Positions 1-64,000 of a stretch of DNA of 64,000 bases are shown here, one piece after another (within the stretch, counting starts at the first letter, position 1; each line of letters opens with the position of its first letter). The notes beneath the pieces were generated by a model, which worked only from the letters and a program-made list of their open reading frames with translations, was not told where the DNA came from and made no database searches. The position numbers and the translations under genes were made by a program. Source of the DNA: Pedobacter sp. Bi126 (lineage in GTDB: Bacteria; Bacteroidota; Bacteroidia; Sphingobacteriales; Sphingobacteriaceae); assembly GCF_918698245.1 (NCBI RefSeq), contig NZ_CAKKMS010000001.1, positions 434,001-498,000 on the forward strand, in the 5' to 3' direction.

Positions 1-390
1 AATGAATTAAACAGAATTTACAGCGGTTTTGTAAGCCGTGTAGCCGATGGAAGAAAGAAAAGCAAAGCATATATCGATAGCATTGGTGGTGGCCACGTTT
101 GGATCGGTACAGATGCCGTTCAAATTGGTTTAGCTGATAGAATAGGTAGTTTTAACGATGCTATTAAGGCAGCCGCTAAAAAGGCTAAATTAAAGAATTA
201 TAAGGTTGTAGAATATCCAGATGTAATTGACCCATGGAAATCGTTAATGGATGAGGGTACAGACAGGATTAAAACCTATTACACCAAACAAGAACTTGGC
301 GATAACTACATGCTTTACCAACAAATGAAAAAGGTAATTGCAAGCTCTGGCATTCAGGCCAGAATGCCATTTGAAGCAGTAATTAAGTAA
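1..390 (+). CDS. sppA: Signal peptide peptidase SppA, C-terminal part (5' truncated)
   Basis: The window opens inside a reading frame that ends at a TAA at 388-390, leaving 129 residues. The segment SIGGGHVWIGTDAVQIGLAD is typical of the S49 protease family SppA: it matches the region after the catalytic domain where G-x-V-W-x-G-x-x-A-x-x-x-G-L-A/V-D is conserved. SppA is an inner-membrane serine protease that degrades signal peptides left after secretion. The catalytic Ser/Lys dyad would lie upstream, outside the window, so activity cannot be judged here. The C-terminus (KKVIASSGIQARMPFEAVIK) is a normal family end with no sign of truncation. A hairpin follows directly, so sppA is probably the last gene of its unit. 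Confidence 0.88.
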   Translation, partial: NELNRIYSGFVSRVADGRKKSKAYIDSIGGGHVWIGTDAVQIGLADRIGSFNDAIKAAAKKAKLKNYKVVEYPDVIDPWKSLMDEGTDRIKTYYTKQELGDNYMLYQQMKKVIASSGIQARMPFEAVIK

Positions 391-395
391 TAATT

Positions 396-428
396 AAACC
401 TTGCAGTGTTCTAAAACCTGCAAGGTTT
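396..428 (+). terminator. Hairpin terminator after sppA
   Basis: A perfect 11-bp inverted repeat (AAACCTTGCAG / CTGCAAGGTTT, arms 396-406 and 418-428) with an 11-nt loop starts 6 nt after the sppA stop codon. An A/T-rich stretch follows, though without a long T-run. It is well placed as the sppA terminator. Confidence 0.6.
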
Positions 429-458
429 AATATTAAAGTTTTATTTCACTCTGGGTTT

Positions 459-552
459 GCGTTAGGGATTGGAAGGGTTCAGTACCGATTCATCGGTACC
501 GGAGCGAAGCGAAGCCCTGAAAAGCCCGCCCCTTGCGTAGCTTGGGTAACGC
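459..552. repeat. REP-like intergenic element with nested inverted repeats
   Basis: The outer ends are GCGTTA (459-464) and TAACGC (547-552). Inside lies a perfect inverted repeat GTACCGA-TTCA-TCGGTAC (482-499). The G+C content is higher than in the flanks. The sequence resembles dispersed palindromic intergenic elements common in Pedobacter genomes (recognition from memory). No coding potential is seen in 391-650. Confidence 0.5.
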
Positions 553-650
553 CAAAAAAATAAGCGTTAGTTTTTTCCTTAAAAAATGAGGATCAAATTA
601 AGAATGATTGAAAGACCTTTAGACCATACATTTTATTTCAATTCTTCTTC

Positions 651-1277
651 CTACTCTATCACTTTCCATTCGGGATGCAAAGTAAGATAAGTCGCATTAA
701 CCGGAATATTCACCTGATGAACCGTTAAGGAAATACTTTTTCCTTTTAAAAATTCAAAGCCAATTCCATCTTTTTTGGCATCATAAACCGTAACGGTATC
801 TTTATCTTCATTTAAATAGGCAGAAAGTTTTTCAATGGTTGGGAACTTCAATTTCACATCTTCCAACGTGCTCCCGGTAGCCAGGCCATCCTTTGTTTTA
901 AACCTATTGGAGGTAATTCTAATCTGTTTTACATCTTTTGCACGCATACTCGTGTCCCGATAAGAAGAATATACCGCAATTTCGTTTCGGTGTTTCGCAG
1001 TAGAATCGTCACTGTACCAAATCCCCCAGGCTTTCCCCATTGCGGCATCACCGGCATTTGGCCTGCCTAATTTTCTACCTACCTCTTCCATATCCTCTCC
1101 AAGTGCAATTTCTCCAACTGACCGACCAGCGACAACCAGGAAGCGCTCATCAACACTTTGTGTTGGGGCTGATGCTAAATTACTTACAGAATCGGCATTA
1201 TGATCTGTTTTACTGGCAGATTGACAAGCGGCTACACTCATACTTAATCCCAAGAGGGCGAATTTTATAGATTTCAT
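651..1277 (-). CDS. Predicted lipoprotein of unknown function
   Basis: The gene encodes 208 residues. The N-terminus is a lipoprotein signal: a short positive start (MKSIK), a hydrophobic stretch (FALLGLSMSVAA) and Cys18 in the lipobox VAAC. The mature protein should be anchored to the inner or outer membrane. The segment SVGEIALGEDMEEVGRKLG (about residues 53-71) resembles the I-x-x-G-x-x-x-x-E-V-x-x-x-L-G motif of OmlA/SmpA- or BLIP-like small domains. A weaker second copy may start near ATGSTLEDVKLKFP (about 133-146), suggesting two related half-domains. That similarity is my inference from the motif. The gene is transcribed divergently from polX. I do not recognise a defined family. Confidence 0.75.
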   Translation of the reverse strand: MKSIKFALLGLSMSVAACQSASKTDHNADSVSNLASAPTQSVDERFLVVAGRSVGEIALGEDMEEVGRKLGRPNAGDAAMGKAWGIWYSDDSTAKHRNEIAVYSSYRDTSMRAKDVKQIRITSNRFKTKDGLATGSTLEDVKLKFPTIEKLSAYLNEDKDTVTVYDAKKDGIGFEFLKGKSISLTVHQVNIPVNATYLTLHPEWKVIE

Positions 1278-1279
1278 GA

Positions 1280-1306
1280 TTGTAAAACAAGACTTTAATA
1301 AATTTG
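1280..1306 (+). promoter_or_regulatory. Bacteroidota-type promoter for polX
   Basis: TAAATTTG at 1299-1306 matches the -7 consensus TAnnTTTG of Bacteroidota primary-sigma promoters. A TTG at 1280-1282 lies 16 nt upstream as a possible -33 element. It would give a leader of about 50 nt before the ATG at 1366. Confidence 0.45.
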
Positions 1307-1365
1307 TGTTTTAATTTTATAAGCACAAGAAGGATTTGAGGCATTATTTCCTAATTTTACCTCTT

Positions 1366-3054
1366 ATGGAAAACAAGACCATCGCCCGCACCTTACGCCT
1401 GCTATCGCAGCTTATGGAACTGCACGAAGAAAATCCCTTCAAAATTAAATCTGTTGCAAATGCCTATTTTAAGGTAGATAAATTACCCTTTGCTTTAAAG
1501 GATAAACCTTTAGATGAACTGGATAAAATTGAAGGTATTGGTAAAGGACTGGCTTCCAAAATCATTGAACTTCTCCAAACAGGAGAACTAAAAGAGCTTA
1601 ATGAAATTCGCGAGAAAACACCCGAAGGTGTAGTAGAAATGCTGGCCATAAAGGGCATCGGACCGAAAAAGATATTCATTATCTGGCGTACCTTAGGTAT
1701 AGAAAGTATAGGTGAATTGTATTATGCCTGTAACGAAAACCGCTTAATTGAAGCCAAAGGTTTCGGTTTAAAAACCCAGGAAGAAATTAAGAATGCAATC
1801 GAATTTAAACTCGCGGCCAATGGACGGTTTTTATACGCACAGGTTGAGGGTTTTGCCAAAACTTTATTTACACAGCTTGCTGATTGGACTGGAAAAATTG
1901 ACAGCAGTGCACTTTTGGGCTTTGCGGGTCAGTACCGACGCGCTTGTGAGATTATCGATGAACTGGAAATTGTGATCGGTGCTGAACAAATTGATACCCT
2001 TAAACAAAATTTGCCTGCTTTCGAAGCACTTTCTTTGATTGAAGCGGAAAATGCTTACATCTGCACCACTGAAGCTGGTTTCAGGATAAAAATTTATGCA
2101 GTTGAAAAAGCTGAATTTTATTTACAATGGTTCAAACACACCGGAAATACCGAACATGTAGAGAAAGTTTTAGTATTAGCAGGTAATGGTCCTTTTACAA
2201 GTGAGGAAGAAATTTACAGTAAAGCAGGTTTATCTTTCATTGTTCCTGAACTTCGTGAAGATTTTGATGAAATCGACCTGGCGAAAGCAGGTAAACTCCC
2301 TACCTTAATCCTATATGAAGATTTAAAAGGCAGTTTGCACAACCACTCTACCTGGAGCGATGGCGTACACACCCTGGAGCAAATGGCTGTATATTGTAAA
2401 GAAAACTTAAATCTTCAGTATTTAGGGATCTGTGATCACTCTAAAACTGCTGTTTATGCGAAAGGTTTAAATGAGCAACGTGTTTTTTCACAACACCAGG
2501 AAATTGACGAACTCAATAAAAAACTCGCTCCCTTTAAAATCTTCAAAGGTATTGAGAGCGATATTTTAAGTGATGGCTCATTGGATTATCCGGATGATAT
2601 TTTAAAAACGTTCGATTTTGTAGTGGCCTCGGTACATAGCAATTTACGCATGGACGAAGCAAAAGCAACCGCACGTTTACTAAAAGCCATTGAAAACCCA
2701 TATACCACCATTTTAGGGCATCCAACAGGCCGTTTATTGTTAAGCAGAGCCGGATACCCGATAGATTATAAAAAGATTATTGATGCCTGTGCAGCAAATA
2801 AAGTAGTGATCGAAATCAATGCGAATCCCTTACGTTTGGATTTAGACTGGCGCTGGCACCGTTATGCTTTAGATAAAGGCGTATTGCTTTCTGTAAATCC
2901 AGATGCCCATAGAACGGAAGGTTTCCATGATATGCATTACGGCATTCTAGTTGCCCGCAAAGGTGGTTTAAGTGCCGACAAATGTTTAAATGCTTTTTCT
3001 TTGGAGGAGATTACAGCTTACTTTAACCGCAAAAAACAAATTAACCACAGATAA
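1366..3054 (+). CDS. polX: PolX-type DNA polymerase/3'-5' exonuclease with PHP domain
   Basis: This 562-residue protein has the bacterial PolX layout: an N-terminal helix-hairpin-helix region (IEGIGKGLASKI, IKGIGPKK, near residues 50-105), a polymerase-beta-like palm/thumb, and a C-terminal PHP domain. PHP metal ligands are all visible: HNHS near residue 325, ICDHS, GIESDIL, SVHSN, GHPTG and NPDAH. The palm is unusual. The stretch GQYRRACEIIDELE aligns with the family motif GS-YRR...DxD, but both catalytic aspartates are Glu (E-L-E), so polymerisation may be lost while the PHP nuclease is kept. The frame can be extended to a TTG at 1336, but I chose the ATG at 1366 because MENKTIARTLR is the usual family start. 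The role is probably base-excision repair. Confidence 0.9.
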   Translation: MENKTIARTLRLLSQLMELHEENPFKIKSVANAYFKVDKLPFALKDKPLDELDKIEGIGKGLASKIIELLQTGELKELNEIREKTPEGVVEMLAIKGIGPKKIFIIWRTLGIESIGELYYACNENRLIEAKGFGLKTQEEIKNAIEFKLAANGRFLYAQVEGFAKTLFTQLADWTGKIDSSALLGFAGQYRRACEIIDELEIVIGAEQIDTLKQNLPAFEALSLIEAENAYICTTEAGFRIKIYAVEKAEFYLQWFKHTGNTEHVEKVLVLAGNGPFTSEEEIYSKAGLSFIVPELREDFDEIDLAKAGKLPTLILYEDLKGSLHNHSTWSDGVHTLEQMAVYCKENLNLQYLGICDHSKTAVYAKGLNEQRVFSQHQEIDELNKKLAPFKIFKGIESDILSDGSLDYPDDILKTFDFVVASVHSNLRMDEAKATARLLKAIENPYTTILGHPTGRLLLSRAGYPIDYKKIIDACAANKVVIEINANPLRLDLDWRWHRYALDKGVLLSVNPDAHRTEGFHDMHYGILVARKGGLSADKCLNAFSLEEITAYFNRKKQINHR

Positions 3055-3109
3055 AAAGGATGAACACGGATAAGTTTAAATCTGTGTTCATCTGTGAAAA
3101 TCTGTGGTA
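3043..3109. repeat. Inverted intergenic repeat, ACCACAGAT family
   Basis: The outer arms ACCACAGAT (3044-3052) and ATCTGTGGT (3100-3108) are perfect. Nested inner arms around TGAACACGGAT / ATCTGTGTTCA extend the hairpin. The polX stop codon lies in the left arm. This is a dispersed palindromic element that may also end polX transcription. Confidence 0.55.
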
Positions 3110-3117
3110 AAAAACCA

Positions 3118-3125
3118 TAACTTTG
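3118..3125 (+). promoter_or_regulatory. TAnnTTTG box 4 nt before the DUF4254 ATG
   Basis: TAACTTTG at 3118-3125 is a perfect -7 element. It is followed by CCCC and then the ATG at 3130, so transcription should begin at or within a few bases of the start codon (a leaderless or nearly leaderless mRNA). Confidence 0.5.
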
Positions 3126-3129
3126 CCCC

Positions 3130-3732
3130 ATGATAAGTGAAATTGCCAACCGCATATTTAATCAAGTAATTACAGACTACCATAAGTTTGATGATATTGA
3201 CCATCCGGTTGAAAACCCATATGATGCCGAAAGTTTAGAGCATCTCTTTTATCTTAAGAACTGGATCGATACAGCACAATGGCATATGGAGGATGTGGTG
3301 CGTAACCCTCAAATTGATCCTGTTGAAGGTTTGAGCTGGAAAAGACGCATTGACGCACAAAACCAGGTACGTACCGATATGGTTGAGTTTATTGATGGTT
3401 ATTTCTCAAATCTTTATCAGGGGATTTCGGCTTTGCCAGATGCAAAAATCAATACAGAAAGCCCAGCATGGGCGATAGATAGGCTTTCTATTCTGGCATT
3501 GAAAATTTACCATATGCAGGAAGAAGCTGAACGCGAAAGTGCCTCAGCTGAGCACCGTGCACAATGTCAGGCTAAATTAAATGTATTGTTATCGCAACGC
3601 GAGGATCTTTCAACCAGTATCGATGAGTTATTGGCAGATATTGAGGCGGGTAAAAAATACATGAAAGTATATAAACAAATGAAAATGTACAACGATCCGA
3701 GTTTGAATCCGGTATTGTATAATAAAGCATAA
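3130..3732 (+). CDS. DUF4254 domain protein
   Basis: This 200-residue soluble protein has no signal peptide or membrane segment. I recognise the DUF4254 family from the conserved segments LEHLFYLKNWIDTAQWHMED, DPVEGLSWKRRIDAQNQ and AIDRLSILALKIYHMQEE. The family's biochemical function is unknown to me. Its C-terminal third is strongly helical and likely forms a coiled coil (SQREDLSTSIDELLADIEAGKKYMKVYKQMK). In Bacteroidota it commonly sits next to a family 9 glycosyltransferase, as it does here, which suggests a link to surface glycan or lipopolysaccharide assembly (inference from context). A repeat of 57 nt separates the two genes. Confidence 0.85.
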   Translation: MISEIANRIFNQVITDYHKFDDIDHPVENPYDAESLEHLFYLKNWIDTAQWHMEDVVRNPQIDPVEGLSWKRRIDAQNQVRTDMVEFIDGYFSNLYQGISALPDAKINTESPAWAIDRLSILALKIYHMQEEAERESASAEHRAQCQAKLNVLLSQREDLSTSIDELLADIEAGKKYMKVYKQMKMYNDPSLNPVLYNKA

Positions 3733-3740
3733 ATTAATCA

Positions 3741-3797
3741 ACCACAAAGACACGAAGAACACAAAGAATCCCTTGGTGCTCTTTGTGCCTCCGTGGT
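3741..3797. repeat. Inverted intergenic repeat, ACCACAAAG family
   Basis: ACCACAAAGACACGAAG (from 3741) pairs imperfectly with CTTTGTGCCTCCGTGGT (ending 3797). A related element lies at 24601-24669. It is an extragenic palindrome common in Bacteroidota genomes. The next gene starts 9 nt later. Confidence 0.55.
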
Positions 3798-3805
3798 AAA
3801 ACATT

Positions 3806-4837
3806 ATGGCCGCAACCCAAAAAATTATCGTTTTACGCTTTTCGGCAATGGGCGATGTGGCCATGGCAGCCTCTGTTTTACACGAATTTTCAGAACAGAA
3901 CCCAAATACAGAGATCATCATGGTGAGCAGATCTGCTTTTAAGCCATTTTTTGATCGCATTCCGAACCTGATCTTCCATCCTATCGAGCCCAAAACCGTT
4001 CATAAAGGAATTGATGGTTTATACAAACTCTATCAGGAGCTCCGCAGTTATAAACCAAATGCAATAGCCGACCTGCACGATAACTTGAGAAGCAGGGCAA
4101 TTTCAACTTTTTTTCGTTTAACCGGAACAGAAATTAGGCGGATAGATAAAGGAAGAGCAGAGAAAAAGAGATTAACACGTAACAATAACAAAGTTTTTAA
4201 ACCCCTCAGAAAAACGGTAGAGCGTTATGCTGATGTTTTCCGCGAATTGGGATTTGCGGTTAAACTCAGTTATAAAATAGATAAATCCCCTCAGAAAATT
4301 CCAGCAAATGCACTAGATTTATTTGCCAATAAAGCGACAAAAAAAATAGGCATCTCCCCTTTTGCGCAACATGTTTATAAAATATATGCCTTAGAAAAAA
4401 TGGAGGCGGTAATTGCCTTGTTAAGCGGATTAGGTTATGAGCTTTTCATATTTGGTGGTGGTAAAACAGAACAAACAACTGCCGAAAACTGGGCGAAAAC
4501 CTATAAAAACGCTCATAATTTAATCGGTAATTTTAACTTAACGGAAGAGCTTGCCATTATTTCAAACTTGGATTTAATGTTAAGTATGGATTCATCCGGC
4601 ATGCACATGGCATCGCTTGTTGGTGTGCCCGTAATTTCAGTTTGGGGACCAACACATCCATATGCCGGCTTTTTGGGTTACGGGCAATTGGAAAGCGATT
4701 GCATCCAGATTGATCACCCTAACAGGCCCAATTCTATTTATGGAAACAAACCCTGCCTTTGCGGTGTTGAAAACTGTATAGACTTAATTAAGCCTGAAAC
4801 AATTGTAGATAAAATTAAAGAGAAATTAAATGGCTAA
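3806..4837 (+). CDS. Family 9 glycosyltransferase (heptosyltransferase-like)
   Basis: This 343-residue enzyme has the GT9 fold: an N-terminal Rossmann start with LRFSAMGDVAMAASVLHEF (the R-x-G/S-x-x-G-D signature of heptosyltransferases) and a C-terminal nucleotide-sugar half with ISPFAQHVYKIYALEKMEAV, IFGGGKTE and MDSSGMHMASLVGVPVISVWGPTHPYAG. The last segment is the donor-binding motif (S-G-x-x-H-x-A-x-x-x-x-P-V-x-x-x-x-G-x-T). A Cys-rich tail (KPCLCGVENC) is frequent in the family. It probably adds a sugar to lipopolysaccharide core or a related glycolipid on the cytoplasmic face of the inner membrane; the sugar cannot be told from sequence. Its end overlaps sixA by 8 nt, so the two are translationally coupled. 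Confidence 0.85.
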   Translation: MAATQKIIVLRFSAMGDVAMAASVLHEFSEQNPNTEIIMVSRSAFKPFFDRIPNLIFHPIEPKTVHKGIDGLYKLYQELRSYKPNAIADLHDNLRSRAISTFFRLTGTEIRRIDKGRAEKKRLTRNNNKVFKPLRKTVERYADVFRELGFAVKLSYKIDKSPQKIPANALDLFANKATKKIGISPFAQHVYKIYALEKMEAVIALLSGLGYELFIFGGGKTEQTTAENWAKTYKNAHNLIGNFNLTEELAIISNLDLMLSMDSSGMHMASLVGVPVISVWGPTHPYAGFLGYGQLESDCIQIDHPNRPNSIYGNKPCLCGVENCIDLIKPETIVDKIKEKLNG

Positions 4838-5327
4838 GCAATTACTTTTGGTCCGTCACGGTAAATCGGATTGGGGAAATTTAGATTTAAAAGATTTCGA
4901 CCGACCGCTAAACAAACGTGGCAAAGAAAATGCGCCGGAAATGGCTGAAAGATTGATTAATAAAGGTTTCAAATTAGATCTGATTGTAAGTAGTCCGGCG
5001 AAAAGAGCTAAATCTACAGCTAAATACTTTGCAGAGGCCTATAATATCGACCATATCCAATTTGAAGAATCTATTTACGAAGCCAATACCAGAGCCCTAC
5101 TTAAAGTGGTAAATGGGTTAAATAATGGCGCAGACCATGTAGTGATGTTTGGTCATAACCCCGGTTTTACAGATTTTGCGAACGAGTTATGCGATGCCGA
5201 CATTTACAACATTCCAACTGCAGGCATGGTGTTAATTTCTTTTCCTTTTGATTCATGGCAAATGGTAAGCAAAGGAACAGGAGAATTGGTGTTTTTTGAT
5301 TACCCGAAGAATAGTGACGAGGTTTAA
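4830..5327 (+). CDS. sixA: SixA-type phosphohistidine phosphatase
   Basis: This 165-residue histidine phosphatase superfamily member begins LLLVRHGKSDWGN, which holds the catalytic RHG motif (Arg9, His10). A second conserved His lies in VMFGHNPGF near residue 108, and an Arg in the segment SSPAKRAKSTA. The KDFDRPLNKRGKENAP segment is characteristic of the SixA branch. SixA enzymes remove phosphate from phosphohistidine on signalling or phosphotransfer proteins; the target here is unknown. The start codon lies inside the end of the glycosyltransferase gene, showing an operon. Confidence 0.85.
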   Translation: MAKQLLLVRHGKSDWGNLDLKDFDRPLNKRGKENAPEMAERLINKGFKLDLIVSSPAKRAKSTAKYFAEAYNIDHIQFEESIYEANTRALLKVVNGLNNGADHVVMFGHNPGFTDFANELCDADIYNIPTAGMVLISFPFDSWQMVSKGTGELVFFDYPKNSDEV

Positions 5328-5789
5328 GGTTTTTTAACATTAAGGCTAGTAGTCAGTTAATTACTTGCAACGGAAATACAGATTACACGGAAATTATTGT
5401 GTGTTTACATTAACTCAATACAGATCGGCTTTGGCCAACTCCATAAATACTTAAAACGGCTTTAGCTCATTGGCGCTGGAAAGGTTTTCCCGATAAGCAC
5501 AACCTGACGTAAAATAAACCCGGTAGTAGCGGCAGCTCCCGATCCTTTATCGGGGCTAAAGCGAATAACGGGACTGAATGCGCCAAGAACTCCTGAACGA
5601 ACATTTCCAAAAAACTAAAGCATATATTTCACATCCAATATTAACATCTCTAATCAAATAATTTTATTACCTTTGAATATATAAAACGAAAATCTGGCAA
5701 TAGACATTTCGGTGAATTCATAACCTAAACTCCTCTGGTTATTTCATAATTCGTATCGCCAGAAAATTTATCCATTAATTTATCTGTAC
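5328..5789. other. 462-nt intergenic region with repeats and a possible promoter
   Basis: No credible gene is seen. The region holds a short copy of an ACAGATTACACGGA-type repeat (about 5379-5392), a G+C-rich palindromic element (5518-5575), and an A/T-rich stretch with TACCTTTG at 5668-5675, which fits the TAnnTTTG -7 consensus about 115 nt before the DUF4290 gene. Confidence 0.5.
5518..5575. repeat. REP-like palindromic element
   Basis: CCCGAT (5538-5543) and ATCGGG (5549-5554) form a perfect 6-bp stem with a 5-nt loop. AGTAGCGGCAG and CTAAAGCGAATAACGGGAC flank it, an arrangement I recognise as a dispersed extragenic palindrome of Pedobacter-type genomes. It differs from the element at 459-552. 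Confidence 0.5.
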
Positions 5790-6479
5790 ATGAATTTTGA
5801 CTATAATACTACGCGTAGCCATTTGATTTTATCGGAATATGGCCGTAACGTACAAAATATGGTGAAGTATATCTGCGAATTACCCACCATTGAAGAACGT
5901 AATAAATATGCCCAGGCGGTTATCGACCTGATGGGTTTTTTGCAACCACATTTACGTGATGTTGCCGATTTTAAGCATAAACTTTGGGATCACCTGCACA
6001 TTATTTCTGGCTACCAGATTGATGTAGACAGTCCTTATCCTAAACCATTAATTGAGAATGCTTACATTAAACCAGAGCCCCTGGCCTATCCTCAACAAAG
6101 AATTACCTACAAACACTATGGTAAAACGGTTGAGAATTTAATTGAAAAAGCCATGCGCGAAGAAAATGCCGAAATAAAAAAGGCAATGGTTCAAAGCATC
6201 GCAAATTTTATGAAAATGGCTTATGTTACCTGGAATAAAGATAATGTGAGTGATGATACCATTATTAAGGACTTAAAGTACCTTTCTGGCGGATTGTTAT
6301 CTCTTGATGAAGGTGTTAACCTGGCCAAGGTAGAATTTAGAGCGCAAAACCCTCGCCAAAGTAATAACAACAACAATAACCGGGGCAGAAGCAACAATAA
6401 TAACAACAACGGAAAAAACCGTCAAAATAACAACAATAATAACCGTCAACGCAATAACAACAATAAACCTAAATATTAA
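5790..6479 (+). CDS. DUF4290 protein with asparagine-rich tail
   Basis: The 229-residue protein has a helical N-terminal domain of about 185 residues that I recognise as DUF4290 (NTTRSHLILSEYGRNVQNMV, LMGFLQPHLRDVADFKHKLW, EYGRN and KHYGKTVENLIE segments). The last 40 or so residues are a low-complexity run of Asn broken by Arg, Gly, Lys and Gln, encoded by repeated aac/aat codons. The tail is basic and probably disordered; similar N/R/G tails often bind nucleic acid or drive condensate formation, which is only inference here. No signal peptide is present. murA follows 87 nt downstream in the same direction, an arrangement I believe is conserved in Bacteroidota. Function is unknown. Confidence 0.85.
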   Translation: MNFDYNTTRSHLILSEYGRNVQNMVKYICELPTIEERNKYAQAVIDLMGFLQPHLRDVADFKHKLWDHLHIISGYQIDVDSPYPKPLIENAYIKPEPLAYPQQRITYKHYGKTVENLIEKAMREENAEIKKAMVQSIANFMKMAYVTWNKDNVSDDTIIKDLKYLSGGLLSLDEGVNLAKVEFRAQNPRQSNNNNNNRGRSNNNNNNGKNRQNNNNNNRQRNNNNKPKY

Positions 6480-6566
6480 AGGTGAAGGGTAAAAGGCAGA
6501 AGGCGGAAGGTTAAAATATCCGCCCAATCTTGATACTTGATACTTTGTACTTGATACTAAAAAAAC
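6480..6566 (+). repeat. Degenerate short-word repeat between DUF4290 and murA
   Basis: Two runs of short-period words fill this spacer: a purine-rich run (GGTGAAGGGTAAAAGGCAG, then AAGGCGGAAGG) and a run of near-8-nt words (TTGATAC repeated as TTGATACTTGATACTTTG, then TACTTGATAC) that ends 7 nt before the murA ATG. The second run reappears on the other strand before another gene at 57783-57842. Confidence 0.5.
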
Positions 6567-7892
6567 ATGAACGCATTTGAAATAACAGGCGGAATTAAAT
6601 TAAAAGGCGAAATTACCCCTCAGGGAGCCAAAAACGAGGCTTTACAGATTTTATCGGCTGTATTGCTTACCGAAAAGAAAGTAACCATCAGTAATATTCC
6701 CGACATTAAGGATGTTAACAAGCTGATTGAGTTACTTGGCGATTTAGGCGTTACCGTTGAGCGCATCAATAAAGACACCTATACCTTTGAAGCTAAAAAT
6801 ATTGATTTGAATTTCTTTGAATCTGATACTTTTAAAGCTAAAGGTGGTGGTTTACGTGGTTCGATTATGATTGTTGGACCATTGTTGGCACGTTTTGGTA
6901 AAGCAGCAATCCCGAAACCAGGTGGTGATAAAATTGGTCGTAGAAGACTGGACACACACTTTATAGGTTTCGAAAAATTAGGTGCAAAATTCGTTTACGA
7001 CAGCAAAAAAGCTTTCTTTAATGTAGATGCAACTAATTTAAAGGGTGCATATATTTTATTAGACGAAGCATCGGTAACGGGAACGGCAAATATTGTAATG
7101 GCGGCTGTTTTAGCAAAAGGCATTACTACGATATACAATGCTGCCTGCGAACCCTATTTACAGCAACTCTGCAAAATGCTTAACCGCATGGGGGCAAAAA
7201 TATCGGGCATTGGCTCGAACTTGTTAACCATTGAAGGCGTTAGCGTTTTAGGCGGAACTGAGCACAGAATGTTGCCGGATATGATCGAAATTGGCTCTTT
7301 TATTGGTATGGCTGCAATGACAGAGTCGGAAATTACCATTAAAGATGTTTGTTATGATGAACTGGGTGTAATACCAGAGGTTTTCAGAAAACTGGGCATT
7401 AAATTAGAGCGCCGTGGCGATGATATTTATGTTCCCTCACAAAAACATTATGAAATCGATACTTTTATCGATGGTTCGATTTTAACCATTGCCGATTCTC
7501 CCTGGCCAGGTTTTACGCCTGACTTATTGAGCATTGTGCTGGTTGTGGCTACACAGGCAAAAGGAAACGTTTTAATCCACCAAAAAATGTTCGAAAGCCG
7601 TTTATTCTTCGTGGATAAATTGATCGATATGGGTGCTCAAATCATCTTATGCGACCCACACCGCGCAACCGTTAATGGTATTGATAAAAAATATAAACTT
7701 CGTGGAATCAGCATGACTTCTCCTGACATTAGAGCTGGAGTTTCATTGTTAATTGCAGCTTTATCTGCTGAAGGCAAATCGACCATTTACAACATCGAAC
7801 AGATTGAACGTGGCTATCAGGATATCGACACCCGTTTACGTGCCCTAGGTGCGCAGATTAAACGTGTAAATGCTGATGCACCTAGTCATTAG
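6567..7892 (+). CDS. murA: UDP-N-acetylglucosamine 1-carboxyvinyltransferase MurA
   Basis: MurA catalyses the first committed step of peptidoglycan synthesis, transferring enolpyruvate from PEP to UDP-GlcNAc in the cytoplasm. The 441-residue length is somewhat above the usual 420. The substrate-binding Lys22-Asn23 pair (GAKNEAL), PEP loop Arg residues and the SPDIRAGVSLLIAALSAEG segment are all present. The active-site loop reads KPGGDKIGRRRLDTH: the position of the usual reactive Cys115 (E. coli numbering) is Asp121. Cys-to-Asp MurA enzymes are active but are not alkylated by fosfomycin, as known for mycobacteria and chlamydiae. A strong terminator follows 46 nt after the stop. Confidence 0.95.
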   Translation: MNAFEITGGIKLKGEITPQGAKNEALQILSAVLLTEKKVTISNIPDIKDVNKLIELLGDLGVTVERINKDTYTFEAKNIDLNFFESDTFKAKGGGLRGSIMIVGPLLARFGKAAIPKPGGDKIGRRRLDTHFIGFEKLGAKFVYDSKKAFFNVDATNLKGAYILLDEASVTGTANIVMAAVLAKGITTIYNAACEPYLQQLCKMLNRMGAKISGIGSNLLTIEGVSVLGGTEHRMLPDMIEIGSFIGMAAMTESEITIKDVCYDELGVIPEVFRKLGIKLERRGDDIYVPSQKHYEIDTFIDGSILTIADSPWPGFTPDLLSIVLVVATQAKGNVLIHQKMFESRLFFVDKLIDMGAQIILCDPHRATVNGIDKKYKLRGISMTSPDIRAGVSLLIAALSAEGKSTIYNIEQIERGYQDIDTRLRALGAQIKRVNADAPSH

Positions 7893-7938
7893 GCTTAAAG
7901 CAGAAAGACTAAAGCTTAAAGCGAAAATAGCATAAATA

Positions 7939-7971
7939 AAAACGTCCGGGTAATAATTACCCGGACGTTTT
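7939..7971. terminator. Strong bidirectional terminator after murA
   Basis: A perfect 15-bp stem (7939-7953 and 7957-7971, AAAACGTCCGGGTAA and its complement) with a 3-nt loop has A4 on one side and T4 on the other. It can end transcription of murA on the plus strand and of the convergent cysteine/cystathionine gene on the minus strand. Confidence 0.85.
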
Positions 7972-7991
7972 GCGTTAATATTAATACGAAT

Positions 7992-8130
7992 CGTCATGCT
8001 GAATTTATTTCAGCATCTATTAATCATTCAAGACCCAGAAATAAATTCAGGGATGACGACAAGGAGATTGCATCTGGATCAGCATCTTCCATGCCATATA
8101 GATCCTGAAACAAGTTCAGGAGGACGATCG
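7992..8130. repeat. CTGAATTTATTTCAG-family inverted repeats
   Basis: CGTCATGCTGAATTTATTTC (from 7992) pairs with GAAATAAATTCAGGGATGACG (ending 8058). A second degenerate unit, GATCCTGAAACAAGTTCAGGAG, follows at about 8101-8122. This is an extragenic palindrome widespread in Bacteroidota and other Gram-negatives. A reading frame that starts in it (MLNLFQHL...) is not a gene. Confidence 0.6.
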
Positions 8131-8147
8131 CAGGAATTTAAACACCC

Positions 8148-9509
8148 TTACCCTGATATTGCGTTAATAATATCGTATTGTGTGATAATTTCGATCTTTC
8201 CAGATTCATCTTCTACTAAAACGGCCGAGTTTTCTTTATTGATCAATGAAGATATTTTATCAATCGAGGTGTTCAAATCAACAAATGGGAAAGTAGCCGT
8301 CATAATTTCTGAAATCGGCGCCGATTTTAAACCTGGATTTTCAAGTAATGCACTTAAAATATCACTCTCTGCAATTTTACCTACAATCATTCCTTGTTGC
8401 GTTACCGGAATTTGAGAGATATTCATCGATTTAATGGTATTGATGGCCTCAAGTACCGATTTTTGTGCATCAAGTGTCACAATCTCTGTGCTTTCTTTTT
8501 TAGCCAGAATGGATTTAGCGGTTAATTTTTCATCCTGTAAAAATCCGCGTTCACGTAACCAATCTTCATTATACATTTTGCCCATGTAGCGGCTACCGTG
8601 ATCGTGAAAAATAACGACAACAACATCTTCTGGCTTAAGTTTATCTTTTAGCTGTATTAATCCGCCAATGGCAGCACCGGCAGAGTTACCCACGAAAATG
8701 CCTTCTTTACGCGCAATATCGCGTGTCATTAAAGCAGCGTCTTTATCTGTAACTTTTTCAAATAGGTCGATTACATCGAAATTTACATTTGCCGGAAGGA
8801 AATCTTCGCCAATACCTTCTGTGATGTAAGGATAAATTTCATCCTTATCAAATATGCCTGTTTCTTTGTATTTCTTGAAAACTGAGCCATAGGTGTCGAT
8901 TCCCCAGACTTTAATATTCGGATTCTTTTCTTTCAGATATTTTCCTGTTCCAGAAATGGTTCCACCGGTACCCACACCAACCACTAAGTGTGTAATTTTT
9001 CCTTCCGTCTGCTCCCATATCTCGGGACCAGTTTGCTCATAATGCGCCTGTGAGTTGGCTAAGTTATCATACTGATTAGGTTTCCATGAATTTGGAACCT
9101 CGCGTTCTAAACGCGAAGAAACAGAATAATAAGAACGGGGATCTTCAGGCTCAACATTTGTAGGACAAACGATTACTTCGGCACCAAAGGCTCGTAAAGC
9201 ATCAACTTTTTCTTTTGATTGCTTATCTGTAGTGGTAAAAATACATTTATAACCTTTAATAATGGCTGCCATAGCCAGGCCCATACCTGTATTTCCGGAT
9301 GTTCCTTCTATAATTGTTCCACCTGGTTTTAATTTACCACTTTTCTCGGCATCTTCAATCATTTTAACCGCCATGCGGTCTTTAATTGAGTTGCCTGGAT
9401 TAGTAGTCTCTATTTTCGCCAGAATTGTTCCCGGAACTCCTTTTGTTATCGTATTTAATTTTACCAATGGCGTGTTGCCAATGGTTTCTAAAATATTATT
9501 GTACCACAT
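8148..9509 (-). CDS. Cystathionine beta-synthase-type PLP enzyme with CBS domain pair
   Basis: This 453-residue fold-type II PLP enzyme has the PLP lysine in NPGNSIKDRMA (Lys43), the substrate loop EGTSGNTG (71-75), and a glycine-rich phosphate loop GVGTGGT. The sequence IETTNPGNSIKDR and the YDNLANSQAHYEQTGPEIW segment favour cystathionine beta-synthase over a plain cysteine synthase. From about residue 330 the protein continues into two CBS domains (ending IEIITQYDIINAI), which usually sense adenosyl ligands. It likely condenses serine or homocysteine-linked substrates in transsulfuration; O-acetylserine sulfhydrylase activity is the alternative. A TAATTTTG box lies 4 nt before the ATG. Confidence 0.9.
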   Translation of the reverse strand: MWYNNILETIGNTPLVKLNTITKGVPGTILAKIETTNPGNSIKDRMAVKMIEDAEKSGKLKPGGTIIEGTSGNTGMGLAMAAIIKGYKCIFTTTDKQSKEKVDALRAFGAEVIVCPTNVEPEDPRSYYSVSSRLEREVPNSWKPNQYDNLANSQAHYEQTGPEIWEQTEGKITHLVVGVGTGGTISGTGKYLKEKNPNIKVWGIDTYGSVFKKYKETGIFDKDEIYPYITEGIGEDFLPANVNFDVIDLFEKVTDKDAALMTRDIARKEGIFVGNSAGAAIGGLIQLKDKLKPEDVVVVIFHDHGSRYMGKMYNEDWLRERGFLQDEKLTAKSILAKKESTEIVTLDAQKSVLEAINTIKSMNISQIPVTQQGMIVGKIAESDILSALLENPGLKSAPISEIMTATFPFVDLNTSIDKISSLINKENSAVLVEDESGKIEIITQYDIINAISG

Positions 9510-9513
9510 GTTA

Positions 9514-9521
9514 CAAAATTA
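9514..9521 (-). promoter_or_regulatory. TAnnTTTG box 4 nt before the CBS-type enzyme ATG
   Basis: Read on the minus strand, TAATTTTG (9521 to 9514) is followed by TAAC and the ATG at 9509. The geometry is identical to that at 3118-3125. It predicts a leaderless or nearly leaderless transcript. Confidence 0.5.
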
Positions 9522-9670
9522 AGCAAAGGCATTAAGTATTTTACAAACTATATTTTATTTGAAACATAATTTCGAAAACAACAAATTAAAAGAATTTAAT
9601 TTCATAATCTATAATTATGATGGGCATTATAGATTGATTATTGGGCAAAACGCAATTCCGAAAGTAGGTT

Positions 9671-9708
9671 CGTCATTTCGACTGTAGTGAAACGGAATGG
9701 AGAAATCT
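9671..9708. repeat. CGTCATTTCGACT-type intergenic repeat
   Basis: CGTCATTTCGACTGTAGTGA followed by AACGGAATGGAGAAATCT is a copy of a dispersed Bacteroidota intergenic repeat. A related fragment lies near 23541-23556 (GGTCGAAATGACG, other orientation). Confidence 0.45.
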
Positions 9709-9723
9709 AAAATCTAGTTCTCA

Positions 9724-10818
9724 CTACACCAACTTGTAAATCTTGCCTGGTAGCGAAACAATAATCCCCTGCATCTCTAATGTAAGGATTACAATTGCCA
9801 GTTTACTTTGCTGAATATTCAATTGAATGCAAAGCTCATCTATACTAAGTTGGCCGCTTTGTAATGCATCTACGACCCGCTGTTCATTAGGGGTAAGGCT
9901 AAGGTGTAGCATGGTTTGCGCTTCGTTTTTCTTTTCTCTCACCTCATCATCCCAACCCAGGTAATAAATCAGATCATGAGCATTATTTATTAATCCGGCC
10001 CTATTGGTTTTAATCAGGAAATTACAGCCTTCCGAAAAAACATCATTTGTTCTACCCGGAAAAGCATATACATCTTTATTGTAAGAATTTGCGATTTCTG
10101 CGGTAATTAGGGCACCTCCCTTTATTGATGCTTCAACTACAATGGTAGCATCTGCAATCCCTGCAATAATCCGGTTCCTTTGTGGAAAATTAGGCCGATC
10201 CGGATTGGTTAGGATCGGGAATTCGGTGAGCAGGCTTCCATTCAAAACCATTTTTTGAGCAATCGTTTTATGAATTTTTGGATACAATCGATCTAAGCCA
10301 TGACCAAGCACACCAACGGTAGGAATATTATTTACCAAGCATTCTTTATGGGCCGTTATATCGATACCATAGGCCAAGCCACTCACTATCAAAACATTGT
10401 ACGGTGCTAAAACTTCGCACAATTCTTTACAGAGGTTTTTTCCATAGCTTGTTGCATTACGGGTTCCAACGATACTGATGATGCGCTGATGGTTAAAATC
10501 AACTGTGCCTTTGGCATAAAGCAATATTGGCGAATCGATGCAATTCTTTAACCTTTTAGGGTATTTTTCATCAGCGAAAAACAATACTTCTATTCCATGT
10601 TTTTCAATAAAATCTAATTCTTGCCTGGCCCTTACCAAAGCATCGGTACTACGAATGGCTTCAATTGTTTTCTCTCCAACACCCGGAATCTGCAAAAGCT
10701 GCTTTTTGTTCGCAGAAAACACATTTTCAGCGCTTCCACAATAGGCAAGAAGATTTTTGGCCGTTACCGGGCCTATAGATTTAATAAAAGTTAAGGCAAT
10801 TTTATGGAGCATGCTCAT
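9724..10818 (-). CDS. dprA: DNA-processing protein DprA
   Basis: DprA binds incoming single-stranded DNA and loads RecA during natural transformation. The 364-residue protein shows the full family layout: an N-terminal helix-hairpin-helix/SAM-like part (SIGPVTAKNLL, IPGVGEKTIEAI), a central Rossmann-like domain with ISIVGTRNATSYG, IVSGLAYGIDITAH, GVLGHGLDRLYP, TEFPILTNPDRPNFPQRNRI and EASIKGGALITAE, and a C-terminal winged-helix domain (LSIDELCIQLNIQQSKLAIVILTLEMQGII). All key motifs look intact. Many non-transformable bacteria keep dprA, so it does not prove competence. No other competence gene is present in the window. Confidence 0.95.
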   Translation of the reverse strand: MSMLHKIALTFIKSIGPVTAKNLLAYCGSAENVFSANKKQLLQIPGVGEKTIEAIRSTDALVRARQELDFIEKHGIEVLFFADEKYPKRLKNCIDSPILLYAKGTVDFNHQRIISIVGTRNATSYGKNLCKELCEVLAPYNVLIVSGLAYGIDITAHKECLVNNIPTVGVLGHGLDRLYPKIHKTIAQKMVLNGSLLTEFPILTNPDRPNFPQRNRIIAGIADATIVVEASIKGGALITAEIANSYNKDVYAFPGRTNDVFSEGCNFLIKTNRAGLINNAHDLIYYLGWDDEVREKKNEAQTMLHLSLTPNEQRVVDALQSGQLSIDELCIQLNIQQSKLAIVILTLEMQGIIVSLPGKIYKLV

Positions 10819-10869
10819 GATCTGATAAGGTTAAATAAATGCGGGATGATTTATTTCCTTAAAGCAAGC

Positions 10870-11136
10870 TTAAAAATCAATATCGATTAAACTTTTTAAC
10901 GGAATATGAATATTATTCTTTAGCTGGATGTATTTTTCTGTAACAGCCCAAACTGTAGTATCAACGCGTTTTGGCCCAATGGTAGTATTAAAAGTAATGA
11001 CGGCTTTTGATTTAAACTCATTCCCCAGCCGTTGTGCTTCATCAAGTTTTGTTTTTAATTCTGTAGTATGATCTTCTTTTGCATTGATGATGTTTAAATA
11101 ACTGATATGTTCCTTTTCTACAATTTCTATTGGCAT
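10870..11136 (-). CDS. Small conserved protein of unknown function
   Basis: The gene encodes 88 residues with no signal peptide or membrane segment. The N-terminal half is predicted helical (ITNAKEDHTTELKTKLDEAQ-like, charged), and the C-terminal half has alternating hydrophobic residues (VDTTVWAVTEKYIQLKNN then IHIPLKSLIDIDF) suggesting a small beta-sheet. I recall similar small Bacteroidota proteins in which a T-T-x-W-A-x-T-E-K-Y segment is kept, but I know no function. It lies between dprA and the S41 protease gene on the same strand, with a terminator on its upstream side, so it has its own promoter or is co-transcribed with dprA (gap 51 nt). Confidence 0.7.
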   Translation of the reverse strand: MPIEIVEKEHISYLNIINAKEDHTTELKTKLDEAQRLGNEFKSKAVITFNTTIGPKRVDTTVWAVTEKYIQLKNNIHIPLKSLIDIDF

Positions 11137-11227
11137 GGTATCTCTTTAACGATTAATGTTAAACAAGCTTATCAATTTTTTATAAAAAAAACAACAATAT
11201 TTTCTCAAATAAAGCAATAATCACATA

Positions 11228-11264
11228 AAAAAGGCCAGATTTGAAATACAAAACTGGCCTTTTT
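11228..11264 (-). terminator. Terminator after the S41 protease operon
   Basis: An 11-bp perfect stem (AAAAAGGCCAG 11228-11238 with CTGGCCTTTTT 11254-11264) has A/T runs at both ends. It lies 18 nt beyond the stop of the protease gene on the minus strand. Confidence 0.8.
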
Positions 11265-11282
11265 AGTAAATTTTAAAGCTAA

Positions 11283-12770
11283 TTACTTAAATTTCAGCTT
11301 TCTAGTTTCAACCATACCTTTAAATTCATGATCAAGCTTTTCATTTGCGGCAGCTATCTGAACCTTTGTTGCTCCTGAAGTGCTGCTTAATGTATTATCT
11401 TTAGCCAAAGCCATGAAGGTGTTGTTCCCAGAATAATATAAAGCCTGGGCCAACATCTTTTCAGCTGGATTTCCAAAATCCTTAGTTAAATCATCTGTTA
11501 CATCCTTATCAACGGTCATCCCTGAAAAATAATCACCTTGATCTAATTGGTTTTTGGTTTGGAATTGGGGGATGTATAAGTCGTTTTTATCAATTCTTAA
11601 AGAGAAAAAGCCTACAGGTTTCCCATATGTAGTTTTACCAATTAATTTAACATCCATAACAGGCTTTAAATTATTGATTAAAAGTTCGCTAGCAGACGCC
11701 GTACCACCTGTTACAATGAAATAAACTCTTGTAACGGCAAGAGCGCCTCTTTTTTTAAAAACTTCTTGGTTCCCTGCTGCAATTGTAGGTTTAAAGCTAT
11801 AATCAAAAGCACTTATAAGTTCTGTTTTTCCGTTAGGCAAGGTATAGTAGAATTTTTGATTTTCAAGAATTCTCGCCTGTGCATCTTGCATCGTTTTATT
11901 AAAATAAGTAGTGTACATTATTTTCCCATTTTGAGATACAGGTGCAATAAGGTTGGTAAATGCTTCGGAAGTAGCCACCGAACCGCCACCGTTATACCTT
12001 AAATCTACAACAAGCTCGGTTACCCCGTCAGTTGAAAATTTGGAAAAAGCAGCGTCCAATGCATCTACTGCATTGGTAGTAAAGCTATTAAATACAATAT
12101 ACCCAACTTTTTTGGCACCAACTGTATAAGTATTGCTAAATAAAATAGGTTTTATATCATATTTACCACGGTTAATCACAATATCTTGTGTAGTATTATC
12201 GGGTTTTAAAACCGTTAGCGAAATGGATGGATTGTTGCCAAATATTGAGGCATTTAAATTAGCTATATCAGTACTGCTTGACCTGGAAGTTCCGCCACCA
12301 TTAACCTTAGTAATCTGGTATCCCCGTTTTAATCCCTGCACATCAGCAGGAGAACCCGGATAAACATACTTTACCCTTAATAAATCGGTAACATCAAAAT
12401 TTGCAGAAAAGCCATAATCTTCACCCGCCCCACCAAGTTGGGTGGCTACACTACCGTCATCAATAAAAGAATATTTATCTTTCCCCCCTGTGCTTGGCAA
12501 AGCTTTTATTGCCGCCAAAACTGCCTCATTTGAACCATACTGTCTTGGATTAAAAGATGAGTAACTTGGCATCCCCACATTCCACAAATAAGTTTGCTGT
12601 GCATACAGATAAATAGAATCTTTGGTTAATTCTGCCCGGGTCCCTGGAGTGCCTTGCGGTGCACCTTCCCCATCAGGATTATTATTCGATTTTTTACATG
12701 ATACTGTAAATCCAACCACAATAAGCAAAGCACACAAAAATGTATTTTGCGAAATAAATTTTCTAAGCAT
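11283..12770 (-). CDS. S41-family C-terminal processing peptidase, lipoprotein
   Basis: The 495-residue protein begins with a lipoprotein signal (FLCALLIVVGFTVSC, lipobox Cys near residue 25). Next come a Gly/Pro-rich linker, a PDZ-like domain (YPGSPADVQGLKRGYQITKV, about residues 135-155) and an S41 catalytic domain. The catalytic Ser lies in GGTASASELLINNL and the Lys in IGKTTYGKPVGFF, so the Ser/Lys dyad is intact. VDLRYNGGG is the usual substrate-strand motif. It should act in the periplasm or at the cell surface on protein C-termini; the substrate is unknown. It starts 2 nt after the HAD-like gene ends, in a tight operon with it and the ATP-grasp-like gene. Confidence 0.88.
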   Translation of the reverse strand: MLRKFISQNTFLCALLIVVGFTVSCKKSNNNPDGEGAPQGTPGTRAELTKDSIYLYAQQTYLWNVGMPSYSSFNPRQYGSNEAVLAAIKALPSTGGKDKYSFIDDGSVATQLGGAGEDYGFSANFDVTDLLRVKYVYPGSPADVQGLKRGYQITKVNGGGTSRSSSTDIANLNASIFGNNPSISLTVLKPDNTTQDIVINRGKYDIKPILFSNTYTVGAKKVGYIVFNSFTTNAVDALDAAFSKFSTDGVTELVVDLRYNGGGSVATSEAFTNLIAPVSQNGKIMYTTYFNKTMQDAQARILENQKFYYTLPNGKTELISAFDYSFKPTIAAGNQEVFKKRGALAVTRVYFIVTGGTASASELLINNLKPVMDVKLIGKTTYGKPVGFFSLRIDKNDLYIPQFQTKNQLDQGDYFSGMTVDKDVTDDLTKDFGNPAEKMLAQALYYSGNNTFMALAKDNTLSSTSGATKVQIAAANEKLDHEFKGMVETRKLKFK

Positions 12771-12772
12771 AT

Positions 12773-13381
12773 TTACTTGTAAATTTCTAGTGACACAATA
12801 TACGGCAAATTAATTAATTTAGATTGTTGCTCATCAAATTTATTTGCACCAACAACTAACGCCTGGTTAGGCGATAAATTGTTGCTGTTTAGTATGTTCT
12901 GAAAAATTTCCACTTTAGTTAAACCTAGCTCCTCAACAAAATATACTGTAAGATATTGCTCTAGTCCATTCCACTCTGTTTGCTTAATTTTATTAAGTTG
13001 TTGCTCAGGGTTGCCGGCAGTTACAATAAATATTTGTTTGCGGTCTACCACAAGTTCCTGCATAAACTCCAGCACATTTTTATAAAGCAAAAGTTTTAAA
13101 GGTAAACGGGCATTCTGATGTAGAAGATCAAAATTATGCTTGTACTTCATATCAATGGCAAACTGATCTGCTGTTTTCTCAAAAAGTTTTTGAGTACCAT
13201 TATTTTCGTATGTTGCACGCATAAATTCAATAATAGGCTGCGCACTTTTTTGCTCGGTATATTCTATAAACTGCGCAAACAGATAATAAACCTGTAGCAA
13301 ATAATCCTTCTCTGGAAATAGCACATCGTCCAATTCAAAAATTACGATCTGCTTGTCCTTAACGTATTGATATGCATCCAT
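12773..13381 (-). CDS. HAD-like protein, probably catalytically altered
   Basis: The 202-residue protein has a haloacid-dehalogenase fold pattern: motif I at IVIFELDDVLFPEKDY, motif II at IFIVTAGNP (Thr), motif III Lys in GLTKVEIF and a motif IV-like segment VVGANKFDEQ. The normal motif I is DxD; here the nucleophilic Asp is Glu (E-L-D), and motif IV lacks the usual GD/DD pair. The cap is a helical insertion of about 70 residues after motif I, as in subfamily I. With Glu in place of the nucleophile, normal phosphatase activity is doubtful, and it may bind rather than cleave a ligand. It lies 1 nt after the ATP-grasp-like gene and 2 nt before the protease gene. Confidence 0.75.
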   Translation of the reverse strand: MDAYQYVKDKQIVIFELDDVLFPEKDYLLQVYYLFAQFIEYTEQKSAQPIIEFMRATYENNGTQKLFEKTADQFAIDMKYKHNFDLLHQNARLPLKLLLYKNVLEFMQELVVDRKQIFIVTAGNPEQQLNKIKQTEWNGLEQYLTVYFVEELGLTKVEIFQNILNSNNLSPNQALVVGANKFDEQQSKLINLPYIVSLEIYK

Positions 13382-13382
13382 G

Positions 13383-13862
13383 TTAAATTGTAAAAAGTTT
13401 TAAATCATTGGCATCATTATAACCAAATACTCCATTTAATTTGGGAGATACATTTGCAGGTAGAGAAGCCTCCCCGGTTGAAAAAATCTGATCGCCGTGA
13501 ATAAACACTGCAAAATTTTGATAAGGGAGCTTTTGTTCTGCCAGATAGTCGGCAATTATAGCTGCATCAGGCAATAGTACCTGGATTCCATACTCGCCAA
13601 AAAGTACAGCAGATTTAGCCAATGGCTCAAGCTCATAATGGTGCAAAGGGATAATACAATCTATGGCCTCAGTGATACAAAAATTTAATAGAATATGAGC
13701 GATACTGTCTTTATTTAATACACCTAACGATGAAAAGGCATAATTTTCAGTTACAATCCCCGGTACATCACCATAATCGGCAAGTAAAACAAAATGACTG
13801 GGAAACGCTTTCATCAGCTTCAAAGCCTTAGCATTGTTCCCTCCTGTTATCAGTATTTTCAA
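13383..13862 (-). CDS. Short pre-ATP-grasp-like protein (domain only)
   Basis: The 159-residue protein starts MKILITGGNNAKALKLMKAF, a Rossmann-like glycine-rich start seen in the pre-ATP-grasp domain of carbamoyl-phosphate-synthase-like ligases. It continues with CIIPLHHYELEPLAKSAVLF (compare the usual V-I-P-x-x-D-x-E-L) and IIADYLAEQKLPYQNFAVFI. In full-length ligases the ATP-grasp fold would follow; here the protein stops after about 159 residues and the HAD-like gene begins 1 nt later, so no ATP-binding domain exists. ATP-grasp plus HAD gene pairs are common; this pair looks like a reduced version. The assignment rests on pattern only. Confidence 0.6.
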   Translation of the reverse strand: MKILITGGNNAKALKLMKAFPSHFVLLADYGDVPGIVTENYAFSSLGVLNKDSIAHILLNFCITEAIDCIIPLHHYELEPLAKSAVLFGEYGIQVLLPDAAIIADYLAEQKLPYQNFAVFIHGDQIFSTGEASLPANVSPKLNGVFGYNDANDLKLFTI

Positions 13863-13935
13863 AGTATAATGATTGAATGAATAAGTTAGTTAATAATTGA
13901 ATGAAAGAATGATAGAATTAGCGAATGATATGATC
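13863..13935. repeat. TTGAATGA-word spacer
   Basis: The spacer between lolD and the ATP-grasp-like gene is built from related short words (GATTGAATGAATAAG, AATTGAATGAAAGAATGATA, AGCGAATGATATG). No terminator-like hairpin is seen, so read-through from lolD is possible. Confidence 0.4.
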
Positions 13936-14586
13936 TTATACGATTAAACCGTCCTTCATACTCACTACACGGTCGCTGGTTTTTGCAAGGTGTTCATTGT
14001 GCGTAACAATTACAAAAGTTTGATGGAAATTATCGCGCAAACTTACAAACAACTGGTGTAATCCGGCTGCATTTTCGGAGTCTAAATTCCCTGATGGTTC
14101 ATCAGCCAATATAATTGAAGGATTATTGATCAGCGCTCTTGCAATGGCTACACGCTGCTGCTCACCGCCAGACAGCTGATTGGGCTTATGCTGGGCCCTG
14201 TCTTTTAGTCCAAACAGATCTAACAGTTCAAATGCCCTGCTTTCGGCCTGTTTTTTATTGGTTTTGGCAATAAATGCCGGAATGCAAATATTTTCAATGG
14301 CACTAAATTCTGGCAACAAATGATGAAACTGAAATACAAAACCGATATTCTGATTGCGGAAAGTACTCAGCAGATCGCCGTTCAATCTATTAACAACAGT
14401 ACCCTTTAGTTCTACAGACCCGGCATCAGGTTTATCCAATGTTCCTAAAATATGCAATAAAGTACTTTTACCTGCACCAGATGGCCCAATAATACTTACA
14501 ATCTCCCCTTTTTGCACTTCAAAATTTACGCCTTTTAAAATTTGTAGATTTCCGTACGATTTTCTTATTCCCGTGGCTTTTAGCAT
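13936..14586 (-). CDS. lolD: Lipoprotein-releasing ABC transporter ATPase LolD
   Basis: The 216-residue ABC ATPase has Walker [10 protein letters not shown], the Q-loop region [18 protein letters not shown], signature [15 protein letters not shown], Walker [12 protein letters not shown] and the switch His in VTHNEH. The [10 protein letters not shown] segment is typical of LolD, which with a LolC/E-type permease extracts lipoproteins from the inner membrane for transport to the outer membrane. No permease gene is adjacent, which is usual for Bacteroidota. A TAAATTTG promoter box lies 4 nt before the ATG. The genes downstream on the same strand include a lipoprotein protease, but a shared role is only a guess. 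Confidence 0.85.
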
Positions 14587-14590
14587 GCTT

Positions 14591-14598
14591 CAAATTTA
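14591..14598 (-). promoter_or_regulatory. TAnnTTTG box 4 nt before the lolD ATG
   Basis: On the minus strand TAAATTTG (14598 to 14591) is followed by AAGC and the ATG at 14586, the same geometry as at 3118, 9514 and 31589. Confidence 0.5.
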
Positions 14599-14603
14599 AT
14601 AAA

Positions 14604-14690
14604 AAAGGTTAAAGCGTAAAGACTAAAGCAAAAAGACTAAAGACCAAAGCATAAGACTAAAGCACAAAGACTAAAGCACAAAGACTAAAT
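14604..14690. repeat. AAAGCACAAAGACT imperfect tandem repeat
   Basis: About six imperfect units of roughly 12-14 nt (consensus AAAGCAnAAAGACT) run between lolD and the next gene. The last two units are identical. Related words occur at 7893-7930, 21477-21512 and 60701-60755. Confidence 0.6.
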
Positions 14691-14763
14691 GCCTAACACC
14701 GGAACTTTAAAATCTGTGTAATCCCTAAATCCGTGTAATCATCCCGAAGGAAAAAAAATAATT

Positions 14764-14803
14764 TTGGAAATATCAATTTCTTATTTAACTTTGAAAAACA
14801 AAG
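14764..14803 (+). promoter_or_regulatory. Promoter with overlapping operator-like palindrome
   Basis: TTG at 14764-14766 and TAACTTTG at 14786-14793 are spaced by 19 nt, a good Bacteroidota promoter. The -7 box overlaps the inverted repeat CTTTG-AAAAA-CAAAG (14789-14803). The 26 nt from 14788 match those from 15770 at 24 positions. A regulator bound here would block the promoter; the winged-helix protein at 15452-15748 is the obvious candidate. Confidence 0.6.
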
Positions 14804-14813
14804 CACTTTTAAA

Positions 14814-15449
14814 ATGAGCACTCAGGAAGAACAATTAAATACCTTAAAAGATATAAGACAAATGATGGACAGGTCGTCGAGATTTATTTCTTTAAGCGGT
14901 TTATCTGGTGTTTTTGCAGGCGTTATCGCTTTAATTGGGGCTTATTTTGCAAACGATGAAATTAACAAATTCATCGGCAAACGCGGTTACGGTTATGGCG
15001 TTGATGGAGAAATGGACCTGGAGTTTAACTTAATAAAACTTGGTATTTTTGTTTTGGTGATTGCGCTGGCTGGAGGAGTTTTATTTACCTATAGAAAAAG
15101 TCAGAAAAACAATCTTCCAATCTGGGATAAAACCTCTAAATCACTTTTAATTAATTTATTTGTCCCATTGGTTGCCGGAGGTTTGTTTATTATTGCTTTA
15201 TTGATTAACCATCCGAATACTTATGCTATTGTTGCACCAAGCTGTTTAATTTTTTATGGTTTGGCGCTTATTAATGCCAGTAAATATACTTACAGCGACA
15301 TTCGCTACCTGGGGCTTTGCGAGGTAATACTTGGTCTGATCTGCATGTTTTACGTAGGTTATGGCTTAATTTTTTGGGCTTTTGGCTTTGGTGTATTGCA
15401 CATTGTTTATGGTCTTTTAATGTATTTTAAATATGAGAGAGGTCAGTAA
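14814..15449 (+). CDS. Membrane protein of unknown function, partner of winged-helix regulator
   Basis: The 211-residue protein starts with a soluble helix (STQEEQLNTLKDIRQMMDRSSR) and then has about six hydrophobic segments (near residues 25-45, 76-96, 118-136, 143-160, 172-190 and 192-205), so it is an integral inner-membrane protein. I recall similar Bacteroidota proteins encoded directly before small HTH_34 regulators, but no function is known to me. It lies 2 nt before the regulator gene and they should be co-transcribed. Its promoter carries the shared palindrome at 14789-14803, pointing to autoregulation of the pair. Confidence 0.75.
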   Translation: MSTQEEQLNTLKDIRQMMDRSSRFISLSGLSGVFAGVIALIGAYFANDEINKFIGKRGYGYGVDGEMDLEFNLIKLGIFVLVIALAGGVLFTYRKSQKNNLPIWDKTSKSLLINLFVPLVAGGLFIIALLINHPNTYAIVAPSCLIFYGLALINASKYTYSDIRYLGLCEVILGLICMFYVGYGLIFWAFGFGVLHIVYGLLMYFKYERGQ

Positions 15450-15451
15450 GG

Positions 15452-15748
15452 ATGAAAAACCCGATAGCAGATTTAAATAAAATATTCGATAGCCGGATCA
15501 GGTTGGGCGTAATGTCTATTCTGGTGGTAAACGATGAAATTGGCTTTAACGACCTGAAACAAATGCTCGAATTAACAGATGGAAACCTGGCCTCACACCT
15601 GAATACTTTAGAGCAGGCAGAATTTATCAAGGTACACAAGGGTTTTATCGGCAGAAAAACCAGTACCACCTACGCTATTACGGCTTTGGGCAAACAGGCT
15701 TTTAAAGCACATTTAGATGCACTTGAAAAAATGATCAAAAAACTATAA
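15452..15748 (+). CDS. Winged-helix (HTH_34) transcriptional regulator
   Basis: The 98-residue protein consists of a single winged-helix domain: IFDSRIRLGVMSILVVNDEI (helix 1), FNDLKQMLELTDGNLASHLN (recognition-helix region), TLEQAEFIKVHKGFIGRKTS (wing) and TYAITALGKQAFKAHLDALE (dimer helix). This is the MarR/PadR-like HTH_34 type common in Bacteroidota. It has no ligand domain. It likely represses its own operon and the following membrane-protein operon through the palindrome CTTTGAAnnnCAAAG found upstream of both; this is my inference. The gene is 2 nt downstream of the membrane protein gene. Confidence 0.88.
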   Translation: MKNPIADLNKIFDSRIRLGVMSILVVNDEIGFNDLKQMLELTDGNLASHLNTLEQAEFIKVHKGFIGRKTSTTYAITALGKQAFKAHLDALEKMIKKL

Positions 15749-15769
15749 GTCATTTTTTTTTAACTATTC

Positions 15770-15795
15770 ACTTTGAAATTCAAAGCACTTTTAAA
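15770..15795 (+). promoter_or_regulatory. Operator-like palindrome upstream of the second membrane operon
   Basis: CTTTGAA-A-TTCAAAG (15771-15785) is a perfect palindrome with a 1-nt centre. With the flank CACTTTTAAA it is identical to the sequence before 14814 at 24 of 26 positions. A degenerate -7 box (TCACTTTG) overlaps it. It lies 21 nt before the ATG at 15807. Confidence 0.6.
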
Positions 15796-15806
15796 TCGCA
15801 AAAAAA

Positions 15807-16112
15807 ATGGAAGAAATATTAGAACCTCAAATGAATTACTTAGGCAAAAGGCTGGCTTACTATTCTGCACTTATCGGCACGTTAATTCTAATAGCAAACT
15901 TAATATCAGACTCTTTTTTTCTCATGATAGTAGGAGCTGTTTTTACGCTTGGTGCTGCAATTGTAAATCTCTTTGTGTTAGCTATAGTTCTAATTGAGCT
16001 CATTTGTGATCAAACTTCCTGGAGGAACACTGTCGCTACCATCATCTGCATGCTATTAAATATTCCCTTAGTCATTATCTACATACTTATTATAAGTTAT
16101 TTCAATTCTTAA
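15807..16112 (+). CDS. Small membrane protein of unknown function
   Basis: The 101-residue protein has three predicted membrane segments (about residues 13-31, 33-58 and 72-97) and short loops, and no known domain I can name. It is the first gene of a unit continuing with a DUF4153-type membrane protein 12 nt downstream. The operator-like palindrome in its promoter links it to the winged-helix regulator just upstream. ATG at 15807 is preceded by an A-run, as favoured in Bacteroidota in place of a Shine-Dalgarno site. Confidence 0.65.
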   Translation: MEEILEPQMNYLGKRLAYYSALIGTLILIANLISDSFFLMIVGAVFTLGAAIVNLFVLAIVLIELICDQTSWRNTVATIICMLLNIPLVIIYILIISYFNS

Positions 16113-16124
16113 ACCTTAAACAAA

Positions 16125-17693
16125 ATGAAAAATAGATCCAACCTCTTATCACTCTCTGTTCTGCTGGGTGGCCTACTGTTTACTTTTCTCTTCTGGCAGG
16201 AAAGATTAGCGCTCAATCTGCTTATTTATAGCATTTATTTACTGGCTATCACCTTTATTAATCCAGATGTAGTTAAAAGTACCAAACTAAAAATTTACGG
16301 CTTAGCACATCTTTTGGCCGCAGTACTGGTGGTGGTTAATAATTCTGATTTATCCGTTGCCACTTATTACATCAGTTTGCTGTTATTTATCGGTTTTAGT
16401 CATAACCAGCAGATCAGAACTATTTTTGCCGCTTTTCTTGCCAGTATCTTACAAATGATCACGGTTCCTTTTAATGCAGTAAAACATTTAAGTAAAATAA
16501 GCATAGGCAATTTTAACCTGAAACCTTTTTTTAAATTGATCAAGTACATTTTTATACCTGTTATTGCCGTAATCTTTTTTACGTGTTTGTATTCTGCAGC
16601 GAATAATGTTTTTGCACATTATGCCGAAAGTGTATTAACTAACATCGGTCAATTTTTTGAAGATATCCTCCATTTCTTTTTCAAAGATTTAAGTATCGAA
16701 CGTATCATACACTTCTGCTTTGGATTAGCCTTAACAGGAGGTTTATTACTCACTTTTTTTGATAAAACTTTAGAAAAAGCAGAACTGACATGCAAGGAAC
16801 AATTAGTAAGGATCAGAAGAACATCAGGTCAAAAAACGATTTGGTACCACATTGTAGAAACATTTAGCGGTAATCTCTTAACACGGAAAATGGCTTTAAA
16901 AACCGAATACATTGTAGGCATAATTTCGTTTGTTGCCCTTAACGTCCTATTGTTGTTATTAAATGCCATCGATATTACCACGCTTTGGTTCGGTTATAAA
17001 CCTTCAGGAAATTTCTCTGGAGAGCTACACCAGGGCACCAATACACTAATCTTTAGTATTGTAATGGCCATGGCGGTAATCCTTTACTTTTTCAGGGGAA
17101 ACCTAAATTTTTATCGTAAAAGCAAAACATTAAGGGCGCTTGCCTTTACCTGGATGGTTCAAAATTTCATCCTGATTATTTCTGTATTTATCCGCGATGG
17201 TTATTATATCGAATTCCACGGTTTAACCCATAAAAGAATCGGTGTTTTGGTCTTCGCTACACTTTGCATCATCGGTTTGGCAACGGTTTATTTTAAAGTA
17301 GCGAAACAAAAAACTATATTCTACCTTTTCAAAGTAAATGGTAACATCTGGTTTGCCCTATTATTGGCTTTTAGTCTAATAAACTGGGATGTTTTTATTG
17401 TGAAATACAATTTAGCACAAAGTGATAAGGTTGGTATCGATGCCGATTACCTACTATCATTATCAGACAAGACCCTGCCCATTTTATATAAAAACAGATC
17501 AAAACTGGATTATACTCCTTCTAAAGATCTAAACGGAAGAGAAATTGCCAAGCCCCAAACAGCAGACTTTTATAGAGACCAGTTGGACAGACGTATTGGC
17601 TATTTTAAAGAACGTTACGAAAGCGTAAGCTGGCTATCATGGAACCTGCAGGATTGGAATACAGCAGAATATTTTGGAGATAATAAAAATTAG
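16125..17693 (+). CDS. DUF4153/DUF4173-type polytopic membrane protein
   Basis: The 522-residue protein has about ten to twelve hydrophobic segments. A conserved central part, EYIVGIISFVALNVLLLLLN followed by DITTLWFGYKPSGNFSG and ELHQGTNTLIFSIVMAM, is what I recognise as DUF4153/DUF4173. Its C-terminal 90 residues (after about 425) are polar and probably soluble (DADYLLSLSDKTLPILYKNR, then QLDRRIGYFKERYES). The biochemical role of this family is unknown to me. It is in the unit starting at 15807, likely under the winged-helix regulator. Confidence 0.75.
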   Translation: MKNRSNLLSLSVLLGGLLFTFLFWQERLALNLLIYSIYLLAITFINPDVVKSTKLKIYGLAHLLAAVLVVVNNSDLSVATYYISLLLFIGFSHNQQIRTIFAAFLASILQMITVPFNAVKHLSKISIGNFNLKPFFKLIKYIFIPVIAVIFFTCLYSAANNVFAHYAESVLTNIGQFFEDILHFFFKDLSIERIIHFCFGLALTGGLLLTFFDKTLEKAELTCKEQLVRIRRTSGQKTIWYHIVETFSGNLLTRKMALKTEYIVGIISFVALNVLLLLLNAIDITTLWFGYKPSGNFSGELHQGTNTLIFSIVMAMAVILYFFRGNLNFYRKSKTLRALAFTWMVQNFILIISVFIRDGYYIEFHGLTHKRIGVLVFATLCIIGLATVYFKVAKQKTIFYLFKVNGNIWFALLLAFSLINWDVFIVKYNLAQSDKVGIDADYLLSLSDKTLPILYKNRSKLDYTPSKDLNGREIAKPQTADFYRDQLDRRIGYFKERYESVSWLSWNLQDWNTAEYFGDNKN

Positions 17694-17705
17694 ATCAAGT
17701 ATAAC

Positions 17706-18314
17706 GTGAATAAAATTTTGAAGTGGGGGCTTATTTCTGTAGGTATTGGAGCACTGATCTTTATTAGCTATGTGGTTTGGGGGTTCATAACTTTTGTGTC
17801 ATCATTCGACCAAAGCTACAGCAAGAAGGATTTAATAGAAAATTACAAAATTAAAAGTAAAGAGATTAATAAATTACAAAAATATATGAAATCCATAATC
17901 CCAGTTGGCAAGTCAGTAACATTAGAGTTTGAAAGCAATAATTCATTGTTCATTTTTCACCTTTCTGACAAAAATGGAGATTCGAGAAACTGGGATATTA
18001 ATATTAATTCAAAAAAAACGGACTCTCTGCTGCGTGTATTGCATTGGACAAAGGAAACATTGGCAACTGTAAAAAAGAAATTAGACTATGCTAACTGCAT
18101 TTCTGTAGAGAATAAAGAGCCCTTTACAATTGGTTATCAAAGAAGCGGCATGGGTATGTATTTCTATAATCTTTTCGATAAACCAATGACGGATAGCCTG
18201 AAAAAAGAATATAGTGATGGTTGTACACACATTTTGTATAATAAAAAAGTTGCACTAGAATTTGGCGGTGGGGCTATTGGGCAACAATGCTTTGAAGGTT
18301 ATTTTGAAAATTAA
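17706..18314 (+). CDS. Membrane-anchored protein of unknown function
   Basis: The 202-residue protein starts at a GTG, has one N-terminal membrane segment (about residues 8-32, WGLISVGIGALIFISYVVWG) and a polar domain likely facing the periplasm (about 33-202). Two Cys (DYANCISV and SDGCTHIL) could form a disulfide outside the cytoplasm, with a third in QQCFEGY near the end. No family is recognised. It follows the DUF4153 gene by 12 nt and precedes another unknown membrane protein by 11 nt, so it belongs to the same unit. Confidence 0.6.
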   Translation: MNKILKWGLISVGIGALIFISYVVWGFITFVSSFDQSYSKKDLIENYKIKSKEINKLQKYMKSIIPVGKSVTLEFESNNSLFIFHLSDKNGDSRNWDININSKKTDSLLRVLHWTKETLATVKKKLDYANCISVENKEPFTIGYQRSGMGMYFYNLFDKPMTDSLKKEYSDGCTHILYNKKVALEFGGGAIGQQCFEGYFEN

Positions 18315-18325
18315 ACGAATAAATT

Positions 18326-18868
18326 ATGAATTATTTCTTATTAATAATGGCGGTTTTATTAATCTTTTTCATTTCTCTACTTCCAATAATTTTTATTTGC
18401 ATAATATTAAAAAGGAAATTGGTAAAGGGATTAAAATATACTTTAATCATTTCATTAAGTATTTTACAGTTGTGGATATTTTATTCAGCCTTCACGGCTT
18501 TTTATCCAGAAGATTCTTTCTATACGGAAGAATATAAAACTGTAATTGGAATCGCTGCTCCTGCATCCGCCAAAATTGTTAAAAAGTCTGCTAGTTACCC
18601 CGATTTACATGGTGATTATTGTTCTGCATCATTGATGGAACTATCGGTTGGTGATTATAAGAGGTTGTATGAAAAAATTTCTAATGATAAATCATTTTAC
18701 AATGCAGACTTTATTTATTCAGATACATTGAACGATATTTTAGACAAAGAACAGATAAAAAATATTATAATGATCAAACAGCACAAAACAAATTATGTAG
18801 GCCAAAATTGCTACATCGGTTTTTTAAACGACCGGAAAAGCATCCTTATTTATTTTGTTAACTCATAA
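18326..18868 (+). CDS. Membrane-anchored protein of unknown function
   Basis: The 180-residue protein has two N-terminal membrane segments (about residues 3-26 and 34-56) and a polar C-terminal domain of about 125 residues with two Cys (HGDYCSASLM and GQNCYIGFLN). The topology puts the C-terminal domain in the same compartment as the N-terminus. The last domain resembles small stress-type domains often paired with membrane anchors, but I cannot name a family. It ends the run of closely spaced genes begun at 15807. Confidence 0.6.
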   Translation: MNYFLLIMAVLLIFFISLLPIIFICIILKRKLVKGLKYTLIISLSILQLWIFYSAFTAFYPEDSFYTEEYKTVIGIAAPASAKIVKKSASYPDLHGDYCSASLMELSVGDYKRLYEKISNDKSFYNADFIYSDTLNDILDKEQIKNIIMIKQHKTNYVGQNCYIGFLNDRKSILIYFVNS

Positions 18869-18884
18869 CAATAATTAACCTCTC

Positions 18885-18948
18885 TCCTTTGCTAAACTTT
18901 TGTTGGATTTAGTCTTCCTGGTGCTGTTTCGCATCGGGAAGCAAAGGA
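18885..18948. other. Structured intergenic segment, possible terminator
   Basis: Arms TCCTTTGCT (18885-18893) and AGCAAAGGA (18940-18948) are perfect complements. A nested CTTCC / GGGAAG pairing lies inside. It may fold as a two-step hairpin at the end of the preceding operon, though there is no T-run. Confidence 0.4.
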
Positions 18949-18994
18949 ATCAAACTAAGTAGACTAATTAAAACACATTATAAATATAAAAATC

Positions 18995-19303
18995 ATGAAA
19001 AATCAAGAAACATTAAATTCAGGCAAACTAAGAATCATCATTATTTTAAGCGTAATAGCATCAATACTGGCTATTCCTTTAATAGCCATGCAATTTACAA
19101 ATGAGGTACAGTGGGACTTAAGGGATTTTGTTGCCGCTGGAATATTATTGCTTAGTACAGGTTTAGCCATTGAACTTGTAATTAGAAACATGAAAACAGG
19201 CACCAGCAGAACCATAGTCCTAATTGTAATTTTAATTGCATTGTTTTTAATCTGGGCAGAAATGGCTGTTGGAATTTTTGGGTCGCCAATTGCAGGAAGT
19301 TAG
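18995..19303 (+). CDS. Small three-helix membrane protein, conserved in Bacteroidota
   Basis: The 102-residue protein has three membrane segments (about residues 13-33, 43-64 and 72-96). The segments VQWDLRDFVAAGILLLSTGL and FLIWAEMAVGIFGSPIAGS match a small membrane protein family I remember from many Bacteroidota genomes, always without an assigned function. The acidic residues D and E inside or next to membrane segments (WDLRDF, WAEMAVG) are conserved features. It stands alone between two intergenic regions. Confidence 0.7.
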   Translation: MKNQETLNSGKLRIIIILSVIASILAIPLIAMQFTNEVQWDLRDFVAAGILLLSTGLAIELVIRNMKTGTSRTIVLIVILIALFLIWAEMAVGIFGSPIAGS

Positions 19304-19417
19304 CACATTTTTAAAACAAATGTATAATGCCATTTCCAAGTACGACCTAATATGGTTGATCTTAAGCCAATAAGCACTTTTATTGGCTATACTCACCTTA
19401 AATCAAAATTAACGACA

Positions 19418-20113
19418 ATGAAAAAAATTAGCTCAATAACTTTATTAAGTTTTACCATACTGGCATCATCCTGCACTGAGGAAATTAAAACCATTTCTAC
19501 GGATGAAACAAGTAACATTCAAACGAAAAGTCAGCCTAAAATACAATATGATTCTCCAATTATCATTGGTAAAACAGATATTCTGCTATACCCATTAAGA
19601 TTAAATGATGGCGATTACGATAGTTATAAAAGAGACGTGAATTCCAATCATTGGAACCTCATCTTTCACAACGTTATTTCAGGTAAAAGCGAATTATTGA
19701 CTAAAGAAAAAATTATTATCAATTCCTTCAATATTGGTCATTCAGAACATAGTCCAAATAATCAAAATACTTTATCCGATCAGTTTATCTACTATAACAT
19801 TACCGATTCTGACTATGATGGCAATAAAAAGCTAACAGACAAAGATCCTAGTAAACTTTACCTCTCCAACCTGGAGGGAAAATCATTTATCCGGATATCT
19901 CCAAACAACTATGATGTAAGTAGCTGGAAAATAGACGACAAACATGATTTAATATTAATGGATTTGATAAAGGATACTAATGGAGATAAAGAATTTGATG
20001 ATAAGGATGAGGTTGAATATTTTACATACAACTTAAAAACAGGGGCTTTAAAAACTGTCTTCGACAAGAACTTCAAAGATGAAATTAAAAATTTAGCAAA
20101 AAAAGTATTGTAG
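19418..20113 (+). CDS. Lipoprotein with EF-hand-like Asp-rich loops
   Basis: The reading frame is open from 19352, but the ATG at 19418 gives a clear lipoprotein signal (MKKISSITLLSFTILASSC, Cys19), so I use that start; the product has 231 residues. The mature part contains two Asp-rich loops, DSDYDGNKKLTDKD and DTNGDKEFDDKDE, that match the DxDxDG pattern of calcium-binding EF-hand/dockerin-like loops, each followed by a beta-propeller-like strand (LYLSNLEGKSF and YFTYNLKTGAL). I infer a surface or periplasmic beta-rich protein with bound calcium. No enzyme family is recognised. Confidence 0.7.
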   Translation: MKKISSITLLSFTILASSCTEEIKTISTDETSNIQTKSQPKIQYDSPIIIGKTDILLYPLRLNDGDYDSYKRDVNSNHWNLIFHNVISGKSELLTKEKIIINSFNIGHSEHSPNNQNTLSDQFIYYNITDSDYDGNKKLTDKDPSKLYLSNLEGKSFIRISPNNYDVSSWKIDDKHDLILMDLIKDTNGDKEFDDKDEVEYFTYNLKTGALKTVFDKNFKDEIKNLAKKVL

Positions 20114-20228
20114 AATAGCTACATCTGCTTCTTTATTGAGGTTAAGGCCCAATAATCAGCTTGTGTACCACATCACTTTTCCAGATTAACATAAAACGTT
20201 CATTTTCTGAAAAAATCAGCAATTGCTA

Positions 20229-20259
20229 TTTGTTTAAAGGGTTTGAAATTGTAGCTTTG
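20229..20259 (+). promoter_or_regulatory. Strong Bacteroidota-type promoter for sucC
   Basis: TTTG at 20229-20232, 19-nt spacer, TAGCTTTG at 20252-20259: a full match to the TTTG-N19-TAnnTTTG consensus, 17 nt before the sucC ATG. Confidence 0.7.
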
Positions 20260-20276
20260 GGCAAATTTTGTAGCAA

Positions 20277-21476
20277 ATGAATATTCACGAATACCAGGGT
20301 AAACAAATATTAAAAAGTTTCGGTGTTAACGTTCAAGAAGGAATAGTTGCCGATACTCCTGAGCAAGCTGTTGAGGCTGCTAAGCAACTGAAAATAGATT
20401 ACAATTCTGACTGGGTTGTAATTAAAGCGCAAATCCACGCAGGTGGCCGCGGTAAAGGTGGTGGTGTTAAATTAGCCAAAAACCTTGAAGAAGTTAAACA
20501 ACGTGCAACCGATATTATTGGTATGCAGTTGGTGACTCCTCAAACCGGTCCTGAAGGTAAATTAGTGAGTAAAATTTTAGTTGCTCAGGATGTTTATTAT
20601 CCGGGTGCTTCTGAAACCAAAGAATTCTACATTTCGGTATTGTTAGACCGTGCAAAAGGCCGTAACATCATCATGTACAGTACGGAAGGTGGTATGGATA
20701 TCGAAGAAGTTGCCGAGCACACGCCGCACTTAATTTTCAAAGAAGAAATCGACCCTAAAGTTGGCTTACAAGGCTTCCAAGCCCGTAAAGTAGCTTTTAA
20801 CTTAGGCGTTAGTGGTGCTGCACATAAAGAAATGGTTAAATTTGTAACCGCTTTATACAAAGCTTACGAAGCTACCGATTCTTCAATGTTCGAAATCAAC
20901 CCGGTATTAAAAACTTCTGATGATAAAGTAATTGCAGTTGATGCTAAAGTGAATCTGGATGAAAACGCTTTATTCCGTCATCCTGATTATGCAGCAATGC
21001 GCGACGTTACGGAAGAAGATCCAATGGAAGTTGAAGCAAGTGCTTCTAACCTAAACTTCGTTAACCTTGATGGTAACGTAGGTTGTATGGTTAACGGTGC
21101 TGGTTTAGCCATGGCTACCATGGATATTATTAAATTGGCCGGTGGTGAGCCTGCTAACTTCTTAGACGTTGGCGGAACTGCTAATGCACAAACAGTTAAA
21201 GCAGCTTTCAACATCATTTTAAAAGACCCTAACGTTAAAGCAATTTTGATCAACATTTTTGGCGGTATTGTTCGTTGCGACCGTGTTGCGCAAGGTGTAA
21301 TCGATGCTTATAAAGAAATCGGCAACATTCCAGTGCCAATTATCTGCCGTTTACAAGGCACAAATGCCGAAGAAGCTAAAAAATTAATTGATGAGTCTGG
21401 CCTTCAGGTTTACTCAGCAATCGCTTTAAAAGAAGCTGCAGATTTAGTTACTAAAGTATTGGCTGAACAAGCTTAA
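20277..21476 (+). CDS. sucC: Succinate-CoA ligase (ADP-forming) beta subunit
   Basis: The 399-residue ATP-grasp protein starts MNIHEYQGKQILKSFGV, the classic SucC start. It holds the nucleotide lysine region VVIKAQIHAGGRGKGGGVKL, EFYISVLLDRAKG, FEINPVL and the C-terminal CoA-ligase part FLDVGGTANAQTVKAAFNII with NIFGGIVRCDRVAQGV. With SucD it makes succinate and ATP (or GTP) from succinyl-CoA in the TCA cycle. The partner sucD is not in the window, which is common in Bacteroidota where the subunits are often apart. Codon choice is strongly biased (gct, gtt, aaa), consistent with high expression, and it has the best promoter in the window and its own terminator. Confidence 0.96.
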   Translation: MNIHEYQGKQILKSFGVNVQEGIVADTPEQAVEAAKQLKIDYNSDWVVIKAQIHAGGRGKGGGVKLAKNLEEVKQRATDIIGMQLVTPQTGPEGKLVSKILVAQDVYYPGASETKEFYISVLLDRAKGRNIIMYSTEGGMDIEEVAEHTPHLIFKEEIDPKVGLQGFQARKVAFNLGVSGAAHKEMVKFVTALYKAYEATDSSMFEINPVLKTSDDKVIAVDAKVNLDENALFRHPDYAAMRDVTEEDPMEVEASASNLNFVNLDGNVGCMVNGAGLAMATMDIIKLAGGEPANFLDVGGTANAQTVKAAFNIILKDPNVKAILINIFGGIVRCDRVAQGVIDAYKEIGNIPVPIICRLQGTNAEEAKKLIDESGLQVYSAIALKEAADLVTKVLAEQA

Positions 21477-21525
21477 TAAGCTTAAAGCAAAAAGACTAAA
21501 GCTTAAAGCATTAATCATAATTTAC

Positions 21526-21559
21526 AAACCTTTCAGTGAAAACTGGAAGGTTTTTTTTT
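21526..21559 (+). terminator. sucC terminator
   Basis: AAACCTTTCAGT pairs with ACTGGAAGGTTT around a 4-nt loop (one mismatch) and is followed by a run of nine or more T. It lies 49 nt after the sucC stop. Confidence 0.85.
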
Positions 21560-21952
21560 ATTCCCCGCTTTTAGAGGGCTGTCCGCAGGACGGGGTGTTC
21601 TCTAACCTACCATTACCAGCAATTCAATAGCAATCGACTTAAATGTACTAAGGTGTCTTAGGTGGTCAATATTTTTCTTGGAAAGCAAGCTCTGCACATT
21701 TCAGTTTCGGAAGCCCTGCTATCAATCAATCTTTTTAAACAACAACTGTCATGCTGAGGCACGAAGCATCTGTTTAATCGGGTGCAGATGCTTCGTACCT
21801 CAGCATGGCTACAAAATTTATGGGCACTACAGTTAAAAAGTATTTTCGTTCTATCAGGTTTATTTAACATGGGTCCGCCGTACTCCGGCAAAAAACCTAT
21901 CGCTAAACTTACAAAGTCTTTCCTGCGCTCGACCCCTTCTAGACTTTGTATG
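21560..21952. other. Repeat-filled intergenic region
   Basis: No gene is credible in these 393 nt. The segment holds a G+C-rich hairpin-like stretch (about 21564-21597), a long inverted repeat (21750-21807) and a hairpin with 9-bp arms ACAAAGTCT / AGACTTTGT (21911-21949), which is suitably placed downstream of the minus-strand XRE gene to act as its terminator. Confidence 0.5.
21750..21807. repeat. CATGCTGAGGCACGAAGCATCTG inverted repeat
   Basis: Two 23-nt arms (21750-21772 and 21785-21807) are complementary except at one position, with a 12-nt loop. This is a dispersed extragenic palindrome of the kind also seen at 7992-8130. Confidence 0.65.
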
Positions 21953-22159
21953 TTAATCTACGCGGAATTCTAAAATATCACCTGGCTGGCAATCTAAAGC
22001 CTTACAAATCGCTTCTAACGTTTCCAAACGGACAGCCTTTGCTTTACCTGTTTTGAGTATCGATAAATTAGACATCGTTATCCCTACCCTTTCACTTAAT
22101 TCGGTTAACGACATTTTACGCCTGGCTAACATTACATCTAAATTTACAATTATGGGCAT
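21953..22159 (-). CDS. XRE-family HTH regulator
   Basis: The 68-residue protein is a single Cro/C1-type helix-turn-helix domain: MLARRKMSLTELSERVGITM (helices 1-2), SNLSILKTGKAKAVRLETLE (recognition helix 3 and linker) and AICKALDCQPGDILEF (helix 4-5). It belongs to the short YozG-like group found in many bacteria. These small regulators are often encoded beside a small membrane protein that shares their operon; none is found here. Its upstream region is a long A/T-rich stretch shared with rpoD, to which it is divergent. Targets are unknown. Confidence 0.88.
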   Translation of the reverse strand: MPIIVNLDVMLARRKMSLTELSERVGITMSNLSILKTGKAKAVRLETLEAICKALDCQPGDILEFRVD

Positions 22160-22583
22160 GGGCTTATATCGTTAAATCGTTTTCTTGTTGAATTTCTATT
22201 CTCTATTTACAACTTGTACAACCTGACAAAAACTACATGATTAAAAACACCCAATAATAATGACTTTTATTATTTGCTTTAAATAGTTGAAAAATCAAGA
22301 AACGTCATATTTATTCAATCATTTATAATACAAACATACATAATAAATTATTATAATTCAAAATATATTTATTGATTTACAACAAATAATACTCGCAACA
22401 CAATTATTATGCAGTTATTCAGACAGACAATGTCAGAATTTTGTTTGGAATGGTTTTTGCTATAAGTAAAACTGTAAAAAACTTGTGCAAACAGTAACAT
22501 TTTCAGCATTTTATCCTTTCGGATTGCTATACAATTTCGTAACTTTGCACACTCAATAATTAAAGAGCACACAATTCGTATAA
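22160..22583. other. A/T-rich divergent region with the rpoD promoter
   Basis: This 424-nt region between the XRE gene and rpoD is very A/T-rich and has no credible gene. TAACTTTG at 22540-22547 matches the -7 consensus, with TTTC at 22517-22520 as a weak -33 element 19 nt upstream; it gives a leader of about 30 nt for rpoD. I see no other structure I can support. Confidence 0.55.
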
Positions 22584-23444
22584 ATGAGACAACTCAAGAT
22601 AACGCAATCCATTACCAACCGTGAAAGTCAGTCATTAGATAAATACCTACACGAAATTGGCAAAGTAGATTTAATAACAGCAGAAGAGGAAGTAATTTTA
22701 GCAAGGAAGATTCGTGAGGGCGATCAGGCTGCATTAGAGCGATTGACTAAGACCAACTTGCGTTTCGTTGTATCTGTTGCAAAACAATATCAGAATCAAG
22801 GCCTAACCTTAGGCGATTTAATCAATGAAGGTAACTTAGGTTTAATTAAAGCGGCAAAACGTTTTGATGAGACTAAAGGTTTCAAATTCATTTCTTATGC
22901 TGTTTGGTGGATTCGTCAATCTATTTTGCAGGCAATTGCCGAGCAAAGCCGTATTGTACGTTTACCTTTAAACCAGGTAGGTTCATTAAGCAAAATCAGT
23001 AAAGCTTTCTCTAAATTAGAGCAAGAATACGAACGTGAGCCTTCTCCTGAAGAACTTGCCGATATTTTAGAAACTACAGTGGATAAAATTTCGGACACAC
23101 TTAGTAATTCGGGCCGCCACGTATCAATGGATGCTCCATTTGTTCAAGGTGAAGAAAATACATTATTAGATGTATTGGAAAACCACGAACCAAATACAGA
23201 TAGCTCATTGATTAATGAATCTTTATCAGAAGAAATTAAACGTTCTTTATCTACTTTAACTGAAAGAGAAAGAGAAATTATCGTTTTATTCTTCGGCTTA
23301 GGTTCTAACCATCCCCTTTCTTTAGAAGAAATTGGAGAGAAATTTAATTTAACCCGCGAACGTGTTCGTCAGATTAAGGATAAAGCGTTACAGCGTTTAC
23401 GTCATACCTCAAGAAGTAAAATCTTAAAATCTTATTTAGGATAA
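22584..23444 (+). CDS. rpoD: Primary RNA polymerase sigma factor
   Basis: The 286-residue sigma-70 protein lacks region 1.1, as is normal for the primary sigma of Bacteroidota. It starts with region 1.2 ([20 protein letters not shown]), followed by region 2 with [20 protein letters not shown] and [20 protein letters not shown], region 3 ([20 protein letters not shown]) and region 4 ([20 protein letters not shown]). The Bacteroidota primary sigma reads the TTTG / TAnnTTTG promoters that I find throughout this window. The gene has its own promoter and a strong terminator, so it is monocistronic. Confidence 0.96.
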
Positions 23445-23464
23445 GAGACTAAGTTCATATAAAC

Positions 23465-23498
23465 AAAAAAAGATCGGCTATTAGCCGATCTTTTTTTT
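23465..23498 (+). terminator. rpoD terminator
   Basis: GATCGGCTA-T-TAGCCGATC is a perfect stem, extended by an A-run before and eight T after it. It lies 21 nt after the rpoD stop. Confidence 0.9.
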
Positions 23499-23579
23499 GT
23501 TATTAGATTTTCCCTCTGAAGGAGTTCCTTTGGAACGCTACGGTCGAAATGACGATTACACATTGGCAATCTTTTTTGT

Positions 23580-23620
23580 TTAGTTATAACTAAGTTTATC
23601 GTTATGATTTTATATCTTTA
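23580..23620 (+). promoter_or_regulatory. Promoter with 14-bp palindrome at the -33 region
   Basis: TTAGTTATAACTAA (23580-23593) is a perfect palindrome placed where the -33 element should be. TATCTTTA (23613-23620, one base off TAnnTTTG) lies 4 nt before the ATG at 23625. The palindrome could be an operator. Confidence 0.4.
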
Positions 23621-23624
23621 AGTC

Positions 23625-23987
23625 ATGTCGATTGGTCTACTCAAAAAATCTTTAACTATATACAAACCCATTTTTTTATGGAATGTACTGGTCAGCTTGC
23701 TCACATCGGTATTTTTCATTTTAAATGGCTTTAAGGAGCCAGGAATCTATTCCTTTGCCCTATTCATCAAACTTATCGGCTGGCTATTTTCTGTTGCTAT
23801 ATATTTCATGTTTTATCAATCTACTACATACTTTTTCAAAAATCAGGGTATAGGCTTCAGAAAAATCATGACAAACCTGATTTTATATGATTTAATTGTT
23901 TTTATCGGAATCTTAATCATTTCATCTATATGCAAAGACTTTTTATCGACAGTGTTAACCAATCTTTTGCAGATCGGGAAGTATTAA
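23625..23987 (+). CDS. Four-segment membrane protein, likely partner of the overlapping ABC ATPase
   Basis: The 120-residue protein has about three or four hydrophobic segments (near residues 14-36, 40-62, 85-105). No family is recognised. Its last 58 nt overlap, in another frame, the start of the ABC ATPase gene, which suggests coupled translation of a membrane subunit and its ATPase. At 120 residues it is small for an ABC permease, so it may be a reduced permease or a helper. Confidence 0.6.
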   Translation: MSIGLLKKSLTIYKPIFLWNVLVSLLTSVFFILNGFKEPGIYSFALFIKLIGWLFSVAIYFMFYQSTTYFFKNQGIGFRKIMTNLILYDLIVFIGILIISSICKDFLSTVLTNLLQIGKY

Positions 23988-24589
23988 GCAGCGTTTATAT
24001 AAACTGCGAAGTTGGTGAAGTGGTTGGCTTATTAGGTAGAAATGGGTCGGGTAAATCGACCTTGTTAAAAATTATTTTTGGAAGTGTAAAAGCCAACTTT
24101 AAATACCTCAATATAAATAATAGGGTTTATACTAAAGGTTACTTATCTAAAAACCTTTCTTATTTACCACAGGATAATTTCATTCCAGACCAGATTAATG
24201 TTTCGCAGGCCATTGATATCTTTTGTAAAAAACATGGAGCCGAACTTCATCAGGTCGAATTTGTCAAAAATCATTTAAACTCAAAATTTTACAACTTATC
24301 TGGTGGAGAACGCCGTTTTTTAGAATGCCTCTTGATGATTTATAGCAATGCCGAATATGTATTGCTTGATGAGCCTTTTTCTCAATTATCACCATTGTGG
24401 GTAGATGAGCTAAAGAACCACATTGATAGTGCAAAAGCATATAAAGGTTTCATCATTACAGATCATTACTATAAATCCATTTTAGCTATTTCTGACCGGA
24501 TTGTACTGCTGCATAACAGGTGCAATTACACCATCCAGAATGAAGCTGATTTGATATTATACGGCTACTTGCCGGGACGTATAGCATAA
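23930..24589 (+). CDS. ABC transporter ATP-binding protein
   Basis: The 219-residue ATPase has Walker A GLLGRNGSGKSTLL (about residues 33-46), Q-loop SYLPQDNFIPDQ, signature LSGGERRFLECLLM, Walker B YVLLDEPFSQL and a switch-His region FIITDHYY. The signature continuation RRFLECLLM differs from the common QRVAIARAL, as in the single-copy, LptB- or Cyd-unlike group often paired with small membrane proteins. The start is fixed by the family N-terminus (MQRLFIDSVNQSFADREVLS), so the 58-nt overlap with the upstream membrane protein gene is real. Substrate unknown. A repeat follows the gene. Confidence 0.82.
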   Translation: MQRLFIDSVNQSFADREVLSSVYINCEVGEVVGLLGRNGSGKSTLLKIIFGSVKANFKYLNINNRVYTKGYLSKNLSYLPQDNFIPDQINVSQAIDIFCKKHGAELHQVEFVKNHLNSKFYNLSGGERRFLECLLMIYSNAEYVLLDEPFSQLSPLWVDELKNHIDSAKAYKGFIITDHYYKSILAISDRIVLLHNRCNYTIQNEADLILYGYLPGRIA

Positions 24590-24600
24590 GCATAGCGATT

Positions 24601-24669
24601 TACCACTAAGACACGAAGGACACAAGGATTAAATTATCTTGGTGTGCTTTGAGTCTTTGTGGTCTGCTT
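24601..24669. repeat. Inverted intergenic repeat, CCACTAAGACACGAAGG family
   Basis: ACCACTAAGACACGAAGG at the left pairs imperfectly with CTTTGAGTCTTTGTGGT at the right. It is related to the element at 3741-3797 and lies between convergent genes. Confidence 0.55.
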
Positions 24670-24681
24670 AATTATTACGCA

Positions 24682-25545
24682 TTAAAATAACAAATGTTTT
24701 ACCGTCAACCCGTTATTGATTAACTGTTTCAACGAGTCAATACCAATTCTTAAGTGCGTTTCTACATATTTCTCAGTTACAGTACTATCGCTTTCGGCAG
24801 TTTTAACACCTTCTGGTATCATCGGTTGATCGGAAACTAATAGTAATGCGCCTGCTGGGATTTTATTGGCAAAAGCCGTAGTAAAAATCGTAGCTGTTTC
24901 CATATCTACTGCCATAGCCCTTAAAGTTTTCAAGTATTTTTTAAACTCTTTATCGTGCTCCCAAACCCTCCGGTTGGTGGTATAACAGGTTCCGGTCCAA
25001 TAATCTCTGCCATGATCGCGTATGGTTGTAGAAATCGCTTTCTGCAAGGCGAATGCTGGCAATGCAGGTACTTCTGCCGGCAGGTAATCATTCGATGTAC
25101 CTTCACCCCTGATCGCGGCAATAGGCAAAATTAAATCGCCTAATTGGTTCTTCTTCTTTAAACCACCACATTTACCTAAAAACAAGACAGCTTTAGGTTT
25201 AATGGCCGTCAATAAATCCATCATGGTTGCGGCCAAGGGGCTTCCCATACCAAAATTGATAATCGTAATGCCATTTGCGGTAACACTTTGCATCGGTTTA
25301 TCTAACCCCATAACCGGTGCATTATCGTTCCATTCGGAAAACATGGTTACGTACTTACTGAAATTAGTCAGCAGAATATAATCACCAAATTGATCTAAGG
25401 GTCTGCCAGTATAACGTGGCAACCAATTTTTAACAATTTCATCTTTCGATTTTAATCCCGATTTAACAGGTGTTTCTACTTCTTTTACTTTTTTCGATTT
25501 CTCTACTATTTCATCGTCTTTTTTTACGTCTTTTTCTTCGTTCAT
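24682..25545 (-). CDS. amn: AMP nucleosidase
   Basis: The 287-residue protein is the short Bacteroidota form of AMP nucleosidase, which hydrolyses AMP to adenine and ribose 5-phosphate. It has the nucleoside-phosphorylase-like fold: INFGMGSPLAATMMDLL, LFLGKCGGLKKKNQLGDLIL, RGEGTSNDYLPAEVPALP, AVDMETATIFTTAF (the ribose-binding Met-Glu) and LLVSDQPMIPEG with the catalytic Asp. The first 35 or so residues are a highly charged Lys/Glu extension (KDVKKDDEIVEKSKKVKEVE) not needed for the fold and probably disordered. It lies downstream of clpX on the same strand but beyond a strong terminator, so it is likely transcribed on its own. Confidence 0.92.
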   Translation of the reverse strand: MNEEKDVKKDDEIVEKSKKVKEVETPVKSGLKSKDEIVKNWLPRYTGRPLDQFGDYILLTNFSKYVTMFSEWNDNAPVMGLDKPMQSVTANGITIINFGMGSPLAATMMDLLTAIKPKAVLFLGKCGGLKKKNQLGDLILPIAAIRGEGTSNDYLPAEVPALPAFALQKAISTTIRDHGRDYWTGTCYTTNRRVWEHDKEFKKYLKTLRAMAVDMETATIFTTAFANKIPAGALLLVSDQPMIPEGVKTAESDSTVTEKYVETHLRIGIDSLKQLINNGLTVKHLLF

Positions 25546-25599
25546 ATTCTTTTAGTTTTGAGCATAGCGCTTGGCGCTTAGCGTTAACAAATATTGTAT

Positions 25600-25633
25600 T
25601 AAAAAAAAATCCCCCCGCTTTCGCGAGAGGATT
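25600..25633 (-). terminator. Terminator of the tig-clpP-clpX cluster
   Basis: On the minus strand AATCCTCTCGC-GAAA-GCGGGGGGATT forms an 11-bp stem (with two U-G pairs in RNA) closed by a GAAA tetraloop and followed by a run of about nine T. It begins 7 nt after the clpX stop. Confidence 0.9.
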
Positions 25634-25639
25634 GAATTT

Positions 25640-26878
25640 TTAAGCGGCCTGCAACTTTTTAAAGTCGGCCTTTTCAAATTTCTCTATCGCGTAATCGAGA
25701 TTGATGTGCAATTCCTTGACATCCGTCTGTGTTGGTGTATCAAACATCGCATCCAACATAATCGCTTCACAGATCGATCTTAACCCACGTGCACCCAATT
25801 TATATTCCATTGCTTTATCTACAATAAAATTTAAAACATCTTCATCAAAAACAAGCTTTACGTCTTCATAAGCAAAAAGCTTCACATACTGCTTGATCAA
25901 TGAATTTTTAGGTGCAGTTAAAATGTTTCTTAAAGACTCTTTATCCAATGGGTTTAAGTGAGAAAGAACTGGTATACGACCAATTAATTCCGGAATTAAT
26001 CCAAAAGATTTCAAATCCTGAGGTGTAATATACTTATAAAGATTTTTAAGATCTAAAACTGTCTCATCTTTCTTTACTTTATAACCTACAGCCTGTGTGC
26101 GTAAACGGTTGGCAATTTTACGTTCAATACCATCAAATGCCCCGCCACAGATAAATAGAATGTTATTCGTGTTTACCGGAATCATTTTCTGATCCGGGTG
26201 CTTACGTCCGCCCTGAGGTGGAACGTTTACAACTGTACCTTCTAAAATTTTCAATAAAGCCTGTTGAACACCTTCTCCCGATACATCACGTGTAATGGAT
26301 GGGTTATCACTTTTACGCGCTACTTTATCAACCTCATCAATGTAAACGATACCACGTTCAGCAGCTGTTACATCATAATCGGCAGCTTGAAGCAAGCGCG
26401 TTAAAATACTTTCAACATCTTCACCTACATAACCTGCTTCCGTTAAAACAGTTGCATCGCAGATACAGAATGGCACATGCAAAATTTTCGCAATGGTTTT
26501 AGCCAAAAGGGTTTTACCAGTACCGGTTTCGCCCACCAACATGATATTTGATTTTTCGATCTCGATCTCGTCTTTATCAACTTTTTGATTTAAACGTTTG
26601 TAGTGATTGTAAACGGCAACGGATAATACCTTTTTAGCATCATCCTGACCAATAACATACTGATCAAGATGTTGTTTAATTTCAAGAGGCTTTAATAAAT
26701 TTATCGCCTCTTGAATATTTTTTGTCCCTTTGGTCCCTAATTCTTGCGCAAGCAATTGATTGGCCTGGGTTACACATTTATCGCAGATAAACGCATCCAT
26801 GCCTTCAATCAACATTAACGTTTCATGCTTGCCAGAATGGCAGAATGAACAACGGGATTCTTTATTTTGTTTCGCCAT
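25640..26878 (-). CDS. clpX: ATP-dependent Clp protease ATP-binding subunit ClpX
   Basis: ClpX unfolds substrates and feeds them to ClpP. The product has 412 residues from the ATG at 26878, chosen because MAKQNKESRCSFC begins the zinc-binding domain (Cys10, Cys13, Cys32, Cys35). The AAA+ core follows: Walker A GETGTGKTLLA (near residue 118), Walker B IVYIDEVDKVA, the pore loop GYVGEDVES, RKSDNPSITRDVSGEGVQQA, and sensor regions LIPELIGRIPV and ARGLRSICEAI. A longer frame to 26920 exists but would add 14 unlikely residues. The start lies within the last 17 nt of clpP, so the two are translationally coupled. Confidence 0.97.
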   Translation of the reverse strand: MAKQNKESRCSFCHSGKHETLMLIEGMDAFICDKCVTQANQLLAQELGTKGTKNIQEAINLLKPLEIKQHLDQYVIGQDDAKKVLSVAVYNHYKRLNQKVDKDEIEIEKSNIMLVGETGTGKTLLAKTIAKILHVPFCICDATVLTEAGYVGEDVESILTRLLQAADYDVTAAERGIVYIDEVDKVARKSDNPSITRDVSGEGVQQALLKILEGTVVNVPPQGGRKHPDQKMIPVNTNNILFICGGAFDGIERKIANRLRTQAVGYKVKKDETVLDLKNLYKYITPQDLKSFGLIPELIGRIPVLSHLNPLDKESLRNILTAPKNSLIKQYVKLFAYEDVKLVFDEDVLNFIVDKAMEYKLGARGLRSICEAIMLDAMFDTPTQTDVKELHINLDYAIEKFEKADFKKLQAA

Positions 26879-27569
26879 CTTTTTTTGCGTTTCTCGATAA
26901 CACTTCATCAACCATACCAAATCCTTTTGCCTCGTCAGCTGTCATCCAGTAATCACGATCTGAAGCTTTCTCTACCCAATCATATGTTTGCCCAGAGTGC
27001 TCTGAAATAATATCGTATAATTCTTTTTTCAATTTCAACATCTCTCTCAGGTTGATCTCCATATCAGATGCTACACCTTGTGCACCTCCTGATGGTTGGT
27101 GAATCATTACTCTTGAGTGGGGTAATGCAGCACGTTTTCCTTTTGCGCCTGCCACCAATAAAACTGCCCCCATTGATGCGGCCATACCCGTACAGATTGT
27201 AGCTACATCTGGTTGTATATATTGCATGGTATCATAAATACCTAAACCTGCGTAAACCGAGCCACCTGGCGAGTTGATGTAGATCTGAATATCTCTATCG
27301 GCATCTGTTGATTGCAAAAACAACAACTGAGCCTGAATGATATTGGCATTCTGATCGTAAATCGCATCACCTAAAAAGATAATACGGTCCATCATTAACC
27401 TAGAAAAAACATCCATTTGCGCTACATTCAACTGGCGTTCTTCAATGATATATGGTGTCATGCTCTTCGGGTTCAGATTGGCCTGAGCAATAAATTTATC
27501 TACATGTAAACCGCCAATCCCCTGATGTTTAACGGCAAATTTTCTGAATTCTTGTGAATCTATGTTCAT
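26862..27569 (-). CDS. clpP: ATP-dependent Clp protease proteolytic subunit ClpP
   Basis: The 235-residue serine protease carries the catalytic Ser in CTGMAASMGAVLL (near residue 128), His in SRVMIHQPSGG (near 153) and Asp in KASDRDYWMTADEA. PGGSVYAGLGIYD forms the oxyanion region. It is longer at its N-terminus than the E. coli enzyme because of about 25 residues before NPKSMTPYIIEERQ; part may be a propeptide. It assembles with ClpX (next gene, 17-nt overlap) as the ClpXP protease. The usual upstream neighbour tig is separated by an inserted four-helix-bundle gene. Confidence 0.97.
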   Translation of the reverse strand: MNIDSQEFRKFAVKHQGIGGLHVDKFIAQANLNPKSMTPYIIEERQLNVAQMDVFSRLMMDRIIFLGDAIYDQNANIIQAQLLFLQSTDADRDIQIYINSPGGSVYAGLGIYDTMQYIQPDVATICTGMAASMGAVLLVAGAKGKRAALPHSRVMIHQPSGGAQGVASDMEINLREMLKLKKELYDIISEHSGQTYDWVEKASDRDYWMTADEAKGFGMVDEVLSRNAKKDGETK

Positions 27570-27626
27570 GTTTATAGAGTTTGGCGTTTTGCGATAAGCG
27601 GGTTAAGCCTAAACCAAATACGCGAG

Positions 27627-27986
27627 TTATTTTAATAAATATTTCCTGAAGTTGGTTAATTTCCGTGCCAATTTATCTAATTCTTCTAGATAATCATTCA
27701 GTTCTATGTCAGAAATATATTTTCTTCTTTCTAAAACTACTAAAATATTTGCATTCTCAAATGCAGAACGGTGCGCAATATTCAGATAATGAGCGAATTC
27801 CTTATTGGAAACCGAGCCTGAGCCTTCGGCAATATTATTAGATATGCTAAGAGCAGCCCCATTGAGCTGCTCTGCAAATCTGTATTTTTTATCAACTGAC
27901 AATCGGTCAGCTATATCAAGTAATTTATCAGTTATTGCGATTGACAACTGCCAAACTTCGAGCGATTGAAATTTAAATTGAGCCAT
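27627..27986 (-). CDS. Four-helix bundle protein (S23/IVS-type)
   Basis: The product is 119 residues from the ATG at 27986 (the frame extends to 28019, but MAQFKFQSLEVWQLSI is the family start). The segments LEVWQLSIAITDKLLDIADR, AEQLNGAALSISNNIAEGSG, NKEFAHYLNIAHRSAFENAN and LARKLTNFRKYLLK are typical of the four-helix bundle family first known from 23S rRNA intervening sequences and related to the Avd accessory protein of diversity-generating retroelements. Its function is not known when it stands alone. Here it splits the normally adjacent tig and clpP and is flanked by matching repeat arms (GTTTGGCG 27579-27586 and CGCCAAAC 28029-28036), hinting at insertion as a unit. A TATATTTA box lies 3 nt before the ATG. 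Confidence 0.85.
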   Translation of the reverse strand: MAQFKFQSLEVWQLSIAITDKLLDIADRLSVDKKYRFAEQLNGAALSISNNIAEGSGSVSNKEFAHYLNIAHRSAFENANILVVLERRKYISDIELNDYLEELDKLARKLTNFRKYLLK

Positions 27987-28039
27987 AACTAAATATAGGA
28001 ATAGCACAGTCATTTTCAAAGCGCCTCACGCCAAACGCC

Positions 28040-29389
28040 TTACTTTTTATCCAGCGCAATAAACTTATCGTAATCAATATCTTTTTGCTCTAAAGTAACA
28101 ACAGATTTGATTTGTTCGAAAGTTTTTAATGCTTTTACCTCTTCGAAAACACGGTTTGCATTTTCTTTTTCCTGTAAAAACTGAACGGCATATTGAGCCA
28201 ATTGATCCTCAGGAAGTGGGCTTGGACTGTACATTCTAAACTGTGCATCTAATTTAGCTTTAGCTGCCTGAACTACATCCTCATATTTAATTTCGATACT
28301 GTTATCTTTGATGATTTTGTTTTCGATTAAAGTCCACTTAAGGTTTTTAGCGAAATCATCATAACCTTCTGCCAACTCCTCGTCGGTTAATTTTTCGTTT
28401 GTAGCCTTTAACCAGCGACGTAAAAATTCATCCGGCAATTCGAAATTGTGTTTAGTTAAAAGTGCTTCATAAATATCGTTAGATAATTTACGCTCAGCAT
28501 CTTGTTTAAACATACCTTCTACTTCTTCAGTAATTTTTGCTCTGAAACCAGCTTCGTCAGTTACAGTACCTTCACCAAATAATTTATCAAAAAACTCTTG
28601 GTTTAAGTCTGACTCTTCTAAGCGGTTAACGTTTTTAACATGAAGTTTAAAGTTTGCTTTTAACTCAGCAGCCTCTTCTTCCGAAATATTTAAAGCTTTA
28701 GCGATTACCGCAGCATCTTCTAATGCTTTTTGGATATCGATGGTTACTTCATCATCTTTCTTTAAACCGATTAACGATTTAAGGATTTTTTTATCTTTAA
28801 TCTGATCTAAACGAACAGTTGCAGTACTGGTGATACCACCTTCAACAGCAGTACCATCTGCAGCTACCTGAGTTAATTCAGTGTAAAGTACATCATCATC
28901 AGCAGAAACCTCAGGATTAGTCATTTTACCATAGCTACGACGGATATTTTTGATACGGCTTTCTAAAGTTTCTTTATCAGCTTTAATTACGTATTCGGTA
29001 AATTTATCTTTAGATGAAAGATTTACATCAAAAGCAGGTGCTAAACCTAACTCATAATCAAATTCGAAATCATCTGTATTATCCCATTTAAATTCGCGTT
29101 CATCATCCATTTTAGGAAGTGGCTGACCTAAAATTTCTAATTTTTGCTCCGCGATATAGTTAGATAAAGTATCGTTTAACAAGTTGTTAACCTCTTCTAC
29201 CAAGATACTTTTGCCATACATTTTTTTAATGTGGGCAGCAGGAACCATTCCTTTACGGAAACCAGGTAATTGTGCTTTTTTAGCTTGATCTTTAATGGCT
29301 TTCTCTACTTTTCCAGTGTAATCAGCAGGTGCGATTTTGATTTTTACAACAGCATTTAAGTTGCCGGTTTTTTCCTGTGTAATATTCAT
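28040..29389 (-). CDS. tig: Trigger factor chaperone
   Basis: The 449-residue protein starts with the ribosome-binding domain, where the key loop reads QLPGFRKGMVPAAHIKKMYG (family GFRxGxxP). A divergent middle (about residues 150-240) takes the place of the FKBP-type peptidyl-prolyl isomerase domain and lacks obvious catalytic residues. A long helical C-terminal substrate-binding part follows (KQDAERKLSNDIYEALLTKH and NFELPDEFLRRWLKATNEKL). Trigger factor meets nascent chains at the ribosome exit. Adjacent clp genes are its usual partners, though here a small gene has come between them. Confidence 0.92.
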   Translation of the reverse strand: MNITQEKTGNLNAVVKIKIAPADYTGKVEKAIKDQAKKAQLPGFRKGMVPAAHIKKMYGKSILVEEVNNLLNDTLSNYIAEQKLEILGQPLPKMDDEREFKWDNTDDFEFDYELGLAPAFDVNLSSKDKFTEYVIKADKETLESRIKNIRRSYGKMTNPEVSADDDVLYTELTQVAADGTAVEGGITSTATVRLDQIKDKKILKSLIGLKKDDEVTIDIQKALEDAAVIAKALNISEEEAAELKANFKLHVKNVNRLEESDLNQEFFDKLFGEGTVTDEAGFRAKITEEVEGMFKQDAERKLSNDIYEALLTKHNFELPDEFLRRWLKATNEKLTDEELAEGYDDFAKNLKWTLIENKIIKDNSIEIKYEDVVQAAKAKLDAQFRMYSPSPLPEDQLAQYAVQFLQEKENANRVFEEVKALKTFEQIKSVVTLEQKDIDYDKFIALDKK

Positions 29390-29517
29390 TTTTTCTGAGA
29401 TATAGTAAGATGTGCTTTAGACGGGAGATATGAGATATGAGATTTGAGAAAAACCATATATCGCCACAACCGGCACAGCACATCAATTTTTATTAATCAA
29501 TGTTTTTAAAAACAAAA

Positions 29518-29543
29518 CCGTTCCGATTTTTAAATCGGAACGG
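29518..29543 (-). terminator. Terminator of tRNA-Leu copy 1
   Basis: CCGTTCCGATTT-TT-AAATCGGAACGG is a perfect 12-bp stem. On the minus strand it is followed by TTTTGTTTTT, and it lies 15 nt after the tRNA. Confidence 0.85.
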
Positions 29544-29557
29544 CCTTTATCTTGTTG

Positions 29558-29639
29558 TGCGGAAGAAGGGACTCGAACCCCCACGCCGTGAAGCGCCAGA
29601 TCCTAAGTCTGGTGCGGCTACCAATTACGCCACTTCCGC
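29558..29639 (-). tRNA. tRNA-Leu (anticodon UAG), copy 1
   Basis: Read on the minus strand, the acceptor stem GCGGAAG pairs with CTTCCGC, with discriminator A. The anticodon stem CCAGA/TCTGG encloses the loop CTTAGGA, giving anticodon TAG (reads CUA/CUG-type Leu codons). A long variable arm (CGCTTCACGGCG) and the T-arm GTTCGAG identify a class II leucine tRNA of 82 nt. CCA is not encoded. An identical copy lies at 30073-30154. Confidence 0.95.
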
Positions 29640-30034
29640 AGTTAGGATGTTGTAAGGACTGCAAAGATAGAAACAAGATTGAATAATCAAAAGGCATCGG
29701 CAATATTTTATTGATTATTTCGATCAAAAACCGCTAACTCTTTAATTTTTAAGGAGAAAAATTTTAATAACAGAGACTTTCGCAATGATTTGTCGTGATA
29801 GAGACCATGAGACTTGTAACTTGAAACAGCGTTATTGCTGCAATAAAACATGGCGTTTGTTTATCATAATAAATTAAGCCTTTATTTCTTTGGAAAGCAG
29901 GTTCGGTAGCGTTTAGGGTAATGCAATCCCGCTGTACGCTTTACTGCGTGTCGCTCCCATCGGGTTTAGGTGGCAAGGATAGGTGAACTATCAATGGTTA
30001 AAATATCAAACGTTCCTGCGGAAACATAAAAAAA
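29640..30034. other. Spacer between tRNA-Leu copies, with a REP-like element
   Basis: The first 50 nt and the end of this stretch belong to the duplicated flanks of the tRNA genes. Between them, around 29909-29971, lies a G+C-richer element (GCGTTTAGGGTAATGCAATC, then CGCTCCCATCGGGTTTAGG) resembling Pedobacter extragenic palindromes. No gene is seen. Confidence 0.45.
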
Positions 30035-30060
30035 CCGCTCTGATGTTTAAATCGGAACGG
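30035..30060 (-). terminator. Terminator of tRNA-Leu copy 2
   Basis: An imperfect version of the copy 1 hairpin (CCGCTCTGATG...AAATCGGAACGG), followed on the minus strand by a T-rich run. It lies 12 nt after the tRNA. Confidence 0.65.
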
Positions 30061-30072
30061 TTGATCTTGTTG

Positions 30073-30154
30073 TGCGGAAGAAGGGACTCGAACCCCCACG
30101 CCGTGAAGCGCCAGATCCTAAGTCTGGTGCGGCTACCAATTACGCCACTTCCGC
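30073..30154 (-). tRNA. tRNA-Leu (anticodon UAG), copy 2
   Basis: All 82 nt are the same as in copy 1, including the long variable arm and TAG anticodon. The flanks are also similar (for example GGATGTTnTAAGGAnTGCAAAG on the upstream side), so this is a segmental duplication of about 170 nt. A protein frame running across it (RRDSNPHAVKRQ) is an artefact of the tRNA sequence. Confidence 0.95.
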
Positions 30155-30289
30155 AGATAGGATGTTTTAAGGATTGCAAAGATATAAACTAAATTGAACA
30201 ATCAAATCTTTGCAATACTTTATGAAGAAACAAAATTTAATTTCAATGGTCTTGCGTACATCTTTGCAGTCCCCTAAGCACTGTCCATC

Positions 30290-30310
30290 ATTGCCAGCTT
30301 AACTGGCAAT
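30290..30310. other. Perfect small hairpin
   Basis: ATTGCCAG-CTTAA-CTGGCAAT forms an 8-bp stem downstream of the small lipoprotein gene (minus strand). There is no T-run, so its role as a terminator is uncertain. Confidence 0.4.
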
Positions 30311-30401
30311 CTTAATGCAGCAGAAAGTTAATGAACAATGGGTGAAGCTTTAGGATTCCCGTTTTCACGGAGATGACGCCATTATCGTAACCAGATAGGT
30401 A

Positions 30402-30704
30402 TCAAAATTTCACTAGCGTTACATCGATAAATTCAGGTCCGCCTTCTAATGGATAGCCAGAAACCTTTTTCCCTTTTATAGTAACCTTCTTATCTAAATA
30501 GGTATCTAGATTTATACTTGCACTTTTTAAGGCGTAAGTTTTATTGTCGGCTTTTAATAAATGTGTACCGTACTGAAACGTAGTCATGCCTAATTTTTCA
30601 ATTGTTCCACTTGCAGTAACTGTAGTTGAGTTTCCTCCGTTTTTCATTGAACTGCAACTGGAAATTACGGCTACGAACAGGGATAGTATTAATACTTTTT
30701 TCAT
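30402..30704 (-). CDS. Small predicted lipoprotein
   Basis: The gene encodes 100 residues with a lipoprotein signal (MKKVLILSLFVAVISSC, Cys17). The mature part (STTVTASGTIEKLGMTTFQY, GTHLLKADNKTYALKS, DTYLDKKVTIKGKKVSGYPL, FIDVTLVKF) has alternating hydrophobic residues and the spacing of a small OB-fold, like the bacterial OB-fold lipoproteins that bear G-T-I and V-x-V-x-G-x strands. I do not recognise a named family. It follows the BtuF-like gene by 76 nt on the same strand. Confidence 0.75.
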   Translation of the reverse strand: MKKVLILSLFVAVISSCSSMKNGGNSTTVTASGTIEKLGMTTFQYGTHLLKADNKTYALKSASINLDTYLDKKVTIKGKKVSGYPLEGGPEFIDVTLVKF

Positions 30705-30780
30705 CGGATTATGATTTTTATTGTAATGGTATGATAACGGGATAACTTAACGGTCTGCTACAAATTATGAAAATTTGCCT

Positions 30781-31584
30781 TTAAAAGCTAATAATTTGCT
30801 TCTGAAACTCAAAAAAGTATTGCACGGCTTTAACCAATCTGCTTCCATACCAGCTAAACATTTCTCCGTCTACCAGTATAATTTTTGCTTCAGGAATGGC
30901 CTCTTCTATTTCTTCAATGTGTTTTTCTCCAAAAGGATAAGGCTCGGACGACAGTAGGATCAGTTCGCAATTTAAAGTTTTCAGTTCCTCTAGTGTAACC
31001 GATGGATAACGTTCTTGCGTAATCACATTCGTCATACCATTAACCAGCAGAATATCATCAATAAAGGTATTTTTTCCAGCAGCCATGTAGGGCTTGCGCC
31101 AAATGAGATAGGCAACCTTTTTATCAATATGCTGTTGAAGTGCAAGTGTTTTCAGATCATTAAATCCGGCAGAAATTAAATGGTTAAGGTAACTAGCTTC
31201 TGGCTCACGATCTACAAGCTCCCCTATCTGTCCAATGGTTTTCATCGCGTCATCCAAAGTGAAAATATCGCTCATCCAAACCGGAAAACCTGCTGCGAGC
31301 TCTTCTATATCACTTTGCGTATTTTCTTCTTTGTTGCCAATAATCAAATCAGGTTTTAAATCTTTGATTAAATCGATGTTAAGCTTTTTTGTTCCACCAA
31401 CCTTGATTCTTTCTGCAAACTTTTCTATCGGATGGATGCAAAATTTGGTCAATCCGATAATTTCCTTATCCAATCCCAAATCAAATAACAATTCTGTTTG
31501 TGAGGGTACAACAGAAACAATCCGCTTAGGTGGAAAATTGATGGAAATTTCCCTGCCCATTTGATCGATAAAGGACTTTTGCAT
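30781..31584 (-). CDS. BtuF-like helical-backbone metal/cobalamin receptor without signal peptide
   Basis: The 267-residue protein has the two-lobe type III binding-protein fold: KRIVSVVPSQTELLFDLGL (N-lobe), IIGLTKFCIHPIEKF, DLIKDLKPDLIIGNKEENTQ, a long backbone helix (around residues 108-150), LIWRKPYMAAGKNTFIDDIL and LLVNGMTNVITQERYPSVTL with CELILLSSEPYPFGEKH. This is the BtuF/FhuD group that usually presents cobalamin or a metal chelate to an ABC importer. The sequence starts directly with MQKSFIDQMGREISINF and has no signal peptide or lipobox, and no transporter genes adjoin it. It may act in the cytoplasm, or the export signal is missing. A TATATTTG box lies 4 nt before the ATG. Confidence 0.82.
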   Translation of the reverse strand: MQKSFIDQMGREISINFPPKRIVSVVPSQTELLFDLGLDKEIIGLTKFCIHPIEKFAERIKVGGTKKLNIDLIKDLKPDLIIGNKEENTQSDIEELAAGFPVWMSDIFTLDDAMKTIGQIGELVDREPEASYLNHLISAGFNDLKTLALQQHIDKKVAYLIWRKPYMAAGKNTFIDDILLVNGMTNVITQERYPSVTLEELKTLNCELILLSSEPYPFGEKHIEEIEEAIPEAKIILVDGEMFSWYGSRLVKAVQYFFEFQKQIISF

Positions 31585-31588
31585 GTTG

Positions 31589-31596
31589 CAAATATA
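31589..31596 (-). promoter_or_regulatory. TAnnTTTG box 4 nt before the BtuF-like ATG
   Basis: On the minus strand TATATTTG (31596 to 31589) is followed by CAAC and the ATG at 31584. It also fixes the translation start without a signal peptide. Confidence 0.5.
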
Positions 31597-31671
31597 GGAT
31601 TTAGTAAAGATTAGTCTGTTTAAAGGAGGTCTTTTAAAAGAACATTCTTCATTCAGTAATTTTTTACCTCA

Positions 31672-32550
31672 TCAATCTGCAATCAACATTTTTTTATATT
31701 CTTTTGGGGTAACGCCTTTTGCGAGCTTAAAAAATTTGTTAAAATTAGAAAGACTGTTAAAACCACATATATAAGCCATTTCACTTATCTGGTGATCACT
31801 TTCGGCAATTAATTTACAGGCATGCCCAATTCTTACTTCATTAACAAAAGTGACAAAAGTTTTCTGTGTACGGTTCTTAAAATACCTGCAAAAAGCCTGT
31901 TTATTCATATTGGTCATCTCGGCAGCATCTACCAACAAGATCTCTTTATTAAAATTATCAAAAACATATTTCAAAATTTTGTCCATCCTATCATTATCTT
32001 TTAACTGATAGTTATTGGTATAGCCCGGACTCGCCAGTAACACATAATCTTTATTTTGACAAAGCAGGTTTAAAATTTCGAGCACCCCAATTAAACGGGT
32101 TATTTCTTCTGTTGCCTGAGCAATTTTTAACAACAAAGGTTTTATTTCCTTTCTGGCCGAAAAGTTGAATTTCATTCCGCGTTTAGCCAGTTGGAAAAAA
32201 TTTTTAAGCTTCTGGATATGCTCTGGCTCATGAAAAATATCCAGTATTTTTTCGGGATGGAGAAAAAGCGAAATTGAATGTGCATGGATATTTGGTGTCA
32301 AATCGCTAAAATATTGCTGGCTATTGTGCCATACATGAGGCAAATTAGCGCCTACAAAAATCATGTCTTCGTTATTAAAATCTTCAATACTATCACCGAT
32401 CATGCGGCGCCCTTCACTCTCAACATTATAGGTGAGCTGGCATTCTTCGTGAAAATGGAATTCGGTAGAAAAGTAAGGCGCGTTTACAATCTTTATGCCG
32501 TAAACATCATTTACTTTTCCATCGAGTATTTTGGCAAAAATCGGTTTCAT
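31672..32550 (-). CDS. AraC-family transcriptional regulator
   Basis: The 292-residue protein has an N-terminal cupin-like sensor (FHFHEECQLTYNVESEGRRM, NLPHVWHNSQQY) and a C-terminal AraC DNA-binding domain with two HTHs (LLVDAAEMTNMNKQAFCRYF and ISEMAYICGFNSLSNFNKFF, then KGVTPKEYKK). It is divergent from the L-fucose genes and is likely their regulator, sensing fucose or a breakdown product; this is inferred from position. Similar regulators in Bacteroidota bind directly upstream of sugar operons. The intergenic region has a pair of TTACCA-containing direct repeats about 19 nt apart. Confidence 0.88.
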   Translation of the reverse strand: MKPIFAKILDGKVNDVYGIKIVNAPYFSTEFHFHEECQLTYNVESEGRRMIGDSIEDFNNEDMIFVGANLPHVWHNSQQYFSDLTPNIHAHSISLFLHPEKILDIFHEPEHIQKLKNFFQLAKRGMKFNFSARKEIKPLLLKIAQATEEITRLIGVLEILNLLCQNKDYVLLASPGYTNNYQLKDNDRMDKILKYVFDNFNKEILLVDAAEMTNMNKQAFCRYFKNRTQKTFVTFVNEVRIGHACKLIAESDHQISEMAYICGFNSLSNFNKFFKLAKGVTPKEYKKMLIAD

Positions 32551-32759
32551 TTGATATAGACTATCTTCTTTACCATTCAGTTATGATGGCTATTTGGGTA
32601 TGAAAAAACCAATTTACCATTTACATCTTAAATTACCAATTAATACAAATAATTTAAATAAAACAGCTAATATAACATCACTATTAGCGAATTATACCTC
32701 AGTTAATCTCTTTTTTCCTTAATAAATTAGCTATTACAAATGCTAACCAAATAACTAAC
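32551..32759. promoter_or_regulatory. Divergent control region between AraC gene and L-fucose operon
   Basis: Two related sequences, AATTTACCATTTA (32611-32623) and AAATTACCAATTA (32630-32642), lie 19 nt apart and share TTACCA. Direct repeats about two helical turns apart are typical AraC-family sites. No clear TAnnTTTG element was found for the operon; AraC-activated promoters are often poor. Confidence 0.4.
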
Positions 32760-33524
32760 ATGCTTCATCATAAAATTATTGTACTAACAGGAGGTGCCGA
32801 TGGTATTGGCTGGGAATGTGCAAAGGCTTATTCAAAAGCTGGTGCTACTGTTTGCATTCTTGATAAAAACCCAATAGCCGAAAATAAGCTCAATGAATTC
32901 GAAACCGCGCAAAAAATAGCCATAACCTGCAATCTAGTTAACGAAAATGATGTAAAAGATGCTTTTAAAACGATCATCGAAAAGTTTGGTGTTATAGATG
33001 CTATACATAACAATGCAGGGATTGCGCATCCTTCAAAAACGCTCGATCAGACTACAGATGCTGAGTGGGATTTGTTGATGAATGTTAACCTAAAAAGCAT
33101 TTTATATACCACCCGCCATGGCATCGAGCATCTTAAAAAAACAAAGGGCTGTATTTTAAATACCAGTTCGATGGTAGGCACCATAGGGCAAGATAGTCAT
33201 GCTGCCTATGTAGCTACAAAGGGTGCAATTAATGCCTTAACAAAAGCAATGGCTTTAGATTATGCGCCATACAAAATTCGCGTTAATGCCGTTTCGCCCG
33301 CAGCGATTAATACTCCAACCCTGCAATCATGGAGCAAAGAACAGCCCAACAAAGAAGAAATACAACATTACTTAGATAAACTTCAACCACTGGGTAACAT
33401 GCCAGCTGGTGATGTAATTGCAGATGCTTGCTTATTCTTACTCAGCGATGCTGCCAGATTTATAACAGGAACTATTTTACCGGTAAGCGGTGGAGCCGAA
33501 CTAGGATACAGAACCATCATATAA
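32760..33524 (+). CDS. Short-chain dehydrogenase, likely L-fucose or 2-keto-3-deoxy-L-fuconate dehydrogenase
   Basis: The 254-residue SDR has the classical nucleotide-binding motif VLTGGADGIGWECA (Gly-rich), an acidic residue in CILDKN that favours NAD, the NNAG motif (IHNNAGIAH), catalytic Ser in NTSSMVG and the YxxxK in AAYVATKGA, and the C-terminal SPAAINTP. It heads an operon with L-fuconate dehydratase (14 nt downstream). In the oxidative L-fucose pathway an SDR acts first on L-fucose and another later on 2-keto-3-deoxy-L-fuconate; sequence alone does not tell which. A lactonase and the end of the pathway are not in this window. Confidence 0.85.
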   Translation: MLHHKIIVLTGGADGIGWECAKAYSKAGATVCILDKNPIAENKLNEFETAQKIAITCNLVNENDVKDAFKTIIEKFGVIDAIHNNAGIAHPSKTLDQTTDAEWDLLMNVNLKSILYTTRHGIEHLKKTKGCILNTSSMVGTIGQDSHAAYVATKGAINALTKAMALDYAPYKIRVNAVSPAAINTPTLQSWSKEQPNKEEIQHYLDKLQPLGNMPAGDVIADACLFLLSDAARFITGTILPVSGGAELGYRTII

Positions 33525-33538
33525 TCCAGATTATTAAC

Positions 33539-34759
33539 ATGATAAACAAAATAGAAATTAGCGACAAACGATTTGAACTATCAACCGGAGCCGGCAGCGA
33601 TGCTATACATAAAGATCCTCAATACTCTTATGCAGTTACCAATTTAACCAACGAAAACGGCGTAACAGGAACAGGCTTAGCCTTTACCCTGGGTGCTGGT
33701 AACGATTTAGTCTGCAATGCCGCTCAGTTTTATGCTAATACCTTAAAGGGAAAAGATATTGAAGAACTGATGAGCGATTTTGGACAGACTTTTCGCACGT
33801 TATCAAATGAACAGCAATTTAGGTGGTTAGGGCCACATAAAGGTGTTGTACATTTAGGATTAGCTTCTGTAACCAATGCCTGTTACGATTTATGGGCAAA
33901 AAAACGTGGCGTACCACTTTGGAAACTATTAATCGATTTAAGTCCGGAAGAAATTGTGAATACGCTCGATCTCTCCTATCTGGAAGATGTACTCACCAAA
34001 GAAGAAGCGATTGCCATGCTGCAAAGCCAAACCGATTTCAAAAAATCGAGGAAAGCTATTCTTGATATCGGTTATCCAGGATACGATACTTCTGTAGGCT
34101 GGTTTAATTACGATGATGAAAAGGTGCGCGAAAACTGCAAAAAAGCTATTGCCAATGGTTTTACAGCAATGAAGCTTAAAGTAGGATCTGCCGATCCGAA
34201 GCGTGATATCAGAAGGGCAAACATTGTACGTGAAGTTGCTGGCGAAACCTCAAAAGTAATGTTAGATGCCAACCAGCAATGGACCCTACCGCAAGCCATT
34301 TCAATATGTAATGAGCTTAAAAATATGAATCCTTTCTGGGTAGAAGAACCTACACACCCGGATGATGTACTGGCACACCAGACTTTGGCCAGAGAGATAG
34401 CACCTGTTAAATTGGCTTTGGGAGAACATGTACCCAACCGTATCATTTTTAAGAACTATTTACAAAGTGGCTGTACGGGTTTTGCGCAGGTAGATGCAGT
34501 ACGTGTAGGCGGCGTTAGCGAATTCATTACAATTAGTTTATTGTGCAAAAAATTTGGCGTGCCGGTTGTACCCCATGTTGGCGACATGGGGCAGTTACAT
34601 CAGCATCTGGTACTGTTTAATCATATTGCCATGGGCCACGAAGCTTTATTTTTGGAACATATTCCCCATTTAAAACAACACTTTAAAAATCCGATTAAAA
34701 TTGAAAACGGAGTTTACATCACTCCACAAGAAGCGGGAAGCAGCTGTGATTTAAAATAA
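33539..34759 (+). CDS. L-fuconate dehydratase (enolase superfamily)
   Basis: The 406-residue protein from the ATG at 33539 (the frame is open from 33428, but that would overlap the dehydrogenase) belongs to the mandelate racemase group. Visible residues are Lys212 and Lys214 (AMKLKVGS), metal ligands Asp243 (LDANQQW), Glu269 (VEEPTHPDD) and Glu296 (LGEHVPN), and catalytic His346 (PHVGDMGQ). AKKRGVPLWKLLIDLSPEE and the SDPKRDIRR segment are typical of L-fuconate dehydratase, which converts L-fuconate to 2-keto-3-deoxy-L-fuconate. It lies in an operon with an SDR, a sugar symporter and an alpha-L-fucosidase, which supports the assignment. Confidence 0.92.
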   Translation: MINKIEISDKRFELSTGAGSDAIHKDPQYSYAVTNLTNENGVTGTGLAFTLGAGNDLVCNAAQFYANTLKGKDIEELMSDFGQTFRTLSNEQQFRWLGPHKGVVHLGLASVTNACYDLWAKKRGVPLWKLLIDLSPEEIVNTLDLSYLEDVLTKEEAIAMLQSQTDFKKSRKAILDIGYPGYDTSVGWFNYDDEKVRENCKKAIANGFTAMKLKVGSADPKRDIRRANIVREVAGETSKVMLDANQQWTLPQAISICNELKNMNPFWVEEPTHPDDVLAHQTLAREIAPVKLALGEHVPNRIIFKNYLQSGCTGFAQVDAVRVGGVSEFITISLLCKKFGVPVVPHVGDMGQLHQHLVLFNHIAMGHEALFLEHIPHLKQHFKNPIKIENGVYITPQEAGSSCDLK

Positions 34760-34777
34760 CCCAAAATCTAACCAAAT

Positions 34778-36430
34778 ATGATCAGTACAACCGATATCGT
34801 AATTACCATTGCTTATATACTTTTTATTGTAACCATAGGCTTATGGACGGGAACGAGAAAAAAGAAAAACGAAGAAACCACCAGCAGAGAATACTTTTTG
34901 GCGGGCAAATCGCTTAAATGGCCTATGATTGGCCTGGCGCTGTTCGCAACAAACATCTCGTGTCTCCATTTGGTAAGTTTGGCACAGAGCGGATTTGACA
35001 GCGGCCTTTTAAATGGCAATTTTGAATGGATGGCGGCATTTACCCTTATTCTTTTGGCCTTGTTATTTATTCCTTTCTATATCCGTTCGGGCATTTCTAC
35101 TTTACCCGATTTTTTAGAGCGAAGGTATAACCGCGCCTGTAGAGACTGGTTGGCATTCATCTCTATCCTATCGGCCATCATTATTCATATTGCCTTTTCT
35201 TTTTTAGCGGGTGGTATTGTACTCGAAACCCTATTCGGCATAGATATGTATGTAAGTATAGTGGTAATTGCCTCGCTAACCGGACTATACACCATTATTG
35301 GCGGCTTAAGGGCCGTGGTAGTTACCGAAACCATACAGAGTTTGGTGTTGATTACCGGCGCCATTATCATTACAGTTTTTGCGTGGAATAAAGTTGGTGG
35401 CTGGGATCATATGACGGCTATACTGCAAAAAGAAAATGCCATGGATAAGCTCAGTATGATACGCCCGATTGGCGATAAGAGTGGAATGAGCTGGATAGCC
35501 GTATTTTTAGGGTATCCGGTTTTGGGTATTTGGTACTGGTGTGCTGATCAAACCATAGTACAACGTGTTTTAGGCGCAAAAGACGAAAACCATGCCCGTG
35601 TAGGTTCCTTGTTTTGCGGTTTCATCAAAATTTTGCCCGTGTTTATTTTCGTGCTGCCCGGTTTGTTTGCTTATATCTTGTATAAATCGGGAACTATGGA
35701 TTTATCGAGTTTGCAAACTGTTGGCACCAATGGCGAAACGGTATTAAATACAAAAGGCATTTATACCTTAATGATTACCCAGCTTTTACCAAAAGGATTG
35801 GTGGGTATTTTAGTAGCCGCATTATTATCTGGTTTAATGAGTCAAATTGCGGGTGCATTAAATTCTATCGCCACCTTAAGCAGTTATGATTTGTACAAAA
35901 GATTTAAGCCCGAAACCAGCGATAAAAAATTAGTTAGTGTAGGTCGCTGGTCGGCAGGCATTGCTTTAGCCGTTTCAATAGGCCTGTTGCCATTATTAAA
36001 TAGCTATCAAAGTCTTTTCGAAGGTATAAATGATGTAATCGCACATATTGCCCCTCCTATCACCTGTGTGTTTTTATTAGGGGTATTTTGGAAAAGAGCA
36101 TCGGCTACAGGGGCGCAATATACTTTGCTGGTCGGTTCTATTATTGGGGCGAGTGTTTTTGTGGTAAACAAATTATATGGTACAGAAACTATAATCGGCA
36201 AAATCCCCTTCATGATGATGGCATTTTACCTGTTCTGCATCTGTGTATTTATACAGGTTATATTTTCTTACATCTACCCTGTAAAACACACCGCCCAAAG
36301 TGAAGCCCTCTACTGGAATTCTATTTGGGAACCCCTTAAAAGTAAAGGCTGGAGCGGGATAGGCAACTACAAATTTCTGTCGGTGCTTTTACTGGTGATA
36401 ATGGGTGTTTTATATGTCTACTTTAAATAA
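34778..36430 (+). CDS. Sodium:solute symporter, likely L-fucose transporter
   Basis: The 550-residue protein has about 14 membrane segments and the SSS-family features GYPVLGIWYWCADQTIVQRV, REYFLAGKSLKWPMIGLALF, TLPDFLERRYNRACRDW and GLVGILVAALLSGLMSQIAG. Members of this SGLT-like branch carry sugars with Na+. Its place between L-fuconate dehydratase (18 nt before) and a fucosidase (7 nt after) suggests L-fucose as the substrate. It resembles the symporters found in other Bacteroidota sugar-use gene clusters. No TonB-dependent receptor (SusC/D) is present, so outer-membrane uptake must use other routes. Confidence 0.85.
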   Translation: MISTTDIVITIAYILFIVTIGLWTGTRKKKNEETTSREYFLAGKSLKWPMIGLALFATNISCLHLVSLAQSGFDSGLLNGNFEWMAAFTLILLALLFIPFYIRSGISTLPDFLERRYNRACRDWLAFISILSAIIIHIAFSFLAGGIVLETLFGIDMYVSIVVIASLTGLYTIIGGLRAVVVTETIQSLVLITGAIIITVFAWNKVGGWDHMTAILQKENAMDKLSMIRPIGDKSGMSWIAVFLGYPVLGIWYWCADQTIVQRVLGAKDENHARVGSLFCGFIKILPVFIFVLPGLFAYILYKSGTMDLSSLQTVGTNGETVLNTKGIYTLMITQLLPKGLVGILVAALLSGLMSQIAGALNSIATLSSYDLYKRFKPETSDKKLVSVGRWSAGIALAVSIGLLPLLNSYQSLFEGINDVIAHIAPPITCVFLLGVFWKRASATGAQYTLLVGSIIGASVFVVNKLYGTETIIGKIPFMMMAFYLFCICVFIQVIFSYIYPVKHTAQSEALYWNSIWEPLKSKGWSGIGNYKFLSVLLLVIMGVLYVYFK

Positions 36431-36437
36431 AATTGAT

Positions 36438-37742
36438 ATGAATATGAAAAGATTTCTCTTGTTCTTCGTTGCACTAATTACCTTTTTCAGTGTTAACGCG
36501 CAAACCAAAACAAATGCCTCAGTAATGAACGATTTTATGGATAAACGGTTTGGTATGTTTATTCATTGGGGACCAGTGAGTGTACGCGGCACTGAGATTG
36601 GCTGGAGCCGTGGCGATCAGGTTCCAACAGAAGATTACGACAATCTCTACAAAGAATTTAACCCTGTTCTATTTGATGCCGATGCTATTGTAAAAACAGC
36701 AAAAGATGCCGGAATGAAATATCTGACCATTACAGCACGTCATCATGACGGGTTCTGCTTATGGCCGACTGCATTTACTGATTTCAATATTACCAACACA
36801 CCTTATAAAAAAGATATTGTTGGTGCATTAAACGAAGCCTGTAAAAAACAGGGAATTAAGTTCTGTATCTATTACTCGGTATTAGACTGGCACCATCCAG
36901 ATTACCCGATCCATTCTCCAAAAAACCAAACGATCGATCCAAAATCAGATATGAGCCGATATGCGCTATACATGAAAAACCAGTTAAAGGAACTCATTAC
37001 CAAATATGATCCATATATGCTCTGGTTTGACGGCCAATGGGAAAAACCCTGGACAGACGAAATGGGTAAAGATTTATATGCATATCTAAAACAGCTAAAA
37101 CCCGATATCATTACCAATAACCGCTTGGGAAAAGAATTTGCAGCAATGGAAAATAAAAACATTGATGCTTCTAAAATGATAGGCGATTACGACACGCCAG
37201 AACAGGTAGTAGGCAAATTAAATATGTTTACGCCCTGGGAAAGCTGTTTTACTATCTGTAACCAATGGGCATGGAAACCAAACGATAAAATGAAACCGCT
37301 AAAACAATGTCTCGAAATTATTTCGAAAACAGCAGGTGGTAATGGCAATCTTTTATTAAATGTAGGCCCTATGCCAGATGGTAGAATTGAAGCCCGCCAA
37401 ACAGAACGCTTAAAAGAAATCGGCGATTGGTTAAAAACCAATGGTGAAGCCGTTTATGGCACAAAAGGTGGCCCATTCCAACCGAACAATGATTACGCAA
37501 CGACCAGAAAAGGGGATAAAATTTACGTGCATGTATTAAACACCAATCTGGCCAAGCTGAGTTTAAAGGCTATCCCAGGTTTAAAAGTTAAAAAAGCATA
37601 TCTGCTAAATAAACAAACCATTAATATGGAGCAAAAAGATGGCATTTCTTTACAACTTCCCGGCAACCAGTCCAACCAATCAGATTATATTGTTGTCCTA
37701 GAATTAAACGGAAACGCCGAAAACATTCCAGTTATTGAATAG
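36438..37742 (+). CDS. GH29 alpha-L-fucosidase, secreted
   Basis: The product has 434 residues from the ATG at 36438 (an earlier in-frame ATG at 36414 lies in the symporter gene). A signal peptide (MNMKRFLLFFVALITFFSVN, cleaved before QTKTN) sends it to the periplasm. The GH29 catalytic part contains FGMFIHWGPVSVRGTEI, ITARHHDGFCLWPT, YYSVLDWHHPDYP and the nucleophile Asp198 in YMLWFDGQW. NLLLNVGPMPDGRIEARQ is also a family hallmark. It releases L-fucose from glycans, feeding the symporter and dehydrogenase encoded just upstream. It ends with a short beta-rich domain. Confidence 0.93.
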   Translation: MNMKRFLLFFVALITFFSVNAQTKTNASVMNDFMDKRFGMFIHWGPVSVRGTEIGWSRGDQVPTEDYDNLYKEFNPVLFDADAIVKTAKDAGMKYLTITARHHDGFCLWPTAFTDFNITNTPYKKDIVGALNEACKKQGIKFCIYYSVLDWHHPDYPIHSPKNQTIDPKSDMSRYALYMKNQLKELITKYDPYMLWFDGQWEKPWTDEMGKDLYAYLKQLKPDIITNNRLGKEFAAMENKNIDASKMIGDYDTPEQVVGKLNMFTPWESCFTICNQWAWKPNDKMKPLKQCLEIISKTAGGNGNLLLNVGPMPDGRIEARQTERLKEIGDWLKTNGEAVYGTKGGPFQPNNDYATTRKGDKIYVHVLNTNLAKLSLKAIPGLKVKKAYLLNKQTINMEQKDGISLQLPGNQSNQSDYIVVLELNGNAENIPVIE

Positions 37743-38223
37743 ATCGATGAGGCTGTATCATAAATAAAGAATTGTCATCCTGAGGGGGAATTTATTTTAT
37801 AAAAATCAATATGAGTGCCGTACAATTGTTTTCTTTTTCCATACATCAGGGTCTCGGCTCGCCGCCGCCGAAGGGCTCTTTCTTTTTGGCATCAAAAAGA
37901 AACAAAAAATGCCGGCTGAAAATTTTTCTTTTGAAGCCAGTTGTGCGGCCAGAACAGTGCAGCCCGAAAAATTTGTTAGGCCGGATTTAAGTAGAACGGG
38001 GAAACAATGCTATGGCCCGGCTGGATGGAAATGCGAAAGCCGTTAAAATATTGATTAATAATATGCAAAATACGTCAATGGTAGCTTGTCGAAGGACCTT
38101 TTTTAAGGTATTAAAAGGTGTTTCGACAGGCTCTCTGTAGGAGTCCTTTGGACAACGTGACGAATTCGAAGTAAATTACAAGTTATGAGAAAGCCTCTTT
38201 ATAACCATTAAAAAGCAAATTAT
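37743..38223. other. 481-nt intergenic region with dispersed repeats
   Basis: No credible gene was found. It contains fragments of several dispersed repeats: ATTGTCATCCTGAGGG (about 37770), a run GGGCTCTTTCTTTTTGGC / AAAAAGAAACAAAAA (37873-37909), and GTCGAAGGACC ... GTTTCGACAGGCTC (about 38089-38133). No clear terminator is seen after the fucosidase. The mutarotase gene therefore has its own promoter or is at the end of a long transcript. Confidence 0.45.
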
Positions 38224-38667
38224 ATGCTCATGAAAAATTTAAAAACAATGTATTTCTTGGTCTTGGCTTTTGTCCTAATGGTTACTGCCTGTACACCCAT
38301 AAAAACAGAAGTAAATGCGACAAACAAAGTGTTACGTTATGGCAGTATTACAGGTTTGAAACCCGAAAAGATGGCTTATTACAAAAAGTTACATGCTGCA
38401 GTATGGCCAGGGGTATTAAAAAAAATAACAGCATGCAACATCCATAATTATTCCATTTATTTAAAAGAAATTGAGGGCAAACAGTATCTTTTTAGTTATT
38501 TCGAGTATACGGGAAACGATTTTGCTGCTGATATGAAAAAGATGGCTGCTGATACCACTACGCAACGTTGGTGGAAAGAAACCGCACCAACTCAGATCCC
38601 ACTACCAGATGCTGCTGCTAAAGGCGAAACCTGGAGCAATATGGAAGAAGTTTTTCACAAAGATTAA
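38224..38667 (+). CDS. L-rhamnose/L-fucose mutarotase-like lipoprotein
   Basis: The 147-residue product begins with a lipoprotein signal (FLVLAFVLMVTAC) and two possible ATGs (38224, 38230; the second is as good). The mature part is the L-rhamnose mutarotase family (PF05336-type): RYGSITGLKPEKMAYYKKLH, AAVWPGVLKKITACNIHNYS, LFSYFEYTGNDFAADMKKMA and QRWWKETAPTQIPLPD. The His in KKLHAAVWPGV and the WW pair are conserved. These enzymes interconvert anomers of L-rhamnose or L-fucose. A surface-anchored copy next to fucose genes suggests action on released L-fucose in the periplasm. Confidence 0.85.
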   Translation: MLMKNLKTMYFLVLAFVLMVTACTPIKTEVNATNKVLRYGSITGLKPEKMAYYKKLHAAVWPGVLKKITACNIHNYSIYLKEIEGKQYLFSYFEYTGNDFAADMKKMAADTTTQRWWKETAPTQIPLPDAAAKGETWSNMEEVFHKD

Positions 38668-38695
38668 TAATACGGTATACAGTCAATGCTATTTA

Positions 38696-38732
38696 GATAA
38701 ACACAGCTGAAATATTAAAGGCTGTGTTTATC
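38696..38732. terminator. Bidirectional hairpin between convergent genes
   Basis: GATAAACACAGC (38696-38707) and GCTGTGTTTATC (38721-38732) are perfect 12-bp complements with a 13-nt loop. It lies between the mutarotase gene and the minus-strand ATPase B gene. It lacks a clear T-run. Confidence 0.6.
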
Positions 38733-38765
38733 TCTTAAGCAAAAGCTTAAATTAATAAATTGGTT

Positions 38766-39446
38766 TTAACCTACTGCCACATCTTCTTTTACTACACCAT
38801 CGGCAATGTGCAAAATCCTATTTCCGTATTGTGCATTTTTTTCGGAATGTGTAACCTGGATAATGGTAATTCCATCTTCCTGATTTAGTTTTTTAAACAA
38901 TGTCATAATTTCTTCTGCCTGTGCCGACTGCAAATTACCTGTTGGCTCATCGGCTAGAATTATAGATGGTTGAGCGGCCAATGCCCTTGCGATACCAACC
39001 AATTGTTGCTGCCCGCCAGAAAGTTGATTCGGGAATAAATCTTTTTTTGCCACAATATTAAAACGGTCTAATAAATCGGCAATTCTACTTGCGCGTTCTG
39101 AGCTACCTACTTTTTTGTACAGCAATGGGGCTTCAATATTTTCGTAAACGGTCATTTCATCAATTAAGTGGTAGGCCTGAAAAACAAAACCGATATGATT
39201 TCGGTAAAGTTCAATGCGTTTACGTTCATTCAACGAAGTTACATCCTCGCCCAGAAACTCATACGAACCATAAGTTGGTTCTTCAAGCATGCCAATAATA
39301 TTGAGCAAAGTAGACTTCCCTGCACCCGATGGGCCCATAATAGAAACAAATTCTCCTTGTTTAATTGTTGTGGTAACCAAACGCAACACGTAATTTTTAA
39401 TGCCCTTGTTTGCGTAATATTTTTCGATGTTATTAAGTTGTATCAT
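38766..39446 (-). CDS. ABC transporter ATPase B of the MacB-like cluster (altered D-loop)
   Basis: The product has 226 residues from the ATG at 39446 (MIQLNNIEKYY; 21 more codons are open upstream). It has Walker [29 protein letters not shown], Walker B IILADEPTGN and VTHSEK, as in MacB/LolD-type ATPases. Two sites differ from the norm: the signature is LSGGQQQLVGIARAL (Leu for Arg) and the D-loop reads GNLQSAQ (Gln for Asp). The paralogue ATPase A at 57084 has the normal sequence at both. It is the last gene of the permease run and, with permeases 6 and 7, likely forms the second transcription unit of the cluster. Confidence 0.88.
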   Translation of the reverse strand: MIQLNNIEKYYANKGIKNYVLRLVTTTIKQGEFVSIMGPSGAGKSTLLNIIGMLEEPTYGSYEFLGEDVTSLNERKRIELYRNHIGFVFQAYHLIDEMTVYENIEAPLLYKKVGSSERASRIADLLDRFNIVAKKDLFPNQLSGGQQQLVGIARALAAQPSIILADEPTGNLQSAQAEEIMTLFKKLNQEDGITIIQVTHSEKNAQYGNRILHIADGVVKEDVAVG

Positions 39447-39477
39447 ATTTTTAGGGTTTAACGTAAAGCGGCTGGCT

Positions 39478-39518
39478 GTGTAGCGTAAATTTTTATCGCT
39501 AAACGCCAAACGCTACAC
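39478..39518 (-). repeat. Spacer hairpin (permease 7 / ATPase B)
   Basis: Arms GTGTAGCGT (39478-39486) and ACGCTACAC (39510-39518) with a 23-nt loop containing further AACGCCAAACG words. Similar hairpins fill the other spacers of the cluster. Confidence 0.5.
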
Positions 39519-39525
39519 GCAGTTC

Positions 39526-41949
39526 TTATTCGTATTTAAGTGCGTGTACAGGGTCGCCATTGGCTGCTTTTCTGGCCTGAATACTAACCGTTAATGCTGA
39601 TACTACTAATGAAACTATTGTAGCAATCAAAAATGGGTAAACAGGCATATCAATTCTATAGGCAAAACCATCGAGCCATTTTTTAACGAGGATATAAGCA
39701 ATAGGCCAGCTAATTAGGTTTGCAATTAACACCAATAGCAAAAACGATCTGTTTAGCAAGTTTATAATTTGCAGGTTAGATGCGCCGAGTACTTTCCTTA
39801 CAGCTACTTCCTTAGTTCTACGTTTGGCTACAAAAGTAGAAAGTGCGAAAAGGCCTAACAACGAAAGGGACACCGACAAGATACTGAATAGCACGATCAT
39901 ATTTATAAACCGATTGTTTTCTTTTAAAACATCAGCAAAAACGTCATCCATGGCTTTGTATTCCATCGGATAATCGGGGTAGGCCTGCTTCCATTCTGAC
40001 TGAACTTTTTTCATAATTTCGCCAGTGTTGGAGGTATTTAAACGTAACAATAAATTATTGGTAGAAGATGTTCCTCCTAAATGTGTAACCTTGTAGATGG
40101 TAGGTAAAACGGCTTTATCAAACCCTTCATTATGGTAATTTTTGATTACACCAACAATCTGAAAAACATAACTTTTATCTCCGTCCTTGATGCTATAAGA
40201 CTTTCCGACCGGTTTTTTATCTATCAGATTAGCTGCAGCCTCATTTAAAATAACGGTGTTGATGGTATCTTGTTTATAGGTTTTAGCAAATAACCTACCC
40301 TGAAGAACCCTTACACCCAAGCTTGGCAAGGCATCCATACTAACGGTAACGGTATTCATATTAAGTTGTTTGCCTTTGTATATGATTTCTTCTGGCACAT
40401 TAAATGCATTTCCCATTACCTGAGTGGTTGTTGCAACATACTGTACACCTGGAATTTTTCTAAGTTTTTCTGCAAAGCTTTCATCATAATTAGTCTTAAT
40501 GTTTACCAGCTCCCCTCTTTCAAAACCCAAATCTTTATTGCTCATAAACTGGGTTTGCCTATGCATAATGCCAATGGCTATAATGAAGGTAATTGAAATC
40601 ACAAATTGAAAAACAACCAGTCCATTCCTTAGCACAACACCTTTTAATCCGCTTTCATAACTTCCTTTTAGCACTGCAACCGGATTATAGTTCGACAATA
40701 CCCATGAAGGATAAAAACCAGCAAGCAAAGTCACCACGCTAAAAAGGCCAATTAGTTGAATCAACATCGTTTTAAGCTGTGGATTGAGCCAAAAACTCAA
40801 CTGAACATTAAAATGATGGTTAAAAGTCGGAAGCACAACTTCGATCAACACTACGCATAAGAATAAAGAAATCATACTCTGCAAGGCCGATTCGACTAAA
40901 AATTGAGCAATAAGTTCACGCTTATAAACTCCTAAAACCTTTTTAACTCCTACTTCTTTAGCTCTTTGAACCGATTGGGCTGTAGCAAGATTTACAAAAT
41001 TTATGATCGAAACAACAAGCAAAAAGATGGAAATACCAATTACTGGCCTTAACTTTTCTACCCAACTTAGTTTAAAAGGTGGATTTAAATGAACATCCTT
41101 TAAAGGGATAACCTTTAAACCCGGTGTTTTACCATTTTTATAGATCTCATTATACTGTAACTTGCGCTGCACCAATGATTTCTTTTGGTAATCGGTATAG
41201 ATTTTCAACAAACTTTGATTTAACGCGCCTGTATCCGCTACCTGGTTTAATTTTGTGTAAATCTGGCAATAATGAAAGTTACCGGCAGATTCGGGAACTT
41301 TATCTTCCTCACCGGTACGCATTAAAGCATTAAAGCCAACACTTTGGGGCGTTACAGGATCAGCAACTACTCCTGTAATCGTTAAATCTGTACCTGGGTC
41401 GTTCCGCCACATCAATACCTTTAACGTTTTCCCCAATACCTTTTCTGTTCCAAATAACTTTCTGGCTAAACTTTCTTTTAATACCACCGATTTTGGAGCA
41501 TTTAAAGCCGATTCGCTATCGCCCTGTAAAAACTCATACGGAAATACCTGAAAGAAACTACTGTCTGCATCTTTCATCCCCGTAACCATAACCGGATCGG
41601 CATGAGCAATTTTAACTGAATAACCACTGCTAAAACCCCAATCTGCCGTTACGCGGGTAACAGCAAGGGCTTGTGGAATATTTTCCCTTACCAGGTTTGC
41701 CATCCGGCTATCGTTTATCTCCTGCCAATGATCTTCATTATCAGGCGAAAAAAAACTGTGTTTCTCTCTCACCTGATACACATCTTTTAATTGTGGTGAC
41801 CAGGTATCGTAGCTTTCTTCGTGGTTGACATATAAAAGCATCAGTATGAAAGCTGTTAAGCCGATAGCCAAACCGCCAATATTAATGGCTGCATAAACTT
41901 TGTTTTTAAACAGGCTTCGCAGTGCGATTTTTAAGTTGAGTTTAAACAT
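39526..41949 (-). CDS. MacB/FtsX-type ABC permease 7
   Basis: The 807-residue permease is the longest of seven paralogues. It begins MFKLNLKIALRSLFKNKVY, has one membrane segment (about 20-43), a large periplasmic domain, four membrane segments with the coupling motif QRAKEVGVKKVLGVYKREL, a second periplasmic domain and three C-terminal membrane segments with RRTKEVAVRKVLGASNLQI and the end DPVHALKYE. The final peptide differs from the N-x-V-DALKYE of the others (His for Asp). ATPase B lies directly downstream. Of the seven, it and permeases 5 and 6 are the most divergent. Substrate unknown. Confidence 0.9.
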   Translation of the reverse strand: MFKLNLKIALRSLFKNKVYAAINIGGLAIGLTAFILMLLYVNHEESYDTWSPQLKDVYQVREKHSFFSPDNEDHWQEINDSRMANLVRENIPQALAVTRVTADWGFSSGYSVKIAHADPVMVTGMKDADSSFFQVFPYEFLQGDSESALNAPKSVVLKESLARKLFGTEKVLGKTLKVLMWRNDPGTDLTITGVVADPVTPQSVGFNALMRTGEEDKVPESAGNFHYCQIYTKLNQVADTGALNQSLLKIYTDYQKKSLVQRKLQYNEIYKNGKTPGLKVIPLKDVHLNPPFKLSWVEKLRPVIGISIFLLVVSIINFVNLATAQSVQRAKEVGVKKVLGVYKRELIAQFLVESALQSMISLFLCVVLIEVVLPTFNHHFNVQLSFWLNPQLKTMLIQLIGLFSVVTLLAGFYPSWVLSNYNPVAVLKGSYESGLKGVVLRNGLVVFQFVISITFIIAIGIMHRQTQFMSNKDLGFERGELVNIKTNYDESFAEKLRKIPGVQYVATTTQVMGNAFNVPEEIIYKGKQLNMNTVTVSMDALPSLGVRVLQGRLFAKTYKQDTINTVILNEAAANLIDKKPVGKSYSIKDGDKSYVFQIVGVIKNYHNEGFDKAVLPTIYKVTHLGGTSSTNNLLLRLNTSNTGEIMKKVQSEWKQAYPDYPMEYKAMDDVFADVLKENNRFINMIVLFSILSVSLSLLGLFALSTFVAKRRTKEVAVRKVLGASNLQIINLLNRSFLLLVLIANLISWPIAYILVKKWLDGFAYRIDMPVYPFLIATIVSLVVSALTVSIQARKAANGDPVHALKYE

Positions 41950-41964
41950 AAGGTAAATGATTTA

Positions 41965-42021
41965 GCGTAATGCGTTTGGCGTAATGCGATAAATCCACGC
42001 TGGCCACCAAACACTTTACGC
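41965..42021 (-). repeat. Spacer hairpin (permease 6 / 7)
   Basis: GCGTAATGCGTTTGG pairs imperfectly with CCAAACACTTTACGC across a 26-nt loop. Confidence 0.45.
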
Positions 42022-42026
42022 AGGTA

Positions 42027-44426
42027 TTATTCATATTTAAGTGCATCAATGGTATTGGCAACTGCTGCTTTATACGAGCGGATGCTTACGGTAATCAATG
42101 TAATGACCATAGAAATAATCATGGCAAATACAAAAGGCCAGATATTCAAATCAATGCGGTAGGTAAAAGTGGCCAGCCATTTGGCAACAAATAAATAAGC
42201 AAGTGGCCAGGCTACCAAATTGGCAAGAAAAACCATCAATAGAAATGAACCATTTAACATTTTAACCAATTCTAATGTAGAAGCACCCAAAACCTTTCTG
42301 ATGGCAACTTCGCGGGTTCTTTGTGTAGCCACGAAAGAGATCAGTCCAAATAAGCCAATAAAGGAAATAAAAATGATCACCCCGGCAAACACCTTAAAGA
42401 GGGCTCCCATTATTTTTTCGGTTTGATAATATTCACTGATTTTATCATCCATAAAAGTAGATCCATAAACATATTCGGGCAGTACTGTGTTCCATGTTTT
42501 TTCTATAGCCCGCATAGCAGGTAAAATACTTTTACTATCAAGCTTTACAGCTATAGTGGTGTACGATTCTTTATCACTGTTAATCACAATCGGAGAAATA
42601 GGCTCATGCAAACTCATGTTGTTAAAATCTTTAACTACACCGATGATATTGCCTGTTTTATCATTGATCCTGATGGATTTCCCAATCGCATCGTTATAAT
42701 TAACTACATTGAGCTTTTTTAACATGGTTTCGTTTACTACAATATCTTTGAGTGTATCACTCTTAGATAAACCTTTACCAGCAATAATTTCTAAACCAAA
42801 TGTTTTAAAGTAGTTTTCGTCTCCTGTTTTGGTGTTGGCCTGAAAAGTTGATTTTACTGTTCCATTGTACCTGAAATTACTCTCGTTATTGAAATCAGAA
42901 GATGGTGCTGCACTGCAATAGCTGGTTGATAATACACCTGGAATTTTGTTGATCTGATCCTGCAAAGTATGGTATCGGGTAATTGCCATGCTATCAGAAG
43001 GAACATCAACCAGAGCTACCGCCGTAGGAATAAAACCAAGGGGTTTCTCTCGCATGTAACTCATTTGCCTTAGTACAACCAAAGTACCTATAATCAAAAT
43101 AACAGTAATTGCAAATTGGACCACAACAAGAATCTTCCTCAAACTTAAACCTGCAGCATTCGCAGTAATTTTATTTTTAATGGCTAATGCGGGGCTATAG
43201 CCAGACATGACCATTGCCGGATAGAAACCGGCTAAAAAGCTTACCAGCAACACCAAAACAACCATAAACACAAATATGATGGGGTGCTCGATAATACTAA
43301 ATGAAATATGATCTTTAAACAAACTTTGCATGCCCGGCAAGGCTACTTCTGTTAAAACGCAACCTACCAGTAGCGAAATAACCGTTATTGTTAAAGTTTC
43401 TGTTAAAAACTGTACAATTAATTGCCTGCGCAAACTACCCATTACTTTACGTACACCAACTTCTTTCCCCCTGCTTACGGCCTGTGCAGTAGCAAGGTTG
43501 ATAAAGTTGATACATGCAGTCAACAATAAAAAAGCACCAATTATCGCCAATCCATAAAGTTCTTTCTTCGGCATTACTTTGTTCGCAAAATTGCCCAGAT
43601 CTGCATTATAGTGGATATCTCTTAGCTGTTGAAACCTATGGCTTTCTTTCGAAACATTATCTCTTTTATAGTATTTAGTAATAAACTGAGGGAGGCTTTT
43701 ACTTGCATCATCAATAGAAGCACCCTCTTTTAGTAATACATAACATTCAGAAGTAGAAGAAACTGTACCCCAATTAGTCGACTCTGGCCTTCCCTGATTT
43801 TGATAAGTTTTATAAGAGATGATTACTTTAAGTGGGAAAGAGCTGTTATCGGGTGTTTTTTCTATAATACCGGTAACTTTAAGGTCTACTTTGTTCTGAA
43901 AATTAATGCTTTTCCCAACTGCTTTATGCCAATTTCCGAAAAGTTTATCGGCCATCTCATCTGATAACACAACAGTATTAGGCTGACTTAGTGATTGGCG
44001 CGGATTTCCTTCAAGCCATTTAAAGCTTAAGATCTCAAAGAAATCTGGCTCTGCATAATGTACGCTTTCGGAGGTTTTAATTCTTTCTTTTCCGGATTCG
44101 TCTTTTACTTTAATAATTCCACCTCCGGCCTGAATAGCAGCAACTTTATCAAATTGCTGCTTAAAGTCATTTCGCATCGCTGGCGGAAGAGGTCGAGGTG
44201 TACCTGCAGATTCGAAAAAATTATCGGGTGTTGTCCAACCGGTTATTACACGGTATATACGGTCTTCATTTTTAAAGTTTTCATCGAAACTTAGCTGATA
44301 ACGGATAAAAATAAAAATTAGGATGCAGCTTGCCATTCCGATGGAAAGGCCCAAAATATTGATAAAAGTATAACCTTTATTTTTCCAAAGGTTTCGCCAA
44401 GCGATCTTCAAATTTAATTTAAACAT
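42027..44426 (-). CDS. MacB/FtsX-type ABC permease 6
   Basis: The 799-residue permease shares the layout of its paralogues: N-terminal MFKLNLKIAWRNLWKNKGY, a membrane segment at about 20-43, a MacB-like periplasmic domain, the coupling segment VSRGKEVGVRKVMGSLRRQ, a second periplasmic domain, RTREVAIRKVLGASTLELVK, and the end NTIDALKYE. The first periplasmic domain starts FDENFKNEDRIYRVITGW, a motif (D-x-F-x-x-x-x-x-I-Y-R-V) usual for this family in Bacteroidota. It is the first gene after the only long spacer of the cluster, and paired regulator sites sit 116-152 nt upstream of its start, so it likely begins a second transcription unit. Confidence 0.9.
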   Translation of the reverse strand: MFKLNLKIAWRNLWKNKGYTFINILGLSIGMASCILIFIFIRYQLSFDENFKNEDRIYRVITGWTTPDNFFESAGTPRPLPPAMRNDFKQQFDKVAAIQAGGGIIKVKDESGKERIKTSESVHYAEPDFFEILSFKWLEGNPRQSLSQPNTVVLSDEMADKLFGNWHKAVGKSINFQNKVDLKVTGIIEKTPDNSSFPLKVIISYKTYQNQGRPESTNWGTVSSTSECYVLLKEGASIDDASKSLPQFITKYYKRDNVSKESHRFQQLRDIHYNADLGNFANKVMPKKELYGLAIIGAFLLLTACINFINLATAQAVSRGKEVGVRKVMGSLRRQLIVQFLTETLTITVISLLVGCVLTEVALPGMQSLFKDHISFSIIEHPIIFVFMVVLVLLVSFLAGFYPAMVMSGYSPALAIKNKITANAAGLSLRKILVVVQFAITVILIIGTLVVLRQMSYMREKPLGFIPTAVALVDVPSDSMAITRYHTLQDQINKIPGVLSTSYCSAAPSSDFNNESNFRYNGTVKSTFQANTKTGDENYFKTFGLEIIAGKGLSKSDTLKDIVVNETMLKKLNVVNYNDAIGKSIRINDKTGNIIGVVKDFNNMSLHEPISPIVINSDKESYTTIAVKLDSKSILPAMRAIEKTWNTVLPEYVYGSTFMDDKISEYYQTEKIMGALFKVFAGVIIFISFIGLFGLISFVATQRTREVAIRKVLGASTLELVKMLNGSFLLMVFLANLVAWPLAYLFVAKWLATFTYRIDLNIWPFVFAMIISMVITLITVSIRSYKAAVANTIDALKYE

Positions 44427-44451
44427 ATCAAGTAATTAGTAAAATGAAATC

Positions 44452-44469
44452 TGCAAGTGTTTATGCCAA
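44452..44469 (-). promoter_or_regulatory. Possible sigma-54 promoter before permease 6
   Basis: On the minus strand TTGGCA (44469-44464 region) and TTGCA (44456-44452) match the two blocks of a sigma-54 promoter, TTGGCAc-N5-TTGCA, but with one extra base between them (11 nt between GG and GC, not 10). It would give a leader of about 15 nt. Its position relative to the 44542-44578 sites mirrors the 59181/59259 pair. Confidence 0.4.
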
Positions 44470-44541
44470 TTTTATACCAAGAGCAAAACAAAACATAAAT
44501 AACTAAATATCAACCATATACAAATAAACAAAAAGAAAAAA

Positions 44542-44578
44542 TGTCCGTTTATGAACAGTACCTGTACGGTTCCGAACG
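44542..44578. promoter_or_regulatory. Paired inverted-repeat sites upstream of permease 6
   Basis: Site A TGTCCG-TTTA-TGAACA (44542-44557) and site B TGTACG-GTTC-CGAACG (44563-44578) each match TGTnCG-N4-CGnACA with one mismatch. Their starts are exactly 21 nt apart, as in the pair at 59259-59295. They lie about 100-130 nt upstream of the expected transcription start, the normal place for an NtrC-type activator. Confidence 0.65.
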
Positions 44579-44596
44579 GAGAATAGCTAAGCGTTT

Positions 44597-44635
44597 GGGC
44601 TTAGGCGATAAATTCGCACTGATCGCCTAACGCCC
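44597..44635 (-). terminator. Hairpin after permease 5, possible end of unit 1
   Basis: TTAGGCGAT (44601-44609) and ATCGCCTAA (44622-44630) are perfect arms, extended by GGGC/GCCC with one bulged base. It follows the permease 5 stop by 12 nt on the minus strand. There is no T-run. Confidence 0.45.
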
Positions 44636-44646
44636 TCACGCAGGTC

Positions 44647-47022
44647 TTATTCATATTTAAGTGCATCAACGGGGTTTGCTTTTACAGCACTGTTTGCCTG
44701 GATACTTACGGTTATAATGGTTAACAAAATGGTTAGCGCTGCACTGATTAAAAAAGGGAAAAGTGGCAGATCGATTCGATATGCAAAGGTTTCGAGCCAC
44801 TTTTTGGTTAATATGTACGCCAATGGCCAGGAAATAATATTGGCTATAAGCACCATAACAAAGAATGAACTATTAATGAGTTTGAAAATCTGTAAATGAC
44901 TTGCACCAAGAATTTTCCTTATTGCAATTTCCTTCATTCTACCAGTGGTAATGTATTTTGCAAAGGCAAATAAACCCAGTATTGCAATAAAAATGGTGAG
45001 GATTGCAGCAGCAAAAAATACAGATTGTAATTGTTCTTGTTTTTTAAAGAGTTTACCATACATTTCATCCAGAAATTGGTAACGGAAATTATCTCCATCC
45101 AACTTGTTAATCTCTGGCCATTGCGATTTTAAGGTACTCAGCACTTCAGACATCCTGCTTTCTTCTATTTTTAGCATAATTTCTGTTTTAGGGTTTCCGC
45201 AGGGATCATTTATTGCGTAAATGGTAGGCTGTACTGCTTTCTCAAATCCAAGTGCTTTAAAATCTTTTATCACGCCTACAATCTTATATTCTTTATTCTG
45301 GCAGCCTTTTATGGTTTTACCTACAGGGTTGGTTAATCCATACTTCGCTACTGCAGCTTCATTAAGTATAGCAGAATTTGCCGTATCGGTTTTAAATTCT
45401 CTGGAAAATGTTCTGCCTTCTTTAATCTTAATATCTAATGTTTCAAAATAATCAAAATCTACATCTGTAAAACTTAAACTTTGTTCTTTTCCATCAACCG
45501 TATATTTATTTTTTCCACCATCAGAACCGTCCGGCAATGCATTGGTAACAGTAACCGATTTCACCCCCGGAATCTTAACCATTTTATCCCTTATAGGATC
45601 GAATTTGCTTGGCGAGACGAAATAGGCGAGGTTTTTAATGTACACCACTTGTTCGGGTTTGAAACCAATATCCTGAGTACGCATGTATTTTAGTTGAGAA
45701 CTGATGATGAGCAGACCTATAATAAAAACTACCGCTACGCTAAACTGCACCACCAATAAGCTGTTGCGCAACCAATAGCTCTGTTTGCTGGTTTGAAAAT
45801 TACCTTTTAAAACAAGTGCAGGTTTAAATCCAGATAGTACCATGGCAGGATAAATACCAGCTATCAGCGTAATAAAAATTAATATAAGTGGCAATTGCCA
45901 GAATAAAGCACTATTGGCTACCCAAATGGATAAATTGACCACGAACAGGTTATTAAATTTTGGCAAGATGATTTCGGCCATAATCAGTCCTAATATCGTC
46001 GCTGCTAAACACTGAATTAATATTTCTGTTAAAAACTGAAAAGCAAGCTGAAAGCGATAAGCACCCATCACTTTTTTAACGCCTACCTCTTTTGCCCGTT
46101 TGGTTGCCTGCGCTATACTCAGATTGGTAAAGTTGATACAGGCGATTACCAAGATCAGGATCCCTAAAACAGACAAAGCTACGAGTACTTTATAATTGGC
46201 ATCGGTACCGGCCTTTGGTTTAAGGTGTTGGTTTTTTAAAGGATCAAGAAAGGCTTTTGTTGCTTTAAAAGTCTCATTATTGGGATCTTCTCCATCTTTA
46301 AGCAATTCCTTTTTATAAAGGGCATTAATTTTAGCTTCAAGTGCCTGAATATCTGTGCCCGGTTTTACCTGGATATAAGTCTTGTAGTTGTTGTATCCAT
46401 AGTTTTCGCCTATCCCAACTTCTTTCATCAATGAAATGGCATCGAAAGTAATATTAGAGTGGGGATCGGCAAAAATACTTCCGCTCAACTTACCTGTCAT
46501 ATTAGCCGATTTACTCCCAAGCCAAATCATTTCAGGCTGACCGTTTTTATTATGGGGGAAAAGCGTTTTATAATTTTCGTTACTGAGGTAAAACAGATTT
46601 TCGGTTGTACTTTCCGGCTGAGTTAAACCGACATTGGGTTTAATGTTAAACATTTTTGCCGCAGCATAATCAAGATAGAGGCATTTACTTAAAAAAACAA
46701 CACCGTGATCGCTGCTAACCGGAAATTCAAAAAAACTCATTTTCATGGTACCAACTGAAACTACTTCTGGAATTTCTGCTTTAATAGCTTTACCCAATGG
46801 TGGCGGAGTATTATTGGTCTTAAAATCAGGCAACTGTCTTCCTACTACGTAAATTTCGTTGTAGTTTGGATTTTCTTTGTCAAAACCTGTTTCGTAGGTA
46901 AAATACATGGTTACCAAAATAAATGCAGCTAAAGCAATAGCTAAGCCACCAATATTGATGAAGGTAATTATCTTGTTTCTCCAGAGATTGCGTAGTGCAA
47001 TTTTTAAGTTTAATTTAAACAT
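44647..47022 (-). CDS. MacB/FtsX-type ABC permease 5
   Basis: The 791-residue permease starts MFKLNLKIALRNLWRNKIIT and ends NPVDALKYE. It has the same eight-membrane-segment layout with coupling segments TKRAKEVGVKKVMGAYRFQ and GRMKEIAIRKILGASHLQIF. Its first periplasmic domain is distinct (ETGFDKENPNYNEIYVVGRQ and FEFPVSSDHGVVFLSKC), lacking the block shared by permeases 1-4, so it likely has a different ligand contact. A Cys pair (KGCQNKEYK and INDPCGNPKT) lies in its second periplasmic domain. It is the last gene of the first unit as judged from the long spacer that follows. Confidence 0.9.
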   Translation of the reverse strand: MFKLNLKIALRNLWRNKIITFINIGGLAIALAAFILVTMYFTYETGFDKENPNYNEIYVVGRQLPDFKTNNTPPPLGKAIKAEIPEVVSVGTMKMSFFEFPVSSDHGVVFLSKCLYLDYAAAKMFNIKPNVGLTQPESTTENLFYLSNENYKTLFPHNKNGQPEMIWLGSKSANMTGKLSGSIFADPHSNITFDAISLMKEVGIGENYGYNNYKTYIQVKPGTDIQALEAKINALYKKELLKDGEDPNNETFKATKAFLDPLKNQHLKPKAGTDANYKVLVALSVLGILILVIACINFTNLSIAQATKRAKEVGVKKVMGAYRFQLAFQFLTEILIQCLAATILGLIMAEIILPKFNNLFVVNLSIWVANSALFWQLPLILIFITLIAGIYPAMVLSGFKPALVLKGNFQTSKQSYWLRNSLLVVQFSVAVVFIIGLLIISSQLKYMRTQDIGFKPEQVVYIKNLAYFVSPSKFDPIRDKMVKIPGVKSVTVTNALPDGSDGGKNKYTVDGKEQSLSFTDVDFDYFETLDIKIKEGRTFSREFKTDTANSAILNEAAVAKYGLTNPVGKTIKGCQNKEYKIVGVIKDFKALGFEKAVQPTIYAINDPCGNPKTEIMLKIEESRMSEVLSTLKSQWPEINKLDGDNFRYQFLDEMYGKLFKKQEQLQSVFFAAAILTIFIAILGLFAFAKYITTGRMKEIAIRKILGASHLQIFKLINSSFFVMVLIANIISWPLAYILTKKWLETFAYRIDLPLFPFLISAALTILLTIITVSIQANSAVKANPVDALKYE

Positions 47023-47032
47023 AAGGCGTAGG

Positions 47033-47068
47033 GTTTGGCGTGTAGCGTTTAAACGCTTAGCACCAAAC
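47033..47068 (-). repeat. Spacer hairpin (permease 4 / 5)
   Basis: AGCGTTTAAACGCT (47044-47057) is a perfect palindrome, and GTTTGG / CCAAAC arms (47033-47038, 47063-47068) surround it. Confidence 0.5.
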
Positions 47069-47082
47069 GCCTCACGCAGGTC

Positions 47083-49464
47083 TTATTCATATTTAAGTGC
47101 ATCAACAGCGTTTGCTTTGGCCACTTTAAAGGTTTGCAGGCTTACCGTTAAAATGGCAATAATTACCGAGGTTAAAAGGGCAAGCAAAAAAGGCCATGGA
47201 TTAATGGTAATCTTATAATCATATTTCTCCAGCCATTTGGCAACAAGAATATAAGCTACCGGGATAGCAATCACATTGGATATGATTACCAGTTTCATAA
47301 AATCTTTGTTCAAAAGGACCAGGATATCAGAAAGATTAGCGCCCAATACTTTACGGATACTGATTTCTTTGCTGCGCTGTTCAGCGGTATATAGCGCTAA
47401 ACCCAATAAACCTAAACAAGAAATAAAAATGGCAAATCCTCCAAAAATATTGGAAAGTACACTGAGCAACCTTTCGCTCTTAAGTTTTTCGGCCATGCCC
47501 TGACTAACCAGTTTCACTTCAATTGGATAAGCCGGATTTAAACGTTGACTTACCGATTTTATCGCTTCGATTGAATTAGTAAGCGATTGCTTAGGATTGA
47601 GTTTAAGCAGTAAAACCCGACTCGTTTTAACATTGTAATAATAAACTGTTGGCTGTATTTTAGAAGCAAGTGATTCGTTAGAATAATCTTGCACCACGCC
47701 TACCACTTTAAGTGGCGGATTATCGCCCCAATGGATAACAGTACCCACAGGGTTTTTTAACCCCATTATTTTAACGGCAGTTTGATTGAGGAGCAGAGAT
47801 GTAGCTGTATCAGCCGAAAATTTAGGATCAAAATCTCTGCCCGCAAGAATTTTCACACCAGTTGTTTTGGCAAAATCGAAACCTGTACTTCTATAATTAA
47901 TAATCGAGACATCATTTTTGGGCTTGCCTGGCCATTGAATATCACTGGTAATTGAACCACCATCTGTAAACGAGCCAGCATATTCTGTTGCAGCAATTGT
48001 AGCACCTGCCCGCTGCAATTCATTTTTAAAAGTCTGCAATTTCTGTGGCTTTGTCCACTCTCCTTCTAAATCGATCTGTACCAGCGCAGTCTGATCAAAG
48101 CCTAAGGGCTTATTTTTAAGGTGCTGAATTTGGCTGTAAATTACAATTGCCGAAATAATCATGCAGATAGAAAGGCTAAACTGTACTACTACCAGTATTT
48201 TGCGGATTGATAATGAGCCCGTTGAACCTTTAAAGCCTTTTAATACCTTTACGGGTATAAATGATGAAAGGTAAAATGCAGGATAACTGCCGGCAAGCAA
48301 ACCGGTTACCAGTACCATAACAAGTAATAAGCCCCAAAATTGATAAGCATTGTAATTAATTTTGATCGCAATATCGAGCAGGTTGTTAAAGTAAGGCAAT
48401 GAGACTTCAAGCAACGTAAAGGCAATTAACATTGCTAAAAAAGACAGCAGTATTGACTCTACCATAAACTGTCCCATTATTGTATTTCTGGTAGAACCTA
48501 AAGCCTTTCTAACCCCTACCTCACGGGCACGTTTCTCCGACTTAGCAGTTGAAAGATTCATGTAATTGATACAGGCGATAAATAATACACAGATGGCCAG
48601 AAAAACAAATAATCGCAACTGATCAATTTTACCCCCCACCGATTTTCCATTGTCAAAATCACCATATAAGTGAAATTTGCTTAAAGGAAAAAGAAAAGGT
48701 TCGTAGGTCATTTCTTTTAAATCGGGTTCTTTGTTTACGATGAAGTGTTTTAGTGCTGCATTTGTTGCATCTAAAGAAGCATTATCTTTAAGCTGAAAGA
48801 AGGTTAAACAGGTAATTGCTCCCCATCCATTTTCTTTTTCGGAAGGATTTTCCTGTTCAAAAAAAGCCCATGGTTGCAGAACATCAAACTGCATGCTTTG
48901 ATTTTTTGGCAAATCTTGTATTACAGCACTAACTTTTAAGTCTACCCTGTTATCGTATTTAATACTTTGTCCTATTGGATTCTGGTCGCCAAATAATTTC
49001 TTTGCTGTCGATTCGCTTATCAATACGTTATTAGGCTCAGATAAAGCAGTACCTGGATCGCCATAGATAAATTTCTGTTCAAGGATTTTTAAAAAATCAG
49101 GATCTACATTAAATCCTATTAATTTAAAATTATTCCGGTTATGGCTGTATAATTTCTGGCCATTGTTCATTGAAATGCGGGCTGCACTTTTAATGCCTGG
49201 CAATTCTGAAACTCCAGCTTTGGCCAATTTATTCGGAACGGCCATCGTAGTAGCCAGCTTGCCGTTAAACTTTAAATTTAATGCGGCAAAATATACTTTA
49301 TCGGCGTTTTTATATTGCTTATCGAAACTCCATTCGTAGTTAACGTACAAGAGTAACATTAAACAACAGGCCATTCCGATGGCTAGGCCGCCTACATTGA
49401 TCAATGTAAAGCCTTTGTTTTTCCAAAGGTTACGTAGTGCTATTTTAAAGTTTAATCTTAACAT
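47083..49464 (-). CDS. MacB/FtsX-type ABC permease 4
   Basis: The 793-residue permease starts MLRLNFKIALRNLWKNKGFT (Leu-Arg in place of Phe-Lys) and ends NAVDALKYE. Membrane segments and coupling motifs (SEKRAREVGVRKALGSTRNT and EQRSKEISIRKVLGANLSDI) match permeases 1-3. Its first periplasmic domain contains WSFDKQYKNADKVYFAALNL and KKLFGDQNPIGQSIKYDNRV, the usual MacB-like block. Four of the seven (1-4) form a closer subgroup, and this one is the most distant of the four. The spacer to permease 3 is longer than usual and may hold a relic of another copy. Confidence 0.9.
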   Translation of the reverse strand: MLRLNFKIALRNLWKNKGFTLINVGGLAIGMACCLMLLLYVNYEWSFDKQYKNADKVYFAALNLKFNGKLATTMAVPNKLAKAGVSELPGIKSAARISMNNGQKLYSHNRNNFKLIGFNVDPDFLKILEQKFIYGDPGTALSEPNNVLISESTAKKLFGDQNPIGQSIKYDNRVDLKVSAVIQDLPKNQSMQFDVLQPWAFFEQENPSEKENGWGAITCLTFFQLKDNASLDATNAALKHFIVNKEPDLKEMTYEPFLFPLSKFHLYGDFDNGKSVGGKIDQLRLFVFLAICVLFIACINYMNLSTAKSEKRAREVGVRKALGSTRNTIMGQFMVESILLSFLAMLIAFTLLEVSLPYFNNLLDIAIKINYNAYQFWGLLLVMVLVTGLLAGSYPAFYLSSFIPVKVLKGFKGSTGSLSIRKILVVVQFSLSICMIISAIVIYSQIQHLKNKPLGFDQTALVQIDLEGEWTKPQKLQTFKNELQRAGATIAATEYAGSFTDGGSITSDIQWPGKPKNDVSIINYRSTGFDFAKTTGVKILAGRDFDPKFSADTATSLLLNQTAVKIMGLKNPVGTVIHWGDNPPLKVVGVVQDYSNESLASKIQPTVYYYNVKTSRVLLLKLNPKQSLTNSIEAIKSVSQRLNPAYPIEVKLVSQGMAEKLKSERLLSVLSNIFGGFAIFISCLGLLGLALYTAEQRSKEISIRKVLGANLSDILVLLNKDFMKLVIISNVIAIPVAYILVAKWLEKYDYKITINPWPFLLALLTSVIIAILTVSLQTFKVAKANAVDALKYE

Positions 49465-49611
49465 AGGTTTAAGGTTTAGGGTGTAAGGTTTAGGGTATCA
49501 ACATCTCGCTTTACCCCTTAATCTTTCAGCCTTTATTCATATTCAAATACATTACTTTGGTTTAAGACATTGGCGCATCAACCTTACGCCTCTTACCTTA
49601 AACCTTATGCC
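49465..49611 (-). repeat. Long spacer (permease 3 / 4) with word repeats and possible gene relic
   Basis: AGGTTTAAGGTTTAGGGTGT (49466-49485, continuing) can pair with CCTTACGCC and CCTTAAACCTTATGCC words near 49581-49610. Between them TTATTCATATTCAAATACAT (from 49533) resembles the complement of the last codons of the permease genes (18 of 22 positions over 49533-49554), as if the end of a lost copy remained. Confidence 0.4.
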
Positions 49612-51984
49612 TTACTCGTATTTAAGTGCATCAACAGGATTGGCGTTTGCAGTTTTATAAGCCTGAAAACTTACAGTGATTAATGCCATTAGCAAAGTCC
49701 CAAATCCTGCTATCGGCATAATCCACCATGATATTTCGGTATGGAATTCGAACTTCATCAGCCATTTATTCATCATGAAATAGCTCAAAGGAATAGCGAT
49801 AACGATAGCAACAACTATCATCTTCACAAAAGAGAGCGACAGTAATTGCATCAAATTAAATAATGAGGCACCTAATACTTTGCGTACACCAAATTCTTTT
49901 GTTCTCTGCTCTGCACTATAGGCCACCAGACCAAAAAGTCCCAAACAGGAAACGAATATGGCCAGTCCGCCAAAAAGATTTGAAAGGATGCCTAAAGTTT
50001 TCTCCCTTTGGAACAAATCACTGTATACCTCATCTAAAAATGAGATTTCAACCGGATAAGCAGGATTAATATCTTTGGTAATTCGGGTAATTGTTTCAAT
50101 ATTTTGCTGAATGGTATTCGAAGTATTTAGCCTCATCGTGATATAACTTGTATACTTATCATTAAAATAAAGTATCATTGGGTTATTCGATTTATAAGGC
50201 GAATCCCATACATAATCATCAAAAACCCCAATAATCACCCTTTTATCACCAAAAATGGTTAGAATTTGCCCTACTGGTTTTTTTAAATTCATTACTTTTG
50301 CGGTTGCAGAACTAATAAGAACGGCTGCAGAATCAGATGCAAATTTTTTAGAAAAATCCCTTCCTTCCAATAATTTTATCCCGTTAGTTTTTATGAAATC
50401 ATAGCTGGCTTCAACCTTGTTAAACAGGTTATCATTATTCTCCTGAACCATTCCAGGCCAGCGAACATCGGTAAAATTTGAACCGTGGTGTGATAATTTT
50501 GTTGAAGATTTATTTAAACTTGTTACAGCACCAGATTGCAGTAATTTTTGCTTGTAAACCTCAAACTGATTTTTTAGCTGTCCATCTTGAGGAATCTCAA
50601 TTAATGCTTTGGTATCTATGCCCAGTGGTCTATTTTTAATGTATTGAATTTGACGATAAATAACCAGCGTTGAAATAATCAGAACGATAGCAAAACAAAA
50701 CTGGCTTACAACAAGGACTTGCCTTAAGCTTACAGATGCCAAACCTTTCGATTTTATTTTCCTTTTTAAAGTTTGGATCGGGTTAAAAGCAGATAAATAA
50801 AATGCGGGATAACTTCCTGCGATTAAACCTGTAGCGATAACTATTCCCAATATGCCAATCCAACTGGTTAAATTAAAATAAGATATGCTGAGATTGATAT
50901 TTAAAAGACCATTAAATGCAGGCAAACAGATTTCGATCAGCGCAATTGCGACCACAACCGCAATTAACGTAAGCACCATTGATTCTGTTAAAAATTGAAG
51001 AATTAATGAAATTCGATTTGCGCCAATTGTCTTCTTAATACCGACTTCTTTCGCCCGTTTTTCTGATTTGGCCGTAGCCATGTTCATAAAATTGATACAA
51101 GCAATAAGTAAAATACCAAAAGCAAGACCAGTAAAAAGCCATATTTGTTCAATGTCGCCGCCTACACTTTTACCATTTTCAAACTTACCAAATAAGTGCA
51201 GTTTAGCATATTGGAATGCTACGAAAGGTTGGTCGGTTTGTTTATTATTTGCTTTAACAGTCTCATCAATTTTCCTGTTCACAACATCAATGTCTGCATT
51301 AGGATTAAGAGAAAACATTGTTACAAAACTGTAATTACCCCATCCCAAATTCTTCGCGCTTTCATCAACCCTCTCGTAAAAGGCCCAAGGCATTAAAAAG
51401 TCGAACTTAAGCGAGCTATTTTGAGGTATATCTTTTATTACACCGGTTACCGTCAAATTTTCACTATCCTGATAACGGACAGATTTGTTTAATACATTTG
51501 TTGTACCGAAAAGAATTTCCGCCATTGTCTCAGTAAGAATTACAGATTTCGGGTTTTTCATTGCGGTTTTGGCATTACCCACAATAAATTCATAATTAAA
51601 CAGCTTTAAAATATCGGGTTCAGCGAATTTTCCGTCTTTCTTAAATCCATTTTCTCCATTTGCAATTAAACTTTTTTTGATGTAGTTCATCCTTGCAAGG
51701 TTTTTTATTTCGGGAATGCGTTCCCTTAATAATGGTCCGAGCGCCGTTGTTGTTCCTTCAAATGTCTTCGATACACCGCCATTTCCATCAGGAATATTAG
51801 TCATAACCGTATACAGATTTTCTGAGTTTCTATAGTGCTTATCAAAGTTCCATTCGTAGGTAACATACAAGAGCAACATTAAGCAGGCAGCCAAACCAAT
51901 GGCCAGCCCAATTACGTTAATAAGCGAGCTTACCTTGTTTCGCCAAAGGTTACGCAGTGCAATTTTTAAGTTTAATCTAAACAT
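49612..51984 (-). CDS. MacB/FtsX-type ABC permease 3
   Basis: The product has 790 residues from the ATG at 51984 (MFRLNLKIALRNLWRNKVSS; seven further codons are open upstream but lie in the spacer). It ends NPVDALKYE. Layout: membrane segment at about 20-43, periplasmic domain, SEKRAKEVGIKKTIGANRIS, four membrane segments, periplasmic domain 2, EQRTKEFGVRKVLGASLFNL, three membrane segments. Its first periplasmic domain (WNFDKHYRNSENLYTVMTNI, EPDILKLFNYEFIVGNAKTA) keeps the MacB-like pattern. Its IGANRIS coupling motif and C-terminal EISWWIMPIAGFGTLLMAL differ from the neighbours. Confidence 0.9.
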   Translation of the reverse strand: MFRLNLKIALRNLWRNKVSSLINVIGLAIGLAACLMLLLYVTYEWNFDKHYRNSENLYTVMTNIPDGNGGVSKTFEGTTTALGPLLRERIPEIKNLARMNYIKKSLIANGENGFKKDGKFAEPDILKLFNYEFIVGNAKTAMKNPKSVILTETMAEILFGTTNVLNKSVRYQDSENLTVTGVIKDIPQNSSLKFDFLMPWAFYERVDESAKNLGWGNYSFVTMFSLNPNADIDVVNRKIDETVKANNKQTDQPFVAFQYAKLHLFGKFENGKSVGGDIEQIWLFTGLAFGILLIACINFMNMATAKSEKRAKEVGIKKTIGANRISLILQFLTESMVLTLIAVVVAIALIEICLPAFNGLLNINLSISYFNLTSWIGILGIVIATGLIAGSYPAFYLSAFNPIQTLKRKIKSKGLASVSLRQVLVVSQFCFAIVLIISTLVIYRQIQYIKNRPLGIDTKALIEIPQDGQLKNQFEVYKQKLLQSGAVTSLNKSSTKLSHHGSNFTDVRWPGMVQENNDNLFNKVEASYDFIKTNGIKLLEGRDFSKKFASDSAAVLISSATAKVMNLKKPVGQILTIFGDKRVIIGVFDDYVWDSPYKSNNPMILYFNDKYTSYITMRLNTSNTIQQNIETITRITKDINPAYPVEISFLDEVYSDLFQREKTLGILSNLFGGLAIFVSCLGLFGLVAYSAEQRTKEFGVRKVLGASLFNLMQLLSLSFVKMIVVAIVIAIPLSYFMMNKWLMKFEFHTEISWWIMPIAGFGTLLMALITVSFQAYKTANANPVDALKYE

Positions 51985-52005
51985 AAGGTGTAGGGTTAAG
52001 CGCAC

Positions 52006-52050
52006 AGCGTTTGGCGTTTGGCGAGGATTTATCGCTTAACGCCAAACGCT
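52006..52050 (-). repeat. Spacer hairpin (permease 2 / 3)
   Basis: AGCGTTTGGCGTT (52006-52018) and AACGCCAAACGCT (52038-52050) are perfect 13-bp arms with a 19-nt loop. The spacer is almost the same as the next one (54423-54499). Confidence 0.6.
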
Positions 52051-52061
52051 ATTCGCAAGTC

Positions 52062-54422
52062 TTATTCATATTTTAATGCATCAACAGGATTTGCTTTGGC
52101 CACTTTAACCGATTGAATACTTACGGTGAGTATGGCAATAATTACTGAAAGACTAATTGCGGCTATAAACGGCAAGGCAGAAACAGAAATGCGATATTCG
52201 TATCCCGAGAGCCATTTATTGATAATAATATAGGCCAACGGAAATGCGATTACATTGGCTATTGCAACCAGTTTGATAAAATCTTTGTTCAATAAAGTAA
52301 GGATGTTGGCTGTACTGGCGCCCAAAACCTTGCGGATACTGATTTCTTTTTTGCGTTGCTCTGCCATAAATAAAGCTAAACCAAGTAAACCCAGGCAGGA
52401 GATAAAGATGGCAAAACCACCGAACCAGTTTGAAAGTGTGCCCAAAAGTTTCTCATTTTTAAACTTTGATTGGAAATTTTCATTCACAAATTTTACTTCG
52501 GTTGGAAAAGCAGGATTTAGTTTTTTTATAATTTCATTTATTTTATTAATAGACGAGGTAACATTGCTTTGATCATTTAATCTCATAATTATAGTGCTTG
52601 TTGCCTGCTTATTTTGTGCAATAATTAATGGTTTCGGACTTTGATAAGGCGACTCCATTACATAATCCTTCACTACCCCAACAATAGTTAGGGGCTGGCC
52701 CCAGCTAATCACTTTACCAACAGGGCTTTTCATGCCCATCACTTTAACTAAAGCCTCATTAACTAAAACATTTGCAGTATCTATCCGGTCTTTCGAAAAA
52801 TCGCGCCCAGCAAGAATTTGCATCCCGGTGGTTTTAGTCAAATCAACCGTCGTAAATCTGTAGTTTACCAGTATTTTTTCAATCTCATCTTTACCCGGCC
52901 AGCTTACTGCATACGTATTATTACCGCCAGCAGTTAACGATTGACTGTATTCTGTAACCGCAGTTGCTGCACCAGATTTTAGAAGTTCATCTTTTAGAAT
53001 ATTACGCTTACCTGGGTTGGCAAATTCGCCCTCGGCAGGGATCTGAACAAGATTATCGATGTTATAACCAATCGGTTTATTCTTGATAAAATTCAGTTGC
53101 TGATAAATAACAGCTGTACAAACAATCAAACATGCAGCAAATACAAATTGAAAAACAACTAAATACTTGCGAATAGATAACGATGAGCCACCAGAAAGCT
53201 TAAATCCTTTTAATACTTTAACCGGATCGAATGATGAAAGGTAAAAAGCCGGATAACTGCCAGCAATAATGCCGGTTAATAATGTTAACCCTAAAAATAC
53301 AGCCCAGAATTTCCAATCGGCATAATCTATTTGCAATGAGATTCCCAACAGGTTATTGAAATATGGCAAGCTTACCTCTATTAATACAAAAGCAACCAGC
53401 ATACTTAACATTGTAAGTAAAATCGATTCAAACATAAACTGGTTAATCAGATTATTCCTAGACGAACCAATCGCTTTACGGACACCAACTTCACGGGCTC
53501 TTTTTTCTGATTTTGCTGTAGAAAGATTCATGAAATTAACGCAGGCTATTAATAGAATACAGAAAGCTAAAAGAAAAAATATCTTTAACTGGTCTATCCT
53601 ACCGCCTACATTTTTGCCATTTTCGAATTTTTCATATAAATGCCATTTAGATAGTGGATGAAGAAAAGGTTCTCCATTCGAATTCTTGTCATTGGCCTTA
53701 ATCATGCCATGCATTTGATTATTAGCTTGCTCGAAAAAAGAATTATCTTGCAACTGAACAAATAACACGCAGTAATTAGAAGTCCACCCACTGGTTTTTG
53801 TCCAAGGGTTTAATGTTTCGTATAATTTCCACGACATTAGGTAATCTATTTCCAGACTACTGTTTTTCGGTCTGTCTTCAACTACACCCTCTACTTTTAA
53901 ACTTCGATTATTTTCGAGTTTTACAACCTTATTTAAAGGATCTTCATTACCGAAAAGGTTTTTCGCCAGAGTTTCGCTTAAAATTATGCCATCAGGGTTT
54001 TTTAGAAAAGTATTAGGATTACCCTTTAAAACCTTGTAATCAAACATTTTTAAAAAGTCAGGATCAGCAAACACGGCACTCGTCTTAAAGTTGTTCTGCT
54101 GATAAGAAAGCATTTTATATTCTGGATAAGATAATCGACCAACCTTCGAAACACCCGAAACTTTAGAACGTACTTCGTTTTCCATTAAACCCGGCACCGC
54201 AAGAAAGCTGAAAGTTTCTTTTGCTGTTTTCTGATTATTATAAACCAAATAAGTTTTATCATAATCGGTAAATTGTTTATCGTAACCGTACTCATAAGCA
54301 ACATAGAGCAATAAAACCATACAGCTTGCCAAGCCAATGGCCAATCCTCCCAAATTAATCAGTGTAAATCCTTTATTTCTCCAAAGGTTTCGCAAAGCGA
54401 TTTTTAAGTTTAATTTGAACAT
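52062..54422 (-). CDS. MacB/FtsX-type ABC permease 2
   Basis: The 786-residue permease starts MFKLNLKIALRNLWRNKGFT and ends NPVDALKYE. It is the closest relative of permease 1: their last 120 residues differ at only about ten positions (EQRKKEISIRKVLGASTANI then LNKDFIKLVAIANVIAFPLA). The first periplasmic domain reads YGYDKQFTDYDKTYLVYNNQ. Coupling motif 1 is SEKRAREVGVRKAIGSSRNN. The near-identical C-terminal halves and spacers point to a recent tandem duplication of one permease plus spacer. Confidence 0.9.
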   Translation of the reverse strand: MFKLNLKIALRNLWRNKGFTLINLGGLAIGLASCMVLLLYVAYEYGYDKQFTDYDKTYLVYNNQKTAKETFSFLAVPGLMENEVRSKVSGVSKVGRLSYPEYKMLSYQQNNFKTSAVFADPDFLKMFDYKVLKGNPNTFLKNPDGIILSETLAKNLFGNEDPLNKVVKLENNRSLKVEGVVEDRPKNSSLEIDYLMSWKLYETLNPWTKTSGWTSNYCVLFVQLQDNSFFEQANNQMHGMIKANDKNSNGEPFLHPLSKWHLYEKFENGKNVGGRIDQLKIFFLLAFCILLIACVNFMNLSTAKSEKRAREVGVRKAIGSSRNNLINQFMFESILLTMLSMLVAFVLIEVSLPYFNNLLGISLQIDYADWKFWAVFLGLTLLTGIIAGSYPAFYLSSFDPVKVLKGFKLSGGSSLSIRKYLVVFQFVFAACLIVCTAVIYQQLNFIKNKPIGYNIDNLVQIPAEGEFANPGKRNILKDELLKSGAATAVTEYSQSLTAGGNNTYAVSWPGKDEIEKILVNYRFTTVDLTKTTGMQILAGRDFSKDRIDTANVLVNEALVKVMGMKSPVGKVISWGQPLTIVGVVKDYVMESPYQSPKPLIIAQNKQATSTIIMRLNDQSNVTSSINKINEIIKKLNPAFPTEVKFVNENFQSKFKNEKLLGTLSNWFGGFAIFISCLGLLGLALFMAEQRKKEISIRKVLGASTANILTLLNKDFIKLVAIANVIAFPLAYIIINKWLSGYEYRISVSALPFIAAISLSVIIAILTVSIQSVKVAKANPVDALKYE

Positions 54423-54443
54423 AAGGTGTAGGGTTTAGCGCAC

Positions 54444-54488
54444 AGCGTTTGGTGTTTGGCGAGGTTTTATCGCTTAATGCCAAACGCT
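54444..54488 (-). repeat. Spacer hairpin (permease 1 / 2)
   Basis: AGCGTTTGG (54444-54452) and CCAAACGCT (54480-54488) are perfect arms. The whole spacer is about 90% identical to the spacer at 51985-52061. Confidence 0.6.
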
Positions 54489-54499
54489 CCTCGCAGGTC

Positions 54500-56869
54500 T
54501 TATTCGTATTTAAGTGCATCAATAGGGTTTGCCTTCGCTACTTTAACCGATTGAATACTCACAGTGAGTATGGCAATGATTACCGAAAGACTAATTGCGG
54601 CTATAAACGGCAATGCAGATATAGAGACGCGATACTCGAAAGCCGAAAGCCATTTATTTACAATGATATATGCTAATGGGAATGCTATAAGATTGGCAAT
54701 GGCCACCAATTTTATAAAATCTTTATTTAGCAACACGAGGATATTGCTGGTGCTAGCTCCTAAAACCTTACGGATACTGATTTCCTTTTTACGTTGCTCT
54801 GCCATAAATAACGCTAAACCAAGTAAACCCAGGCAGGAGATAAAAACGGCAAAGCCACCGAACCAGTTTGAAAGTGAACCTAGAATTTGTTCATTTTTAA
54901 ATTTTACTTCAAAAGATTCGTTCACAAATTTGCGGTTAACAGGATAATTAGGTTCCATTTGCTTTACTAAATCATCAATTTTGGCCAATGATGAACTGAT
55001 ATTTTGATTTGGATTTAAACGCGCAATGATAACCCTCGCATCGTATTTTCCATTTGCCCTAAAAATCATTGGGGCAACTCTTTGATAGGCACTTTCTACT
55101 ACAAAATCTTTTACAATACCAACTATAGTTAACTTTTTATCCCAGAAAGTAATTACTTTGCCAATTGGATTTTTTAATTGCATCATTCTCACAGCCGCCT
55201 CATTTAACAATACGCTAGCTGTATCATTAGGGAATTTCGCAGAAAACTCCCTACCATTAATCATTTTAGTGCCAATAGTTTCAACAAAATCATACCCTAT
55301 TGTTCTATGATTAAAAGAAATAGCTTCGTTTGGGTTTTTACCTTCCCATTGTACACCCGTAGTATTATCTCCACCTTCAGTAAAATCTGTACTAAAGAAA
55401 GTAACATCGCTTGCAGCACCAGCTGCTATTAGTTGCGTTTTAAGCAATTCTAGCTTTGCTGCATCGTTCATTTTGCCAACAACTGCTATCTGAATTAAAT
55501 TGGATTGATCATAACCAATAGGCTTATTTTTAACATAATTAAGTTGCTGATAAATTACTGCTGTACAAATAATTAAACTTGCCGCAAAAACGAATTGGCC
55601 AACCACTAATACTTTTCTCACCGAAGTAGATGAATCTGCTTTAAGGGTGAAACCTTTTAACACTTTGATAGGTTCAAAAGAGGATAGATAAAGCGCTGGA
55701 TAACTACCCGCAATTAATCCGGTTAAAATCATTAGTCCCACTAGTGTTAACCAAAATAGGCTGTTATGATAATCTATTGTTAATTTAATATCTAACAGAC
55801 CATTAAAATATGGCAAACTCACCTCAATTAAGATAAAAGCTAAAACTGTGGCAATAAATGTGAGGAGTAGGGATTCTAAAAAAAATTGATTAATTAACGA
55901 TTTACGTGTTGATCCGATTGCTTTACGAACGCCAACTTCTTTTGCCCTACGTTCTGAGCGTGCTGTAGATAAATTCATAAAATTTACACAGGCAATTAAC
56001 AAGATACAAAAGGCCAGCAATAAGAATATTTTAAGCTGATCTATTTTTCCACCTACCGATTTACCGTTTACAAAATCATCGTATAGGTGCCATTTGTTTA
56101 AAGGATGTAATAAAGCTACTGCCGTATTATCTTTTTGATTGCGTTTGTAAATGCCATGCATCAAATCATTTGCAGCAGTAAAAAAGTTATTATCCTTTAA
56201 CTGAACAAGGGTTAAACACATATTATTCCCCCAATTGCCTTCCTTCACCCAGTTTTCTCGTTTTTCGAACAATGCCCAGGGCATGATGCACTCAAAAGTT
56301 AAACTACTATTTGCTGGTGCATCTTCTATTACAGCTTCAACCTTTAATGCTTCCTGATTTTCAAGCTTTACCATTTTATTAAGTGGATCTTCATTTCCAA
56401 ATAATTTTTTCGCAAAAGATTTGGTAAGAATAATGGTATTTACATCTTTTAAAACTTTGGCTGAATTACCTTCAAGAAATTTATAATCCAATATTTTAAT
56501 AAAATTTTGGTCGGCAAATATTGCACTGCTATTTATTTTATTGTCACCAACGGTAATTAATTGTTTCCTCGGATAAGTAGTGTGAGAAGCATATTTAACG
56601 CCAGGGATTTTTTCTTGCACTTCCTTAGCCATCACATTAGGTGTCCACGCCCAGCTAAAAGTTTTACCACTTGCCTCCATATTTTGATAAACTACATAAG
56701 TTTTATCGTGATTGGAGAATTGTTTATCGTAGCTCCACTCGTAAGCAACATAAAGTAACAAAACCATACAGCTGGCTAAGCCAATGGCTAAACCCCCAAT
56801 GTTGATCAAAGAGAATCCCTTGTTTTTCCAGAGGTTTCGCAAAGCGATTTTTAAGTTTAATTTGAACAT
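54500..56869 (-). CDS. MacB/FtsX-type ABC permease 1
   Basis: The 789-residue permease, first in the row after ATPase A, starts MFKLNLKIALRNLWKNKGFS and ends NPIDALKYE. A membrane segment (INIGGLAIGLASCMVLLLYV, about 22-41) precedes the first periplasmic domain (WSYDKQFSNHDKTYVVYQNM). Next come SERRAKEVGVRKAIGSTRKS with four membrane segments, a second periplasmic domain, and EQRKKEISIRKVLGASTSNI with three more. MacB-type permeases do not move substrate through the membrane by themselves; they drive an outer-membrane exit duct or pull on a partner across the periplasm. Substrates include peptides and antibiotics in known cases. Confidence 0.9.
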   Translation of the reverse strand: MFKLNLKIALRNLWKNKGFSLINIGGLAIGLASCMVLLLYVAYEWSYDKQFSNHDKTYVVYQNMEASGKTFSWAWTPNVMAKEVQEKIPGVKYASHTTYPRKQLITVGDNKINSSAIFADQNFIKILDYKFLEGNSAKVLKDVNTIILTKSFAKKLFGNEDPLNKMVKLENQEALKVEAVIEDAPANSSLTFECIMPWALFEKRENWVKEGNWGNNMCLTLVQLKDNNFFTAANDLMHGIYKRNQKDNTAVALLHPLNKWHLYDDFVNGKSVGGKIDQLKIFLLLAFCILLIACVNFMNLSTARSERRAKEVGVRKAIGSTRKSLINQFFLESLLLTFIATVLAFILIEVSLPYFNGLLDIKLTIDYHNSLFWLTLVGLMILTGLIAGSYPALYLSSFEPIKVLKGFTLKADSSTSVRKVLVVGQFVFAASLIICTAVIYQQLNYVKNKPIGYDQSNLIQIAVVGKMNDAAKLELLKTQLIAAGAASDVTFFSTDFTEGGDNTTGVQWEGKNPNEAISFNHRTIGYDFVETIGTKMINGREFSAKFPNDTASVLLNEAAVRMMQLKNPIGKVITFWDKKLTIVGIVKDFVVESAYQRVAPMIFRANGKYDARVIIARLNPNQNISSSLAKIDDLVKQMEPNYPVNRKFVNESFEVKFKNEQILGSLSNWFGGFAVFISCLGLLGLALFMAEQRKKEISIRKVLGASTSNILVLLNKDFIKLVAIANLIAFPLAYIIVNKWLSAFEYRVSISALPFIAAISLSVIIAILTVSIQSVKVAKANPIDALKYE

Positions 56870-57083
56870 GTTTTTATTGTTTGGCGATAGGTGTTTGGGG
56901 TGTGGCGGTCAAAATACCTATCTGGTGGTTTTCACTATTTCGTCTTCCCGAATCTTCCTATCCAGGAAGATTTTTGGGCAGACTTATTATTAACTAAACT
57001 AAAATTTTTTTGAGGTTGAAGGTAGGAAGGTAGAGGGTTAAAGGTTGACATAATTCTACCTTAAAACCTTCAGCCTTCTCCCC
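56870..57083 (-). other. Spacer between ATPase A and permease 1 with two hairpins
   Basis: Two structures lie in this 214-nt spacer: CTTCCT-ATCC-AGGAAG (about 56961-56976), and a long imperfect hairpin of short words, GGTTGAAGGTAGGAAGGTAG (57015 on) against TCTACCTTAAAACCTTCAGC (57054 on). The latter begins just after the ATPase A stop and could attenuate read-through into the permeases. Confidence 0.4.
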
Positions 57084-57782
57084 TTATATCAGTTCTTCGT
57101 TTCTGCTTTTATTGATCTTTTCAGAAATCACATGACCATCTTTCAGGTTGATGATTCTGTTCGAAAAACTGGCATCATGACTGGAGTGCGTAACCATTAC
57201 AATGGTAGTTCCAGTTTCATTCAGTTCGCAAAGTAGCTCCATCACTTCATTACCATGAGAACTATCCAAATTTCCGGTAGGCTCATCGGCCAAAACCAAC
57301 TTCGGTTTGGTAACCAAAGCCCTTGCTACGGCCACACGCTGCTGCTGTCCACCTGATAACTGTTGTGGAAAATGACCGCTACGGTTTACAATATTCATTC
57401 TTTCGATAATTTCATTTACCAGTTTCTTGCGTTCTCCTGTAGGAATTTTATTATAAATTAGTGGCAGTTCGATGTTTTCGAAAACAGTTAATTCATCAAT
57501 CAAATTGAAATTCTGGAAAACAAACCCCATATTTCTTTTACGGAAATTTGAACGTTCCCTATCGTTAAGCGTTAAAAGCTCGGTATCGATAAATTTGTAG
57601 CTTCCACTTTCGGGCTTATCCAATAAACCCATTACATTTAATAGAGTAGATTTGCCACAGCCCGATGGCCCCATGATGGAAACAAATTCTCCTGCTCCAA
57701 CATGGAGGTTAATACCATTCAGCGCAGTGGTTTCTACCTCTTCAGTTTTGTAAACTTTTTCCAGATTTTCTATTTTAATCAT
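57084..57782 (-). CDS. ABC transporter ATPase A of the MacB-like cluster
   Basis: The product has 232 residues from the ATG at 57782 (MIKIENLEKVYKTEEVETTA; 20 more codons upstream are open but made of spacer words). It has all canonical motifs: Walker A MGPSGCGKST, FVFQNFNLIDELTVFENI, signature LSGGQQQRVAVARAL, Walker B LVLADEPTGNLD and VTHSSH. This is the MacB/LolD-type family that pairs with FtsX-like permeases. It follows the fusion protein gene by 120 nt and precedes five permeases. Since ATPase B is less canonical, A is the likely main motor for the cluster. Confidence 0.92.
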   Translation of the reverse strand: MIKIENLEKVYKTEEVETTALNGINLHVGAGEFVSIMGPSGCGKSTLLNVMGLLDKPESGSYKFIDTELLTLNDRERSNFRKRNMGFVFQNFNLIDELTVFENIELPLIYNKIPTGERKKLVNEIIERMNIVNRSGHFPQQLSGGQQQRVAVARALVTKPKLVLADEPTGNLDSSHGNEVMELLCELNETGTTIVMVTHSSHDASFSNRIINLKDGHVISEKINKSRNEELI

Positions 57783-57842
57783 AGTATCAAGTATTATTCT
57801 AGTATTTAGTATCTTGTACATGTAGTTAGTATCAAGTATCAA
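57783..57842 (-). repeat. TTGATACT-word repeat before ATPase A
   Basis: On the minus strand the spacer reads as repeated words (CTTGATACTTGATACTAAC, then ACAAGATACTAAATACTAG, AATACTTGATACTA). The same words lie before murA at 6530-6560. Confidence 0.5.
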
Positions 57843-57902
57843 GACTGATTTTATTATTGTCTAATTTGTTAATCGGTTAATTGGCGCCAAACGCCATCCG
57901 CT

Positions 57903-59147
57903 TTATTTATTAATCTCCACCTGATCGTATTGGTTAAACTGATCGTAAGATGAAGTAATTACTTCGTCGCCTTTCTGCAAACCATCCAATATTTCATAGT
58001 ACAAGTAATTTTTCCGCCCGATTTTAACGTTTTTCTTGGTGGCTTTACCATTATTTACTACAAATACCCAAGAGCCGCCTGTACTCTGGAAAAACTGTCC
58101 CTGGGCAAGAAGCAGCGATTTGCTATTGTCAGATAAGGTTAATTTTGTTTGTAACGATAATCCGCGACGTAAACCTTCAGGTGCTGCACCCTTAAAAACC
58201 ATTTCTACCTGAAACTGACCTGCTGTAACCTCAGGGATTACTTTACTTACGGTTAAGCTATAAGTTTTACCATTAAACTCACAGTTAGCGGTTTGTCCTT
58301 CTTTTACCCGATTGATATAATATTCATCAACTCCTGCCTGAAGCTTATAGCCCTGCAACACGTCAATCTTTCCGATCATTTCGTTAGAGTTATAAGATTT
58401 TCCGATTACCGGATCGTAAGAAGATAATTTACCAGATACAGGTGCTTTAATGGTCATATTTTCGATGTTTTTACGGATCATCTCTAAACTTTCGTTCATT
58501 TGCCCCATGGATTGATCGATTTGAGCCAATTGCATCTTACGGCTTTGATTTTCTTGTTTAATCGCTTGACGCACAATTTTCAGTTTACCCTGGTAATATT
58601 CGTAATCCTGATTCGATTTATTAAATTCCTGAAGTGTGATTACTTTTTTAGAAAATAGTGAGCTATCTAATCTATACTGACGGGTTGCTGTTCTTAAGCT
58701 ATTTTCTACATCTAAAACATCCTGATTTAAAACCCTTTGATTCTGCTCTAAATCCAACCGCGATTTCCGCAACTGGTTAATCTGCTCGGTAGCTGCTGTT
58801 TGACTTGAAGTATAACTCAACATGGCATTTGAGTTGGAGATTCTTAGTAGTGGGGTTCCTTTAACTACCGAAGCACCATTTTCTGTAAAAATTTCGGCAA
58901 CTGTTCCACCTTCCGATGAACTTACAATTACCGAAGTTAACGGAACTACACTGGCATTTAATAACACTACATCTTCAAAATCTCCATATTCTACTTTACT
59001 GATGGTTAATTTATCGGCATCTGCACTGTAAACTTTTTTGAGGGATAAAGTATAGCCATAAATTACAACTGCCACAAAAGCAATTGCTCCACCTATAATC
59101 AACAGGGTTTTAGTGCTAAATCTTTTTTTCTCTATTTTCTTATCCAT
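57903..59147 (-). CDS. Periplasmic adaptor (HlyD/MacA-type membrane fusion protein)
   Basis: The 414-residue protein has an N-terminal membrane anchor (about 14-32, LLIIGGAIAFVAVVIYGY), a biotinyl-lipoyl-like domain split into two (SSSEGGTVAEIFTENGASVV and NIENMTIKAPVSGKLSSYDP), a long helical hairpin between (about residues 110-215; LEQNQRVLNQDVLDVENSLR and IVRQAIKQENQSRKMQLAQI) and beta-barrel and membrane-proximal domains at the C-terminal end (WVFVVNNGKATKKNVKIGRK). It bridges the ATPase/permease to an outer-membrane channel as MacA does. Only one adaptor serves seven permeases here. No TolC-type gene is in the window. A sigma-54-like promoter lies 34 nt upstream. Confidence 0.9.
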   Translation of the reverse strand: MDKKIEKKRFSTKTLLIIGGAIAFVAVVIYGYTLSLKKVYSADADKLTISKVEYGDFEDVVLLNASVVPLTSVIVSSSEGGTVAEIFTENGASVVKGTPLLRISNSNAMLSYTSSQTAATEQINQLRKSRLDLEQNQRVLNQDVLDVENSLRTATRQYRLDSSLFSKKVITLQEFNKSNQDYEYYQGKLKIVRQAIKQENQSRKMQLAQIDQSMGQMNESLEMIRKNIENMTIKAPVSGKLSSYDPVIGKSYNSNEMIGKIDVLQGYKLQAGVDEYYINRVKEGQTANCEFNGKTYSLTVSKVIPEVTAGQFQVEMVFKGAAPEGLRRGLSLQTKLTLSDNSKSLLLAQGQFFQSTGGSWVFVVNNGKATKKNVKIGRKNYLYYEILDGLQKGDEVITSSYDQFNQYDQVEINK

Positions 59148-59180
59148 TGTGTTCGGTTGTACTGTTTGGAATCACTAATA

Positions 59181-59196
59181 ACCAAGCTTGTGCCAA
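59181..59196 (-). promoter_or_regulatory. Sigma-54-like promoter for the adaptor gene
   Basis: On the minus strand TTGGCACAAGCTTGGT (59196 to 59181) matches TTGGCACG-N4-TTGC with exact spacing from GG to the -13 G, but has T in place of C at -12. Transcription would start about 20 nt before the ATG at 59147. The paired sites at 59259-59295 lie about 90-125 nt upstream. Confidence 0.55.
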
Positions 59197-59258
59197 AAGC
59201 CACAAACACAATTAAAACATTAATAATCAGTAATTTAAAAGTTTTTACTATTTTCATA

Positions 59259-59295
59259 TGTTCGTTATCGGACAGTTCGTGTGCGGGAGCGGACA
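59259..59295. promoter_or_regulatory. Paired inverted-repeat sites in the divergent region
   Basis: Site 1 TGTTCG-TTAT-CGGACA (59259-59274) and site 2 TGTGCG-GGAG-CGGACA (59280-59295) fully match TGTnCG-N4-CGnACA and start 21 nt apart. They lie between the adaptor gene and the NtrC-type regulator gene and are the likely binding sites of that regulator. Site 2 ends 34 nt before the regulator ATG, so autoregulation is possible. Confidence 0.7.
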
Positions 59296-59328
59296 GTTTT
59301 ATTACTTTAGCACATCAAATTTAACTTT

Positions 59329-60699
59329 ATGCTAGACGCCACAGTTTTAATTATCGATGATGATGACGATATCCTGCTCAGTGCCCGTTTGTTTCTAAAG
59401 CAGCAGGTAAAGCAGGTAATTACCTGTAAATCGCCTAAAGAGATCAATGTTTTATTGAGCAAAAATGAAATTGATATCATTCTGCTTGATATGAATTACC
59501 AAAAAGGTGCAAGTGATGGCCGCGAAGGTCTTTATTGGCTAGAACATATTTTATCGATTGATAAAGATTATGTTGTAATACTAATGACTGCTTTTGGCAA
59601 TGTTGAACTGGCAGTAAAGGCGATTAAAAAAGGAGCAACCGATTTTATTCTGAAACCATGGGAAAATGAGAAGCTGTTTGCCACCATTTCTTCGGCATCT
59701 AAACTTCGCGAATCGACCAAAAAGGTAAAGAAACTAGAAAAAATACATTCGTCGCTCCAAAAAGACCTTACCCGTGGTTTTGAGAATATTGTTGGGCAGG
59801 CAGATGAAATAAAGCAATTACAGAATACGCTCTTAAAAGTAGCCCCTACTGATGCCAATGTGCTTATTCTGGGAGAAAACGGAACGGGAAAACAAGTTTT
59901 TGCCTATGAAATCCATGGTAATTCGCAAAGGAAAAACCAGGTGTTTATGCATGTTGATTTAGGCTCGTTAAACGAAAATTTATTTGAAAGCGAATTATTC
60001 GGTTATGCTAAAGGTGCTTTTACCGATGCCAAAGAAGATAAACCCGGTCGCTTTGAACTGGCCGATGGAGGAACGATCTTTTTAGACGAGATTGGAAATT
60101 TAACATTACCACTTCAGGCAAAACTCTTAAGCGTTTTGCAAAACCGTACAGTTACCCGTTTAGGTGAAAGTAAAGAACGCAAGGTGAATGTCCGTTTAAT
60201 AACGGCCACCAATATGCCTTTGAATGAAATGGTAGCTAAAAATACATTTAGGCAGGATTTACTGTTCCGTATTAATACTGTTGAGCTTTTATTACCAGCC
60301 TTACGTAAACGCGGAACAGATATTCTACTTTTGGCCAATCATTTTATGCAGGTTTTTAGTTCAAAATACCATAAGGACATACGAAAACTAAGTAATAAGG
60401 CCCAAGAAGCACTTTTACAGTATAAATGGCCAGGAAATGTACGTGAGTTACAGCACGTTTTAGAAAGAGCCGTTATTATGAGCGATGGTGCCGATATTGC
60501 AGAAGAAGATTTGCAATTAAGTCCGCAGCGCTACGCACAGAACAACGCCATACCAGATGAAATGGCACTTGAGGATATGGAAAAAATGATGGTGCAGAAA
60601 GCAATTGACAAACACAAAGGAAATATATCAAAAGCCGCGGCAGAACTCGGTTTAACACGGGCTGCACTGTATAGAAGAATCGAGAAATTTGGAATATAA
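59329..60699 (+). CDS. Sigma-54-dependent response regulator (NtrC family)
   Basis: The 456-residue protein has a receiver domain with the acidic cluster IIDDDDDI, phospho-acceptor Asp54 (ILLDMNY), MTAFG and LKPW; an AAA+ domain with Walker A GENGTGKQ (about 184), ESELFGYAKGAFTDAKEDKP, Walker B GGTIFLDEIGNL and KYKWPGNVRELQ-type end; and a Fis-type HTH (NISKAAAELGLTRAALYRRI). The sigma-54 contact loop reads GAFTDA rather than GAFTGA. It activates sigma-54 promoters when phosphorylated; partner kinase follows 67 nt downstream. Divergent position and the paired sites point to the MacB-like cluster as its main target. Confidence 0.95.
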   Translation: MLDATVLIIDDDDDILLSARLFLKQQVKQVITCKSPKEINVLLSKNEIDIILLDMNYQKGASDGREGLYWLEHILSIDKDYVVILMTAFGNVELAVKAIKKGATDFILKPWENEKLFATISSASKLRESTKKVKKLEKIHSSLQKDLTRGFENIVGQADEIKQLQNTLLKVAPTDANVLILGENGTGKQVFAYEIHGNSQRKNQVFMHVDLGSLNENLFESELFGYAKGAFTDAKEDKPGRFELADGGTIFLDEIGNLTLPLQAKLLSVLQNRTVTRLGESKERKVNVRLITATNMPLNEMVAKNTFRQDLLFRINTVELLLPALRKRGTDILLLANHFMQVFSSKYHKDIRKLSNKAQEALLQYKWPGNVRELQHVLERAVIMSDGADIAEEDLQLSPQRYAQNNAIPDEMALEDMEKMMVQKAIDKHKGNISKAAAELGLTRAALYRRIEKFGI

Positions 60700-60766
60700 G
60701 CTGAAAGCTGAAAGACCAGAGCTTAAAGCTTTAGTCTTTCGCCGTTAAGCTTTCAGCATTAAAAAC
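60700..60766. repeat. Short-word inverted repeat between regulator and kinase genes
   Basis: GCTGAAAGCTGAAAGAC at the left pairs with GTCTTTCGCCGTTAAGCTTTCAGC at the right, around the palindromic core GAGCTTAAAGCTTTA. It belongs to the same word family as 14604-14690 and 21477-21512. Confidence 0.5.
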
Positions 60767-62122
60767 ATGTTTTATCAACGTTTTACTTTCCGTTTAATAT
60801 TTCGCCTGTTGGTTATCAATCTGTTGGGCTATCTCCTATTTTACCTGATTAAAAATACCCAGCTTTGGTTTACCATCATTGGCGTAGCTTTAATTTTATT
60901 GGGTACGATTATTTCCCTTTATTACTATATCAATCAGATCCGATCAGATATCAACCGTTTCATTTTAGCCGTTAAAACGAGAGATCATACCTTAAACTTT
61001 AAAAACAAAGTAACGAAAGGCAGTTTCCCTGAGTTATACGAATCGTTTAGCGATATTTTACAGGTCCATAAACAGATCAGATTGGAACAGGAAGCGATGT
61101 TTCAGCTGATTAAAACCATTTTGGAACAGGTTCCCGTTGGTGTAATCGTGGTAAATAATACCAATCAGGAAGAGAATGAAGAGGTTGCATTTTTTAATCA
61201 GGCCGCTTCAAATCTTTTAGGTATTCCGGCGTATAAGTATTGGCACAGGGTAAAGCAACACCTCCCTACCTTTGCAGCGGAAATAGAGCAGATCTTATCG
61301 GGTGGAAAAAGGTTTCTGGAATTGAAAATCCAGGATAAACTGATTCAATTATCTACCGAAGTTATTCCGTTAAATCTTTACGGAAACAATTATACCATTA
61401 TCAGTTTCCAAAACATTAAAGACGAAATTGAGCAAAAAGAAACGGAAGCATGGAATAGATTAATTGGTGTAATCTCACACGAGATCTTAAACTCAATTAC
61501 TCCCATAAGTTCATTATCGGATACGATCAACAGGATGGTAACTGATAAAGAGAACCTTACAGAAGATGAAATGGACGACCTGAAAACGGCATTACAAACC
61601 ATACAAAGAAGATCTTCTGGCCTCTTAGATTTTGTAAAGGATTATCGCCTAATTGCCGAGCTGCCTACACCAAACCTCGAATCGCATACCATTGGTGAAA
61701 TACTGAAACACATTAAGGTATTGATGCAGCCATTTGCCAAAGTTAAAAATGTGGTACTGGATGTAGAACAAACCTCTTCAAAAATCACCATTCAGCTCGA
61801 TCTGAAATTAGTTGAACAAGTGCTGATCAACCTCATTACCAATAGTATTTATGCTGTAGAGGACAGAGAACACCCACATATCAACGTAAATTACCGTTTA
61901 GAAAACACTAAGCTATATATTGATGTTACCGATAACGGAAAAGGCATCGATGCCAGTGATCTTGAAAAGATTTTTGTTCCATTTTATACCACCAGGAAAA
62001 ATGGATCAGGAATAGGATTGACCATTAGCCGCAACATTATGAAAATGCATAGAGGCAGCATAGAAGTTGTTTCAATGCCAGATAATGGCAGCACTTTTTC
62101 TCTGGTATTTAATTACGTTTAA
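60767..62122 (+). CDS. Sensor histidine kinase (NtrB/NtrY-like)
   Basis: The 451-residue protein has two N-terminal membrane segments (about residues 10-27 and 31-53) with almost no periplasmic loop, so it probably senses a signal in the membrane or cytoplasm. A HAMP-like/linker part and a PAS-like domain (about 120-225, ILEQVPVGVIVVNNTNQEEN) follow. The H-box is GVISHEILNSITP with phospho-acceptor His238; the ATPase part has QVLINLITNSIYAV (N-box), VTDNGKGID (G1), FVPFYTT (F) and GSGIGLTISRNIM (G2). All motifs are intact. It should phosphorylate the regulator encoded just upstream and control the ABC cluster. Confidence 0.94.
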   Translation: MFYQRFTFRLIFRLLVINLLGYLLFYLIKNTQLWFTIIGVALILLGTIISLYYYINQIRSDINRFILAVKTRDHTLNFKNKVTKGSFPELYESFSDILQVHKQIRLEQEAMFQLIKTILEQVPVGVIVVNNTNQEENEEVAFFNQAASNLLGIPAYKYWHRVKQHLPTFAAEIEQILSGGKRFLELKIQDKLIQLSTEVIPLNLYGNNYTIISFQNIKDEIEQKETEAWNRLIGVISHEILNSITPISSLSDTINRMVTDKENLTEDEMDDLKTALQTIQRRSSGLLDFVKDYRLIAELPTPNLESHTIGEILKHIKVLMQPFAKVKNVVLDVEQTSSKITIQLDLKLVEQVLINLITNSIYAVEDREHPHINVNYRLENTKLYIDVTDNGKGIDASDLEKIFVPFYTTRKNGSGIGLTISRNIMKMHRGSIEVVSMPDNGSTFSLVFNYV

Positions 62123-62207
62123 TCATTTGAATGTTTTTTTGAGCTAAAAAATCAAACAAAACCAGTTTTGATATGCTTTTAATGATGTGGATACATCAAA
62201 TACAAGC

Positions 62208-64000
62208 ATGAAGACAGTTATAATATCGAACAGACTACCCGTTAAAATCATTGAAGAAAACAACGAATACACCCTTATTCCAAGTGAGGGCGGCCTTGCC
62301 ACAGGATTAGGAGACGTTTATAAATCAGGCAATTCCATTTGGATCGGCTGGCCTGGCATAGAAGTACCAGAAGAACGTCAGGAAGAAGTTACTCAAAAAC
62401 TTGCCGCGTTAAACCTATACCCAGTTTACCTTACTCAAAACGAAATCAATTTATATTACGAAGGTTTCTCAAACGAAGTATTATGGCCAGTATTTCATTA
62501 CCTTGTTACCTACGCCCATTACGAACAAAGTTATTGGGATTGCTATCAATCCGTTAATGAGAAATTTGCAAAAAGTGCCATGCAGGTACTTAACAGAAGA
62601 GATAAAATCTGGATCCAAGATTACCAGTTACTCCTTCTTCCTGGCATTTTAAGGGAAAAACTCCCAAATGCTACGATTGGTTTTTTCCAGCATATTCCTT
62701 TTCCATCATACGAAATATTCCGTTTAATCCCTTGGCGCGAAGAACTATTGAACGGCTTAATTGGTGCCGATCTAATCGGTTTCCATACTTTTGATGATGT
62801 TCGCCATTTTATTAGTACGGCAACACGTTTGCTCCCTGTAAACTCATCATCAAACATACTCAGCAGTAACGAAAGACAAATTGTTGTGGAAGCTTTTCCA
62901 ATGGGAATTGATTTCGATAAATTTTCAGGTTTACCAGCAACTGAACGAGTGCAACAAGAGATCGACTATTTCAGGACAGGTAAAGAAGATATGAAAGTAA
63001 TCTTGTCTATCGATCGGCTCGATTACAGCAAAGGCATATTAGAAAGATTAAAGGCTTTAGAGCTATTGCTTCAGATCCACCCAGAGTATATTGGCAAAAT
63101 CGAGCTTTTTATGATTGTTGTGCCCTCCAGGGATACGGTACCAAAATATAGCGAACTCCGAGATCAGATTGATCAGTTTGTTGGAAATTTAAATGCGAGG
63201 TACCGTTCAATGAATTGGATTCCGGTAAATTATTTTTACCGCTCCTTCCCTATTGAAGTGCTATCGGCCCTTTACTCCACAGCAGATATCTGTTTGGTTA
63301 CGCCTATGCGCGATGGAATGAATTTGGTAAGTAAAGAATATGTAGCCAGCAGAAACAATAATGATGGTGTATTGATTTTAAGTGAAATGGCGGGAGCATC
63401 CAAAGAATTAACTGATGCCATAATCGTAAATCCCAATAACATTGGTGATATTATGGAGGCTATTGTAACAGCGCTTAAAATGTCGCCATCAGAACAACAA
63501 ATGCGTATGAAAGCCATGCGTGCAATTGTAGAAAAATTCAATGTTAAACATTGGGTTAACAATTTTATTTTAAGATTAAACGAAGTGAAAGATTCTCAAA
63601 AATCGTTATTAACAAAACATGCAGTAAATGCTATTAATGAAGTAATAGTAACTAAATATGCGCAAACGCAAAATCGTGTGCTATTTTTAGATTATGACGG
63701 TACCCTTGTAGATTTTACCGGAAATATTGACGACGCTTCGCCAGATGCCGAATTGTACGATTTGATTGAGAACCTAACACTCGATAAGGCAAATAAAGTG
63801 GTTATTATTAGTGGCAGACGAAATGAAACCCTCGAAAAGTGGTTTGGACACCTAAAGGTAGATATGATTGCAGAACATGGTGCCTGGCAAAAATCGTTCG
63901 AAGATAAATGGAACAGCCTGCCACTTTTAACCGACCAGTGGAAACAAGAAATAAAAACGTTATTGGAAACTTATACAGACCGTACCCCAGGATCGTTTAT
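62208..64000 (+). CDS. Trehalose-6-phosphate synthase/phosphatase fusion (3' truncated)
   Basis: The frame starts at the ATG at 62208 and runs past the window end (597 complete codons). The N-terminal part is a GT20 trehalose-6-phosphate synthase: IISNRLPVKI, GGLATGLGDVYK, WIQDYQLLLLPGILREKLP, GFFQHIPFPSYEIFRLIPWR, DRLDYSKGI and VTPMRDGMNLVSKEYVASR. After about residue 480 comes a HAD-type trehalose-6-phosphate phosphatase with VLFLDYDGTLVDF and VVIISGRR. The fusion makes trehalose from UDP-glucose and glucose 6-phosphate in the cytoplasm, often under osmotic or desiccation stress. The 85-nt spacer before it shows no clear terminator or promoter that I can support. Confidence 0.93.
   Translation, partial: MKTVIISNRLPVKIIEENNEYTLIPSEGGLATGLGDVYKSGNSIWIGWPGIEVPEERQEEVTQKLAALNLYPVYLTQNEINLYYEGFSNEVLWPVFHYLVTYAHYEQSYWDCYQSVNEKFAKSAMQVLNRRDKIWIQDYQLLLLPGILREKLPNATIGFFQHIPFPSYEIFRLIPWREELLNGLIGADLIGFHTFDDVRHFISTATRLLPVNSSSNILSSNERQIVVEAFPMGIDFDKFSGLPATERVQQEIDYFRTGKEDMKVILSIDRLDYSKGILERLKALELLLQIHPEYIGKIELFMIVVPSRDTVPKYSELRDQIDQFVGNLNARYRSMNWIPVNYFYRSFPIEVLSALYSTADICLVTPMRDGMNLVSKEYVASRNNNDGVLILSEMAGASKELTDAIIVNPNNIGDIMEAIVTALKMSPSEQQMRMKAMRAIVEKFNVKHWVNNFILRLNEVKDSQKSLLTKHAVNAINEVIVTKYAQTQNRVLFLDYDGTLVDFTGNIDDASPDAELYDLIENLTLDKANKVVIISGRRNETLEKWFGHLKVDMIAEHGAWQKSFEDKWNSLPLLTDQWKQEIKTLLETYTDRTPGSF

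Follow-up and report, generated by a model that had tools for sequence, protein, structure and literature searches.

A predicted sigma-54 enhancer-promoter module inside a row of FtsX/MacB-like permease genes in Pedobacter sp. Bi126

Rows of FtsX/MacB-like permease genes recur in the genomes examined here, and for such rows we found no published regulator or signal. One of them lies in a 64,000-nt stretch of Pedobacter sp. Bi126 DNA, called the window below, and it raises the question of what is achieved by a 220-bp spacer that carries two palindromic sites between the fifth and sixth permease genes. On the minus strand the cluster runs in the order HlyD-type periplasmic adaptor (57903..59147), ATPase A (ABC_tran, 57084..57842), permease 1 (789 aa, 54500..56869), permease 2 (786 aa, 52062..54422), permease 3 (49612..51981, listed from a GTG at 52005, the ATG at 51981 being the likelier start), permease 4 (793 aa, 47083..49464), permease 5 (791 aa, 44647..47022, the last gene before the spacer), the spacer itself, permease 6 (799 aa, 42027..44426, the first gene after the putative internal promoter), permease 7 (807 aa, 39526..41949) and ATPase B (ABC_tran, 38766..39509). 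The FtsX and MacB_PCD domains were found directly by domain search in permeases 1, 5 and 6 and were assigned to permeases 2, 3, 4 and 7 through their similarity to permease 6, while the adaptor and both ATPases were likewise recognized by domain search. With FtsX and MacB_PCD permeases, ABC ATPases and a periplasmic adaptor, the cluster has the composition of a MacB/FtsX-type ABC export system, and PspA is not among the cluster genes described. Searched with permease 6 as query (E 1e-15 or better), the genome yields seven permeases of this kind, every one of them in the row, and the nearest named relatives of this protein are those of Pedobacter sp. ISL-64 (98% identity) and P. ginsenosidimutans (97%).

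Divergent from the adaptor, on the plus strand, are the genes of a response regulator (59329..60699) and a histidine kinase (60767..62122; PAS_8 and HATPase_c), both identified by domain search. The response regulator, our proposed binder of the paired sites, combines a receiver (Response_reg), an AAA+ activator domain (Sigma54_activat) and a Fis-type HTH (HTH_8), as NtrC-type activators do, and among solved structures its best sequence relatives belong to the NtrC family of regulators, with 4l4u ranking first. Activators of the NtrC/ZraR/PspF type serve sigma-54 promoters that have paired upstream enhancer sites, and NtrC-type activators usually have a GAFTGA motif, in the loop that contacts sigma-54; the translation of 59329-60699 has GAFTDA. 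The genome encodes sigma-54 (a single Sigma54_DBD match, E 2e-55), and the sigma-54 activator domain gives 10 strong matches in it, 15 over the cut-off. A second copy of the regulator, 49-50% identical, occurs in genomes G058, G059, G091 and G095.

The sites in the spacer are TGTCCG-TTTA-TGAACA (site 1, 44542..44557) and TGTACG-GTTC-CGAACG (site 2, 44563..44578), neither of them assigned a strand, and a pattern search confirmed what the initial annotation had said of their positions, of the 21 bp between their starts and of the single base by which each misses the consensus TGTNCG-N4-CGNACA. Being in tandem at this interval, they lie on one helix face, upstream of the predicted promoter. The claim that the same architecture recurs was borne out at 59259..59295 (again without strand), between the response regulator and adaptor genes. 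The spacer had also been called the only long one in the row; it is indeed the longest gap separating two permease genes, but gaps of 147 bp (permeases 3-4, with permease 3 taken to start at its GTG) and 214 bp (ATPase A-permease 1) also exist, and a search allowing up to 3 mismatches found no pair in either. The latter gap (56870-57083) folds into inverted repeats, and one of roughly 200-300 bp between these two genes is recurrent in many relatives.

A genome-wide search for the paired motif (up to 3 mismatches) returned three copies in 6.29 Mb, against none for the reversed control: one upstream of the adaptor, one in the spacer and one at locus L002 (1501-1537), before the gene of a 202-aa DUF2807 (GIN-domain) protein. 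This third pair lies between the GIN gene and a divergent adenylate/guanylate-cyclase gene, with its promoter element facing the former. Single sites barely exceed chance, since the window holds 13 at up to 2 mismatches where 8.8 are expected, a count reached in 8 of 100 shuffles, and exact sites number four in the whole genome and four in the reversed control; the signal therefore resides in the pairing.

All three pairs are followed, 61-62 nt downstream, by a TTGG-N7-TTGG element, which we take as the predicted sigma-54 promoter: TTGGCACAAGCTTGGT before the adaptor (59181..59196, minus strand, 62 nt from its pair), TTGGTATAAAATTGGC in the spacer (44465..44480, minus strand, 61 nt) and TTGGCACCTGCTTGGT before the GIN gene. 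Of these three, the spacer promoter ends in GC and so reads GG-N10-GC, and the other two, before the adaptor and GIN genes, have GT in place of GC. An alignment of eight spacers preserves the element, as TGGTATAA[A/T]ATTGG, together with both sites in every one of the eight. The initial annotation had placed the promoter slightly nearer to the gene, at a sigma-54-like TTGGCA/TTGCA pair (44452..44469, minus strand). That string does occur there but lacks conservation in its -12 half: TTGCA is kept only in our genome, G057 and G011, reads TTTCA in G040 and is absent from G074, G049, G087 and G053, whereas the element at 44480-44465 is conserved in distant relatives. Owing to this conservation, to the distance of 61-62 nt common to the three pairs and to the standard GG-N10-GC spacing, the promoter was reassigned to 44480-44465, 11 bp upstream; the 11-nt GG-GC spacing, once regarded as the weak point, thereby disappears, for the box had been misplaced. 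Transcription would presumably start near 44453, if the usual 12-nt distance between promoter and start is assumed.

The comparison was then extended to 99 genomes of the genus, our own included. At least one pair (up to 2 mismatches) is present in 81 of them, the reversed control giving none in all 99, and the response regulator (E 1e-120 or better) is present in 83. Both occur together in 80 genomes, the regulator alone in 3, the pair alone in 1 and neither in 15, so that pairs are found in 80 of 83 regulator-positive genomes but in 1 of 16 regulator-negative ones (Fisher p 6e-14, with related genomes treated as independent). G019, G038 and G065 yield a pair at a looser threshold only, and G027 has a pair without a regulator match in a genome that is 80% complete. 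When the cluster side of the regulator was read in the 82 other genomes and in our window, a pair (up to 4 mismatches) preceded the adaptor, between the regulator and adaptor genes, in all 83 clusters. Altogether these clusters contain 98 pairs, compared with none for the reversed pattern and with 1, 0, 3 and 2 for control start spacings of 16, 18, 26 and 31.

The promoter keeps its place with similar regularity, as TGG-N10-G[CT] begins 61-64 nt downstream of 94 of the 98 pairs, whereas only 1346 of 166000 random positions (0.8%) have it there. The four exceptions are the adaptor promoters of G088 and G052, both reading TTGGCATAAGCTTGGA at the same place, and the internal pairs of G069 and G028, which match no promoter by pattern and are each followed by a TTGGCAT element; for the adaptor pairs by themselves, TGG-N10-[GA][CT] is found at 60-66 nt in 81 of 83. 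Chance palindromes in an AT-rich spacer would account for single sites that are barely commoner than expected, but not for pairs that number 3 in the genome against 0 in the control, and 98 across the cluster regions against no more than 3, nor for a promoter at one distance, and conservation already refutes coincidence; the probability that we leave to it is negligible. The earlier argument that the recurrence is a sign of function is supported by the genome, genus, alignment, regulator co-occurrence and promoter-distance comparisons alike.

Seen directly in the sequence are the pair and its near-constant distance to the promoter-like element, as well as the conservation of the pair and the fact that it occurs together with the regulator gene. 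Because the genome has ten strong matches to sigma-54 activators, and since palindromes alone do not identify what binds them, the pair is assigned to the neighbouring regulator by position and co-occurrence. It could instead be bound by another activator, or by a regulator unrelated to sigma-54, with the neighbouring response regulator acting elsewhere. Against this stand the location of the pair between the regulator and adaptor genes in 83 of 83 genus clusters, its lack in 15 of the 16 regulator-negative genomes and, in other genera, the regulators of about 50% identity that adjoin a pair where they were read (e.g., G116, G136 and G148), so that we regard a different binder as very unlikely and retain the neighbouring regulator.

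Internal pairs are less widespread. Fifteen were found in 14 of the 83 clusters, 13 of them with a promoter at 62-64 nt, and none was found at up to 4 mismatches in the remaining 69; as 8 of the 83 stretches end at a contig boundary, internal pairs are perhaps undercounted. The expectation that orthologous clusters would share the sites thus holds throughout for the adaptor pair, but for the internal pair in those 14 only. In nine clusters (our own, G057, G011, G040, G074, G049, G053, G087 and G036) the pair and a promoter of the aligned type stand before a permease-6 relative, and this module persists where permease identity has fallen to 61-63%. Twelve named Pedobacter loci that contain a permease-6 relative were also compared, several of them not independent of the genus sample; the internal pair is present in three (ISL-64, Leaf216 and P. 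ginsenosidimutans) and missing in nine, one of which, L134, starts within the gene. According to a quick tree of 85 permeases, the distribution of internal pairs requires 8 changes, of which well-supported branches force at least 6, so the internal unit was probably gained or lost repeatedly during reshuffling of the rows.

Such a history also suits the view that the spacer sites are a relic of a once independent permease unit, in a row now transcribed from the adaptor promoter only. The 69 clusters without a detected internal pair, the 8 gains or losses on the tree and the existence of permeases with a pair of their own outside the cluster all agree with it. Nevertheless, nine clusters retain both sites and the promoter, and four of the eight aligned spacers (G074, G049, G087 and G053) keep the motif although the surrounding DNA has changed, which points to selection; we therefore think a relic unlikely. 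Judged from sequence comparison, it is very probable that the spacer is an internal enhancer-promoter module for predicted regulator-activated sigma-54 transcription of permeases 6 and 7 and ATPase B. Since the same pair precedes the first gene of the cluster in all 83 regulator-positive genomes of the genus sample, the spacer is likely a second switch for the last transporter genes, operated through the neighbouring regulator.

Whether a second switch also implies two separate transcripts is another matter. The initial annotation had the cluster divided into two units, and behind the stop codon of permease 5 there is indeed a hairpin (44591..44641, minus strand, -29.5 kcal/mol, z -5.0). Its candidacy as the terminator of a first unit is unsupported, as it is of the same kind as the hairpins in four other gaps (permeases 1-2, 2-3, 4-5 and 6-7), and accordingly there is no sign that transcription stops after permease 5. 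The part of the earlier claim that does persist is a second sigma-54-type unit ending with its own ATPase, which the recurring pair appears to mark according to the comparative tests. The spacer resembles the usual hairpin-bearing gaps, with a regulatory module in addition, and transcription from the internal promoter may supplement read-through. Five gaps that follow permease genes (41950-42026, 44591-44641, 47023-47082, 51982-52061 and 54423-54499) share the start G/T-AC-C/T-TGCG and a strong hairpin, several of them being rich in GCGTTTGG/CCAAACGC; they may represent a repeat element or a structure that affects mRNA stability. A strict palindrome search returned two gaps of the cluster and one site elsewhere in the genome. 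Other gaps in relatives measure only about 15-16 bp.

Beyond the genus, a sample of 201 genomes of the family, 36 of them from the same genus, contains pairs in 85 genomes and in 13 of 25 genera, with up to 16 per genome and with a control of zero throughout. Outside the genus, where the regulator was scored at E 1e-125 or better on 8 candidates per genome, pairs occur in 51 of 92 regulator-positive genomes versus 4 of 73 regulator-negative ones (p 1e-12, related genomes again being treated as independent), and the other 41 regulator-positive genomes lack a pair at up to 2 mismatches. When 20 stretches around pairs from other genera were read, the pair preceded the gene of a permease, an adaptor, an ATPase or a regulator in 15, and in five (L149, L157, L158, L159 and L163) it did not. 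On the regulator side, 18 stretches, chosen from genomes already known to carry pairs, gave 12 with a pair before an adaptor 34-41% identical to that of the window; G122, G182, G187 and G192 had no pair before the adaptor, and the stretches of G153 and G134 were incomplete. A narrow promoter pattern at 55-75 nt matched just one of the other-genera pairs read. For several of these the sequence shows a candidate TGG-N10-GC/GT element about one helical turn nearer to the pair, at some 50-54 nt, and for others there is no clear candidate. Across all loci together, with each pair read both ways, 77 of 244 downstream stretches have TGG-N10-G[CT] at 61-64 nt and 20 have it at 50-54 nt.

As for further targets, 13 permease genes outside the regulator cluster have a pair in other genomes of the genus Pedobacter, seven with the promoter pattern and six without, and GIN genes with a pair occur in six genomes, our own included. 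Among 51 loci, L009, L010, L021, L106, L115 and L121 lacked both a promoter within the distance range and a recognized gene; L031/L122, a single place, does have the promoter, and no open frame was called downstream of it. As many as 16 pairs occur per genome in genus g15 of the family and as many as 12 in genus g4; where such loci were read (within L145-L152, L156-L159, L223-L225, L232 and L233), several pairs precede divergent permeases along one contig stretch. The contexts of the pair across the family thus comprise adaptors, in-row permeases and scattered single permeases. Tentatively, and at rather less than even confidence, one may regard the pair with its sigma-54 promoter as a portable "permease cassette" header, by which one two-component system would command an expandable and reshuffling set of MacB-like exporters and a Toastrack-type protein, as a distinct envelope-defence regulon of the Sphingobacteriaceae.

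As for how the module could work, phosphorylation by the neighbouring kinase would enable dimers of the response regulator to occupy the two palindromes, which are spaced by two helical turns; the AAA+ ring would then form and, through a DNA loop, reach and open the promoter some 61 nt distant. The promoters of the adaptor and of the remote GIN-domain gene would respond together with the spacer, which would serve as a booster keeping the promoter-distal genes induced. As to the inducing signal, the gene types allow a guess at envelope stress. The predicted design resembles NtrC/ZraR/PspF enhancers in its tandem palindromes some 80-100 bp upstream of the start of a GG-N10-GC promoter, and the regulator resembles their activators in its receiver, AAA+ and Fis-type HTH domains. 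The design differs in having its own motif, TGTYCG-N4-YGNACA, and a second copy inside an operon, and in the proposed targets, which are FtsX-type permeases instead of nitrogen, zinc or phage-shock genes.

For Bacteroidia, sigma-54 control of FtsX-like permeases (COG0577) has been predicted from promoter matrices, a result described there as the first evidence for such a link (PMC12316311, PLoS One 2025). The same permease class would be under sigma-54 here, whereas an enhancer motif, a named regulator and an internal promoter are absent from that prediction, as far as the accessible part of the paper goes (PMC12316311). Together with other Pfam models, DUF2807 has been united under the name Toastrack, whose proteins are partners of phage-shock systems (PMC11237479). 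The presence of a Toastrack protein is a feature shared with the phage-shock/Lia envelope-stress systems, as is an NtrC-type activator in the case of PspF; in the present genome the connection consists of an enhancer common to the cluster and a single remote gene, and not of an operon. In general, sigma-54 has been tied to the cell exterior (PMC3162934). That the arrangement constitutes an enhancer-dependent sigma-54 regulon, in which the internal booster is a less common trait, is well supported. Within a literature reach that took in few subscription journals, no published source was found for the motif, the regulator assignment or the internal unit, and as no paper with the motif or regulator was found, we consider the arrangement new.

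The enhancer motif and its near-fixed distance to the promoter name a likely regulator of the permease rows and list candidate targets in any sequenced relative. Some permease rows may be boosted from inside, and the purpose of these rows becomes directly testable.
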